Positions 1 through 64,000 of a stretch of 64,000 nt of DNA are shown here, piece after piece. The stretch is taken from contig OZ017795.1 of assembly GCA_963969395.1 (NCBI GenBank), positions 29,555,063-29,619,062 of the forward strand. Reading direction: 5' to 3'. Numbering within the stretch: the stretch's first letter is position 1; the number at the start of each line of letters is the position of its first letter. Below the pieces are notes generated by a model that worked only from the letters and a program-made list of their open reading frames with translations, had not been told where the DNA came from and did not search any database. This stretch comes from Pseudoscleropodium purum (taxonomy: Eukaryota > Streptophyta > Bryopsida > Hypnales > Brachytheciaceae). The position numbers were made by a program, and so were the translations under genes.

Positions 1-2
1 AC

Positions 3-145
3 ATTCCTTATACAACTTTTATACAATGGTGTTATGGTGAGAGAATAAGTAGAAGAAGGGGAGTACATGGTGCTCTAATTGTGCAAGAACAAAGTCAAAT
101 TGTGAATTACCTTCTAGCTATGTGTGACAAGGGTCTAAGTCTGAG
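3..145 (+). pseudogene. pogo/Tigger-like transposase, N-terminal HTH fragment
   Basis: An open frame starting at base 3 runs into the CACTA end at 146. It reads like the helix-turn-helix N-terminus of pogo/Tigger/CENP-B-type transposases: IPYTTFIQWCYG, then a segment LIVQEQSQIVNYLLAMCDKG, which resembles the conserved 'E..IV..L..M...G' helix of that group. The rest of the same gene lies after the other end of element A at 45,421, and joining the flanks keeps the frame. The true start lies upstream of the window. The assignment rests mainly on the much clearer DDE half at 45.4-46.5 kb. Confidence 0.55.
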
Positions 146-860
146 TCCACTACAAGAAAAGGGAGATATAAATGACTACAGGCATTGACTTGGAAGTGAC
201 TTCTTATTCAGTTTGACTGAAGAATGATTGAACCCTCTATAATTGCATAGGGGGTGCGGCTGGAAGAGGTCTTGAGTCATTTAGAAGTCAAAATTTGTAA
301 CTTCCGGATGAGGATTTTATGAAAGGGCACGATGATGGTAGACCATTGTTTACATAGGAGTACTTGGGCTATGATGTCTATAGAAAGTCATTATAGAGTC
401 AGTAGTTACAATTGCCGTTCACTTTTCTATGACTCAAAAATGACTGACAAGGGATTGGGTGCCCACTTTTAGTTTTTTGAAGCAAGGTAGTACATTGACG
501 TGGACAACGGTTTTACTATTGTTGTCCGATATGACTGCAGTTCACTACTGAATGACTGCAACATGACTTCTACCTAGATTCTTTGGGATTGCCGCTTCAT
601 GGAGTATGATGGTTGGGCTTCTATTGATGTGGACTTTGGTGACTTCAGCTTGATTGTGCCAAAGAATGACTCTTACTAACATCAGGGTTCTATTTTCTTG
701 CGACGGACTCCAAAGACAATATTGGGTGAAATGTTCAGATACTTTTAAGGCAATTTTGGATACGACAATTTACATTACATTTGATTTCTTTCAAACTAGA
801 GCATACATGCATTGCACATTCATTATAGTTATTCTTCTAATTGGGCATATACATATGCTT
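146..860. repeat. Left terminal and subterminal repeats of CACTA A
   Basis: After the CACTACAAG terminus, at least eight copies of ATGACT or its complement occur within about 550 bp (for example near 170, 264, 428, 440, 529, 552, 563 and 666). CACTA transposons carry subterminal repeats of this sort, bound by TnpA. The same motif crowds the right end at 44.7-45.4 kb. No gene is supported here. Confidence 0.65.
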
Positions 861-886
861 GATTAAGCACATGTAACCTTATAATG

Positions 887-2508
887 CTAGTATCCTCCAT
901 GAGCTAGTAAGTTCTCTTCCTTTGTCAGCTCGATGGCCCCAACTAGATTAACCGCCTCTGTAGCATCGAGAAATGTGTTGGGAGCTCTAAGCCTTATACT
1001 CTCTACTCTAGTAAAGATGAATGCGTCCACTATATCCACAACTTCAAGTCTCACTCTAGCCTCTTTTTGTAAGACTACTTTCCAACCATGTCTACCTTCA
1101 ACATGTGAAAAGAATACTTGCATTGCTTAGCTCGAAAAATGAAGGGCTCCAACATGCGAGGTAGAGTACGTCGAAAGTTCACCAATAAGAAGTCGAACTC
1201 GTCTCGCGTATATGTGGAATGACCTCGAGTGTCTTGGATTTTCACCCAGTCACAACACAATAAGATGATGTGCATATTCAATGTACCATAATTCAGCTCC
1301 AATATGTCCTTTAGTACTCCCACGTAGTTCACAGTCGATTCCTCTCCATTATCTAACTACTATTGGGAAATGGAAGTGACACCACTATTGTAGCTCAACA
1401 AGTGCTTAGTTATGTTCATCTTCTACATGGAAGTGGTTATTGAACACAAGGACAGGTCTGTAGTGAATAGCCCTTTGTGTTGGTTTTTTACTCAGCAATA
1501 ATTGGTCCATGTTCATGGGGTTACTCAAGTCCACATCAACATTTTGCAATCTACGATGAATCCAAAACAACATTGTTAGGGTGCCTGGATTTTGAGCTGA
1601 TTCAATCCTCCACTCCCTACGGACAAAAGTACAAAATAATTCTCACTTACATGGGACAAGGGGCATACACATCCAAAAATTCATACCTTTGTTGTACTAT
1701 CAACCTCTAAAACTACAACAGAGACAATCAACTATAGTGACTACTCGATGACTTGACAAAGTTGTTGTACAGTCATTTTTTAGTTACATCTAATATATTG
1801 ACTTCTTCAAGACTTTTAGACGTCTTCCACACTATTGTAGACTCCTCCCTCGCCATGGAATACCTCAGCAATATAGTGCAAGGGAAAAAAAATAGAATAC
1901 GGCATCACAGTCATAGGTTCCATGCTTTACTTATGCCACCAAATCCTCTATAGAAGTTGAATTGGACAACACGTATTGGTGGGCTATGTCTCTCATCTCT
2001 AGAGTCGTTACATATGGCTTCTCGTCCCCCTAAGGACCTCCTTTGCATTTCCTATCTCCTCTTCTTCATCCCATACTCGTCTTGTAGTGCCCTCAAAACC
2101 TTGGAGGTATTCGGTTATAAATTTGATGCACTCATCCTATAGATACCCTTCTGCCACGTAGACCTTTGGATGGGCTATGTTCCGCACATAGCCCTTTAGC
2201 ACTTTCATGTATTGTTCCACAGGGTACATCCACCTTGCACTCACTAGACCGTACAAGTCCAACTCCTTTGCCAAATAATAGGGAAGATGAGTCATCATGT
2301 CAAAAAAGGATGGTGGGAACTCAATCTCCAACAATGCCATGGTTTTAGCCACATCTACTTCCAATGAGGGAAAGCCCAAGGGATTGTAAACCTTCGTGCA
2401 TAGACTTCAAAATACCTTGCAGATTCGCATGACTGCCATACGAGGACTAGGTTCCATCAACCCTCGAAGAGCAAGTGGCATGACCTGTTGCATTAAAATG
2501 TGGTAATC
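887..2508 (-). pseudogene. tnp2: CACTA A Tnp2 transposase, 3' portion (decayed)
   Basis: The minus strand encodes the C-terminal part of a Tnp2-family (En/Spm) transposase. At the insertion edge (about 2,430-2,508) it reads DYHILMQQVMPLALRGLM, a conserved Tnp2 signature. Next comes a DUF4218-like part (2,137-2,379) with SARWMYPVEQYMKVLKGYVR, then a DUF4216-like region (1,075-1,332) with LLCCDWVKIQDTRG, and a tail at 887-1,123. Frames change between pieces, partly through introns (about 1,330-2,130 is largely non-coding) and partly through decay. The upstream part of the gene continues at 5,799 beyond the 3.3-kb element, and the reading frame closes across that insertion. Confidence 0.75.
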
Positions 2509-2763
2509 TGTCGCAGCTTAGAATTTTGATTTTCTTAGTATACACCAAAATAGGAACGGAAACTAGTCATTAGCTAACCGGATCCGATTAGGTGGGGAAG
2601 GAAAACTCAGAATTAGCACGGAACGTGAAGTAGTGGGCTTCTTGGATCTAATCCGGTCAGGAGTAACTAACGACGGAAACGGAATGTAACACGGATTAGG
2701 TCTAGGACCGGATGATGATGATGAACCGGATTCATGATGACAAACCGGAAAGGGTCCAAGGAC

Positions 2764-2770
2764 TATATAA
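2764..2770 (+). promoter_or_regulatory. TATA box upstream of the 554-codon ORF
   Basis: TATATAA lies about 180 bp before the ATG at 2,948. It is kept in copy 2 (25,981-25,990, opposite strand). In copy 3 it is changed to CTATAAAAGG at about 39,408-39,418. Several ACCGGA/TCCGGT motifs lie just upstream. Confidence 0.5.
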
Positions 2771-2947
2771 GGAGGGGCTTTCACTGTTGCACCCCCTTTT
2801 AGAAACTCGACCTTGAGAGCGCGCGGTTGAGTTTTTGGAGTTTGTGCGTCTGGACGTTTGTGTTTTGTCTGTTTTGCTTCCGGTTGAGATCGGAGAGAGA
2901 GAGTGAGGAACGGGACGTGCGGCTAGAAGAGAGTGAGGTAGATGTGA

Positions 2948-4612
2948 GTGGGAATGCCTCCGCTACGTAGGTCGAGACAAGCGAGTCCCTCTGCAAGCGA
3001 GGTGAAGCTCCGGAAAGTCATTCCGGTTATTCCCTCCACAGAGCCGGAAAAGTCTCAACTCATGGATGATCTCAAATCCATGGGTTGCGTAGGGTTTGCC
3101 GAGAAACCCTGGGGTTTTAGGGAGGAGAGAATGGTCAAGGAGCTCCTCGGAAAGTTGTCCAACCAGTTTGACAACACCGTGAGGGGAACTCCCGTCAGCT
3201 GGAACGAGGGGATGTGGAGAGCGGTTTACGGTTTCCGGGCAGGAGGTTTGGGAATGGCGAGCCGGAAGGATGAGTTTGTCCGAGGGAAGTTTAAGGGAGC
3301 CGTCAACCCAAAGGACGGATACGCGGTCGAGGATTGCTTGGATGACCGACACCGTCGGCTCCTGCAATTCCTGGTTCCGGTTCTTCACCCGAAAAAGCCG
3401 ACCAGGGTGACGATCACCCTCGGCAACACCATTTTCGGTGCCCTCAGTGGTACCCGGAAAGTGGATTGGGCACGGATCATTTCCGATCTCGTGGCCCAGC
3501 TTGTTAGTAGGGTTGGGAAGAAAAGGGCCACTCCAGTGTGCCCTTATCTCTTCCACCTCTATCGGGAGAACCAAGTCCTCACCGATACGGAAGAGAGGGC
3601 GTGGAAGACGCAGGAAGTGCTCCTGAAGTATGGGGAGTCGGAGACGGATGACGAGGCGGAATCCGATTCCGGGTCAGACCGGGAGTCCAGCGAGGAAGAG
3701 GAGGAGCCGATGCCGCCGATCAAGCGACAGAAGCTGACGCCTCCACACAAGCGCGGGACGCCTCCCGGTCAAGACAAACCAGCCCCGAAGGAGAAACCGG
3801 AAGCCGAGAAGACCAATTCCGGGGGAGATCCGGATATGCAAGATCCGTTCAACGGTCTGATCAACGTCCTCTACAACATCAGGGCGGATTGGGAGGTCAA
3901 GCACAGGACGCTTTCGGCGATCGGAAAGTTGGTGGGTGCGGCACCGGACAGCAAATTGGCGGAACAAGTGGCGGAGTGCATCACGAATCCGGAAGAGACC
4001 CGGAAGCAGGAAGCAGAGATCCGCCGGTTGCAGGAGGAGGTGGATAACCTGAAGGCAACTCTTTTTGCCTATCGGGAAGACGTGACGGCCGCCCGGGAGA
4101 TGGCGGAAGAGACTCGGAAGATAGCCGAGCAGATCAAGGCGGTCCTGGGAGAGACCGGAACGGCCGCTGCCAAAGCGAAGCTCTTCGACGAGAAGATCCA
4201 CGAAGAGAAGAAACTATCCGGTTCCCGGATGGTCCGGATTCTCGCGGACTTCGCTGAGCAGGTGGAGACGACAATGGTGGAGGGGTGGAAGGCAGCGGAC
4301 CGGATCGAGGAGAGCAGCCGGAAGCTGACGGGAGCGACGTGCGACAAAGGTATTCATCTTTCTGACATCTCACTACCGGATCTCTTTCCGGACGCGACCA
4401 TTCAGAAGGATAGGAAGGATTGGACTCCTGAGTCCAAGAAGTCTGCACGGACTGGGACTCCGGGCACGAGACCGGATATCACCATCGACCTGGAGTCTCC
4501 ACCCGGATCGAATCCTGCGGAGGGGGAACGGGTCCGGAATTTGAGCGAAGTCTTCGAGGAGCTAGTCCCGGAGGTCGGAAGCCCGACGATAGGATCTCGA
4601 GTTGTAGGGTAG
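2948..4612 (+). CDS. Uncharacterised 554-residue element protein, copy 1
   Basis: This is an intact ORF and the only sizeable gene of the 3.3-kb element. I do not recognise its family. A globular region at residues about 40-215 contains VSWNEGMWRAVYGF and IFGALSGTRKVDWARI. An extremely acidic stretch follows at about 230-253, then a nuclear-localisation-like basic patch (IKRQKLTPPHKR, about 258-269) and a Pro/Lys/Glu-rich linker. Residues about 349-398 form a heptad-like charged coiled coil, and the C-terminus is polar. No DDE triad, zinc knuckle, reverse transcriptase, protease or membrane segment is visible. The layout suggests a nuclear, self-associating, possibly nucleic-acid-binding protein. 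That is inference. All three copies are full length and about 97% alike by eye. The ATG is the first one after the TATA box. Confidence 0.75.
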   Translation: MGMPPLRRSRQASPSASEVKLRKVIPVIPSTEPEKSQLMDDLKSMGCVGFAEKPWGFREERMVKELLGKLSNQFDNTVRGTPVSWNEGMWRAVYGFRAGGLGMASRKDEFVRGKFKGAVNPKDGYAVEDCLDDRHRRLLQFLVPVLHPKKPTRVTITLGNTIFGALSGTRKVDWARIISDLVAQLVSRVGKKRATPVCPYLFHLYRENQVLTDTEERAWKTQEVLLKYGESETDDEAESDSGSDRESSEEEEEPMPPIKRQKLTPPHKRGTPPGQDKPAPKEKPEAEKTNSGGDPDMQDPFNGLINVLYNIRADWEVKHRTLSAIGKLVGAAPDSKLAEQVAECITNPEETRKQEAEIRRLQEEVDNLKATLFAYREDVTAAREMAEETRKIAEQIKAVLGETGTAAAKAKLFDEKIHEEKKLSGSRMVRILADFAEQVETTMVEGWKAADRIEESSRKLTGATCDKGIHLSDISLPDLFPDATIQKDRKDWTPESKKSARTGTPGTRPDITIDLESPPGSNPAEGERVRNLSEVFEELVPEVGSPTIGSRVVG

Positions 4613-4643
4613 ATAGGATTTTAATTTCAGTTAGGAGTAGGAG

Positions 4644-4663
4644 CGGATCCGGATCCGGATCCG
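4644..4663. repeat. CCGGAT hexamer array
   Basis: Three head-to-tail CGGATC units lie just after the ORF. The array is kept in copies 2 (about 24,092-24,110) and 3 (about 37,516-37,534). It is the densest instance of the CCGG-centred motif that recurs through the element. Confidence 0.7.
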
Positions 4664-4762
4664 GCTCAACAGTATTAGGTTAGACCGGAAATTAGATTAG
4701 GGTGGCGGCGAACCCCACGGGTTTTCCGCTCCTTTTTGTGCTTTTAGGGTTTTCACCCTTTG

Positions 4763-4770
4763 TATATAAA
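4763..4770 (+). promoter_or_regulatory. Second TATA box, downstream of the ORF
   Basis: TATATAAA sits 150 bp past the stop codon and about 1 kb before the element's right end. It is present in all three copies (rc at about 23,981-23,990 and 37,409-37,418). A TATA box placed near the 3' side with about 1 kb downstream is what the U3-R-U5 order of an LTR would give. No transcript evidence is available. Confidence 0.5.
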
Positions 4771-5798
4771 TCGGTTCCTGCGATGGGAACTGGGAGTTGT
4801 TCATTTTGCAAACTTCTTGTACTTTTCTATTCTCTTCATTGTGTGTCTCTCTCCAGCGCGACAGGATTGTATGATGTGGAGTTAGGATAGTACGGGATGG
4901 TTTGCAAGTGATTTCTCCCCTTGGTGTTTATTTTCCGATCCTAGGTGCATGTGAGTAGGTACCGAAGAGTTGGGAGTGAACTTAGTTCCTTAGCACGTCT
5001 AGAGTTTGAGATTCCGGGTGAGAAAGCCGTTGTTAGGCTAGGCGGGTAGGGAGGGATTCCTTAGCTGCGCTAGAACTCCCGGGTGGGAAATCCGGTTGAG
5101 TGTCTGATCTCCTGTGAGGTCTCACCACCCGTATGGGTAACGGAAGAACTTTAGTTGATGTTGGAACGGACGGGTGCACTTGTAACCACCTGTCTTCGCA
5201 CGGATCGGAAGTAGCATCAAGGTCGTTGTAGTGTGAGAGGGTCGAGTGTGGGGTCTTTGTGTGACCTACAACCCGGATTGCTATCTGGGTTGTTGTGAAG
5301 GACCAAACCGGATCCGGATTAGCTTAGGAGTTTAGAAGGTAGGACAGTGGGTCTTCAGCCACTATAAGTCACGGAAGGAGTGGTGGGCCTACCACTCTCA
5401 AAATTAAGCGGCGACCCCTTTGATGGTGAAACAGAGGCAAAACCAAACCGGATAGGATTACGGGTACAGGATGACCATCCGGACCGGATTGGTCAGGACG
5501 GATTTCCAGGATCGGAAATTGTGAGATCCTGGGATTTGGGTATTTGTACGGACCGGATAGTTAGTAGGACCGGAAGAAGGAGTAATCCGGTCTATAGTTA
5601 TCCGGTGTGGTGGTGTTTCTGGTTCTAGATCTAGGACCGGAAAGTAAGATTGGCATACTGACTGAGCTTAACTGCTTAATAGAGCTAGATACTTCACAGG
5701 ATCTCGTGGGTTCGATCTTTAGAGTCACTTAGTTATACTCTAGAGCGATTTTTGTGAGTATAATGGGGAATTGACCTGCCCTGTGCTGCGACATAATC

Positions 5799-6948
5799 GT
5801 AGGACTTCAACCCCTCAAAGTTTCTTTTTCCAAATGCTCCTCTTTAGGTCAAACAAAAATCCACTGGGCAGCTTCAAAGACTCAATGCATTTTGCAAACT
5901 TGTCAAACTCTTCTTCACTTAATACATACAAGGCATGTAGCTTCACCATCTTCCTTGGCTTCCAAGGATGGGGAGCGAGCCACAAGTGCCTCCTCACGTT
6001 CTGCCTCTACAAATCCCTTCTCACCTTCACAATATCCTTCTTCCTTGATATTGTTTTCAATATATTCTTGGCTAGGTTCAGTTCGCAATGCATTACGTCC
6101 AAAGTGTTCTAAATCAAAAGCAGCTACCAACACATAGACGCCATGTAGAACTTCTTATCAATCGCTATCTACACAATCACTGAAAGGTCATAGATTAGTC
6201 ATTTGCAATGACTCAGATTTATGTCTGACTACAACGTTACTTAGAGGATTCTCATCTATGACTTCTATGTCCCACAAAGGTTACATTTAAGTCAAATGCA
6301 AGTCACATACAAGGCACCACCCCAACCTTTGGTAATGGCCACTATCACTTACCTTCCAATATGGCAAGTGATAAAGAATGCTTTGGTGCTTCACGCCATG
6401 GACTTTGGAAGGGTCCCCTATAGCACTGTCTTTGTTTCCAATGGCTTTCCATACCTCATATTCTTTAGCATGCCTTATTTGGTCTTCAACTATCATTGTG
6501 CATGGCTTTGGCCGGTTTTCCATGAAACTAGTGAAGTGGTCCTTCATTCCCTTCGACTTGTAGGGATGATCTTTAGGGAGCCAATGCTGAGTCCCACCAA
6601 ACATACACTTATAAAGCTCAATAGAATGCTCCGCTCCTAAATCCTCACCACACCACAGCCATGCTACAAAGCCTTGGTGGGTGAAATCTCCTATAGTGTC
6701 ATAGTCGGAAAAGTCATGCATGGTCTAGAGCACCATGGCCTACAATTCAAAAAACTTTGACCCTGCTTATTGTATGCAATTGTGTGTAGGAACCCCGGCC
6801 CATAGCTCAAGCAAATCCTCTACAAGAGGCTCTAAGTACACATCAAAGGCATCCGTTGTGACAGATTCCTTTCCTAGAATCAAAAGAGCCAACATAATGA
6901 AGAATTTTTTGGTACTCAGCCATGGAGGTAGGTTGTAATTTAAGAGCA
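5799..6948 (-). pseudogene. tnp2: CACTA A Tnp2 transposase, middle portion
   Basis: The minus strand continues the tnp2 gene of element A. Next to the right-hand insertion (6,767-6,948) it reads LLNYNLPPWLSTKKFFIM, a hallmark of the Transposase_21/Tnp2 core. Then 6,287-6,721 carries a part ending HLPYWKV. From about 6,110 down to 5,815 the frame reads LDVMHCELNLAKNILKTI and SEEEFDKFAKCIESLKLPSG, again Tnp2 signatures, with a stop (TAG) between them. About 6,130-6,290 looks like an intron and includes ATGACT motifs. The gene is interrupted on its 5' side by CACTA B (at 6,949) and on its 3' side by the 3.3-kb element (at 5,793). Confidence 0.75.
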
Positions 6949-7500
6949 CACTATAAGAATCTGGCGTTTTTTGAAACATCAGAAAAAAAAAGGTCTGATG
7001 TTACGTTTGACGGAACGCAGGTCAACATTGATGTCTAAAAAAATTCATTATAACTGACAGGCAAAAAACGTGTGAAAAGCGTGGGAGAAATGTGCCATTT
7101 TTTTGAGGACATCACGTGAAACGCAGGCAAAAGAGCAATCCTTGAAGTGACATGTGGAGGCCATGTCACTGCCATGTCACTGCCCCATAGACTTTGGCGG
7201 ATGGGCAGTGCCACGTGGGACACTTTATCATCCATGACGTGTTTGTTGACGTGGACCCTTGTAAAATCTGACGTGGACTCATAAAATCTGACGTGGCATT
7301 TGCGGCACATTTTGTGGCTTCAAATTTATGGTGCTCTGTGATGTTATGTGTGATGTTCTCTTTGACGCAAAGATGTTTTTTGGAACACCATGTTGAACAT
7401 GGTCCCTGTTTATTGGGACATCATGTGGGACATACGTTACATTCAAAGACAGTGAAACGTTTGTACCAATGTCAGTTCTGACATTCAATGGAGCGACACA
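6949..7500. repeat. Left terminal and subterminal region of CACTA B
   Basis: Following the CACTATAAG end are A-tracts flanked by ACATC/GATGT words, and several TGACGTGG and GATGTC copies (about 7,035-7,300). The right end of B at 29.0-29.28 kb has the matching words TGACGTCAAAAAAAA and GATGACATCAAAAAA. These look like TnpA-binding subterminal repeats. No gene is supported. Confidence 0.55.
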
Positions 7501-8230
7501 TGTAGCACTTTATAGGTTGCTGCGTTTCAATGAATGTTATTATGGACATGGTCTTCCACTTATTTTGAAAAAAGCCCTATTTTCATTAGCATTTTATATA
7601 ACATGCAATTATTTCGAGTACACTAAATTCCTAATAGCAAAGCCGTGGTTCCAAACGGAAACACAATCATGAAGTACAAAGTTCAAAGTTCAAAGCCCAA
7701 GGCAACGTTCAAGACAACATAGAGCATTTTATATTCATAGAAGAAAGCATAAGAGCAAAATGTACAAAATCAACATCTAAGTCTTCCTCCCAAGATATGT
7801 CTAAGTGAAAAGGCTATGTTTGATGGGATCAAGGATGTTGGGGCTCCCTCTACTGCAATTAGCAATTCCGCACGTCCTCGCCCTATAGTATGCCTCAAAA
7901 TATTACACCTCCTTTGCCTTCCTTCCACCAATTGAGCACACTATGTCCAATGTTCAAAAGAAAACGCGCGCTTGTTGCATGCGATATCATGCGTGCCATG
8001 GCAAAGGAACCGTCATTTCTTCTTTGCTGCTGGTTGCTTCTTTCCACTCTGCAACAGTCCTCAATAAGTCAAAAAAACACTTTCTATTTGAGTAGATGAA
8101 AATTTTAAAGATTCTTCCTAGTGGGCTATGCTTGAGTTCAATAAGCATTCTATGAATCCATGATGAGCCAACATACAATTGCATGCACTACAACAATAAA
8201 AAAAGGCCACATGGAATAAGTGAGACTTAC
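7500..8230. other. Gene-free spacer inside CACTA B
   Basis: This lies between the left subterminal repeats and the last recognisable exon of the minus-strand TnpA-like gene. It probably contains the 3' end of that transcript. No protein with recognisable features is seen on either strand. Confidence 0.4.
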
Positions 8231-8642
8231 CTTTGCACTTGCTTGGGCCGGTTTTGAGAGACCCACTAGCTTGGGAGGGGGATTTTTTGTACCAGCTGCT
8301 TTAGATGCCACCTTTGATCTTCTTGCAGTCGTTGTGGTCTTCCCGCCGTGTCGAGGCCGGCTTGACTCACCTGCGACTTCAATGTGTTCCTACAATCACA
8401 TGAAACTAGAGTGTTTCACATTTGCACTCCCATAGACTACTAGGCCATCTTCATGACATGATAGCGCAGGCGCATTAGAGGAGGAACTCAAGTCTTGTCT
8501 GCACTGTTCACTTTGTATTTCCACCTCTATAGAAACTGACTGCGTCGCGCTTGACATCACATGGTGTCATGCACAACATCCAACTTTATGTCCACCTTGA
8601 CACACATTTCTCTTTAGTAAGGCAAGAGTGGCACCTTCTACA

Positions 8643-8963
8643 CAGGGTTGACGAATCTCAACGTCCGCCCCAAAATAGCGTCCGTTTTTCGGACGTCCGG
8701 ACGCTAGCGGACGCAGCATCTCGACCGCCGTCGGAAAGCGGACGGGCGGGGCGGGGCGGGGTGGACGGATGGGGCGGACGGCCCGAGGCGGACGCCCAGA
8801 TCGTGCGGACCAGATCAGTCCGCGCGTCGATCGGACGGCCGTAATCGGGCGGACGGGCGGACAGGCGAATGTTGCGTCCGCCGAACCGCGAATGTCAGCG
8901 GACTCTGTGGACACAACGTCCGCGTCCGGTCGTCCCGGACGTCCGGACGTCGTGTCAACCCTG
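8643..8963 (-). mobile_element. CpG-rich hAT-type miniature element, copy 1
   Basis: The ends are CAGGGTTGAC and GTCAACCCTG, flanked by a perfect 8-bp duplication cttctaca (8,635-8,642 and 8,964-8,971). CAGGG ends with 8-bp duplications define hAT-superfamily insertions. The 321-bp interior has no gene and is extremely CpG-rich, with repeated GGACGTCC palindromes and CGGACG units. It lies in an intron of the TnpA-like gene of element B, in opposite orientation to the other two copies. Confidence 0.9.
8744..8775 (+). other. G-quadruplex-prone G-run cluster
   Basis: Five or more runs of three or four G separated by one to a few bases (GGGCGGGGCGGGGCGGGG) lie inside the miniature element. The pattern satisfies the usual G3+N1-7 rule for a G-quadruplex. 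Folding has not been tested. Confidence 0.55.
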
Positions 8964-11442
8964 CTTCTACAAGAATGCTTCAATGTCAGCATTGAAGGGA
9001 TGAAATTCAAAAAAACAAAATGTATTAGAACTAAATCTGTGCACCTCAACATTTAGAAACATAGGAACTGCCAACTCCTGCTACTTGTGGCGGAAAGGAA
9101 GTCTCTAGCGTGCCTTCATTTCCCTCAATTGGTGGCTGAGTTGTATTGTTGTCCACCATTGCGTAGACGTCTCCTTCCTCTTCCTCAGTTTCTTTGCCCT
9201 CGGCTTCTAGGCTTCTTACTTTAGAGACATCTTTGGTGACTGGCACGGTGTCCTCTTGGACATCAGTGTTGACGTCGGCTTTGACGATGTCCTCGACAAC
9301 CTCATTGCTGGGGTGGATGTCCACTCCGACATTCCCACCAACACCGCCATCGCCCATACAAAGGACAGGCTGCGTAGCATCGCCAAGAGTCTCTGGATTT
9401 TCCACTGGAGTAGGGTCATTACTTTGCAATACCTTCTTCGGCGTTGCTATGGTTGGTGTGAGAGCCGGCGGATCCAATGTGAGAGCTGCCTTCGTGCCCC
9501 CCTGCGTTGCACTGCTACATAATTGGCCCTGCCCTTCAAGAATCCTCTGCATCATGTCCTCCAAGTTCTTGTGGGATGCTCTCAATGTGTCCCCTAAGCG
9601 ATTGAGGCTAATCTCTAGATCAGTTACTCGTGTGCGCATCTCTTCCATGTCTCTGCCATGCGATGCTCGCCCTCTGCACTTTTGTTGTTGCTGCCGCTCA
9701 TATTCCAATGCAACCTTTGCATCCACCTCTGTATCAAAGGGAGCACGGTTGTGCAACATAGTCTACAAGAAAAATCACATTTGGTTAGACCGTTACTTGA
9801 GGCAGATCGTCTTCATGGACAAAGAATAAGGCAAGCCCATAGACAGCTAGTGCTAAACGTAATAAGCCATAGTACTGTTTGGGTGAGATGTACACTGCTG
9901 CCAAGAGTGAGGGTCAATACCAAATGGCCTCTGTCAACTCTGATGTATGATACAACGTCTAAACTGACATGCCTAATGAACTTCACATTGACATCATTCG
10001 TCAAGTGTGACGTCTGCAATGACGTCTAAATCCACATGCACGTTTAACTTGACATCAAGCACAACAAGTATATGGTTGAAGAGACTCACCAATCGGGAGA
10101 CGACCTCTCTCTCAATGGCCTTCATCTGCGACGTGCTTGATCCCTTTCCCTGTGAAATGGATCGCATATGGGTAGACTTCAATTGTGTTGCCTCAGTGGC
10201 TCGTGCAGCACTCAGGTCTTCTCACACCTTGGGGTTCATTCCAGAAGGCATAGGTCCTTCTGCATCAATGATGCGATTAAGCTTCCAGCGCACATGGATG
10301 AGCGCCTTTGTGATGATAGGCTGAATCCACTTGTCAGAAATTCGGTTTGAGTCTCCACACATCTGCCAATCTGTAAGCCACACCAAAGGGATGAGGTTCC
10401 CGCATTACATGATCAAGATTCACTTGCATGACACAAGACTGACCTTGCAAAAAGGGAATACAGAAAACTCTGGATGCTTGAATATGAGGACATAGGGAAA
10501 TACAGGCCCAATTCGTGAGCTAAGGTCGACATGATGTCTCTCTGCATTCGCCACTGTCAACTCTGACGTCAACATGCACGTCACAATGCACAAGTATTTG
10601 CACTCCGTTCTATCAAGTGATACTAAGATCCAGTAAGTTTTTACTTGAGTACAATCTCTTGAACAGTCAACGTCTTTGGTGCTGGGGTTGGCCCTCCCAC
10701 CTTGTTCTAGGATCCAAGTCACGCGTGTATTTCTTGATGTCGTTGGAGAAGGCGTTCTTCATCGCTCCAAAAGCATCACCTTCCTTGTCCAACTCTACGG
10801 GTTTCTTCATGGCACTGCTTTGTCCTTCATTCCTTTTCGTCTCTTTGGTTAGCGACTCTATCAACTCTTCAGTGTCTGCCTCTGATTCCTCTACCTCTGA
10901 TTCGGTCTGATAACCTCGGCTGCACAAGAAAGATAGAACTGTGAGCTAGACTTACTTAGACGTACAAAAATGCTGGGCATAAAGCGCTTTAGATACAGCC
11001 CCACGCATTGTAGCACATTTATATTCAATTCACACAAAGGCTCAAAGCCAAAGATGCACAGTGTAAAGACCACACGGCATGACTAATGATCCAAAGCCTT
11101 TGCTTTAATTCTACAACGTCCATAATCCACAATGCACAGCTCAGGTGGCATGATTGACAATCCTGAGCCCTTGATTTCATTCTACAATGTCCATTCTACC
11201 GATTTAGGATTCTATGGGGTTTCAACTATCAACACCTGTTCTTGATATATGCATCTTCTTTGACGTCAATGCGGACATTGTTGGGTTCAAATGCATATCT
11301 ACTTTGACAAGGAAAATGCATAGACGTTAAGATGGACGTCACATGGAGCATAATGTCATCACACTTGACGTTCAAAAAAACAAGCTTGAAGCCTTGAAAC
11401 CCTGACCTCCTGCAACAATTGACCACGCACTCAAGTCCCTAC

Positions 11443-11690
11443 TGTTAGAGATTCTGTACATACTAGCGTAGACCATGTACAGTTAGCCTTAGGAGTTGCT
11501 TTAGACACTTAGTTAGTGTTAGAGTCCATGGGTATTGCTCGTAGTCAAAGGCAGCCCAATGTAGTTAGTTATCCCACATTTGTGGATAACTAGGAAAGGC
11601 TTCTCGCTTAAGTTGAGCCCACTTATGTGGCTTGGTGTCGTTCTACCATCTAAGTAAAGCCTTTCTCTCATACATAACTTTGTAATCTCA
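11443..11690 (+). repeat. Copia 5' LTR
   Basis: 248 bp, TGTTAGAG to AATCTCA. The same seven-base tail ctcaata continues past the end in both LTRs, so the 3' border is uncertain by three bases. A recognisable initiator-Met primer-binding site is not obvious downstream. Confidence 0.85.
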
Positions 11691-11944
11691 ATAGGTTATG
11701 GGCCCACGCACTTGGAGTTGCGCTTAAGGGAGAATTTCATATCATTTGGAGGCGATCTTGGAGCTTGGAGGAGCAATCAGCGTTTTGTGTTTTATTCACC
11801 TACAAACCATATGGTGTGAGTTATTTGGAGTTTTTTGGTTTGTGAGGTTTTGAGTGCATTTTGGATGAGAGATTGCTTATGGTAGTAATCACACCTTGTG
11901 AGGGCTGGTTGCATGCTCCTAGTTTGAATTTGTGCTTAGAAGAG

Positions 11945-12180
11945 TACATTGAGAGCCCATTGAGGGCTGATTATGCATTTGGGTGCATTGTTGATTGTGA
12001 TTGTGGCAATTGCAATCTAGTGAGAGTCTTTTGTGAGGCTTGGAAGCACCTTTGGGTTGCTTGAGGTATTTGCTATCCATTGAGGGCTGATTTGTGCCCT
12101 TGTGAGTGAGTGAGGCAAAGGAGTGGAATTTGCCATCCATTGAGGGCTGAGTTGTGTCCTTGTGAGCCTTGTGGAGCCAT
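11945..12180 (+). repeat. Degenerate repeats in the Copia leader
   Basis: The phrase ccattgagggctga recurs near 11,957, 12,078 and 12,138, with surrounding similarity (gtgcccttgtgag / gtgtccttgtgag). It lies in the untranslated leader before gag. Confidence 0.6.
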
Positions 12181-12740
12181 TGAGAGGCAAGTAGGCTACT
12201 TTGGAGTTTGGGTGATCCAACTAGGGGTGTTGGAGGCCATTGTTGCCCTTGAGGTGCTGATTGTAAGTAGTAGCCTCCATTTAGGGCTGATTGGAAGTTT
12301 GGAGCTTCATTAGGGTCTAAATTGGAGGTGGAGAAGCTGTTTGGGAGGCCTTGGCCGGGTTTACTGTTTTCGGACAGGTGAGTTGGCCATGGCTTGGTTT
12401 CAAGAAATTAGAGGATGGGGTATTGATCACAGATTTCAAGGTAGAGAATGGTTTATTGATTACAGGACCAAGGTATGGTAGAGGATGAAGGTCATGTCCA
12501 GGTGATGAGCCATGCCTGTGAACTGCGATTGGATTTGTATGCCTGCGCGGGCAGCTAACATGAATGTAGAACGCTTGGGCTGCTCGGGCGAAGTGCCTCT
12601 TACTGTAGTGGACTTCTTGGTACTTAAGGCCATGTAGTTTTGTATTGTGCACAGAAGTGCAAGTGTAAATAATCGGAATTGTTTTCACTCATTTGAACGC
12701 TGCATTTAGCGCCGACTTTAAAATTTTTTTTTTTTTTTTT

Positions 12741-12915
12741 CTGTGATCACTTGTATCGGCTACCAGCCGACACCAACAGAAGAAGACCATTTTTGTTTTT
12801 TATCTGTGACCACTTGTATCGGCTGCCAGCCGACACCAGCAGAAGAAGACCATTTTTTTGTTTTTTATCTGTGACCACTTGTATCGGCTACCAGCCGACA
12901 CCAGAAGAAGAAGAC
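12741..12915 (+). repeat. Tandem repeat, about 64 bp x 3, upstream of gag
   Basis: Three head-to-tail copies contain cacttgtatcggctaccag, starting near 12,747, 12,810 and 12,875, and end in gaagaagacc. A T-run precedes the array. The upstream in-frame ATG at 12,751 lies within it, so the ATG at 12,955 is the more likely gag start. Confidence 0.8.
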
Positions 12916-12954
12916 CCTTCCAGTGAAATCCAACACAGTGGGAGCTGCGTCACC

Positions 12955-15900
12955 ATGGCATCCAGTGGAGGAGAGGGTGTGCGCATCATCGACAAGTTTG
13001 ATGGAGATAACTTTGGCATGTGGAAGTTCAAGATGGAGATGATCCTTGCGGAGAAGGACTTGTGGGACGTGGTGGATGGGAGTGAGGAGCCTCCAAGTGA
13101 CGATGCGGATCCAAAGACCAAGAAGGCATGGGAGAGGAAGGAGAAGAAGGCCTTTGCTCTCATTGCCATCAACCTTGTGGATCGCCAAATTGCACACATT
13201 CGCCATTGCAAGGGACCAGCCCAAGCGTGGACCACCCTTTGCAACATCCATGAGACCAAGAGCCTCTCCAACCTCCTATTTCTTCGCCGCAAGTTCTTCA
13301 CTAGCAAGATGCAAGAGGAGGACGATTTGTTGGATCACGTCAAGAAGGTCAAGGCTCTTGCGGATGAGTTGGCTTGTTTGGAGTTCCCCATGACCGAGGG
13401 AGATGTGGTGATGACCTTGTTGGCAAGCTTGCCATCGTCTTATGAGTTCCTCATCACCGCATTGGAGACGAGGCCCACCAAGGAGCTGACCATGGAGTTT
13501 GTGACCGCACGCTTGATGCATGAAGTGACCAAGCGCAAGGAGAATGAGGCCCAAAGGGAGGGATCAACGCTTGTCTCAAGACATGGAAAAGGTGGCAACA
13601 CCAAGGCGTTCAAGGAGACAAGGACGTGCTTCAAGTGTGGCAAACCGGGCCACATTGCTAGGCATTGCAAGATCAGCCAAGGCAAGGACAAGGAGAATGC
13701 ACACCCAGCTTCCAAAGAGGAGGAAGAAGAGGGTTTCGCCTTTGCAGCCAATGGAGGAGGGGAGAAGGCCAACATGTTCACTTGGATTGTGGACTCGGGG
13801 GCCATGCAACATATGACCAGCCATCGAGATGCCTTCCACACGTATCAGCCCATTTCGGGGAAGAAGATTTATTTGGAGACAATGGCATGGTGGAGGCCCT
13901 TGGCATGGGGGAGATCCTTGTGGAGGTGCAAGTGAAGGGGAAGACCAGGAGGATCCAAATCCAAGAGGTGCTCCATGTCCCCAAGTTGCATGCCAACTTG
14001 CTTTCGGTGAGCAAATTGTCTTTGGGAGGTTTGAAAGTGCATTTCAACATGGTGGGGTGTGTGGTGCGTTCACCAAGTGGAATTTTGATTGCATCAGCCC
14101 CTCGTGAGGGCAACTTGTACCACCTCCATTTCACCAAGGTGAATGGCACTTCCTTGGCATGTGTTGCCCAAGGATCAGCCCATGAAGACCTTTTGGAGCT
14201 TTGGCATAGGAGGCTTGGGCACTTGAATGTGAAGAGCATGAAGAGCCTCCAACACATGGTGAAGGGTCTGAACCTCTCTTCTTGCAAGCATGATTGGAGT
14301 TCTATAGTGTGCAAGGGGTGCATTGAGGGCAAACAAGCGAGGCAGCCCTTCCCCAAAGATTGGGCAACGCGCGCCACCAAGCCATTGCAGCTTGTGCATT
14401 CGGATGTGTGCGGGCCGATGAAGACCACGTCTATAGGAGGAACAAGGTATTTTGTGACCTTCATTGATGATTTCTCTCGCAAGATTTGGGTGTATATGTT
14501 GAAGTGCAAAAGTGAGGTGTTTGGGCGTTTTGAGATTTGGAAGGCCCTCGTGGAGGCTCAATCGGATTGTAAGGTGAAGGTGCTGTGGTCGGATAATGGA
14601 GGGGAGTATGTGTCCAAGGTCTTTGAGGCGTACTTGAAGGCCCATGGCATTGAGCACCACACTTCCGCACCCTACACCCCTCAACAAAACGGCGTAGCGG
14701 AGCGTGCAAATCATACCATTGTGGAGATGGCAAGGGCCATGATTTATGGCCAAGGTTTGAAGCTTGAGCTTTGGGGGGAGGCGATGTCTAATGCGGTTTA
14801 CACGAGGAACCGGTGCCCCACCCAAGCGTTGACAAGCAAGACACCGCAAGAAGCTTGGAGTGGGACAAGGCCCCACGTATCTCACATGCGCACCTTTGGG
14901 TGCATTGCCTATGCATTGGTCCCAAGTGCCAAGAGGACGAAATTGGATCCCAAGGGCATCAATGCCTTTTCCTTGGTTATTGTGAGGGAACCAAGGCTTA
15001 TAGGCTGATGAATGTGGAGACCAAGGCCATCATCAAGTGCCGAGATGTGACCTTTTTGGAGGATGGAGGAGCTGCTCCCAAGCTCTTGGAGATGAGCCCA
15101 AGTGGGAGAAGTGGAGGACCAGCCCAAAAGATGGGCACAACTCCAAGAGTGCACATAGAAGATGGAGATGAAGAGCAAGGTGCTGAAGATGAGGACTTTG
15201 TGGAGCCCAAGAAGAAGGTGACCACACCTCAAGTGAAGAGATCAGCGGCGGCTTCTCCAAGCACTTCACCAAGGGAGCAAGAGCATGATCAGCCCTTGGA
15301 GGAGCAAGATCAGCCCATTGGTAAGGAAGATCAAGGCACGGAGGAGCCACGTTATCCAACGAGGACCCACAAGCCCCCTGGAGATTGGTGGCTGAATCAC
15401 ATTCTTCCCCAACAACAAGAAGAACAAGCCAATGTGGCTTTTCTTGGAGATCCATCCACGCTTGGAGAGGTGTTGCGTTGCGAAGATGCAAGCAAGTAGG
15501 AGGTGGCCATGCAAGAGGAGTACAAGGCCCTCATTGACAAAGGGACATGGGAGCTTGCAGCCCTCCCTCCCAAGAGATCAAGTGTGAGTTGTAAGTGGGT
15601 TTTCTCTACCAAAAGGGATGCTTTGGGTCACATTGTGAGGTACAAGGCAAGGTTGGTTGCTAGGGGTTTTTCCCAAGTGGAAGGGAAAGAGGTCATCTAC
15701 ATGGATCAGCCCCAAGGCTTTGTGCAAGAAGGCCAAAAGCATTTGAAGTGCAAGTTGAAGAAGGCACTCCCCGGGTTGAAGCAATCAGGGAGAGTTTGGG
15801 ATCGAGATATTGATGGCATGTTTGTGAAGAAGGGGTTTCGAAGGAGGCCATTTGGCCAAGGAAGCTCTTGGCTGATGTTGGTCTTGCGCAAGAGGGGAGC

Positions 15901-16137
15901 ACACCCATCTGGTGTGACAACCAAGGGGCCATTGCTTTGGCCAAGAATCCCACCCATCACTCTCGGACGAAGCACATTGATGTGCGCCACCATTTCATTC
16001 GTGAACGCGTGGAGGATGAGGTGATTGAGCTCAAGTATGTGCCTACCAAAGCTATGGTTGCTGATGTGCTGACCAAGGCCCTTGGGAAGCCACAACACCA
16101 AAGCTTCATTGAGAAGATGGGGCTTCGCGCCTTTTGA
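12955..16137 (+). pseudogene. Copia gag-pol, frameshifted and deleted
   Basis: Gag (UBN2 type) is followed by a CCHC knuckle (CFKCGKPGHIARHC, about 13,627-13,668) and the protease motif WIVDSGAMQHMT (13,782). A one-base loss near 13,876 shifts the frame. Then come the pre-integrase LWHRRLGHLN, the integrase zinc finger, and the catalytic Asp-Asp-Glu at DVCGPM, SDNGGEY and QNGVAERANH. A second shift lies near 14,955 and an in-frame TAG at 15,497. In the RT region WELAALPPKR and YKARLVARGFSQVEGKE run directly into YMDQPQGF, so the first catalytic block is deleted. After LKQSGRVWDRDID the sequence jumps to the RNase H end (CDNQGAIALAKNP, KHIDVRHHFIRE), losing the YVDD box. Described as found, with its breaks. 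Confidence 0.85.
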
Positions 16138-16155
16138 CCACTCTCAAAGTGGGAG

Positions 16156-16403
16156 TGTTAGAGATTCTGTACATACTAGCGTAGACCATGTACAGTTAGC
16201 CTTAGGAGTTGCTTTAGACACTTAGTTAGTGTTAGAGTCCATGGGTATTGCTCGTAGTCAAAGGCAGCCCAATGTAGTTAGTTATCCCACATTTGTGGAT
16301 AACTAGGAAAGGCTTCTCGCTTAAGTTGAGCCCACTTATGTGGCTTGGTGTCGTTCTACCATCTAAGTAAAGCCTTTCTCTCATACATAACTTTGTAATC
16401 TCA
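16156..16403 (+). repeat. Copia 3' LTR
   Basis: Identical by eye to the 5' LTR. Preceded by the polypurine tract. The downstream flank (taaatagaaaggca) rejoins a degenerate sequence family seen again around 16,970. Confidence 0.85.
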
Positions 16404-16539
16404 ATACTAAATAGAAAGGCATTGTAGCACTCCCCTTCTGCGGTAGCATGCCCTATTATCCGCAGCCCCTGCTATCATCCTACAACGTCCATTCCATTGG
16501 AATAAAATGTCACTACAGTTTTGACTTTGTACACCTGGT

Positions 16540-16900
16540 CATCATGAACGTGTCGTCTTTGACATCAACTTAGACATCACTAAGTTCAAATGCATCTCCA
16601 CTTTGACAAAGAAACACGTAAAGAAGTTAGGGTGGACATAGAATGAAACGTGACATTGTTTTACTTGACTTCCACTGAAACGAGACTGAAACCCTCAACT
16701 CATACAACCGGATTGCCCTCATTAGAAAGGCAGCTCGGCAGCTTGGGCGTCAATGTGGAAGTCGAAGAGGTCAAGTGCATGTCCACTTTGACAAGGAAAC
16801 ATGTAAGGACGTCACAGTGGACGTCAAGGTGGACGTCACAGTGGACGTCACAATGGATGTCAAGATGAACATCACATTAAACGTCACGTAAATGCACTTG
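16540..16900. repeat. GACGTC array in an intron of CACTA B
   Basis: At 16,805-16,890, seven or so 12-bp units of the form GTGGACGTCACA follow one another with small changes. A related, older unit lies at 11,250-11,440, split from this block by the Copia insertion, and another at about 16,540-16,720. These are the same words as the subterminal repeats of B. Confidence 0.7.
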
Positions 16901-18063
16901 ACGTCCAAACAAACGCACAACAAACCCTGAACTCGTGGAACAATTATCCATGCACTCGATGCCCTGAATTGGAAGGCACCCTCACCTCCAAGATTGCTCA
17001 CGCAAGCCTTCGTCACTTTCTGTAGCATGATCGTCTCTTTCTTGCGATGACTCCAACAGCTCTTCTACGACTCTCTTCCTCCGCGCCGGTGGAGAAGTTT
17101 GACGCACCTTTCCCTTCTGTGACAGACCGGGCCGCACATCCTCCCGAAGTTTGGAGTGCCACTCTCCATCGACACGTTTGTGCATGGCAGGTGGCGGCGA
17201 CCCTTCCCGCTCCTCAAACGCCTCACATTGATGAGGCTCCTTCCTCTTCTGCGCACCTTGCCGGGGTTTCGGCATTTTCTTGGCTTCACCTCTCCACTAC
17301 ACGAAGAACTCCCCTTTCTGCACACGCACAAAGTTGCAACTATCAATTCCAAAGGGTTTTGTTCACCGATCACCCTACCATGAGGCAAACGCCGTGAAGG
17401 GCAAGCCTCACACTCACCCTCAAACCCTCACGCTCACCTCGCAATTTGGAAATCGCAGTACAGAGCAAAGCCGCAAACGTGCCTGCAAGAAGAATTGTAG
17501 GTAGCAACGCGCGTTCAAAACGACGTGGAGAAGAAGACAATAACCCCTTTTGAAATGGGCCATTAAGGCGCCCAACTCCCGCGATGGTTTAGCCGAGATC
17601 CTATGACCGCGCCGTCCACGCGTGGCCAACTTCGGGCACACCCCGATCGGCAATCGCAGCAGTTCTCCGGTGCTGCAAACCCTAGAGCGCCCGCCGCGCA
17701 TCTATACAATCGATCCCGGACCCAAGAAACAAAAGACAATCTAGTAAAAAGTACCTTCATCGACAAAGGGCGGATTGAAAGAGGTCGAGGTATGTCGCCT
17801 CCATTTTCTGAGACCTTGCCCGTCCATTGGAGGTCCTCTCTTGCACTTCTGCGGCAGCTCTTTTGAGTGCTTGGATTCTTGGTAGCCATAGCCGTACTTG
17901 GTGTGGCGTTTCTACTCATCAAATTTCCTTCTACCTACGACACTAGGTTAGCGAGCAAGGAGACCGCCTCACAATCCTCCGCAGCCACCACTTGCATCTC
18001 TCCCTCTCTTGAAGGCTCAGCAAATCTAACTACCTTAGCGCGCTTCTGCAATCTTGAAGCCAT

Positions 18064-18776
18064 AGCCTTTGCGGTAAGCACTTCACAGAGAATAAATTCT
18101 TGCTTGTTGTGCATTGCCGGTAGGAGCAAGATGGAGCGCAGTTGGAGGGCTCAGTCTTCACCGTGGTCGCTGTCGAACCCCATAGGACACGTGGAAATTT
18201 TTTAGGGCTCTAGCTCTACATATGTATGGAATGATGTTCAAGATGATGTTGTGAGTGACGTCACTTCTGACATGTACATGTTCAGGAATATGTCCTATTC
18301 TATACGAGCTCGTCTACTTAGACATGCAGATTTACTTAGAGGTAGGCTTAACACTATGTAGAGGCCCTAAGAAATGTTATCTTCTGTTATTGTTGACGTC
18401 ATTTATGACATTGAATATGACAGGAGGGATATAGCTATGTGGGTAGTGATACTCCTTTATGGTCAGAGGACAGGGCGACCTCCTCACAAATGACAAATAG
18501 TCATGCCCAATACTAAAATAATTGGTTTCTCATCTAAAACGGATGACTTAATTGCACATGCTTTGTGGTCACCCCATTCGAAGTAGTATTTTAGGCCCCA
18601 TGGTCCTTTCTTAAAATTAAATGCCCCGAACATTTCAGGATACAAGCTAGCACCTTGTAGGGAAATTCTTGTCGAAGGGTGGCAATATCTTTTTCAACTC
18701 TACTTCTTATGTTCTTTTTGTAGGGTAATGTAGGAGAAGGTGTTCACATCGCGCTATCTCCACAATCACAAGCAAC
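18064..18776. promoter_or_regulatory. Shared intergenic region between divergent tnpA-like and tnp2 of CACTA B
   Basis: Both B genes start here and run apart. It contains TGACGTCA at about 18,256 and again near 18,394 (gttgacgtcatttatgacat), the B motif. No coding sequence is supported. Control of both genes by their own TnpA is a reasonable inference. Confidence 0.45.
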
Positions 18777-21700
18777 TTGAACATGGCAGGGTGTCAAAAT
18801 TCCAATCGTCGCCGACAAGGTGATACCATTCGTATTTCTAAAGATGGACGCACTCTACGCCACATACCGCTGGGTGACATCATTCTACACACTGAATTGA
18901 GAGTTGCAACAGAAAAGAACATCCAATCATTCCGGTGCCCTTGTAGAGATTGCAAGGGTGGATACCAGAAAAGCATTCAAGTCATACGCCGTCACCACGC
19001 AGAAGCTGGTCGTGACCCATTTCTTGATAGGTCATTATTGGGTGGAGACCCCCCCGAGGGCTATCCACCTCAAGGAATGTGGGTTGAAGATATTGCTTAC
19101 GATGACGACATCATTGACAATGCTACGTACGAAATCGGAGCTGACATACAAGACATGGATTCAGGTGATGTAGATCCACAGGAGGCTGACGTGGATGTGA
19201 ACCGTCCTCTAGATGAGTTTCACGAGGTCCACCGGCAAGTGATGGAGGCCTTGGGTAGAGGAGATGCACTACATGGAGAGGCTGAGGCTGGGATGGAGTT
19301 CGTAGAGGAAGATGATGGTGTTGGCGACAATATAGTTGGACTGGAAGATCTCTACAGACAAGCTACTACACCAGTGTACCCGAACTCGGGAACAAGTGTA
19401 GTATCAGCCACAATCATTATCATGAACATGTGCACGGTGTTTCGTGTGAGCAATAAGTTCATAGATGAATTGTTTCAATTTCTATCTTTGGACTTACTAC
19501 CAAAAGGCAATAAGCTGCCCCGTACCCATTATGAAGCGCGGAGGAGCATTCGCAAGCTAGATCTCCACTACAACAACGTGCATGCTTGTCCAAATGGATG
19601 CATTCTTTTTGAAGATGAGCACTCCACGCTTGATAGTTGTCCAAAGTGTAGGAGCTCACGCTGGATGGATGGGACGAATAGTATTCCCTCGAAGGTCATT
19701 CGACATTTTTCCCTCATTCCTCGTTTGAAGAGGATGTGGAGGTCATCAGAGATTGCGTGTATGTTGACAGGCTACACCAAGCATGTCAGCAATGATGGCA
19801 TCATGCGTTCCGTGGTGGACAGCCTTGCGTGGAAGCATGTCGATAACAACATCGCATTCGGCAACTTTGGTATTGAACCTCGGAATATGCGGCTTGCTAT
19901 TGCTTTAGATGGTGTGAATCCATTCAAGCTTAACAACACAAATTGGTCTACTTGGCCTATCCTGATTTTGATATACAACTTTGAGCCCTGGTTTGTCACC
20001 AAGAAATTTTTCATTTCTTTATGCATACTTGTCTCGGGAAAGCACTCACCAACATCCAAAGGCATTGGTGTCTTCATACGTCCATTGGTGAAAGAATTGT
20101 TGCAATTGTGGCATGGTGTTTCAGCCCTTGATTTCTCCAAACCAGAAGGCAACCGTACTTTCACCTTACGTGCTTTGGTCATGTGGACAATCTCTGATTT
20201 TCCGGCATTTGGGCTCATTTCTGGTTTATGTTGTAAGGGGTATAAGGGTTGCCCTTCTTGCGGCAAAGAGACAGATGCCAGGATGGCTAGGATGGTGACG
20301 TTCTTCCTAATGGGAGAACAAAAGGTTCGAAGATAGTATATGGTGGCATTCGTCGTTACTTACCTAGACATCATCCGTATCGGCGCAATAAGAGATTCAA
20401 TGGCCAGGAGGAGCATCGTGAGAGGCCACAACTGCAAACATCTGAAGACATCATCCGTTATGCTGCGTGGCGGGAATCGTACTTGGACCTAGGAAGAAAA
20501 GAAAATGGGCCTGATGACCCAGTCCACCTCACGGGAGTGAAGCACCTCTGTGCACTTTATGAGCTTCCATATTGGGAGGTCAGTCTATTGTTTCCATGCA
20601 TGCTTCTCAGCTTTGTACTGCAGTCCCATTCTATAATGTGTTGCACGCGACATCTATGAAGACACAAATGGTTTCCCTGTCCCTTTTGACATCGTAGATG
20701 ATGTCAAAAGTGACATTCATGCTGACGTGGTGAGGCTATACGCGTACTTGTGAAGAATGTCTAGGAAGGCTCAAACTGAGGCACAGTGTTGTTCCTTGAG
20801 GAAGGCAAAAGAAAAGAAATTTTTCGGTTCTTACTGACTTTGTCTATGTGATGTTGGCAGCATTTGTTGGAGCCTTTTATCTTGGATGCTATGCATTGTG
20901 AGAAAAATTTCTGCGAAAACATATTGAAGACACTATTTGCCATGAAGGATAGTGCCGGTAGTCGATTGGACGTTGAGCAATTGGGCATTCGGGAAGAATT
21001 ATGGTTGCAACCTCCGCGACGACAGAACGACGAGTACTACATGCCACATGCGCCTTTCATATTAACGGCAAGCGAGCGTAGAGAGTTTGTTGCTATAGTG
21101 TCCGCAATTCGGACCCCCACAAACTATGTTGGGAGCATTCACAAGCGCTTAGTCGATGGAAAGCTACAATACATGAAGACACATGATTATCATGTGCTCA
21201 TGCAATATGTACTCAATAGACTTCCATTTTTAGTGAATTACACTCTTAAAGTGTCACATGTTCGAACCATGTGGGGATAAGAGGATGTTCTCAAACGTTG
21301 CTTGAATGTTACAAGTATCATGGCCATGTTGCTTGTCACGACTACGGTGTGTATAATCATAGGAAGGTGCGTCGTATGATGGGCCATTGCATGTTATCCT
21401 AAACCTATGCACATTTTGCTTGTTTGAGTGTATGTCCAATAAAACACAGTAGTACACGGCATCTATTGTGGGACTTTGTTGATTCCAGTAGCCAATGGTA
21501 CACTGCACCGGCTTTGGAGTAATTTCTTGGTTTTTTAATTACCTCTTGTGCAGATCCTCCCCATTGCAATTCGCAATGTACTGGACGAGCGAGTGTGGTT
21601 ACCTATAATTAAAATGAGCAGGGTTTTCCAAAGACTATGTGCAAAGGAGGTACGACTTGTAGACAAGGATGACATGATGCGTGATGTAGTCATGGCAACA

Positions 21701-22956
21701 TGTGAGTTTGAGAAAGAATTTCCAACAACCTTCCTCAACATCATGTCGCATCTCCCCTTGCATCTAGTAGAGCAATTATTCAAATGCGGGCCCGTGCATT
21801 GCCGCTGGATGTACCCAATAGAGTGATACATGAAAACGTTGAAGGACTATGTACGGACCTTTGCACATCCAGAGGGTAGCATTGCTGAAGGATACCGAAT
21901 GGAAGAGACGCTTGGATTTTGCACACAGTACATGCGTCAATACAAAGGAACAACTCAACGTGTTTGGGACGCCATGGAGGAGCCCATCATGAATGATGAA
22001 ATTCTTCGGAGCAACTCTAAACGAAGAAGAAAGATGTCCAATGAGTTCCGCAACTACGCTCATGCCTTTGTCTTGGACAATGCAGCTTGCTTAGATGAGT
22101 GGCGACAGTGAGTACTCTTGTACAGTCATTTCAGTTCAAGTTCATGCACTTAGCCTGATTTTGTGTTGCTGGTTTCTTTGTTTCTTGCCACGGAGGACAC
22201 TTTTGAGAACATCATAGGACACGTGGACTGTGACATCACGCGCAACCCACTTTCCTGGCGGTCGTGAAGGTGTCTGTCATAGTTGACGTCATTTGCGACA
22301 TAGAGATGTTACAGTGGACATCAGAGACGACAAAGTCTGGGCTCAGAAATGACCGGTAGCCCAGCGTATAGCTTGTAGTGTAATTGTCATGTCAATTTGC
22401 ATTGTAATAGTTGTCTAACTATGTGTGCTTGGAATGTCTTGTAGGCAATATCTAACAGCGAGAGGACAACGGTGGGAAGAGAGGGAGGCCTTTCGCAGAC
22501 AATTCCGCCGTCAACAACCTTCAGTGTCCGTACGCTATCCCAGCAATCTTCTAGACTTACCTCCTTTTCCGACATGGTTGAGTACCCAAGTGCAAGTACT
22601 ACGAGATGGTGGTGAGCATGTCGAAGCCGATGTTGTAGAGTATGCACAACCGCCACAGCGATATGCCATCTCACATCGCCAAATGTATGCCTTCGGCATG
22701 CACTTGCGTGTTTATAGTGCAAAAGGGGCCCATGTCACTTGCGATTCAGGAATTGCAGCCTCATTTACAGAGCAACTTGGGTGGGGGCTTCGCAATGAGC
22801 GCCCGATAGAAAGAACCAAAGAGTACGTGGGATACCTTCAAGAGATCTTAGAGTTGGACTATAGAAATCATTGCACCACGGTCCTTGTTTGCGATTGGGT
22901 TCGCGGTACAGAAGATCTTCGATGCCCTAACATTCGAAGAGACCAATATGGATTCA

Positions 22957-25900
22957 TGTCGCAGCACAGGGCAAGTCAATTCCCCATTATACTCACAAAA
23001 ATCGCTCTAGAGTATAACTAAGTGACTCTAAAGATCGAACCCACGAGATCCTGTGAAGTATCTAGCTCTATTAAGCGGTTAAGCTCAGTCAGTATCCCAA
23101 TCTTACTTTCCGGTCCTAGATCTAGAACCAGAAATACCACCACACCGGATAACTACAGACCGGATTACTCCTTCTTTCGGTCCTACTAACTATCCGGTCC
23201 GTACAAATACCCAAATCCTAGGATCTCACAACTTCCGATCCTAGAAATCCGTTCTGACCAATCCGGTCCGGATGGTCATCCTGTACCCGTAATCCTATCT
23301 GGTTTGGTTTTGCCTCTGTTTCACCATCAGAGGGGTCGCCGCTTAATTTTGAGAGTGGTAGGCCCACCACTCCTTCCGTGACTTATAGTGGCTGAAGACC
23401 CACTGTCCTACCTTCTAAACTCCTAAGCTAATCCGGATCCGGTTTGGTCCTTCACAACAACCCAGATAGCAATCCGGGTCGTAGGTCACACAAAGACCCC
23501 ACACTCGACCCTCTCGTACTACAACGACCTTGATGCTACTTCCGATCCGTGCGAAGACAGGTGGTTACAAGTGCACCCGTCCGTTCCAACATCAACTAAA
23601 GTTCTTCCGTTACCCATACGGGTGGTGAGACCTCACAGGAGATCAGACACTCAACCGGATTTCCCACCCGGGAGTTCTAGCGCAGCTAAGGAATCCCTCC
23701 CTACCCGCCTAGCCTAACAACGGCTTTCTCACCCGGAATCTCAAACTCTAGACGTGTTGAGGAACTAAGTTCACTCCCAACTCTTCGATACCTACTCACA
23801 TGCACCTAGGATCGGAAAATAAACACCAAGGGGAGAAATCACTTGCAAACCAACTCGTACTATCCTAACTCCACATCATACAATCCTGTCGCGCTGGAGA
23901 GAGACACACAATGAGGAAAAAAGAAAGGTACAACAAAATTTGCAAAATGGACAACTCCCAGTTCCCATCTCAGGAACCGATTTATATACAAAGGGTGAAA
24001 ACCCTAAAAGCACAAAAAGGAGCGGAAAACCCGTAGGGGTCCGCTGCCACCCTAATCTAATTTTCCGGTCTAACCTAATACTGTTGAGCCGGATCCGGAT
24101 CCGGATCCGCTCCTACTCCTAACTGAAATTAAAATCCTATCTACCCTACAACTCGAGATCCTATCGTCGGGCTTCCGACCTCCGGGACTAGCTCCTCGAA
24201 GACTTCGCTCAAATTCCGGACCCGTTCCCCCTCCGCAGGATTCGATCCGGGTGGAGACTCCAGGTCGATGGTAATATCCGGTCTCGTGCCCGGAGTCCCA
24301 GTCCGTGCAGACTTCTTGGACTCAGGAGTCCAATCCTTCCTGTCCTTCGCCATAGTTGCATCCGGAAAGAGGTTCGGTAGTGAGATATCTGAAAGGTGAA
24401 TACCTTTGTCGCACGTCGCTCCGGTCAGCTTCCGGCTGCTCGCCTCGATCCGGTCCGCTGCCTTCCGCCCCTCCACCATTGTCGTCTCCACCTGCTCAGC
24501 GAAGTCCGCGAGAATCCGGACCATCCGGGAACCGGATAGTTTCTTCTCTTCGTGGATCTTCTCGTCGAAGAGCTTCGCTTTGGCAGCGGCCGTTCCGGTC
24601 TCTCCCAGGACCGCCTTGATTTGCTCGGCTATCTTCCGAGTCTCTTCCGCCATCTCCCGGGCGGCCGTCACGTCTTCCTGATAGGCAAAAAGAGTTGCCT
24701 TCAGGTTATCCACCTCCTCCTGCAACCGGCGGATCTCTGCTTCCTGCTTCCGGGTCTCTTCCGGATTCGTGATGCACTCCGCCACTTGTTCCACCAATTT
24801 GCTGTCCGGTGCCGCACCCACCAACTTGCCGATTGCCGCAAGCGTCTTGTGCTTGACCTCCCAATCCGCCCTGATGTTGCAGAGGACGTTGATCAGACCG
24901 TTGAACGGATCTTGCATATCCGGATCTCCCCCAGAATTGGTCTTCTCGGCTTCCGGTTTCTCCTCCGGGGCTGGTTTGTCTTGACCGGGAGGCGTCCCGC
25001 GCTTGTGTGGAGGCGTCAGCTTCTGTCGCTTGATCGGCGGCATCGGCTCCTCCTCTTCCTCGCTGGACTCCCGGTCTGACCCGGAATCAGATTCCGCCTC
25101 GTCATCCGTCTCCGACTCCCCATACTTCAGGAGCACTTCCTGCGTCTTCCACGCCTTCTCCTCTATGTTGGTGAGGACTTGGTTCTCCCGATAGAGGTGG
25201 AAGAGGTAAGGGCACACTGGAGTGGCCCTTTTCTTCCCAACCCTACTAACAAGCTGGGCCACGAGATCGGAAATGATCCGTGCCCAGTCCACTTTCCGGG
25301 TACCACTGAGGGCACCGAAAATGGTGTTGCCGAGGGTGATCGTCACCCTGGTCGGCTTTTTCAGGTGAAGAACCGGAACCAGGAATTGCAGGAGCCGACG
25401 ATGTCGGTCATCCAAGCAATCCTCGACCGCGTATCCGTCCTTTGGGTTGACGGCTCCCTTGAACTTCCCTCGGACAAACTCATCCTTCCGGCTCGCCATT
25501 CCCAAACCTCCTGCCCGGAAACCGTAAACCGTTCTCCACATCCCCTCGTTCCAGCTGACGGGAGTTCCTCTCACGGTGTTGTCAAACTGGTTGGACAACT
25601 TTCCGAGGAGCTCCTTGACCATTCTCTCCTCCCTAAAACCCCAAGGTTTCTCGGCAAACCCTACGCAACCCATGGATTTGAGATCATCCATGAGTTGAGA
25701 CTTTTCCAGCTCTGTGGAGGGAATAACCGGAATGACTTTCCGGAGCTTCACCTCGCCTCCAGAGGGACTCGCTTGTCTCGACCTACGTAGCTGAGGCATT
25801 CCCACTCACATCTACCTCACTCTCTCCTAACCGCACGTCCCGTTCCTCACTTCCTCTCTCCGATCTCAACCGGAATCAAAACGAACAGAACACAAACACA

Positions 25901-26279
25901 CAGACGCACAAACGACAAAAACTCAACCGCGCGCTCAAGGTCGAGTTTCTAAAAGGGGGTGCAACAGTGAAAGCTCCTCCTTATATAGTCCCTGGACCCT
26001 TTCCGGTTTGTCATCATGAATCCAGTTTACCATCATGAATCCGGTTTACCATCATAATCCGGTTCATCATCATCATCCGGTCCTAGACCTAATCCGTGTT
26101 GCATTCCGTTTCCGTCGTTAGTTACTCCTGACCGGATTAGATCTAAGAAGCCCACTACTTCACGTTCCGTGCTAATTCTGAGTTTTCCTTCCCCACCTAA
26201 TCGGATCCGGTTCCTTAATGACTAGTTTCCGTTCCTATTTTGGTGTATACTAAGAAAATCAAAATTCTAAGCTGCAACA
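22957..26279 (-). mobile_element. 3.3-kb TG...CA element, copy 2
   Basis: The ends are TGTCGCAGC and GCTGCAACA (one changed base), flanked by the 5-bp duplication attca (22,952-22,956 and 26,280-26,284). It is inserted in the last exon of tnp2 of element B; without it and one duplicate the codons read QYGF then TIANFN in frame. Same internal order as copy 1, reversed. Confidence 0.85.
24141..25805 (-). CDS. Uncharacterised 554-residue element protein, copy 2
   Basis: Full-length, uninterrupted homologue of the ORF at 2,948-4,612, same length to the residue. Differences are scattered substitutions (for example Q at residue 5, NIEEK for DTEER near 213), with no indels. The acidic block, basic patch and coiled coil are all kept. 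Its TATA box is at about 25,981-25,990. Function unknown. Confidence 0.75.
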   Translation of the reverse strand: MGMPQLRRSRQASPSGGEVKLRKVIPVIPSTELEKSQLMDDLKSMGCVGFAEKPWGFREERMVKELLGKLSNQFDNTVRGTPVSWNEGMWRTVYGFRAGGLGMASRKDEFVRGKFKGAVNPKDGYAVEDCLDDRHRRLLQFLVPVLHLKKPTRVTITLGNTIFGALSGTRKVDWARIISDLVAQLVSRVGKKRATPVCPYLFHLYRENQVLTNIEEKAWKTQEVLLKYGESETDDEAESDSGSDRESSEEEEEPMPPIKRQKLTPPHKRGTPPGQDKPAPEEKPEAEKTNSGGDPDMQDPFNGLINVLCNIRADWEVKHKTLAAIGKLVGAAPDSKLVEQVAECITNPEETRKQEAEIRRLQEEVDNLKATLFAYQEDVTAAREMAEETRKIAEQIKAVLGETGTAAAKAKLFDEKIHEEKKLSGSRMVRILADFAEQVETTMVEGRKAADRIEASSRKLTGATCDKGIHLSDISLPNLFPDATMAKDRKDWTPESKKSARTGTPGTRPDITIDLESPPGSNPAEGERVRNLSEVFEELVPEVGSPTIGSRVVG

Positions 26280-26616
26280 ATTCACCATCGCGAACTTCAA
26301 CCGCATGGATGGAAAAGTCCATCCTGACTCATTTGCCTTTCCTTTACATTGCCAACAAGTTTTCTTTTCCGATGACACAAGAAGGCCAGGGTGGAAGGTT
26401 GTGTGTCGCACAGATATTCGGGGTAGACGTGGGGAGCTGCAAGTGAATCAATCTGTGCCTACCATGACTGATGTAGGGAATGACAATGACTTTGCTGAGT
26501 TGCAAGCGCAGATGTTGGAAGTGGAGCCCGAGAGAGAAGCCGCAGTAGCCGATGGTATACACATCCCAGCAGCAGTGGAGTCTTCAACCGAGGATGACAC
26601 TACTATAGAACAGTAG

Positions 26617-28350
26617 GGAATGGAAGGCCATTCCCATAGTGAATAGGTGAATAGAGTTACAGTGGCAGTATATGTTTTATACGATGTTGTGTATAACGTC
26701 ATGTCAATCACATAGTTGTTGTGGTTTCTGACGTCCTCATGGACGTTGAAGACAACGTTCTGAGTAATTTGTTAACTAAGGTGACGACAACATCTTTTGA
26801 GCAGGCTACTTCTTGTATGTGACAAGGATATTCAAAGTGTAATACAGAAGTGTGCACCTTGTACTGGCCCCATATCAATAGCGTATGATTCATTTATATG
26901 TGTACTATTATTAATTATTTCTCAATCATATATGTAGTTATTTAGTGAGGCTCTTAGGTACATGTAAGTGGAAATCAAGAGTGAATGTAATTTACCAATT
27001 CCTTAGTATTAAAAGGAACCTATATTTTGGAATCCCTCCTTCGCATGGAGAAAGTGATGTTTAGCAAGCATTGGCCATGTTATTGCACAGAATCCTTTTT
27101 TGTCATAAGGGGGTGTTAATTTTATCGAGGGAAAAGGCGTAAACGGTCTTGTCCAAGGCTCCAAGCACTTTTTGATTATCTAGGGAATAGGTGGCATTTT
27201 GTAAATTTCATGTAAGTGAATTAGGGAAGCAAGAGCCAGTATGAGCAATGTTTCAATTTCAGTCTCTATATTTTTTTTCAACCCTTTTGAGGTTGCAAAT
27301 TAATGGTTTTCATTGTTTCCTTTTTGGGGTATGCCAAATCTATTATTGTTATGAGACCATTGCTATTCCACTGAGAAGGGTCTCCCCTTTTTTATGTCTA
27401 TATATTTGGTTGAGGTATCTTTACTTATGGTTTTTTTTATGAAACCATACATTTCCAACAATCCTAAACCAAAGCCTTATTCCGAAGGTGAAGAACCTTG
27501 ATCATTTGTATGTCAATAAGTTTTCTACAAAATTATGGGGGTCTTTTCCAACATAGGTACTCTATCATGTATTGTTTTCACAATTACAAGTAGGGAGGGC
27601 ATGTTTATTCCAATGAATTTTTTTTTGCACTCCCAAATATTGTGGGTGGAATATTTCAATTTGGATTGTATTCTTCTACCTACCTATATTTTAAACACTT
27701 GGCATATGCCATTTTGATAAGTACATCATTGTTGAGGTTAGAATGAGAGTAAAGTGCGTGAACACTATACAATACCCCCAAACAAATTAACAATCACTCA
27801 CTACAATAATTTATGACAATTCAACATAATATTTGATGCAATTGGCATTTTTCATCTTGCATGAGGCACTTTCAATTTTGTAAAGGACACATACATTTTT
27901 TCCAGAACAGTATAGTACTCTACAACAATCCGGTTTGCATACAGTCATCTAATCTAAAAATAAATGTAGCGGTCACAGTGTTGTACCTATGACAATTGCC
28001 CATTTATTTAAATTTTGATTATCCCCCCAATTTGGGATATCATAAGTACATTGAGACAATGTAGTTAATTGATTGAAAATGATACATTCTTTTCACTATG
28101 TAGTTTTCGTGGAGGAATTGGATGATTGATTGAGCCATTTCCCTTTTCAATTGAACAGTATGCATACATTCTAAAACCTAAACATTGTACTAGAAGTATA
28201 TAATTATGTGGAAGTTGTCATTGTTTCTAATCCCTAATTTTCAAGGTAGAATATTATTGGTTGGGTCGATTCACCCTAGCTTTGTTAATCCTATACATTT
28301 TGGATCATGAAAAGTATATATAAATGAATGGCCAAAAATCATTGCCTAAA
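26617..28350. other. AT-rich 3' region of CACTA B
   Basis: Downstream of tnp2. Contains a few B-type words (TAACGTCATGTC and CTGACGTCC, about 26,696-26,735), then long AT-rich sequence with no coding features. It could hold an old unrecognised insertion; I see no termini. Confidence 0.35.
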
Positions 28351-28354
28351 CCAT

Positions 28355-28760
28355 GTCCCAATCGCTCTCCAATTTTTTGGGCCATCTCTTGAATTTATTA
28401 TTGCCTCCGTGGTACTCCCAATTAATTACTCCCCATTTTGCATTTAGTCCCCCCCCCAACGGCCCAACCCAACCCAATGGAATAAACTCGTTAGTGGGAC
28501 CTCCTATCACTCCACACTTCATATTCCAAACTTGAAGAGTCCAATGTTCAATGGAATAAATTGACTCTAAAGACTACAAGTGACTTCCCATTTTTTTGGG
28601 TCCAATTAAATTGCACCCGAGCCCCCAACCCAATGGAATAATGTCACTGTGATCCCAGTACTTCCAGTGACTCTCTAATTTTTTTCCCAACTCATGATCC
28701 CCAACCCAATGGTGTAACTTCACTTTTGTGACTCCATCCCAATCACTCCCCATTTCTTTT
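28355..28760. repeat. Degenerate tandem repeat with CCCAACCCAATGGA
   Basis: The phrase ccaacccaatgg recurs at about 28,468, 28,624 and 28,699, interleaved with several cactcccc/gactct and attttttggg words. The pattern suggests about four decayed units of about 80-110 bp. Confidence 0.5.
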
Positions 28761-28974
28761 TCCTCTCTTTAATTTTTTTGTGTCTAAAATAATTAATGAC
28801 ATGTATCCTTTTTATTTTGGCCTAGCGTAGACTTGTACCCTAAAAACACACTTGTTAAATAATAAAATGTGCCTATATATGTGATTTTCATTGTACCCTA
28901 CATTCATGACTTTACATCCACCTAAAAAGTCTCATGTGGAGACCCTCAAGCTCTTGCTAGCTTGTACTCAGGCT

Positions 28975-29281
28975 TTTTCATCTAGGCAGCGCCCCCCCCT
29001 GACTGCTTTGTGGCAGCAGTGAAACAAACAGCAGTGGTTGACGTGGCGAATTTGTGTTTTTCATGACGTCAAAAAAAACGGGGTCCGTTTTTTTTGACGT
29101 TGTAAAGAACACCCCTGTTTGACAGGACATCCACATATTTCTTATTTTCCACGACTGCGTTTCCGATGACATCAAAAAAAATCGACCCTCTTGCACGTGT
29201 TTTCCAAAAAACGCAGTGACATAAAAAAAAACAGGCCACGTTACAGTGAAACGCATACAAAAACGCGGGTTTCTTATAGTG
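28975..29281. repeat. Right subterminal and terminal repeats of CACTA B
   Basis: Holds TGACGTGG, ATGACGTCAAAAAAAA, TTTTTTGACGTT and GATGACATCAAAAAA before the terminal TTCTTATAGTG. The words match those at the left end of B in inverted order. Confidence 0.65.
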
Positions 29282-29284
29282 GCA

Positions 29285-30718
29285 AAACTAGCCAACTTGA
29301 CCATGATGACCTATTCTGCTTGTATGGGTTCACTCCGTTTGCAACCAAGGCAAAGTGAACATTCTGTAGCTCTAGAGCAAAAGAAGCCTCCACATTCTCT
29401 TCGAAGTGTTTCCACGCTTTTGAATTATATGGATGCCTGACTAGGCCATCCCCTCCAAGTTGGTTGCTATGGTTTGCTGCGTGCCACACCATGAGTTTGG
29501 AGATGCTTGGATTCGTGAACATTTGTTGCAATTGTGGAATCAAGGTTGACAGGACGTCCGGATGCGGAAGCTGTGTCCGCAGCGTCCGCTAACATTCGCG
29601 GTCCGGCGGACGCAGCGTCCGCCTGTCTGCCCGTCCGCCCCGCCCTGCCCGTCCACTTTCCGACGGCGGTCGGGACGCTACGTCCGCTAGCGTCTGTGCG
29701 TCCGGACGTCCGGAAAACGGACGCTATTTTGGGGCGGACATTGAGATTCGTCAACCTTGTGTGGAATGATGGGAAAATGACAGAGCACCTTCATTGGAAA
29801 ACAATGTTAGTCTTCATCTCTGTATCGACGAGCACCACACTTAGGACAGCATAGAGCATCCTCATGAGGTCCCCAAAAGAAAACACAGCCATACTCACAT
29901 GCATGGATGAGGGTGTAAGTCAACCCCAACTTAGCAGTTAAAGTCTTCATTGCATAGTGACTTCTTAGTAAAGTATTGTTCTTCGGTAGTATGTGGGAAT
30001 GCAATAAATTGAAGAGTTCATTGGCAAATTGGTTGTTGATGCCATGGACAATACATAGGTTCATCAACAACATGTTGCCGCAAGTTGGCTGCATCGTGTT
30101 CCATTGTAAAGCGGTTGCAAAGACTCGTCCATCATTGTAGCATTGAAATGGAGATTAGCATCGTCCTTGTTGGCTTTCATGAGTGGAAGATGTTGGTTGT
30201 CACGAGGTTCCTCTTCTTTGGCTTTGTCCCCAATGCCTACTTCCATGAATTCTTCATGGATGGAGTCCATTGTGTCAAAAGCAGCTGCAACTTCTTTTTG
30301 GATTTTCTCCGCCAAAAAGGCATCATCTTCCACTAGACTGAAGGCTTGATCTAGCATCCCATGAGTATGGATTGTGGCGTCCACTTGCGGAGGCACATTT
30401 GCATGAGTGACCGGTTCCTAGAACTACTCTTCCCACTCTTCATCTAAAGAATCTCTAGCACCGAAACCTCTCCCAAGTCCTTGAATCAAGATCTTTGTTG
30501 TCGCGAATGAGGTGCTCTCTAACGTTGTGTATGAAGAATCTCTTATGCCTTTGGCAGTTGGTGCATGGGCAATGCAATTTCTTAACGTTGCACTCTTGGG
30601 CCCGCTGCAGCTCTCTAGTCCATAGACGATCGTCCTGTAGTTGTTGTCGTCCACTGTGAGACAGTGGAAGTCCTATGGGTATCATTCTTTGCAAGTGTAT
30701 AAAGACCTCCACTGTCAA
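29285..30718 (-). pseudogene. tnp2: CACTA A Tnp2 transposase, 5' portion
   Basis: This is the N-terminal part of tnp2 of element A on minus. At 30,455-30,718 is the association domain with LHCPCTNCQRHKRFF. An acidic linker lies at 30,064-30,396 (DSIHEEFMEVGIGDKAKEEE), then 29,807-30,094 has LIHACEYGCVFFWG and CPKCGARRY. A 219-bp miniature element interrupts at 29,541-29,759, and 29,285-29,532 continues with DGLVRHPYNSKAWKHFEENV. The next residues lie across element B at 6,948. Frames shift between pieces. The residue order matches tnp2 of element B. Confidence 0.75.
29541..29759 (+). mobile_element. CpG-rich hAT-type miniature element, copy 2
   Basis: The ends are CAAGGTTGAC and GTCAACCTTG, flanked by a perfect 8-bp duplication tgtggaat (29,533-29,540 and 29,760-29,767). 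At 219 bp it is shorter than the other copies; the C-rich minisatellite-like middle is contracted. It interrupts tnp2 of element A about 260 bp from the end of B. Confidence 0.9.
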
Positions 30719-32900
30719 CCACTATTGTGCATGCCTGAGTAACTATGCAGCGAAGTTGATGTTCTTTCTTCACGAAAGGCAGACTTTAAAGTGACTTATT
30801 AGTGTCTTCCCTTTGACTTGATAGTCTACAAAATGACTTCATCTTCTCCTAAATGACTACTAAGTGACTGAAGAAGATATGCCGATGACTTCATATACTA
30901 ATAAATGACTAATACATAACTAGCCTGAACATGGAAATGACTATAATATGACTTCAGATTGCTGAAGGTCGGCAATTCACACAAGTGCAGTTGCGAAAGA
31001 TGTTGCATAGCAGAAGACCACCATTACTATTTCACAAACTTCAAGACTCCAAGGAACAAGCTACAATGTAAAAAGGAGATACCTACAAGAAACTAACACG
31101 ACTTTCCATTGCATACACTACCATCATATACAACAAGCACAGGACAAGGGAATTTTGCTGCCATTCTCCAAGAGATTGGTTTCAAACATCTAAACCCAAC
31201 CTTATACCTCTTTTTTTTTTGAGGTCACAAAGGACCAAAACATAAATCAAGTCCACAAAATAAGTCTTCGGTTCCATTCACTCCACCCTGTCTAGAATGC
31301 CACAAAAGCCTGTTTTCCTAATTGGAAGACTACTCTAAACGAAATCCCTCAACATATTAAACTACATGTGAGAAAACTTTTTCCATCACAAATAAGAGAG
31401 CAAAAAACAAAGTTTGTAGATGATCAAGGACCTCTTTCATTTCACAATGGACATGCTCGTATTTGAGGGTTCAAGGGCAATGACCCTAAAATTTTGATGA
31501 CCGCCTATCTAGCATTGAAAAAAATCGCCCAAAGATATTAATATACATTTCAGACAACTTTTGGGTAGAAGGTGGTCCTTCCATCCTACAAAGAAGAGGG
31601 TACATCGTTGGAAATGATAAGGTCACGACCACAGCACTGATAGTAGTATAAGAAAGTCAAATGCAAGTGAGGAATAGAGGTTCTTACAAGGAAATGACTA
31701 AGAAATGACTCAAGGGTGACTTATGCACAGTCAATTTCTTAGCCCTACTAATATGAGCTGTAGCTCTTGTCTTCTAGCCACATCTTGTCTATTCGAAGAA
31801 TCAATGAGCAAGGAGTTGCATAGACACATTCAATTGGATGTGACAACTACAATCGATCAATTGGTTCATGAGATTGTACTCCCACCAAATCAGAAGGAGA
31901 TTGCACGGAATCTAAAATCAATCAAACAAGATCAAAGAAGTGTGCACATTTTGGAGTGGAGTTGGCTATGATTAGTACTTGGGGATGTGGAAATTAATGG
32001 CTAGCTACCTAATCTCGCAAACCTCATCAATTCTTTAGCCTCTATCTTCCACCTTCACCACGCAATGTCTGAAGGGCGGACTTCATTTCCCTCCTTCCAC
32101 CGCAATTCAACATTTTGCAAACAGGCAACCAAAACACTTTACAGCTATTGGGAGAGTACCCTTGTAGACATGAGTCTCAAATTCTACGTGAATTCTAAAA
32201 GAAGCAACCTATGCCTTGTAAACGTTGCCTTTGGCTTTGCATTGTGAAAAAGAACCAGCATTTGATTTTGAGAAAGAAAGTTGCAAGTGGAGCAAACTTA
32301 CAAACTTCATATCGATGGATAGTCCGCCGCCAGAGAAGTCCAAATATGAGATCCTTCGTGATTGCAATGTAGTTGAGGTCCACAAGAAGGCCGCTGCGTG
32401 AAAGTGGTGAAAGCGTCGTTGTTCGAGTCCATACACCATTTTTTTCTGTCACACATTGTACACTTAGGCATGAGTCCCTTCAGAAGTGGCGTAGGATTTA
32501 GTGGGGCCTAGTGCTCTCGGTTTGGCGTCGTCTATGCCTTTAATTGAGATACACTTTTCTATAAGTGGTGACTGAGTCATACTAGAGACATCGCGACTTC
32601 AACGCCACTTTGTCATAGTCACGTTCAAGTCCCACCTAAGTCGTTAACGAGTCATGAGGATGGTTGTCGTCATGAACTTTCCATCATTAAGGTCTAGGCC
32701 ATGTGAGAGGACTCACAAGAAGGTTTCAATGAGGGAGATGAACTCTGCATTTATTCTCACTCATTGTATGCAAGGAGGTGGAAGTTCTAGCTTTGTTTGT
32801 GTGGTCTTCATTGTCTTCTTTTGGATCATTTGCCATATTTTTGTGAGAGTGGTGAGAGTGTGTGCTTGAGAGGGTGCTGATGACCATGTTTGGTGATGCA
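30719..32900. promoter_or_regulatory. Shared intergenic region between divergent genes of CACTA A
   Basis: Between the start of tnp2 (minus) and the TnpA-like gene (plus). At least eight ATGACT-type words cluster at 30,790-30,960 and 31,690-31,720, the same motif as at both ends of A. No coding region is supported; the small open frames here lack recognisable features. Confidence 0.45.
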
Positions 32901-34940
32901 AGGAGGCAAACCTAGCATAGCAGGAGGGAATGTTACACACATTGGGCAAAAAAGGTAGTTCCCAAGGGCGGAAGAAGAGAAGTGGTTGGGGCCTTCCAAA
33001 AGGGATTGAAAGGGAGAGCTTGTGCAGAAGTTGTCACTTGAGCTCAAACCTAGAGTATATCTCGATGAATAGTGAACTAGACTCGTCGTCAATTGCGACG
33101 AGGTCCAATGATGATGCAATAGCGACAAGTATGATGCATTTAGCCATTGCTTGTACACATATTCAACAACAATCCGAGGAGGAGGTAGGAGCCTTAGGTA
33201 AAGGAACATCTTGCTACTAGTCCCATCCTTCATTCTATATGTGTGTGTTTTAAGGTTTTACAAAGGGCTTGGTTTAGTCTTCTTCCATTCTATTCAGTCT
33301 TCCCATGCATTAGGCAGGGCCCTTCGCTATTGCATTCCAGTTGTTAATTATTTCTCACGAATGAGGCCATTGCGAGGAGCATGTCAACTATGGAACGCCT
33401 ACTTAGGGTTCAGTTGAATACCTTGCAGATTTCAAAATCACAAGTTGTGGGTGTGGTTGTTTGGTAGTACCAATCCTCGAATTGGCAAACTTCTCAGAAG
33501 ACAAGGTGGATCTTGAGGAAGAAGAGCCAACCCTTGACAAGCGGCTGAAGAGGAAGAAAACAAAGTCAATAGTGGCTATGCCACCAACGAAGCTTTCTTG
33601 TTTGCTACCGCCACCACCACCAAGCTGGGCTCGGATTCCAAGGCACTACAAGCCAACAAGAGCAACACCACCCTTACCAATTGCTAGAGAATGGCAAGGT
33701 CAGTATCCACTACCACCACTTGGATTAACCGAGGACAGCAAAGACAGCCTCTCTCACCGAAAGTGCAAAGTTGAGTACGATTTAGCGAGCAAGTAGCGAG
33801 CCATAGCAAGAGTGAAGCCAAATTGAGTCTTTGTGCTCCCGGGTGGCGAGGTGGATGTAAGCTGCCAGGATAAGAACACATAGGACGAGGCCCTATGTGA
33901 TCTCGTTCCAAAATGTCTCGACAGGAGTGTGGTAGCGTGGTCCAAGCATGAGCCATAATGCTTGAAGAAACTGAGGTCCTCCTTAGATAACAAGTTCGCT
34001 TACCTCGGCAATCCCCTAAGCATGGTTGGCTTTAGACTAGCTATTATGAAGTTTTTGAAGTCTAAGAGGTTTCAATTAAAGAATAGTTACCTCAGAGGCA
34101 AAGACAACCCTCTTCTTCACGTGGACGATGACGAATGGAAGCACCTAAAGCAGTATTGGAACACAGATTCCTAGGAGACGAAGGCGCAATCCATGGTTGT
34201 TGCCAAACAAAGTGTGAAGTCCAATGCACTAGTGGGGAGGAGAAGGAAAGCCACTAAGGAAACCCCCATGGTAAGTCTACCTAAACTTGTGATCTTGGCT
34301 TTGCCATTGTTGACTTTCCCTTAAATTTCAAGAGGTGCATATGAATAAGTGTGCTTTTGTGTCTTTGCGCACTGAACAGTAACTATTTCTTTTGTCTTAC
34401 TTCATAGAGAAGTGGGAGGCAAAGTAGTCCAACTTTGTCGGACATATTGCATGCTAGATTGGACAAGGCCAAACCGGGAGGTACTAGCAACGTAAGTTGC
34501 ATAAGAGCTTTTGGAGTAGAACTGTAGTTTTACTTTTGCCTTGTGATTTGTATTGAGTGATTACATGATGTCAATTGTCCTAAAGCTTGGGAAAGCAAGG
34601 TCCAAGGAACATATTGGTCATTCACAGTATGAAGCAATTCATAGCATTGTTGAAGTGCATTGAAAATTCAAAGAATAGTTGTTCCCTTGTGGAAGCCATA
34701 GTCAGAGCATTCTTCTGTCTTTTTTGCTACTAAAAGTTGTCGGTCCTATCTAAATTTGTTTGTGTTATTAGTGATATAGTCGCGTTCCACTTGATTGTCA
34801 GACTCACTAAAGTCAAGCATCGAGAACGTTGTAGTCATGCCCCTGTGCCATTGTAGTCTCGTTATAGTGATGTTGAAGTCACAGCTAAGTCGACATTCAA
34901 TGATGTTGAAGTTACACCAACGTCACGTTGTAGTTGTGCT

Positions 34941-35258
34941 CAGGGTTGACAGGACATTCGGACGTTCGGGACGTGCGGACACGGACGTTGTGTCCGCAGC
35001 GTCCGCTGACATTCGCGGACGTCATCCACCCCATCCACCTGTCCGCCCGTCCGTCCGCCCCAGTCCACCCTCGTCCGCCCTGTCCCGCCCTGTCCGCCCC
35101 CACCCGTCAGCCCCTACCCATCCGCCCCCGTCCACCCACGTCCACCCTCGTCCGCCTTCCGACGGCGGGAGGGACGCTGCGTCCGCTAGCGTCCGTGCGT
35201 CCGGACGTCCGGAAAACGGACGCTATTTTGGGGCGGACGTTGAGATTCATCAACCCTG
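34941..35258 (+). mobile_element. CpG-rich hAT-type miniature element, copy 3
   Basis: Begins CAGGGTTGAC and ends ATCAACCCTG (one changed base), flanked by a perfect 8-bp duplication gttgtgct (34,933-34,940 and 35,259-35,266). 318 bp. The centre is a C-rich run of GTCCGCCC/GTCCACCC units. It lies in an intron between 34,491 and 35,388 of the TnpA-like gene of A. Confidence 0.9.
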
Positions 35259-36385
35259 GTTGTGCTTTTGTCTTCGTGTACATTGTGGCCCTAAAGCAGG
35301 CCTCTATATGCATGACGTAGGGGCTTCATTGTATGCCACTGTCCTTTCATGCTTCTATATATTGTTTGCGGTTGTGACCATGTGCAGGGTGAAGGGAAAT
35401 TGGCTCATTGGGAGGCACTAGAAACATTGTGTGTTGATGTGGATGCCAAATTCAGTGAAGTGTCAACAACTACGAAGGCAACAAACGTAGTGATTGATGA
35501 CTTGCGCAACATGTTGGTGAAGTTTATATGCAGAGACAAGAAAGGGTCCAATGCAGGAGCAAGGAGGAAGTAGTTAGCAGATGTTACAGCAACAAGTGAA
35601 GAACTGACCCTCTCGAATTCGGAACATGCCATCCTTCGCAGTAACCCCCCCTTGTTGGAGTTCCAAGTAGTACAACGTGTGGATGTCCTTCAATTGTCTA
35701 GGGCTCTTGATTGTCATGTCACTAACGACAAGGATATAGCTTAGGCATTCGGGCCAACAGAATAGTATGCAGGTAGTGAAGACGCCCCTATCACTTGCGT
35801 AATGAAGCAACCTTTTGAAGACATGGCAGGTGGACACAAAAACACGACGACAACATAAGAGGTACAGGGAAAAGAGCCTCATTCTACTACTGCTGCTCTG
35901 CCCATTGAGAAAACTCCGTTAGAAGATTCAAGGCACCAGACGTCCAATAGCACTGGGCCTTCACTGAACCAGGTTGACATTGAGCAAGACAAGACCATGC
36001 CTTCAAACTGCGATACCATGCAACGATAGCCAACAGAAGAGGAATTAGGCGCGTTGACCTTGCCTCAAGAGAAAGGCGATGAAGCATTGGAGAGGGCAAC
36101 CTCTCCTGTGCAAAAGAAGTCCAAGAAGCCATTGAAGTCACTACAAAAGGAACCTTCTCCTCCCAGCATTTGCCAAGATATGTTGAATGAGGTGAAGCTA
36201 CGCAGTGACAAAGGATTGATGATTGGATTAGTTGATAGTGGGCCCTCTAAGTTAGTTGTCTTTAATGTGCACGATACATTATTAGACGATAGCATGTTGT
36301 CAACCCCTAACCCACACCCCTGAATTTGTAGGAGCATAAGAACTACAATCAAGAGAATAGTTTTCTGTCCTTGGCTGAAGTCTTT

Positions 36386-39300
36386 TGTCGCAGCACAGGG
36401 CAGGTCAATTCCCCATTATACTCACAAAAATCGCTCTAGAGTATAACTAAGTGACTCTAAAGATCGAACCCACGAGATCCTGTGAAGTATCTAGCTCTAT
36501 TAAGCAGTTAAGCTCAGTCAGTATGCCAATCTTACTTTCCGGTCCTAGATCTAGAACCAGAAATACTACCACACCGGGTAACTACAGACCGGATTACTCC
36601 TTCTTCCGGTCCTACTAACTATCCGGTCCGTACAAACACCCAAATCCCAGGATCTCACAACTTCCGATCCTGGAAATCCGTCTTGACCAATCCGGTCCGG
36701 ATGGTCATCCTGTACCCGTAATCCTATCCGGTTTGGTTTTGCCTCTGTTTCACCATCAGAGGGGTCGCCGCTTAATTTTGAGAGTGGTAGGCCCACCACT
36801 CCTTCCGTGACTTATAGTGGCTGAAGACCCACTGTCCTACCTTCTAGACTCCTAAGCTAATCCGGATCCGGTTTGGTCCTTCACAACAACCCAGATAGAA
36901 ATCCGGGTCGTAGGTCACACAAAGACCCCACACTCGACCCTCTCGTACTACAACGACCTTGATGCTACTTCCGATCCGTGCGAAGACAGGTGGTTACAAG
37001 TGCACCCGTCCGTTCCAACGTCAACTAAAGTTCTTCCGTTACCCATACGGGTGGTGAGACCTCACAAGAGATCGGACACTCGACCGGATTTCCCACCCGG
37101 GAGTTCTAGCGCAGCTAAGGAATCCCTCCCTACCCGCCTAGCCTAACAACGGCTTTCTCACCCGGAATCTTAAACTCTAGAAGTGCTGAGGAACTAAGTT
37201 CACTCCTAACTCTTCGGTACCTACTCACATGCACCTAGGATCGGAAAATAAACACCAAGGGGAGAAATCACTTACAAACTAACTCGTACTATCCTAACTC
37301 CACATCATACAATCCTGTCGCGCTGGAGAGAGATACACAACGAAAAGAATGGAAAGGTACAAGAAGTTTGCAAAATGAAAAACTCCCAATTCCCATCTCG
37401 GGAACCGATTTATATACAAAGGGTCAAAACCCTAAAAGCACAAAAAGGAGCGGAAAACCCGTGGGGGTCCGCCGCCACCTAAATCTAACTTCCGGTCTAA
37501 CCTAATACTATTGAGCCGGATCCGGATCCGGATCCGCTCCTACTCCTAACTGAAATTAAAATCCTATCTACCCTACAACTCTAGATCCTATCGTCGGGCT
37601 TCCGACCTCCGGGACTAGCTCCTCGAAGACTTCGCTCAAATTCCGGACCCGTTCCCCCTCCGCAGGATTCGGTCCGGGTGGAGACTCCAGGTCGATGGTG
37701 ATATCCGGTCTCGTGCCCGGAGTCCCAGTCCGTGCAGACTTCTTGGACTTAGGAGTCCACTCCTTCCTGTCCTTCGCCATAGTTGCATCCGGAAAGAGGT
37801 CCGGTAGAGAGATGTCCGAAAGGTGAATACCTTTGTCGCACGTCGCTCCCGTCAGCTTCCGGCTGCTCTCCTCGATCCGGTCCGCTGCCTTCCGCCCCTC
37901 CACCATTGCCGTCTCCACCTGCTCGGCGAAGTCCGCGAGAATCCGGACCATCCGGGAACCGGATAGTTTCTTCTCTTCGTGGATCTTCTCGTCGAAGAGC
38001 TTCGCTTTGGCCGCTGCTGTTCCGGTCTCTCCCAGGACCGTCTTGATCTGCTCGGCCACCTTCCGAGTCTCCTCCGCCATCTCCCGAGCGGCCGCCACGT
38101 CTTCCTGATAGGCGAAAAGTGTTGCCTTCAGTTTATCTACCTCCTCCTGCAACCGGCGGATCTCGGCTTCCTGCTTCCGGGTCTCTTCCGGATTCGTGAT
38201 GCATTGCGCCACTTGTTCCGCCAAGTTGCTGTCCGGTGCAGCACCCACCAACTTGCCGATTGCCGCAAGCGTCCTGTGCTTGACCTCCCAATCCGCCCTG
38301 ATGTTGCAGAGGACGTTGATCAGACCGTTGAACGGATCTTGCATATCCGGATCTCCCCCGGAATTGGTCTTCTCGGCTTCCGGTTTCTCCTCCGGGGCCG
38401 GTTTGTCTTGACCGGGAGGCGTCCCGCGCTTGTGTGGAGGCGTCAGCTTCTGTCGCTTGATCGGCGGCATCGGCTCCTCCTCTTCCTCGCTGGACTCCCG
38501 GTCTGACTCGGAATCGGATTCCGCTTCGTCATCCGTCTCCGACTCCCCATACTTCAGGAGCACTTCCTGCGTCTTCCACGCCTTCTCCTCTATGTTGGTG
38601 AGGACTTGGTTCTCCCGATAGAGGTGGAAGAGGTAAGGGCACACTGGAGTGGCCCTTTTCTTCCCAACCCTACTAACAAGCTGGGCCACGAGATCGGAAA
38701 TGATCCGTGCCCAGTCCACTTTCCGGGTACCACTGAGGGCACCGAAAATGGTGTTGCCGAGGGTGATCGTCACCCTGGTCGGCTTTTCCGGGTGAAGAAC
38801 CGGAACCAGGAATTGCAGGAGCCGACGGTGTCGGTCGTCCAAGCAATCCTCGACCGCGTATCCGTCCTTCGGGTTGACGGCTCCCTTGAACTTCCCTCGG
38901 ACAAACTCATCCTTCCGGCTCGCCATTCCCAAACCTCCTGCCCGGAAACCGTAAACCGCTCTCCACATCCCCTCGTTCCAGCTGACGGGAGCTCCCCTCA
39001 CGGTGTTGTCAAACTGGTTGGACAACTTTCCGAGGAGCTCCTTGACCATTCTCTCCTCCCTAAAACCCCAAGGTTTCTCGGCAAACCCTACGCAACCCAT
39101 GGATCTGAGATCATCCATGAGTTCAGCCTTTTCCGGCTCTGTGGAGGGAATAACCGGAATGACTTTCCGGAGCTTCACCTCGCCTCCAGAGGGACTCGCT
39201 TGCCTCGACCTACGTAGCTGAGGCATTCCCACTCACATCTACCTCACTCTCTCCTAGCCGCACGTCCCGTTCCTCACTTCCTCTCTCCGATCTCAACCGG

Positions 39301-39689
39301 AAGCAGAACAGACAAAACACAAACGCTCAGACGCACAAACGACAAAAACTCAACCGCGCACGCTCAAGGTCGAGTTTCTAAAAGGGGGTGCAACAGTGAA
39401 AGCTCCTCCTTTTATAGTCCCTGGACCATTTCCGGTTTGTCATCATGAATCCGGTTTACCATCATAATCCGGTTCATCATCATCATCCGGTCCTAGACCT
39501 AATCCGTGTTGCATCCCGTTTCCGTCGTTACTTACTCCTGACCGGATTAGATCCAAGAAGCCCACTACTTCACGTTCCGTGCTAATTCTAAGTTTTCCTT
39601 CCCCACCTAATCGGATCCGGTTAGCTAATGACTAGTTTCCGTTCCTATTTTGGTGTATACTAAGAAAATCAAAATTCTAAGCTGCGACA
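36386..39689 (-). mobile_element. 3.3-kb TG...CA element, copy 3
   Basis: Perfect TGTCGCAGC/GCTGCGACA ends, flanked by the 5-bp duplication tcttt (36,381-36,385 and 39,690-39,694). It is inserted in the phosphatase-like exon of element A; the frame closes as LKSFLSCYFQSYVV without it. Internal order as in copies 1 and 2. Confidence 0.85.
37568..39232 (-). CDS. Uncharacterised 554-residue element protein, copy 3
   Basis: Third intact copy, same length, with substitutions only (for example AELMDDLRSMG near the N-terminus, APVSW at about 81-85). Closer by eye to copy 2 than to copy 1. Three uninterrupted copies with no indel suggest recent amplification, or selection on the protein while the element was active. 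Function unknown. Confidence 0.75.
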   Translation of the reverse strand: MGMPQLRRSRQASPSGGEVKLRKVIPVIPSTEPEKAELMDDLRSMGCVGFAEKPWGFREERMVKELLGKLSNQFDNTVRGAPVSWNEGMWRAVYGFRAGGLGMASRKDEFVRGKFKGAVNPKDGYAVEDCLDDRHRRLLQFLVPVLHPEKPTRVTITLGNTIFGALSGTRKVDWARIISDLVAQLVSRVGKKRATPVCPYLFHLYRENQVLTNIEEKAWKTQEVLLKYGESETDDEAESDSESDRESSEEEEEPMPPIKRQKLTPPHKRGTPPGQDKPAPEEKPEAEKTNSGGDPDMQDPFNGLINVLCNIRADWEVKHRTLAAIGKLVGAAPDSNLAEQVAQCITNPEETRKQEAEIRRLQEEVDKLKATLFAYQEDVAAAREMAEETRKVAEQIKTVLGETGTAAAKAKLFDEKIHEEKKLSGSRMVRILADFAEQVETAMVEGRKAADRIEESSRKLTGATCDKGIHLSDISLPDLFPDATMAKDRKEWTPKSKKSARTGTPGTRPDITIDLESPPGPNPAEGERVRNLSEVFEELVPEVGSPTIGSRVVG

Positions 39690-40489
39690 TCTTTCCTCAG
39701 CTGCTACTTTCAATCTTATGTAGTGGGATTTTGAGGCAGTGGTAGTCCTTCATACATGGATGATGTTGTGCCAGCAATTTTGGAGGAGTTGAAGGATGTC
39801 CACGCAACCCCACTATTTATGTGGTTTGGTGAGCAGGGTAAGGACTTGTAGATGGAAGATGGAGGTCCGTCTCACCGTGGAAAACAATTGGAGTTTGTGT
39901 ATGCCTTGTGGCCTTGTTACTATGTTGTGAATATAGTGATTGTAGATAGTAAAGCAAATAGGGTGGAGTATAATCCAAAAGCCAATATAATTGTGAGTAC
40001 CTTGTTTTATTTGAAGTGGATTGGTACATTCACAAATGACAAGGAGTACTTGAAACAATACCTGTGGCCACTATTGAAGGCTTTACATGCATGCCCAGAC
40101 GTTCCTTCTTTTTATTCAAAATTCCCTGAAATTGTTAATGAATCAATGTCACAATGGGTACAAAGACACCGTATTGGACATGCATATGAGTTTTTGGATA
40201 TTGTAGAAGGTGAGGGGACTGGCATTCCAAGTCGATGCTGCTACTGACAATGTCCCCTCACCTATATTTGTTCAACGTTTTTGATAATTTGTGCATGTGT
40301 GTAGGGTAAGCCACAGAAAAGGGAGACAAGGGCAAAGCAAGCAGCAAACCTGCCCAAAAAAGGCAACGTACAATTCACAAAGAAGGTACTTTTACCTTAA
40401 ACCTCTATAGCCATGCCTTAGTCATAGCTGTGTTATATTGAAGTTTGTAGGTAGGTAGGCCAAAACGAATTCCCGTATCTCATGTTGTT

Positions 40490-41530
40490 CATAGGAAGTC
40501 CTAAAAAATGGGAAAGGAATATAGACGCACTTTAGTATGACATGCTTTATAATCCTCATATAGATAAGAATTGCCAATGAAGTGTAGACTACCTTCACTT
40601 TTGACATGGTTTTCAAAGACCCACCAAAAAAAATGGAGATTAAATGTAGCCCCCTTCTCTAGTATGACACTTTTGTTATAGGTAAATTAAAAATAATTGG
40701 GATATAACAGGTACACCCCCTTTAAAGGGACTTCCCTTCAGGGAATGTAAAACGCACTAGTTGTGCCTTAGGTACAGATGGGTGTAGCCTCAGCCATAAT
40801 TTTGTTACAAGGGTGTCATATGGCAATCCTTACCTATTTAGGCCCTACAGAATTTGCATGTGTCTTGCATATTGTAGGAAGTCTCTGAATATATGAATGC
40901 AACATAGCGTCAAATGGATATCACTTGCTTTCTAATTCTAAGTCAATACAAAAATGGGAATGAAGGGAGACTACCTCCAAGTCGAACAAGTGTATCATAG
41001 ACCCACCAAAAAAAATGGAAATTAAATGTAGCTCCCCCTTCTAGTATGACACTTTCGTTATAGGTAAATTAAAAAGAATTGAGATATAACAAGTACACCT
41101 CCTTCAAGGGAACCTCCCTTTAGGAAGTTCATGTCATTGCAATCGTGCCTTAGTCCTGGCTATATTAGGTTTTAGTCATTAATTAGTCATGGGGGTGTCA
41201 TGCCACTATCCTTACCTATTTAGGCCCCACAAATTTACATGTGTCTTTTGCGTATCCTAAGAAGACTTGAAATCCTACATCTAAGATAAACAGAGTTCAA
41301 TATGACATGCTTTGTGAAAATAATTTACTACAAAAATGAAAATGAAGTGACACTACCTCCACAGTGAACATGCTTTTCAAGAACTCACCAAAAAAAATGC
41401 AAATAAAATGAGAAGCCGCCATTGAAGTATGACATGATGTTCCTAGCCGAAGTAAATTGAAATGGAGAATGAAACATGGACTCCCCTTGAGTAAATAGCC
41501 TCTTTTGGGAGGTTCTATCAACATCCTACA
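40490..41530 (+). repeat. Tandem repeat, about 380 bp x 3
   Basis: The phrase caccaaaaaaaatg starts at about 40,622, 40,999 and 41,388. Each is followed by sequence such as tagtatgacactttygttat, a taaattraaaa block and an AC-rich cccttya...gggac segment, and preceded by matching gaagtc...actacctcc blocks. Units 1 and 2 are close and unit 3 more diverged. It is non-coding and lies inside CACTA A downstream of the TnpA-like gene. Confidence 0.75.
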
Positions 41531-44500
41531 ATGCTCAAGAAGTGCTTAGCAACCCAACTTTCCAATCTTATGATTGCGTGGTCGTGCATGCAAATTCAAA
41601 ATAGATCCTAAACCATTGCCCTTTGCAAATGTTCACGCAAGGTTCATTCCCAACATCAAGGAATTGTAGAGGCTAAAGTTTTGTTTAAATGCCAAAAATG
41701 TATTTGTATAAGACTAATCCTTTATGTATCAACTGCCTTAAATTCATGTTCTTTCTTATAGATAGCTAAGAAGATTGATTTTGTGCATCCAAATGTCATT
41801 TCCAAGTGTACTCAAAGAAGCTAAAGCCGCATCAATGTTTGGAAGAGGTATTAGATACACTTGTGTTTGTAGAAACACACACTAGCAAAATAACATCAAT
41901 AGTCATATTGGAGTCACAAGGAAGTTGCCTTTGAATGACGTTGTAGTCCCACTATCGTATTGAAAGCATTTGCTTCCGGAAATCACAAAGATTTTAGTTA
42001 TAATCAGAAATGGCTTGGGAATAAAGAAAATCATAAGATCATAAAAAAACAGAAGTGAATTCGTCACTCGCAAATTTATCCTACTTCGAATTTAAACGTC
42101 AAATCTTCTAAACCGTCGTTGAACTGCTACCCGTTGACCTATCATTTATTGGTTAGCTCTAAATGGGTGTAAGGTTTAAGGTGTGTGATAAGATCTCATG
42201 GCTTCAGACGGATAAAACGAGACAGTCAGACTACGAGCTGAACCATCCGAAAGATTGACTCTTAAACTTTCAAACTTCCAATGATCAACTTTAAGAACCA
42301 AGCTGCACTATGAAAACAAGCAAGTGTCGATCATGTGAGCCATTAACTTCACTTCATCACCCAGTCTCGACCATGTAAGCAATTAACCTCACTTTGTCAC
42401 CTATGACACAAAATGAGGTTAGCGTTGGTGTAACTCAAGCTACCTACAACAATAAATTTTACAAAGTCACAAGTCACACATACATACACATCAGTCTTCA
42501 AAACTTCCTCCAATCTCCAACTTCAACCTTCAATTTTTAAATTAAACTTTGAATGAGTGTCGTCATTGTTCTATAATTTCAAATGAAATGAGTGATAGCT
42601 TTTTGGAAAGTTCATACAAACTTTTATTTATTTTTCTAAATTTCAAGTAATTCTAAAACTCTAACTTCTATGACCATCCAAAGTTTCGGCCTTGAGAAAA
42701 GAAAGACAGCAGACCCTTCTTTACTTCCACACTTACAACTCACTTATACAAAATCCAAATAGAATGAATGATATCTTTATGAAAAGCTAATACAATTTTC
42801 TACATTCCCTAAAAATATCATTGCAAACCAAAAACCTGTTTGTCTTTTATAGTCAGTTGAAGTCTCTGCTTTTTAATTTTGAAGGCAATAAACCTCCTTC
42901 CACTCAAACAAGCACAACTTTTGATTTATAACTCCAAATCAAGTAAATGAGATCAATTTAGAAACTATACACCATAATACACAACTTTTGCAAATTTCAT
43001 TTCAAATTTCTTCAAAATCACAATACAATGAGCCTTCAAATATTCAGATCCTTCTTAAACTCACAACGAGAGAAAAGATGAATAGTGTCCACCTTTTTCT
43101 CCACCTTATCTCTACTTTAACCACACAAACAAGTGAAATCAGTCCCTAACTCACTCTTAAAGCTACAACATCAATAATTGAGTACTTATTTGGCCTACAA
43201 ATATCTTTTTATCTTTATCTCTGAAGAAATTCACTTCAAATTCACTTCAAATTCACCTAAAAGGCAAACTATTTGAATATTTCCTTCATACTACTTCACA
43301 AATAAAAAATTATTGTAGGAAATCACTTTGACTATAGAATAAAGAACTAAAATCCAACATATATCTAATAGAGGTAAAAAACTAGAGCTCTAATCGAAAT
43401 ATCACTCCATCTACAAAAATTTGAAGATGCGTTTGACGATAACAACTACATAATTGGTACAATGTGACTTTACAGTTGTCAAGGTCAACACATCTAACCT
43501 ACAACAAAATTACTAATGCCCGAGCGTTACGTTGAAGATTACCATACCATCATTTTTCTATGCGAGGTTATTCCAATGGTCGAGATGGCCCACCTTCATC
43601 TTTTGATTGCCTATATATCAATGAAAGACTCAGTGGCAATTGTAGTTGATTCGACAATTGCAATAAAGAAAATTCAAACTCACGTTCCGGTTGAAATTTT
43701 TCATCTTGAGACTCAAAAAAACCCCTCTAATTCAACATAGTATAATTTAAATAAAAACAAAGAAGAAGAATATCAAATGAGATAAAGTTTTCAAGTAAAT
43801 CCTTCTTTATATAATTGCTTATAACGGTAGAAAAAAGATGTCACCTTAAAGTCACCTCAAATGACATCATCTTCTTTATTATATTATTAACATTCAAACC
43901 TATTTAAAAAATGTAAATATACATATTCTACATATTATCTGCATTTACAACACAACATCATTGAAGTACCAAGTATTCAAGTCTTAGATTGTATTAACTG
44001 GATAGTAGCAATTTCACTTATACAATCATAGTCTTTGAAGTAATGTATGGCCATTGTACAATATCAAGAAGGAGATGAAGTGTCGCTACTCAATCTATAT
44101 AAGACTAGACAAAGAATGGCAGTGGGTAAAATCAACAATTTGTCCGGCAAACACTAGTTTCATTTTTGCAACATTCTCGACACAAGGTTCAAGGTGGATA
44201 TCATTATCATGCTGCAACCGACTATAGAGCTTATGTATCTGAATGAAGAGGCGTACCACACCATCATCAACCATGTGAAGAATACCTCTACAATATAGAA
44301 CCAAAAATACTTGAAGACCATAGTATGAGGTGATTTGGCTTTTTGCATTCTTTACTTGCTTCTTGCTATAGACTTGAAACAATGTTTCACAAACCTCTAA
44401 GGTAGAAGTGCATTTTGTAGACTCTTCTAGTTAGAAAAATATTTTGAAAATTTTGAAATCCTAATGCACTTTTGGCCTTTCCTATCTCCCATATCCCTTG

Positions 44501-44700
44501 TATTGTGCTTTGTGAATGATGTATGTTGTAGGTTCCAAGCTCAATTTGGTGCATAAGGACATGCATGTATCTGTTTCCGTGAGGTCTTCTATAGTGTCAA
44601 AAATTGCAGCAAGTGCATTCCAATCTTCTGTATATATTGTCTAGCCATTGCTGTTGTATGACATAATAAATCTCTATCCCTTCTACACATTGTTGACGTC
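41530..44700. other. AT-rich gene-free region of CACTA A
   Basis: No coding sequence with recognisable features on either strand. Contains a short triplication of ttcacttcaaa near 43,227-43,255 and a repeated gtcac/ctcactt segment near 42,330-42,400. The origin of this stretch is unclear. Confidence 0.35.
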
Positions 44701-45417
44701 ATCCTCACAATTACAAAGTGTAGTAGATATTTGAATCACAGGATCTCCATAACACCAAAGGCAGACATCTATATAGCTATATGACTAGTAAATGACTTAG
44801 TCAAACACTGATGAGACCTCTTCGTCACTTACAAAGGACACTATCATAACTTGTAAATGACTACATGCTTTCTACTATACCCACTCATAAATGACTACAT
44901 TGGCACTTGGAAATGATTGATAAGCACAAACCACTATATTGCTATCCACCAATATCACATCACTCTCGTGCAATTGCAAAATGACTGCAATGAATGCCCC
45001 AACATGTCAGAGAAGGCAGAGGATCAAACTCACATCTGACACTTTCATAACTCAAGAATGACTGTAGAATCGGCTAACGTGGACCCCTGACAAACTAAAC
45101 GATGACTGCACTCTGACTGTAGAAATGGATGACATGGATGTCCTATGCCCAAAATTCATGTCCAAATGGGCAGCTATTCGCCCTTTCCATAGGAACTGCT
45201 CTGGACTGGTCTTTGCCACATAGACCTTGTCATTCGTTACTTCATCCAAGTCCAAAATGGATGGTGATAATAAAATTTGGAGTCATTGTCTATGACTTGT
45301 CCACAATGACTATAGAAGCCTTAGTCATTTTGCAGTCATTTTTGTCCAGAATGACTGATTTTCAATCATTTTCTAATCATTCCCTGCAATCATTTATACC
45401 CCCCTTTTCTTGTAGTC
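44700..45417. repeat. Right subterminal and terminal repeats of CACTA A
   Basis: A dozen or more AATGACT/AGTCATT words (for example near 44,784, 44,851, 44,889, 44,981, 45,057, 45,330-45,355) lead up to CCCCCCTTTTCTTGTAGT. This mirrors the left end at 146-700. The last base of the terminus (45,417) is C where G is expected. Confidence 0.7.
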
Positions 45418-45420
45418 GAC

Positions 45421-46550
45421 ATCCTATAGCACTAAAACTAAAAGTGTATGAAATTACAAAGAACTGAGGCATAGTATTCAAAAACAAAGTTCCTGGTGAT
45501 GGCTGGCTAAGGTGGTTCAAGCATTGCCACCCAAAGTTGAGTTTGAAGATAGCTAAAGCTCTATCATCTTCTAGAGCAAAGGGACTCTATAAAGAGAATG
45601 TGCAAAGTTTTTATGAGAATTTGAGTTAGATATATACCTCTAATGAGTACCTTCTAGAAAGAGTGTAGAATTGTGATGAAGCAGGCATCCAAGTAGGAAG
45701 GAACATTGGTACACTTGTTTCGGCAAGGAAAGGTGCATGTTAGGTCCATTCCACCATTCCATATCAATGAGAATGGCTAACTGTGTTGGTCTGCATCAAT
45801 GCAACTGGGTTAGTAGTGCCTTCTTTTTACATATTCAAAGGACAATAGCTAAACTATAATTTTGTTTATCATTATGAGCCTAGAGCAACTATGGCAATGC
45901 AACCAAAGGCATTCATCACCACTTCTTTGTTTGTAGCTTGGATAAGACACTTCATCAAATGTGTGGAAGAAATAGGTGGAATTTCTTCAACAAGAAGGCA
46001 TCTATTGATTGTGGATGGACACACAAGTCATGTATCTATTGAAGTGGCTAAAATTGCATATGATGCTAGGTTGGACATCCTAACCCTACCATTACATACA
46101 TTCCACAAAACACAACCTCGAGATGTTGTGTTTGCACCATTCAAAACCTATTTAAAACAATACCAGGATTATTGGATACCTCGACATCTAAATTAGCCAG
46201 CACAGAGGCAAAATCTTGCACAATGGGTATCTAAGAGCTTACAATGGGCCCTCACAATGCACAACATTACATCAGGATTCTATTGCACCGGAATTTACCC
46301 ACAAGATAAGACAACAATGGACAAGCACCTGCAACCCAGCAAGACATATAAGGAATCTGCTTGTAAACCTACAGATGAAGAAGACATTGTTTTAGATGTA
46401 TTACATGCAACATACAATGACATTAATAAGGAAGTGGACATACCTGCATTGGAGATTCACGAAATTGAAGCTAAATTGCAAAAGGCACCGAATCCCAACA
46501 CACGATACTATTATGTTGAAGATGCCTCTTCAAATGTAGAAATACCCTAA
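45421..46550 (+). pseudogene. pogo/Tigger-like DDE transposase, main part
   Basis: Continues the frame broken at 145. HTH/Tc5-type segment: FKNKVPGDGWLRWFK, HPKLSLKIAKALSSSRAKGL. DDE_1 catalytic core: first Asp in NCDEAGIQVGR (45,674), then ARKG and LTVLVCINATGLVVPSFYIF, second Asp in LLIVDGHTSHVS (46,014), third Asp in QPRDVVFAPFKTYL (46,122), spaced as in the DD(D/E) pogo group. A tail at 46,257-46,550 reads FYCTGIYPQDKTTM. Several in-frame stops (near 45,628, 45,667, 45,740, 45,770, 45,850, 46,194). This is the oldest layer of the nest. pogo-type genes are uncommon but known in plants. Confidence 0.75.
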
Positions 46551-46599
46551 AATCAATAACACACTTTTGGCAGTTGCCCTCAATCTTTAATAGGCCACA

Positions 46600-47080
46600 A
46601 TAGAAGAAACCCACAATAGTTCCAAATTTGGATTTCTCAAAATCATTACTTGTAACTTCGGAGGACTACATTAGGAATATACAATAGAGGGAACAAGACA
46701 AACAAGAACAAGAATTGGAAAAAGAACAAGCTCAATAGGAACGACAAGCAATAAAACAAAAGAATTTTGGGAGGCAAAAGGTCCAAAGACTAGACAAAAA
46801 AACTCACCAGCAGAAGGTCATGGAAGAACATGCCAACAAGTTGCAGGAGCAACAAGCAAAAGCATGAGAGCAGGAGAAAAAGGCGCTAGAGGGCGAGGCC
46901 GCATCTAGGGCTAGGTTGTAAGAATGTGTCCCGATAGTGTAAATGTTGCAAAACGAGACTACGGCATTGTAGGAGGCACAAGTGGCCTAGCAAGCTGCGA
47001 CAATACAAGCACTAGTTGCTAATGCCAAAGACCGCACGCGCCTACACTACTAGTTGCGGGCACTATGGGGTCCAACAGAG
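46600..47080 (+). pseudogene. Decayed charged coiled-coil tail after the pogo-like gene
   Basis: One frame reads as a Glu/Gln/Lys-rich helix (EQELEKEQAQ, VMEEHANKLQEQQAKA, EQEKKALEGEAAS) broken by several TAG codons at positions where Gln would fit. Tigger-type transposases often end in such a charged helix, so this is probably the C-terminus of the same gene after a shift or a stop. Confidence 0.4.
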
Positions 47081-47589
47081 AAGGCATGAAAAAATTTTGT
47101 AGGGAGGCAAGAGATCGGCGTCGCATGGGCTCCACTAGTTGCTTGTCATAGTCTCCATTGGTCGGTTTCTTCTACCAACTGCACTCCTCCATTAGTCAAC
47201 AACAACTCCACTCTTGCCCTTGTTAACACTGACTCCCTCTTCCGCACATACTCCACTCCTTCGTTGTTCTTATTAAAGCATCTGGACAACATTAGCACTA
47301 CACTGCTGCAAGAAGGTACGCCTTTGCTCGCCACAACAACTACAACAGGGAATGCAGAGGGCCAGCATTACCCTATTCAAGCATTTCCATCACCATATTT
47401 TTCAAGCAATGCATTCCAGAGTTATGTCACCCCTATACAATCCTTGCCGCAATCACACATGATTCTACACTTTCAGACCTTGCCTCTAGCATATCCTGTG
47501 CACACTACATGGCTAATGCAAGACAATCTTGGAAACAAAGTACGAGGTAGCTGTTGAATAAAGGTAGGTGCAGGCAAAGAAAACTAGGG

Positions 47590-47700
47590 TTTTTTCATGA
47601 GCGGGAAGAAAAAGACTGTGTTTTGAATTCACATTTCAGTTAGGATTCCTTCATGAGCGGGAAGAAGAAGACTTTGTTTTCAATTCACATTATATAGTAC
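47590..47700 (+). repeat. Tandem duplication of about 57 bp
   Basis: ttcatgagcgggaagaa starts at 47,594 and again at 47,650, each followed by gact.tgtttt.aattcacat. Non-coding. Confidence 0.8.
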
Positions 47701-50700
47701 TCTATTTTCCATCAACAAATGTATACATTTAAATGTGATCCTGTACAAATTATAATCTCATGGTATGACACTTGTCAATGTACATTGAGAACTTATTTCG
47801 ATGCCCTAGTTGTTAGATACAATAATATCAAAGTGACCATTTTGTACCATGCTATGGTCACAAAATGGGGGGCCCATATATCAAAAATAGGTCACTCAAA
47901 ATCTTTCCAAAAAAAATTCGTTAAATATTCATTTATGTTGAAAAAATTCCAGGGAACAATGGAACCCTTTTCAAATTTGTTTTTTTATCTTTGGAAACTC
48001 TTCCCCTTAGGATTCACTTCCTACTACTATGCTCAATTGCTTAAATGATCCTCAATGGATCAGCTCCCTTATCAAAGTTATTGCATTGCGTGATTTTTAT
48101 GGTTCATGTGGTTGAAATTTTGGTTGAAAGATTGATTTGAACCCCAAGTTGAAAGTAAATAAATGTGCAAAAAATGGAAGATGTTAGGAAATTTATAAAC
48201 TCAATTTGAGGTTTTTGCCTTGAATGTTGTTTGTCTATGTGTTTAGTGAAAGTGTTAAATTGAGCAAGAGTGAATATAAAAATAACTGTATTTTGTGTTT
48301 ATAGAACTGGGTTGTTTGGACTCCCCTACCTCCTAAGAAAATCATGAACCATTGATGGGACTTGCAAATACCCAACACAACCATTGATTCAATTTTTTTC
48401 CAATAAAATATCCTTTTTGTACTCATGTCATGCATCAGTTTGTTGGTTCATTCATCAATTTTTTTTTAAAAACTACCCCCTTACCAACTAGCTATCACTA
48501 GTAAGGGTGCATCTCAACTAGATATGGTACATATATGTATACATAAGACAGATACAAAATATGGATATTGACAAAAGTACATACAAAATACATATGCATT
48601 ATCCCATATTGTTTTCTCCACGTGAGTGAGTCTAAAAATTATAAGAATGGAGAGGAGGGAGGCCCTTGTTTATTCAAATGGCCCATTCACTATCAATGTA
48701 CATATTACCTTTTGTTGGGAATTTCTTCCTTTCATTTATAATGAGGGCCTACCATGAGAGAATTTAATTTGAAAATGTAAGGATTTTCAAGCATTTGCTC
48801 ACTATCCACCCAAAGTATAGCAACAAGTTGGTTCATTACTAAATAGAGAATTTAAAAAAGCTCGTTACCAAGTTGAAAGATTAAAAGTGAGTGTTTGTAT
48901 GGAATGATGAGAACAAGATTTATTGAGCTAAGTTGGGAATTGAGTTGTGTGAAGTCAACAATTGAAAATAGAGATGAATGAAATAAAGCCCAAGTTGGTA
49001 AAGAATAATTGCAAATTCTGTAATAAAACAAGCTATAGCACTTCAAATTGGGGTGATGACAATATTCAACCCAAATTGGAGATGGAGTAGATCAACAAAT
49101 GAAGACATCCATTGCTATGTTTTTATCTCACAAGCCTCAAGGACATTTGAGATGCCCTATATATGTATTTCAGTTGCCATATAATGGAATCAAATAATTC
49201 CATTAATGAACTTGTCAATTAATCCTATTAAGTTATATCTTCTTTGTTTGATTTATAGAAAGTCCAGCATTCATTTTAGATTTTAAAAATAGGTTTCAAT
49301 AGGTTAAATAAATGAAGTGCTTCACAATTTAAGGCATGTAACAATTCAAAATTGTAGAAAGAATTGAATTGAAATCTCCTTTAAAGTAGGGGAACACATC
49401 TTTGAAACCATAAAGAAACAAAATTCTTATTGAATTTGAAATCAATTCACATTACTTAGTAAAATCTCTATATATAATCATTCAATTAAACTTTCTATGC
49501 TAATGACAAAGAACAAATATACACCACAATGAATTCTTAGATTTTGAATGGCTAATTAGCATTTGTCAATTCTAGCAACAAAAAAAACAAGAAGAACAGT
49601 CATGAAAATATAAGATGTACTAATAGAAAAGAAAGATGCTCAAACAGATTTGAAAAGTTTAAGTCACATTAAGGAAAAAACTTGATCACATTGTTTGACT
49701 GCATCCTTTGAATTTGCAAAAACATTTGAGCATAGGCTTGGATGGCCAATAGTTTCATTCAAGAACATTTTTTTTAATTCACATCGCATGGCAATGGAGG
49801 GTGGTCTTGCTTTTTTTTAACCCTTGAAAGATGGATTGGTCATTTTAAGAATCATGTGTTTTGGTACCATGTACATTTTGGAATTAAAAAAATGAAAAAA
49901 ACACTCTTTAGAAGTCAAACTACTATAAAAAACCTTCTTTTTTTCCACAAAATTTTGAAGATGAATAGTTGCATTTCTGTCTTGCATGTAGAGATTCTTT
50001 GTCATTCATCATTGGAAAATGTCTACCGCATCATTTATAGGTTAATTTCATTGTATGGTTGTTGATTTTATTCTTTGGGTGGAGGTCAAGATGGGGTTGC
50101 CTTCCTCTTTTGAGGACATTGTAGCAAAGGTTTGTTCATAGGAAATTTCCCAATAGAATAGGAAAGTTCATCAATACAATATAAATTATAAAGACAATCC
50201 TTAGCTAATTGTCAAATTTACAAAGTCTAAAGCCAATCACTAGCTATTACAAAGTATATAAGAACACAATTTGATTCCAAAAGAAAACTGAGAAAGTGAG
50301 AAAAAAATCAAATTGTTGAATTATATCTCAAACCAAAGGACAACTATTTGTTTTGACAAGACTTGGAATAAGACAAATTGCCATTCTTCAAATCCAAGCT
50401 TTTGATAGTGTTCTACATCTAAATCCTTGTGCAAAGACAATTTGGCTCAACTAACACCACCAAATGGAAATGGTTTGATAACTAGACTATTTTCGCATCC
50501 TAAGAGACAATTAACCATAATTTCAAAATTCTACTTGACTACATTTTACAATCGAAACCCTTACTTGGTCTAATTAACACTCATAGATACAATTAATATC
50601 TCATTGGCTTATACATCCACTATCTTACTAATTACAAATCCTTCCAACTTTTCACAATATAAATCCCAATCAATTTGTCTTATATAATACAAAAAGAACT

Positions 50701-53400
50701 AATGTCCAATTTGGTTCCATGACAAGGTGAGGTAATTCTAATTCACAAACAGACAAAAACATTCAAACACATAATAGCCATTAGACATTCTATACATCTA
50801 ATAATCAATTCAATTCCAAATCAGCCAACATTCTTGCCTTTTCTATTAGCACATTAGCTACCCAAAAATATTCAAGCCCATAACTTTTGACTTAGGCACC
50901 TAATTGGTGAAAAAAATCATGCTTTCAAAAAGCTAATTAATTTTTTTTCCTTTGATAAAAGTTTCACTTTCATTTGCTCAAAATGGACTACATATAAACC
51001 TACTTGAACTTTCAAAAAGTTCCATAGGAGCTTAATGAACTTTAGTCTTTAGAGGTTAAAATTCAAAGTTTATTCATAAAATGGCCATGAGAATTACATA
51101 TTAAGCAAATTCTAGAATCTTTTGTCAATTGTCAACAAGATCCAACTAAAGTTAAGACAATTAAATAGTATGTACCATTAATTTTGGAGGGTTGGTATTT
51201 GATGTCCTTGACCCTACAAGAGTGCCTTCCAAGATCCAGCTCACAAAGCTCTATCTAGGCAAAGCTAGCATATGGAGTGATATCAAATTCATTGATGTAT
51301 TGACAAAGAATATTTTTAAGTGAGAATAATTTTAGTGTATGATTGTAAAAAATTAAAAAAATTAAAAATTCCTAATGAATTCTATAGGACCTCCATATAT
51401 ATGAATAAAAGTGGGTCAAATTATGTTTTAATTTGTCTTTCAATGAAAAATTATTAAAACTTCAGAGGGCTGACCATAAAATTTATTGTCTTTATTTCTA
51501 CATTTTCCCAATGCCTTGAGAAGCTCTATTTCATGATATTTAACTTTCTAAGTGATTAGAGCACCAATTTGTCATAGAAGAATTATTTTAACAACTTATC
51601 AATTCTGATGCCTCTAAATCTGATTCAATATATAAAGCCCAATTAACATTTCTAATAGTAGTTAGGTAATTCTAGTTTGATTTGAATTTTGGTCTTACTA
51701 TCATTTGACATCTCAAATTGATTTTGAGCCTTCAAATTCAAATGATTTATACATGTCAAATATTTATCTTTTCTACATAGAATTTCCTACATAGAATGAA
51801 GTTTTCTATCACCACAAGAATTTATTGTAAAATATATATGCATATTTCAAAATTGGATTAGTAATCTCATCTATTAAAATAACTAATCCTATAATTGACC
51901 TAATAAACTCTATATATAACATAATGGATATGGAAACAAATATAATGATAAATTTTTGCCTATTGGCAAATGCTATTGAAGCCATATAAAGGAAGTGGTT
52001 GCAATAATTTTAAGAGGTACAATGAATGGCTTATAAATTTTCAAAAGTAAAGGACTTGCAAGGTGTAAGTGTAACCTAGGTGAATCCAAAATTAATCTAA
52101 TACCTATGTACATGGAGAAAAAAATTACTTTTAGTACTACATAACATCCTTGAACTTCAATGCAAAGCACCCAAATGAATGCTTCTTGCAAATCAGGACT
52201 CCTTTCATTTTAGAAAATCTTCAATGCAAGTTTACCTATTAATTGTGAGCCATAGTTATACAAACTATTTGTATTAAGATAACATTGTAGAAGGTCCTCC
52301 AAGCATTCCTATTCAACAATGATATGCAAAACATTAATCAAACAAAAGGTGAAATTGAAAGAAACTTTACTAAAAACTATGCCTTTACATTGACACCACC
52401 TTAACACCATCACAATTCAAACATTTTTCAATCCAAATTACTCATCTTATTAATTTTTTTCCATTTAAAAGAAGGATTCAACCATCCATAGGGATGAGTT
52501 TAAACTTGAAGTCTCAAGTATCCCCTCTACTTGTCAATGGACACTTGCAAGATCAAGTAGGTTCTAATGCTCTCAATTTTTTACTTGATTTTTTGAACTT
52601 TTTCAAAAGATAGAAAAACACATTAGCTTTATGGAAATATAATTTATATTTCAATTGGTGCTAGAGAACAAAACATTATGCCACCTAAACCAAAGATTAT
52701 TAAAGCTCAGACCAATAAGAAATCTCAAGAAAATGCACTAAAGTAAATTTTGTATAACCACACTAATTGATTTGACAGTACTATAAGTTTTCACTTTTGA
52801 TAAAGATTTTACCAAGATAACAAATATCTATACTATTCAAATCTTAAGGGGGATCTCAATTTATAAACATAGTTGGTAGAAATATTTATGAAGAGAAAAA
52901 ACTTATAGTATACTAAAATCAATTAGTATAATTTATACTAAATTTCATTATGAGTGTAATCATGTGAAAGTTATAGAGCATTTCTATTTTGTAGGCAATC
53001 ATATCATATTCATGAAAAAGTGATGTATTCATTTTTTTTTTCATTCATTTTTCACAATTAAAAATAAAACAATTTCATTCACTCACTAAAACAATCTTCC
53101 TACTAGAATCACAATGTTTTAATTCCATCTTAAAGCTATTAACAGTTTGATTTTCCTTCCATCTCATCTCTGCTTCTACATATTGTATTTCTAAAGAATG
53201 TGAATCCAATTTCTGTTTGAATTTTTTCCCAAATTGTTACCTCAATTTTCAACAATTTCTTCTAAAAACAACTTCTACTTATGATATTTTTCAAGGATGT
53301 AAATCAAACTATTCCTTGAATTTTTTTATAGACTCTTCAATCCCTCAATATAAATTTTGTTTTTAAAACAATGCATGCACAATAGAATTTCTATAAAGAA
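47700..53400. other. AT-rich spacer without recognisable genes
   Basis: Long A/T-biased sequence. The short open frames here have no recognisable features and low-complexity composition. No termini, LTRs or RNA genes were found by eye. Confidence 0.45.
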
Positions 53401-53439
53401 CCAAGCTGAGGCCTAGTCTAACACATTACATTAGAGAGG

Positions 53440-56330
53440 TTATTACATTAACCCCTAAATGCCCAAGGCTTGTTTTGAACTTCTTGGAATTTACTCCAAA
53501 TTGAACAAAATGCCAATATTTTGATAAGTTGTACAGAGTATTAATTTTTTTGGAATTGTAACTATACAAATTCAAACTAGACATTTTAGGGATTGCATAG
53601 GAAAAGAAGACAAAATAATATCACTTATGGGGTGAAAGATTATAATGTTTGACCATGAGATTGTTAAAATTGCAAAATTGATGTGAAGTCTTTCAATCCT
53701 CTTTTCACAAGTCAAATTTAAAAAGTTGGTGATCAAAAAAATATGGCATTAAAGGGCCTAACATATATAACCCCAATCAATTTATGGCCTTTTAAAATCA
53801 GCTCTATAATTTTCTTAAATGAATTTTGAATGAGATCTCTTTTCCAAGATCTAGTATTTTTGAGGCTCATTTTCAAGAGCTCTCAATACTACAAGAAGTC
53901 AAGATTGTAGTGGGTATCCTTGCACAAAATCTTGAATAGAAAAATCACTATCATTTATTTTCAAGATCAAATTTTTGATGCTAAAACTAGACTTCAAGAA
54001 GAATTTTCCAAAAATAGAACTACTAGAAATAACAACTTGATTAGGTTTTATTTAACTTCAAAGTTTTGCAAACACCAGATTTTGGTGCCTCAGACATTTA
54101 GGGATTAACCCCTCACCGCCCAAAGGGACCAGAAGTATCCTCACAAAGTTTCAAGTCAAATTCAAAGTGTTGTAACTTTTGCATTTGATGTCCAAATTCA
54201 ATAAAACTTGTTGAGAAATTTGCGTTCTCTCTTCTATTTTGTGTAGTAAGATTTATAGATTGATCCAAGATGAACTAATTAATTTGAAGTCAATCAAAGT
54301 TCACAAGTTCAATTTGAGTTCACCAAACTGCATTTGATTGTTGAAACTTTGGGGGGTTGTATCTCCTTCATCCAATTTTTGTTTTGAATAAAATTTGTTG
54401 GGTTGTTTTTTCCTTTTAGTCTAGTTATTGTGGTAAAATTTTCATGTCAATCCAAATTTTTTTGAATGTTTGGGAGCAATTTAAAGTTCAAAATCCCAAT
54501 ATTTTTGGATTCAAGTGAACTTTGGTGGCTTGTTTCTTCTTCATACAATGTCCGTTTCCAATAAAAAAAAATTTGGAAAAGTTGTGCATACTAGTTTAGT
54601 TTGTGTGGCTAAAATTTCATATCAATCCAAGAATTTATGAGTGACTAAGAACCATTTTAGTAGAAAGAAGTTCAACCTCATATGTGTTTTCTACAACTTT
54701 TCTTGCCTATTTTTTGACATTTGCAAGCCATTTTGCAAACACATTGAGTTAATTTATTAATATTTTTTTTTTCTTCAATGTGTTTGTATGTTGGCTTTGA
54801 ATCACTTTATAGTTTCAAGTTTTTTTATTTGAATAAGTTTAGAAATCAAATTTCACCTCTAATTCTGTTTTTAGGAAAATTTGAGCATTCTTTTTCAACA
54901 CTAAAACATTATAATCTTGCAATCTACACGATCAAATGACTCCAAATTTGATGTACATTATTTACAACATGTACACTACAAGATTGAATAGTTGAAATCT
55001 CTATAGCTTAGTGACATTTAGATCTATATCACTTCAAAAGCATTGATGTTTTGGAACCCAAAACAACCTTAGGTGGTGAGGGGTTAATGGAGGGTCATTT
55101 GCGTTCATGACATTTGTATGCAACCCTAAGTCAAAATTAGCAATCAATACTATTTAACCCCTAAATGACCAAACTGCATTTTTTGGTTGTATAGAAATTT
55201 TGGGCAAGCCATTGTGACCAGAAATTTGCATATTTAAGGCTAAATTTGTGATAGAAGGTGTAGACAAGGAATATCTTTCATATGCAACAAATTTCATGAC
55301 ATTTGAAAATAGGAGTCAAAAGTTATAGCCTAATATGTAGTTTGTTTCTCAACTTAGGTAGTCTAAGCAGATTCGAAAAAATCATTTTCTTCAACAATTA
55401 AAATTTGAAATTTGTTTTCTAAACTTATATATACAAGGAAAGCTTTGAATCCTTCCATTTTGACCAATGAATCAAAAGTTATGAGGATTTTTTTGTTTGC
55501 AGGCAGTTATGGATCCCCTACTATAAAATAAACTTTGAAATCCTTCATCTTACCCAATTTTCAATATTTTTGAAAAAAAATAAAATCCTAGGATATAAAT
55601 TGTTTATTACAACATTTCAACTATAGGGATTGATATTTTTCAATTCCATATTTCAATTCTTAATAATTTAGTATTTTGAATCATTGTCTACTACTACCTA
55701 CTTACTATTTTTTCCTATATGTTGTACAATTTCAAATGATTTAAAAATTTTCAAGCATGTATCCAACATGCCTTGAAGAATGAATCCAAAGAGTTGCAAT
55801 CATTTTGAACATTTTTTCATACAAATTTGACCTTGTAAAGTTCACCTACTTGGTTTTTTGCAAGGACAAAAAAATGATTTTTGTCACTTCAAATGTTAAT
55901 ATCTTGCAATCTACACGATGGAAATTTCTGAAATTGTTTACTACAAGATCCTATGGTTACATGTGTCCAAAAATGTTTTTTTTCTAAATTTTGAAACTTA
56001 TCCAAGAAATGACAGTTTTGAAGCATTTTTGGGAAAAACTTAGTCAAGGAACTCTAGGGGTTAAGACAATACTATTTATTCAAAGTTCTATTGTAGCACA
56101 AAAATTTGAAGTTGGGAAGATTCAAAGTCCTATAAGACACTATCCAATTTTTTTGAAATTTCTTCTACACATTCTTACACTAGCCTAATGCAAGATCCTA
56201 CACTTAGATATGAAAAAAAAAATTGATGTTTAAATTTTTTTGCTCTTTGCAATTAAAACGACATTTTTTTAGTGTTTTTTTGTCGAAAAATGAGCATTGG
56301 GACAGTAGGGGTTAAATTGCAATGAAGCAA
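53440..56330. repeat. Spacer with dispersed AGGGGTTAA-type motifs
   Basis: ttaacccctaaatg..c(c) at about 53,450 and 55,157, ttaacccctcaccgccc at 54,107, ggtgaggggttaatgg at 55,075, and aggggttaa at 56,055 and 56,308. Around them are related phrases about cttaggtggt and ttttgaaa. This looks like an old, scrambled repeat family in both orientations. No coding sequence. Confidence 0.4.
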
Positions 56331-57072
56331 AGAATTGAACTGAATGATCTATAATAAGTTACATTACCTGGTGCTATCAGATATTGGCTTTAAATACCGC
56401 TTATATAGATGAGCCTGCCTTCATATTGAAAACCAATGCACGGAGGAACAAGAAAGAAGACCCAAAAGAACATTGCTTCCGCACTTTCCAATTCTTTCTT
56501 CAGTCATATTCCAGTCATGAAGTTTAAATTCCGGGTCAACACGCTCCCGACCAACACACATTGCATATGAACTAGAAAGAGTACCAAAACTTCCACAGTT
56601 CCTGACTCCATTCATTCTAACCGAAACAAAAACAACAATAAGCAAGAGACATTTGAAAAAGGTACACCTCGTTCCCACATGAAAACGTAAGAATATACAA
56701 CAATATACGTTGATCAGTGTTTGACATCTCTCAGGCGAGATCCACAAACTCTGTTGGAAAGCTCACGAGATAGCCCATATTCAGTGCTTGGGATTTCACT
56801 GAAACCCAATTCTGCATGTTGGAGTGGGTGATGTTGATTTTCAACAACCCCCAGCAAGGTGAAAGTGCACTTGTGGTACCACCTACTTACTCTCACTTCC
56901 TGCTTCAACCAAGAACGACAATGTCAGGTTCTGCCAGTTAATATATCTGGTTCTGATCTGCTGGAAAAGTGCTCAACACAATGAAAGAAGGGCAATTCAG
57001 AGGCATTTAGAGCTCAAGGAATAGGAGAACTTAACTGTCTCCTTTGGAATAAATTGGAAAAAAGAATTTCTA

Positions 57073-60000
57073 TCAACAAGATCTTCCTGGGATTCCCTTG
57101 GGCAATCCTATGACAAGACGAAGCAGCATCTTACCTTGAGGCTCTGGTGCAGCTGGCAAGGGCTTGCCCAACAGGGCACAATGAAAGATACGCTTCTCAA
57201 ATAAACCAATGTCTGAAAAGGTGAAGTTACCCTGGATGCAACAGCACAATCCAAATATCAGCAAATAGCAATCGCACACAAACACAACATAGGTCAGTAA
57301 CTGAACAGGTTCTCATGAGAACAACACACCTAAGCTCCTTGAAGACATTCTTAACCCCTAAGTAAAAGAATGACAAAATGTAGCCGCTTCCATATCAATA
57401 GAATGGAAAAAAAAAACATTTAAGAAGCTTCAAGGTAAAAAGAAAATGTACTAATCGAAAGAAAAACCATGTCTTGAAGTTTTTAACAATCAACCTGGAC
57501 ATTCCCACTAGAGAGGAATGCTAACACGTAATAAACTAAATCTTGTGATTTCAACTTGGATTCAGCACTGTCAGAAAACTAGGAGTAGACATGATCCAGA
57601 TAAAAATTATCCCACCTCTGCAGCCATTAATAGCCGGACATTATTAGCATATAGCTTCGGGTCGGAGCATTCCTTCTGTGTTGGACGATATACAGGTAAC
57701 CGTACAACTTCAAGGTGATTCACAAACTGGCACAGAAGAAAAACAACATGCCGGGCCTGGGAGAAAGCGACCCCAACCCCTCAAAAATATTTAGATCACC
57801 GCTAAATACATTCTAACAATTTTACATCGCACAGAAGATTGATTAGCAGCAAATAGTCTTGATTATGACCCACGGGTAGATAACATACGTAAGAATTAAT
57901 TGCTTGTCAGAACATTGCACAACCGGATTATATCCAGCAATGCTAATTACTGGATATAACAATAAACTGCAGCAACAATAATTCTCAATGTGACCTGAAC
58001 ACAGGACAACACTACTCATCAAAAAAATATATAAAGAGATGGAGCGTGAACTCACCCCACTGATTGTATCCCAGGCAGGACTAAAACGCCTAAAAGGATA
58101 CTTGACTATGACAGGCTGCACAGGCGTCCGAGCACGAAATGCCCCAGTCTTGAATGGCAGTAAGTAACCACCGTTGGTAGTTGTACCCTCTGCACAATCG
58201 ATGCCTTATCAAGACTGTCCGCAACCACTAGAGTTCAGCATTCCGAGAACTTGCTAATAAAATAAATAAATTTAGATTTTTACTAATATTGTATGTTATA
58301 TTAAAATTAAATAATTTTAATTAAGACATTTAGAAAGAGAGACTTGACCAAAATTCACTAAGCTTACTTCAAGGCAAACAAGACAGAAATGGTTTGGTTT
58401 CAAATCAAAGTACTGAGATAATACCAGGAAACAAAAGAAGGCCTGGGGCCTTGGGATCAGCGTGCGCAGCTTGCAATCTCTCAGTGACCACTCCTGGAGT
58501 CAACGCAGAAATATCAAATGAGATTTCAATTTCCTATTTAAAAAAAATACTAAACTATAATTTCAAAACAGGAACGGTACCAAGAGTGAAGTTTCCAACC
58601 TTAAATATTTTCAAAATTTGCATTTATCTATCACTGCAAATTAACACATGTTCATCTACTACTAAGAAAAGCCTCTACTTGAGCCTGTGAGGTGGCAATA
58701 TATCCAGATCTAGAGCTCGGATGCATGATCCGGAGCTAAAGGTTGTATCAACTGCAAACTTGGTTACATTAGCTAGCAGATTCAAGGCAGTGGTCCAGTA
58801 ATCATGCAATCTAAAAATAGCTTATTCTTGAATGAGCAAGAGAATACCAACATAAAATGGAGATAGAGATGAGTTTGTAACAAAAAATACCTGATACACC
58901 TTTATGATCAGAGGACCTGGACTCGCGTTGAACATACACACAACCCAAGCATTTGCTGCAAAATAGAAAGATCTGTTATCAAATTCCCATTTACTAAGTT
59001 ACTTCAAAAGATTGACTGCTAAAGCTCTAAGATTTATTAAGGAACATCAACGTTGCTCTGACATATTTCGATGTGCACATTGCAACACTTCTATTTCACT
59101 TTAATCAGCAGTTGCCTCAGCATGCCACACAGAATGTGCTCAAAGTTAGCAGCCTGCATTAAGGACATGTTGGAAAGAAGACAAAGACCACAGCCTTTGT
59201 GCTTATATCATGCACCTAAATCGGAGGCATCTGGCAAGAGAAATAATTATTTACAATTGAGTTGCAATTTCATAGTACGGTTCTTGAAAATAACAAGCCA
59301 TATGAACATGAATAATCAAAATAATCATGAGTTGCAGGAAACATAAAAGACATACCTGATCAAGCCAACCAAAGGCAACCTCGCCACTGATCTCTTTCCG
59401 CCGATATAGACACCACCCACAGAACCAATAAGGTAAGACGCATAGAAAAGATGTAACCAACACGGTGCAAAAAATTCATAGAAAGAAGACACTGACCAGA
59501 AAGGGTTAAACACAAAACTATAAATTCCCACGCACAGAACTGCTTCTCATCACAATCTCTGAACCTCACAATCTTAAATTTCGGTAATTCAACTCTAATA
59601 ATAAATCACCAAATCATAATCGAGCAAAGACCTAAAATCAAGCCCTTTTATGCGATTGTATACAGAAATACGCTCTTCTAGACTGCTATCATCAAAGTTA
59701 GGAATGGAATTTCTTAACAGAGTGATTTGATTGGATATAACCAACCCAAGCCACAGGAGGAAGAAATACTTAACCCAGATGAAAGTTCAAAGAAGTAGCA
59801 GTCATCCACATGCAGAACAATAGTGCAATCCTAGGATTAAAGAAGGCAAGCAAGGAGTAGGACTGTGGCTTACTTTAGCCACAAAGCTGGGAAAAGAGGC
59901 TGACATGTGATATAATATGTCCAAGTAGGAGACGTGGTTTGAAACAATAGCTCCTGGACGAGCCAACTCCACTACCTTAGCTTCACCTTCCTGTGAAATA

Positions 60001-61131
60001 TCACAATAGTGTTGTTGCCATGGAAAAGCAATGAAACATAACTAAATAAGGTAGAGGATACAAAATCCGATGGTGGACCTGATTCTGTCTCCTATACTGC
60101 TACCAACAGCAATTCATCTATTCACAAGCTCAGTTGGACATACTAGTGAAAGGATGACTTGGCTATATGTCTACGGCCACCGCACTTTGAATGGAAATGG
60201 GAAGATTCACTGTCACTTATACTGGTCTACAACTGCCCACTTCGAAATTGCATAAGCCATCCATGAAAAGTAATAAATGTTCACACTCATACATATGATA
60301 AAATGCTGAAAGTGACGCACACGCTCCGTTACCGTACAACTATAGCAAAAAGCGTCGTTGTTGGATGCAGATACTCACCTTACTCTCGTCAGGATCTCCT
60401 AGACCCAAGTGAAGGTTCTGTGCCTCTGGGGACGTTGAACTAAAAACAGGGATATAGTAGAACCCAAATATGAACAGCATGGCGCGCGCAAGGAATCGAC
60501 CCGACCGCACAATGATGGTCCGCCTCACTCCCGTCATGTGCGCAAAGCTCTCCTGACCTTCATCGCTCGAGGAAGCCGTTACCCGTAGTGTACACAGTTT
60601 GCAAATGACATAGAACAAGACCAAGTGCGCAAAGAGCAAGAGCACCCTCAAGGGGCAAAGGGTCACGAGTGCCACATACAGTTGCAAATTCTCCCAGAAG
60701 GAAACCGTGCCCGTGCCCCAGTTACCGTACACATCGTGGCGAACATAGGCTGCATACTTGACTTCCATCTCTTTTAAAAGCTCCGGAGGATATTCAACCA
60801 ATGCAGTTGCAGCATCATCTGGGGGAGGCAGTGACCCCTTCCCTTCATCGCTCCGTTGTTGTTTTGAAAGAAGAGGTGCCTGGTCATCTCCTCCATCAGC
60901 TAGGGAGTCGTCATGATTATCGTCAAGCTTTTTCTCACTTAATGTGAGGTCGTCGCTCAAGCATTTAGACTCTTTAAGGGTTTGTGAGTTTTGGGGAATT
61001 TCATCTGAAGCATCAGTTTGAGGTGATTCAGATAACAAGGGTACCTCGGCAGATTCAGCCGCGGTTGTAGGCGGCTTGGCTTCCGGGTCTTTTGATCCGG
61101 CTAACTCGACCTCCTTCAACGGGTTCCCCAT
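57073..61131 (-). CDS. LPEAT1: LPEAT1-like lysophospholipid (1-acyl-lyso-PE) acyltransferase
   Basis: Transfers an acyl group from acyl-CoA to lysophosphatidylethanolamine, probably in the ER membrane. Eight coding exons, all GT-AG and phase-consistent: 61,131-60,379; 59,990-59,874; 59,393-59,356; 58,955-58,891; 58,493-58,425; 58,189-58,056; 57,756-57,616; 57,231-57,073 (stop TGA). They give 491 residues. Residues 1-110 are a Ser/Asp/Glu-rich extension. YAAYVRHDVYGNWGTG and hydrophobic segments at about 151-178 and 214-230 follow. Motif I is NHVSYLD (His270, Asp275). Motif II is RLPLVGLI...CLGCVYVQRE. FPEGTTTNG (346-354) spans the exon 5/6 join. PVIVKYPFRRFSPAWDTISG is typical of plant LPEAT1. 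There is no EF-hand, which separates it from LPEAT2. Arabidopsis LPEAT1 is about 400 residues, so the N-terminus here is longer. No breaks seen. Confidence 0.93.
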
Positions 61132-62400
61132 CCTTATTCTTTTAATGTCTTCACCAAAGACAATTATAGTGCTGCCAGATTCATATCAATTTCGCAGAGA
61201 GACATTCCTTTAACGTCCCTACCTCCAATCTCTTCTGTCCCAAAAGAATAGCTTGATTCTGGCAGAGGATCCACGTAAGCAACACGTGAATTGGTTAGAA
61301 GGAAGTGACAACTAAGGTAGAGGATACCAAAACCTACTGTCCCTTCAATAGTGGCATACAACCACTCACTTCGAACGATTATATAAGCCACTCATACATA
61401 GTGATAAAAACCTAAACTCAACAGATTTGGCTCTTGTTCCCAAAGTGACACCTCCACAGCTCTACACCGATCTCGAAATGAAAGCACACTCCCATACATT
61501 GCTTCGAACGCAAACAACATCCTCTACCTCATTGCAGCTCAAGAATCAAAACGATTCACACCGGATCCACACAAATCAAACAACATCTATTAGGATCCAA
61601 ACAATGAATTTTCTACAACGTTCACCCTCACCCCCACGAAAACGGAATATTCTCGTCCTCACAAATATCCAATTCCGCTTCCGATTGCCTTACCACAGCG
61701 AATTTCATCGCTACGTTATCAAAAACTCTGTTCTTAACCTCTAACCACAAATACATGAAAAAGAAACGTTCTAATTGGTACTGAATTAGATGTCGGTCGG
61801 AGAATCAGAATATTCCATTTCCTCGTACCCAAGATCCTCACACCATAATCTCAACCCTAAATAAAGCTCAAATTTCCCGTTCCAATCAACAACACTCCCT
61901 CCACCACACAATGTATCAAGAAAAAAATCTACGAATTCATAGTGTACCAAAATTTTCACAGACAGACGAAAAAAGTTTACGCATCTTCCAACTTCTCCAA
62001 GAACGTTCAAGAAGTCCAAAAATCCGGTTCGGCTACCTTGAACTTCCTTCCTTCCCCAAGACGGCCACCGATCAAACGCCAATCCCGGCAATGAGAGGGA
62101 AAGAAAGAGAGAGAGATCACGCACAGGCCCGGATTGAAAAAGAAACGATCGGGAAACCCTAAATAACGAACAGCGAAGAAAGGCATTGGCAGGGCAGGGG
62201 TACCTGAAAGACTCAAGCAGCAGCGGCAACAGCACGGCAACGAAAGGGAGCTTGTGAAGAAGAAGAAGAGGGGCAGTGAAAGAGAAGGGCCATCGCGGTC
62301 CGTGACTACCACTGGTGAATTATTAATGGAAGTCCAGCGCCGGAGCTGAAGCAAAAGTATAGAATTATGCAAAAGCTGGACGCAAGCAAGCGAAATGTGG
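61132..62400 (-). promoter_or_regulatory. Probable 5' UTR, leader intron and promoter of LPEAT1
   Basis: Upstream of the ATG at 61,131. A donor-like CAG|GTACCC on minus at about 62,204/62,203 and acceptor-like AG sites just upstream of the ATG (for example near 61,173) suggest a leader intron of about 1 kb. The segment at 62,040-62,400 is richer in C, G and CpG than its surroundings, as expected for a first exon. The open frames here (61,786-62,372) show no protein features. Exact ends need transcript data. Confidence 0.4.
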
Positions 62401-64000
62401 AATAGGGGAAAACGCAGGCGTAGACACGAAACAGCGCTTTTAAAGTTGCTTTTTTTGTAAGAGTCGCTTATAAAGTTGCTTTAAAGGTTGTCTGTTACGC
62501 TACGTCCACGCCAGCGGGACGAGGCTACGTGGTGGGGTCCTGCTGGCGTTGGTCCCTATGGAACCTTAAGTTTGTGAAGATCTCAGCTCTTCCGAGGAAG
62601 TATGGTAGAACCACCCATTGTTGACCACTTTACCGAAGCTAAATATGTTTTGGGGCAGTATAAGGTAATGTAAATTTTTTGCCATGTAGGAAGATAGAAA
62701 TTACAAGGATTGCAATTTTTTTGGTAATTTTATGCCTTGAATTGAAATTGCTATGAATTTTGGAAGCCGGGTGTTGGTCCAAACCTATAGCCAACATGTA
62801 GAGTCTTCCAATTTTGATTATTTAAGACCTACTTCCTGCTCACTACTTTGTGACATGTGTCATGACTTGATTAGTCTTAACTTTGAAAAGGAGAAAAAAC
62901 ACATTCAAAGCTTGGGTTGAAAATTTATTCCAACTGTGGTAGGAAATAATACATCTTACAAATTTGGGATGGATCTTTGGTTGACAATGTGTGGTTCTAC
63001 CATACTTGAAAAAATTTCTTAAGTGAGGTGAGAGTAATTAAAGACATTCTATATTAGGGCCCAATTGTTGGTCTGATTGCAATACTAATGAATCAAGCAA
63101 TAGAAGTGCATAGATCTTCAAATTGGACCATTAATTAGATCCAAAGATTTTCTATTAATAGCAAGACTATTTTTCTTTCATATCTAACAATGACTTATGT
63201 ATCAATGTTTTAGATCAAAAAAATTGGGCCTATGTACAAATAATTATTTTTGCAATTATCCTTAATTCACCTCTACAACTTTAACATATTTAAAATTGGT
63301 TGCATGTTTGTAAATTGATCCACCTTAAAGTAGAGATGGGCCCTAAAATAAAGTTGCCCACAATATATGTTTGATAGGTGTAATGAAGGGAATATTAGCA
63401 TGTGAATATAGAATCTATAAACCCATAAACCTAAGATTCTATATTATAGACACATTTTATGGTTATAGGTATCTATGTTATAGATACCTATGATATAGAT
63501 TCTTTCTATGATATAATCTACCTATATAATAGATTCATGTCTTATAAAGACCTTTAAATGACTCTAGGTACGTATCTTTAAGTAGATTCATCAGTTCACG
63601 TCTCTTCACTCATACACTAACATTGTTGGGTGTAATGACAAATTTACTTCAAAGGATTCATTTTTTATTGCTAAAATTTTGAAAGATCAAATTCAGAAAT
63701 TTATTGGAATATTTGAATTGGCCTTTTTGACATGAAAAACTAATGAATAAAGGACATCAATTGTTTTCCATCTACAATTATGCTAGTTGGCAAAGGAAGA
63801 AATATGCAAATTGAAATAAAATTGGTTGTTGGAGCTTTCAAGAGCATTTATATTAATATTCATTATTGTAATAAATCAAATAGAAAATTTGATGATAAAA
63901 AATGTTCTAAAAGAAAGATTAAATTAAAAATATTAATAAAATACTAAGAAAAAAATACTCCCCTTATCCTATAATAATCTTCATATTAGAGAAAATGTTC
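62400..64000. other. AT-rich spacer right of LPEAT1
   Basis: No gene is supported. Near 63,440-63,530 there is a cluster of short palindromes on the theme tatagata/tagatacctat. The last 150 bases are almost pure A/T. Confidence 0.45.

What the first reader, a model, noticed from the sequence alone, without database searches (positions are those of the whole stretch)
2509..5793. A 3.3-kb TG...CA element family with one intact unknown gene: possible giant gene-bearing LTR
Three copies (2,509; 22,957; 36,386) share exact ends TGTCGCAGC/GCTGCRACA and have different 5-bp target duplications (taatc, attca, tcttt). That is the integration signature of an LTR-retrotransposon, yet no direct LTRs, primer site or pol lie inside. 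Each carries a 554-codon ORF of no family I recognise, uninterrupted in all three copies. The simplest reading is that the whole 3.3 kb is one LTR, with a gene in U3, left as solo LTRs. LTR-borne genes are rare (MMTV sag is the classic case), so this would be a notable plant example. A non-autonomous DNA transposon with 5-bp duplications is the alternative.
Basis: partly seen in the sequence, partly recalled or inferred. Interest (0 to 1): 0.88.

Follow-up and report, generated by a model that had tools for sequence, protein, structure and literature searches.

The report
Gene-carrying LTR of a Gypsy retrotransposon
The repeated 3.3-kb unit is the long terminal repeat of a recently active Gypsy retrotransposon that carries its own protein gene in the repeat; the protein's predicted shape resembles a plant transposon anti-silencing protein, and the element is packed with one short DNA motif that such a protein could bind.

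Summary
The window holds three solo LTRs, each with its own 5-bp duplication. The same genome has 63 exact LTR/primer-site and 58 exact polypurine/LTR junctions; 50 pair at 5,897-5,913 bp, giving 12.5-kb Ty3/gypsy elements: LTR, PBS (19-nt match to the host's tRNA-Asp), gag, pol, PPT, LTR. In one element the LTRs differ at 2 of 3,305 sites and share TSD TTGGT.

The 552-codon gene lies inside each LTR, is intact in 20 of 39 copies, and is under purifying selection (dN/dS about 0.25).

The parts
2509..5793 (+). solo LTR, copy 1 (3,285 bp)
   Evidence: same unit flanks gag-pol elsewhere in the genome
2504..2508 (.). target-site duplication TAATC, left; right copy at 5794-5798
2762..2771 (+). first TATA-like box (ACTATATAAG), putative promoter of the LTR gene; the exact string is in 30 of 39 copies and is missing from copy 3
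   Evidence: sequence; promoter role inferred
2954..4612 (+). LTR gene, 552 codons; residues 10-219 VANC21-like by structure comparison, 229-295 low-confidence acidic stretch with KRQK at 257, 298-463 predicted helices
4763..4771 (+). second TATA-like box (TATATAAAT), putative promoter of the genomic RNA; in 38 of 39 copies
   Evidence: sequence; promoter role inferred
22957..26279 (-). solo LTR, copy 2 (3,323 bp); TSD ATTCA at 22952-22956 and 26280-26284
24141..25799 (-). LTR gene in copy 2, 552 codons, intact
36386..39689 (-). solo LTR, copy 3 (3,304 bp); TSD TCTTT at 36381-36385 and 39690-39694
37568..39226 (-). LTR gene in copy 3, 552 codons, intact

Best explanation
SHOWN: the 3.3-kb unit is the LTR of a young, multi-copy Ty3/gypsy retrotransposon. 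The window copies are solo LTRs, the remnants expected from recombination between two LTRs, and the LTR carries a 552-codon gene. INFERRED: the second TATA box drives the genomic RNA and the first drives the gene, so the gene lies in U3. Reverse transcription would then place a copy in both LTRs, and every solo LTR would keep promoter plus gene. INFERRED, about 0.55: the protein is a sequence-specific DNA-binding factor. Its N-terminal domain has the fold of VANC21's DNA-complexed domain, and the rest holds an acidic stretch, a KRQK basic cluster and long predicted helices, so it may dimerise. It would bind the near-palindromic CCGGAW sites that pack the element. INFERRED, about 0.4: by analogy with VANC, binding removes or blocks DNA methylation on the element and its relatives, and so keeps the family transcribable. 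Hundreds of solo LTRs could supply the factor in trans.
Confidence: 0.55

Rival explanations
1. The LTR gene is an ordinary extra ORF of plant Gypsy elements with another role (Gag helper, Env-like or captured host gene), moved into the LTR. The VANC21 match is a common helical arrangement.
Confidence: 0.27
2. The protein binds CCGGAW but acts as a plain transcription activator of its own LTR promoters, with no effect on DNA methylation.
For: Acidic stretch beside KRQK, long predicted helices, two TATA-like boxes in the LTR.
Against: Motifs extend through gag and pol at nearly the density of the LTR rather than clustering at promoters: only 1 of 36 250-bp bins lacks a motif.
Confidence: 0.15
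3. CCGGAW enrichment has nothing to do with the protein; it reflects codon or RNA-level selection or biased mutation in this lineage.
For: It is present in all three reading frames and on both strands. CCG is the commonest proline codon in all three ORFs, and CGG the commonest arginine codon in two of three.
Against: It exceeds shuffles that keep protein and codon usage, z about 10. It is as strong in non-coding LTR sequence: CCGGAT 8 against 0.35 and ATCCGG 8 against 0.30 expected after the ORF. The other transposon ORFs tested in the window have 0, 0 (copia) and 2 (tnp2) hits.
Confidence: 0.15
4. A non-autonomous DNA transposon with 5-bp duplications.
For: 9-bp inverted ends; 36 of 39 examined copies are single with their own exact TSD.
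Against: Paired copies with PBS, gag-pol and PPT between them, and a TSD outside the pair.
Confidence: 0.005

Closest known systems
MMTV (LTR-encoded superantigen, Sag)
   Same: A protein-coding gene lies within an unusually long LTR (about 1.3 kb in MMTV, 3.3 kb here) (PMC3026287, passages).
   Different: Unrelated retrovirus, host and protein. Sag mRNAs are spliced from upstream promoters, while here a TATA-like box precedes the ORF inside the LTR. Homology was not tested.
VANC21 of VANDAL21 (Arabidopsis Mutator-like DNA transposon)
   Same: Mobile-element protein with a similar fold; the element is highly enriched in one short motif that is rare elsewhere (Hosaka 2017, passages).
   Different: DNA transposon, not retrotransposon; gene not in a terminal repeat (recalled); other motif, mainly non-coding and in one orientation; sequence similarity not found. 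Anti-silencing is shown for VANC, untested here.
OTA (Ogre/Tat/Athila) Gypsy elements with extra ORFs
   Same: Gypsy pol without a chromodomain match, long LTRs, extra ORF. Neumann 2019 reports LTRs up to about 5 kb and eORFs in OTA elements (passages).
   Different: [quoted passage not shown] Here the interior is filled by gag-pol. No second RNase H region was matched. RT tree not made.
Phygy and Selgy (Physcomitrella and Selaginella Gypsy clades)
   Same: Interior almost wholly gag-pol (for them; here).
   Different: They are described as rather short, in contrast to eORF-bearing OTA elements, and Phygy targets NCGN. Here none of 36 exact TSDs contains CG.

Membership tests
Ty3/gypsy LTR retrotransposon | Two direct LTRs, TG...CA, flanked by a TSD | tested here: met
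   C1:12209530-12222051: two 3,305-bp LTRs, 2 substitutions, TSD TTGGT; 50 junction pairs with a nearly constant interior
Ty3/gypsy LTR retrotransposon | PBS complementary to a tRNA, and PPT | tested here: met
   TGGCGCCGCTGCCGGGGAT, 11 nt after the LTR, equals the complement of host tRNA-Asp(GTC) 3' end plus CCA; AGGAAGGGGTAA before the 3' LTR
Ty3/gypsy LTR retrotransposon | gag, then pol in the order RT-RNase H-integrase | tested here: met
   Pfam matches in that order; protease not matched by Pfam
Tat clade of OTA | additional archaeal-type RNase H (aRH) | tested here: inconclusive
   only one RNase H region matched by Pfam; no aRH profile or RT tree was run
Athila clade of OTA | position in RT/RH/INT phylogeny | not tested
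   no reference set was at hand
Phygy | insertion preference NCGN | tested here: not met
   none of 36 exact TSDs contains CG
VANC anti-silencing proteins | fold of the DNA-complexed domain | tested here: inconclusive
   [not shown]
VANC anti-silencing proteins | sequence homology to VANC | tested here: inconclusive
   profile search of PDB sequences does not list VANC21 up to E 10; no VANC alignment was at hand for profile-profile comparison
VANC anti-silencing proteins | cognate element carries a dense array of one short motif rare elsewhere | tested here: met
VANC anti-silencing proteins | motifs mainly in non-coding regions, one orientation, often tandem repeats | tested here: not met
   dispersed, on both strands, also in coding sequence
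VANC anti-silencing proteins | causes loss of DNA methylation on its targets | not testable with these tools
   needs bisulfite data

The most novel reading that the evidence does not exclude
An LTR retrotransposon has its own sequence-specific anti-silencing system: a VANC-fold protein encoded inside the LTR and a CCGGAW address code spread over the whole element. The gene is doubled at every insertion and survives in every solo LTR, so the hundreds of solo LTRs act as a distributed bank of helper genes that keep the remaining full-length copies active. VANC-like factors would then be a module shared by Mutator-like transposons and Gypsy elements rather than a VANDAL invention.
Probability: 0.35. 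Interest if true: 0.92.

Novelty: new variant of a known kind. Interest (0 to 1): 0.8.

Why it matters
Genes inside LTRs are rare, and I recall no plant case; the listings of my searches showed none. Placing the gene there changes element biology: recombination that deletes gag-pol leaves the gene and its putative promoter behind in each solo LTR. If the gene is a VANC-like factor that reads the CCGGAW array, it would be evidence that retrotransposons too encode sequence-specific counter-defence against DNA methylation. It would also offer a simple test system: one protein, one motif, hundreds of target copies. The family is young (LTR pair 0.06% different in the one element measured), so activity may be observable.

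Tried and rejected
Looking for full-length elements by reading flanks of the best genome hits gave almost only solo copies (36 of 39 with exact TSD). This at first spoke for a transposon that moves as a 3.3-kb unit. A loose PBS pattern gave 32 hits; 20 of them, those at spacing 2, were fetched and all showed unrelated or element-internal flanks, except two that share a flank. Those two are solo LTRs with TSD TGTGG in a duplicated sequence. The regular 9.2-kb spacing of 5' ends settled it. Why ranking by similarity to the window copy favoured solos is not explained.

Relatives were sought in viral contigs and genome contigs and in phages: none. Pfam had no family above its cut-off for the LTR protein. 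Foldseek on the whole protein against PDB and viral structures gave nothing at E<=0.001, nor did the N-terminal model. 108 and 191 protein relatives were found (120 of the 191 listed; about 8,000 candidates scored each time), but I had no scan of the metagenome contigs, so it is unknown whether they too lie in LTRs. Several have contigs of 2-4 kb, which is only suggestive.

Full report
What is there. The window holds three copies of a 3.3-kb unit (2509-5793 +, 22957-26279 -, 36386-39689 -), about 96% identical, each with a different exact 5-bp duplication. The 9-mer end is found 6 times against 0.17 expected.

It is an LTR. In the window's own genome (G000, 313 Mb, 52 contigs; the window is C1:29555063-29619062) the exact 25-base 5' end is found 638 times. 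Among the 100 places listed, many same-strand neighbours lie about 9,216 bases apart. Two of the stretches between such neighbours were read (L073, L074). Both run: LTR end, 11 bases, TGGCGCCGCTGCCGGGGAT, a 537-residue open frame, a 1,372-residue open frame, AGGAAGGGGTAA, LTR start. In L073 the first frame matches gag and CCHC zinc-knuckle families and the second RT, RNase H and integrase. The primer site is exactly complementary over 19 bases to the 3' end plus CCA of the host's tRNA-Asp(GTC); the eight genomic matches of the tRNA pattern all carry the same letters, and both of the two that were fetched were called tRNA-Asp. The exact LTR/primer-site junction is found 63 times and the exact PPT/LTR junction 58 times. 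Of the 63, 52 pair with a PPT junction on the same strand, 50 of them with an interior of 5,897-5,913 bases and 41 with exactly 5,912; 11 do not pair. One element (C1:12209530-12222051) was read at both LTRs: 3,305 bases each, two substitutions, TSD TTGGT outside, both LTR genes intact. The elements are therefore 12.5-kb Ty3/gypsy retrotransposons. At C1:324197, 333413 and 342629 three LTRs with two interiors stand in tandem.

Solo copies. Thirty-nine near-complete copies were examined: 3 in the window, 34 others's list and 2 met inside fetched stretches. Of the 40 complete rows, five were not read. Thirty-six of the 39 have an exact own TSD (35 distinct), one has one mismatch, one is a nested recombinant and one has none. 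From the counts (638 ends; 63 and 58 junctions) solo or broken LTRs outnumber full elements about eight to one. This is rough, since the patterns differ in length and allow no mismatch.

The LTR gene is kept by selection. dN/dS (NG86) is 0.24-0.27 for the three window pairs (counted from the codon after the ATG) and 0.24 against a 94% identical subfamily, compared with 0.08 for gag and 0.10 for pol between two elements. Twenty of 39 copies keep the whole frame. Sites with a variant shared by two or more copies number 46, 27 and 85 at codon positions 1, 2 and 3, while singletons number 88, 79 and 119. This is what a gene under constraint in active elements and nearly free after insertion should show. 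Relatives down to 29% identity are found in metagenome and other assemblies (108, 191). None of the 108, and 2 of the 120 listed of the 191, carry a precomputed Pfam domain (PF03999, MAP65/ASE1 type); in a scan of 55 members the best Pfam E-value was 0.00042, for that same family.

Where in the LTR. Two TATA-like boxes stand in the LTR, one before the gene (2762; exact string in 30 of 39 copies, not in window copy 3) and one after it (4763; in 38 of 39). I infer that the second starts the genomic RNA and the first the gene, which puts the gene in U3. No RNA was available. The other order would make a 3-kb strong-stop DNA, which seems unlikely to me.

The motif. CCGGA or its complement occurs 60 times in copy 1 of the LTR and 84 times in the 5,912-base interior (50 and 67 when overlapping hits count once). 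In the other 54 kb of the window it occurs 32 times (overlaps once), and in 105.7 kb of other flanking DNA 73 times. Aligning the 144 sites of LTR plus interior gives [A][A/T]CCGGA[A/T], with A or T after CCGGA in 129. In the three coding frames together CCGGA occurs 116 times against 49.5 expected when codons are shuffled among synonymous positions. CGGAA, CCGGA, ATCCG and ACCGG, which overlap one another, rank first to fourth of 512 five-base classes (z 12.4 to 6.2; the z of all classes has sd 1.6). By frame: LTR gene 33 against 15.3, pol 61 against 22.2, gag 22 against 12.2, the last reached by the highest of 1,000 shuffles. Only 1 of 36 bins of 250 bases lacks a site. Across 39 copies the A/T letters of the motif differ in 1 of 2,455 cells; other frequent five-base words have a median rate of 0.42% and four rarer ones show none, and the C/G letters differ in 1.97% inside and 2.20% outside the motif. 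Conservation is thus supportive, not strong.

How it probably works. VANC21 binds YAGTATTAY motifs that are dense in VANDAL21, and methylation is lost there (PMC5735166, passages). By analogy the LTR protein would bind CCGGAW along the element and counter its silencing. The chain shown is: LTR with conserved gene, motif array, fold match. The chain inferred is: expression, binding, loss of methylation. The differences are real: a retrotransposon instead of a DNA transposon, another motif, dispersed sites on both strands and in coding sequence, and no sequence similarity found. I therefore say it may work like VANC and do not file it as a VANC.

What is known. Plant Gypsy elements often have extra ORFs. 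[quoted passage not shown] MMTV encodes Sag in its LTR (PMC3026287, passages). Loss of methylation caused by an element's own protein is also reported for Spm TnpA (PMC10398659, passages). A 2026 paper on sunflower LTR elements cites VANC for VANDALs, mentions an extra ORF of Tekay elements with a dsRNA-binding-like product, and leaves open whether such ORFs of Tork and Athila elements modulate the epigenetic landscape (PMC12844716, passages). Searches for LTR-encoded ORFs in plants (listings) showed none. These cover open-licence papers only and used a few phrasings.

Noticed in passing
window 11443-11693 and 16156-16406: Identical 251-bp direct repeats bracket ORFs 12751-15499 that look copia-like to me (no Pfam scan): probably a recent Ty1/copia element. 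A short repeat pair lies at 12727-12919.
   Followed up: no
window 18777-20336: ORF with a strong Transposase_21 (tnp2) match, E 2e-48: a CACTA-type transposon.
   Followed up: no
window 8636-8963, 29630-29766, 34941-35258: A short dispersed repeat, three pieces 75-89% alike in pairs.
   Followed up: no
L011:2179-5462 (G000 C44:13409479-13412762): The only one of 39 copies without any matching duplication; the sequence before it is purine-rich but is not the family's PPT.
   Followed up: partly
L048:501-4322 (G000 C48): LTR bases 1-510 joined to a complete LTR, with one TSD (CAAGG) around both: looks like nested insertion followed by recombination.
   Followed up: partly
L070 and L072 (G000 C44:1175818, C45:9309573): Two solo LTRs with the same TSD TGTGG and same flanks: copies carried by a duplicated sequence with long open frames.
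   Followed up: partly
G000 C44:15425209-15431796: Full, partial and inverted LTR pieces directly adjoining; could be aberrant or self-integration. Not read.
   Followed up: no
L077 (G000 C44:17004650-17007750): A second LTR subfamily, 94% identical, same gene length, same second TATA-like box and similar motif density; 556- and 557-residue open frames suggest further subfamilies.
   Followed up: partly
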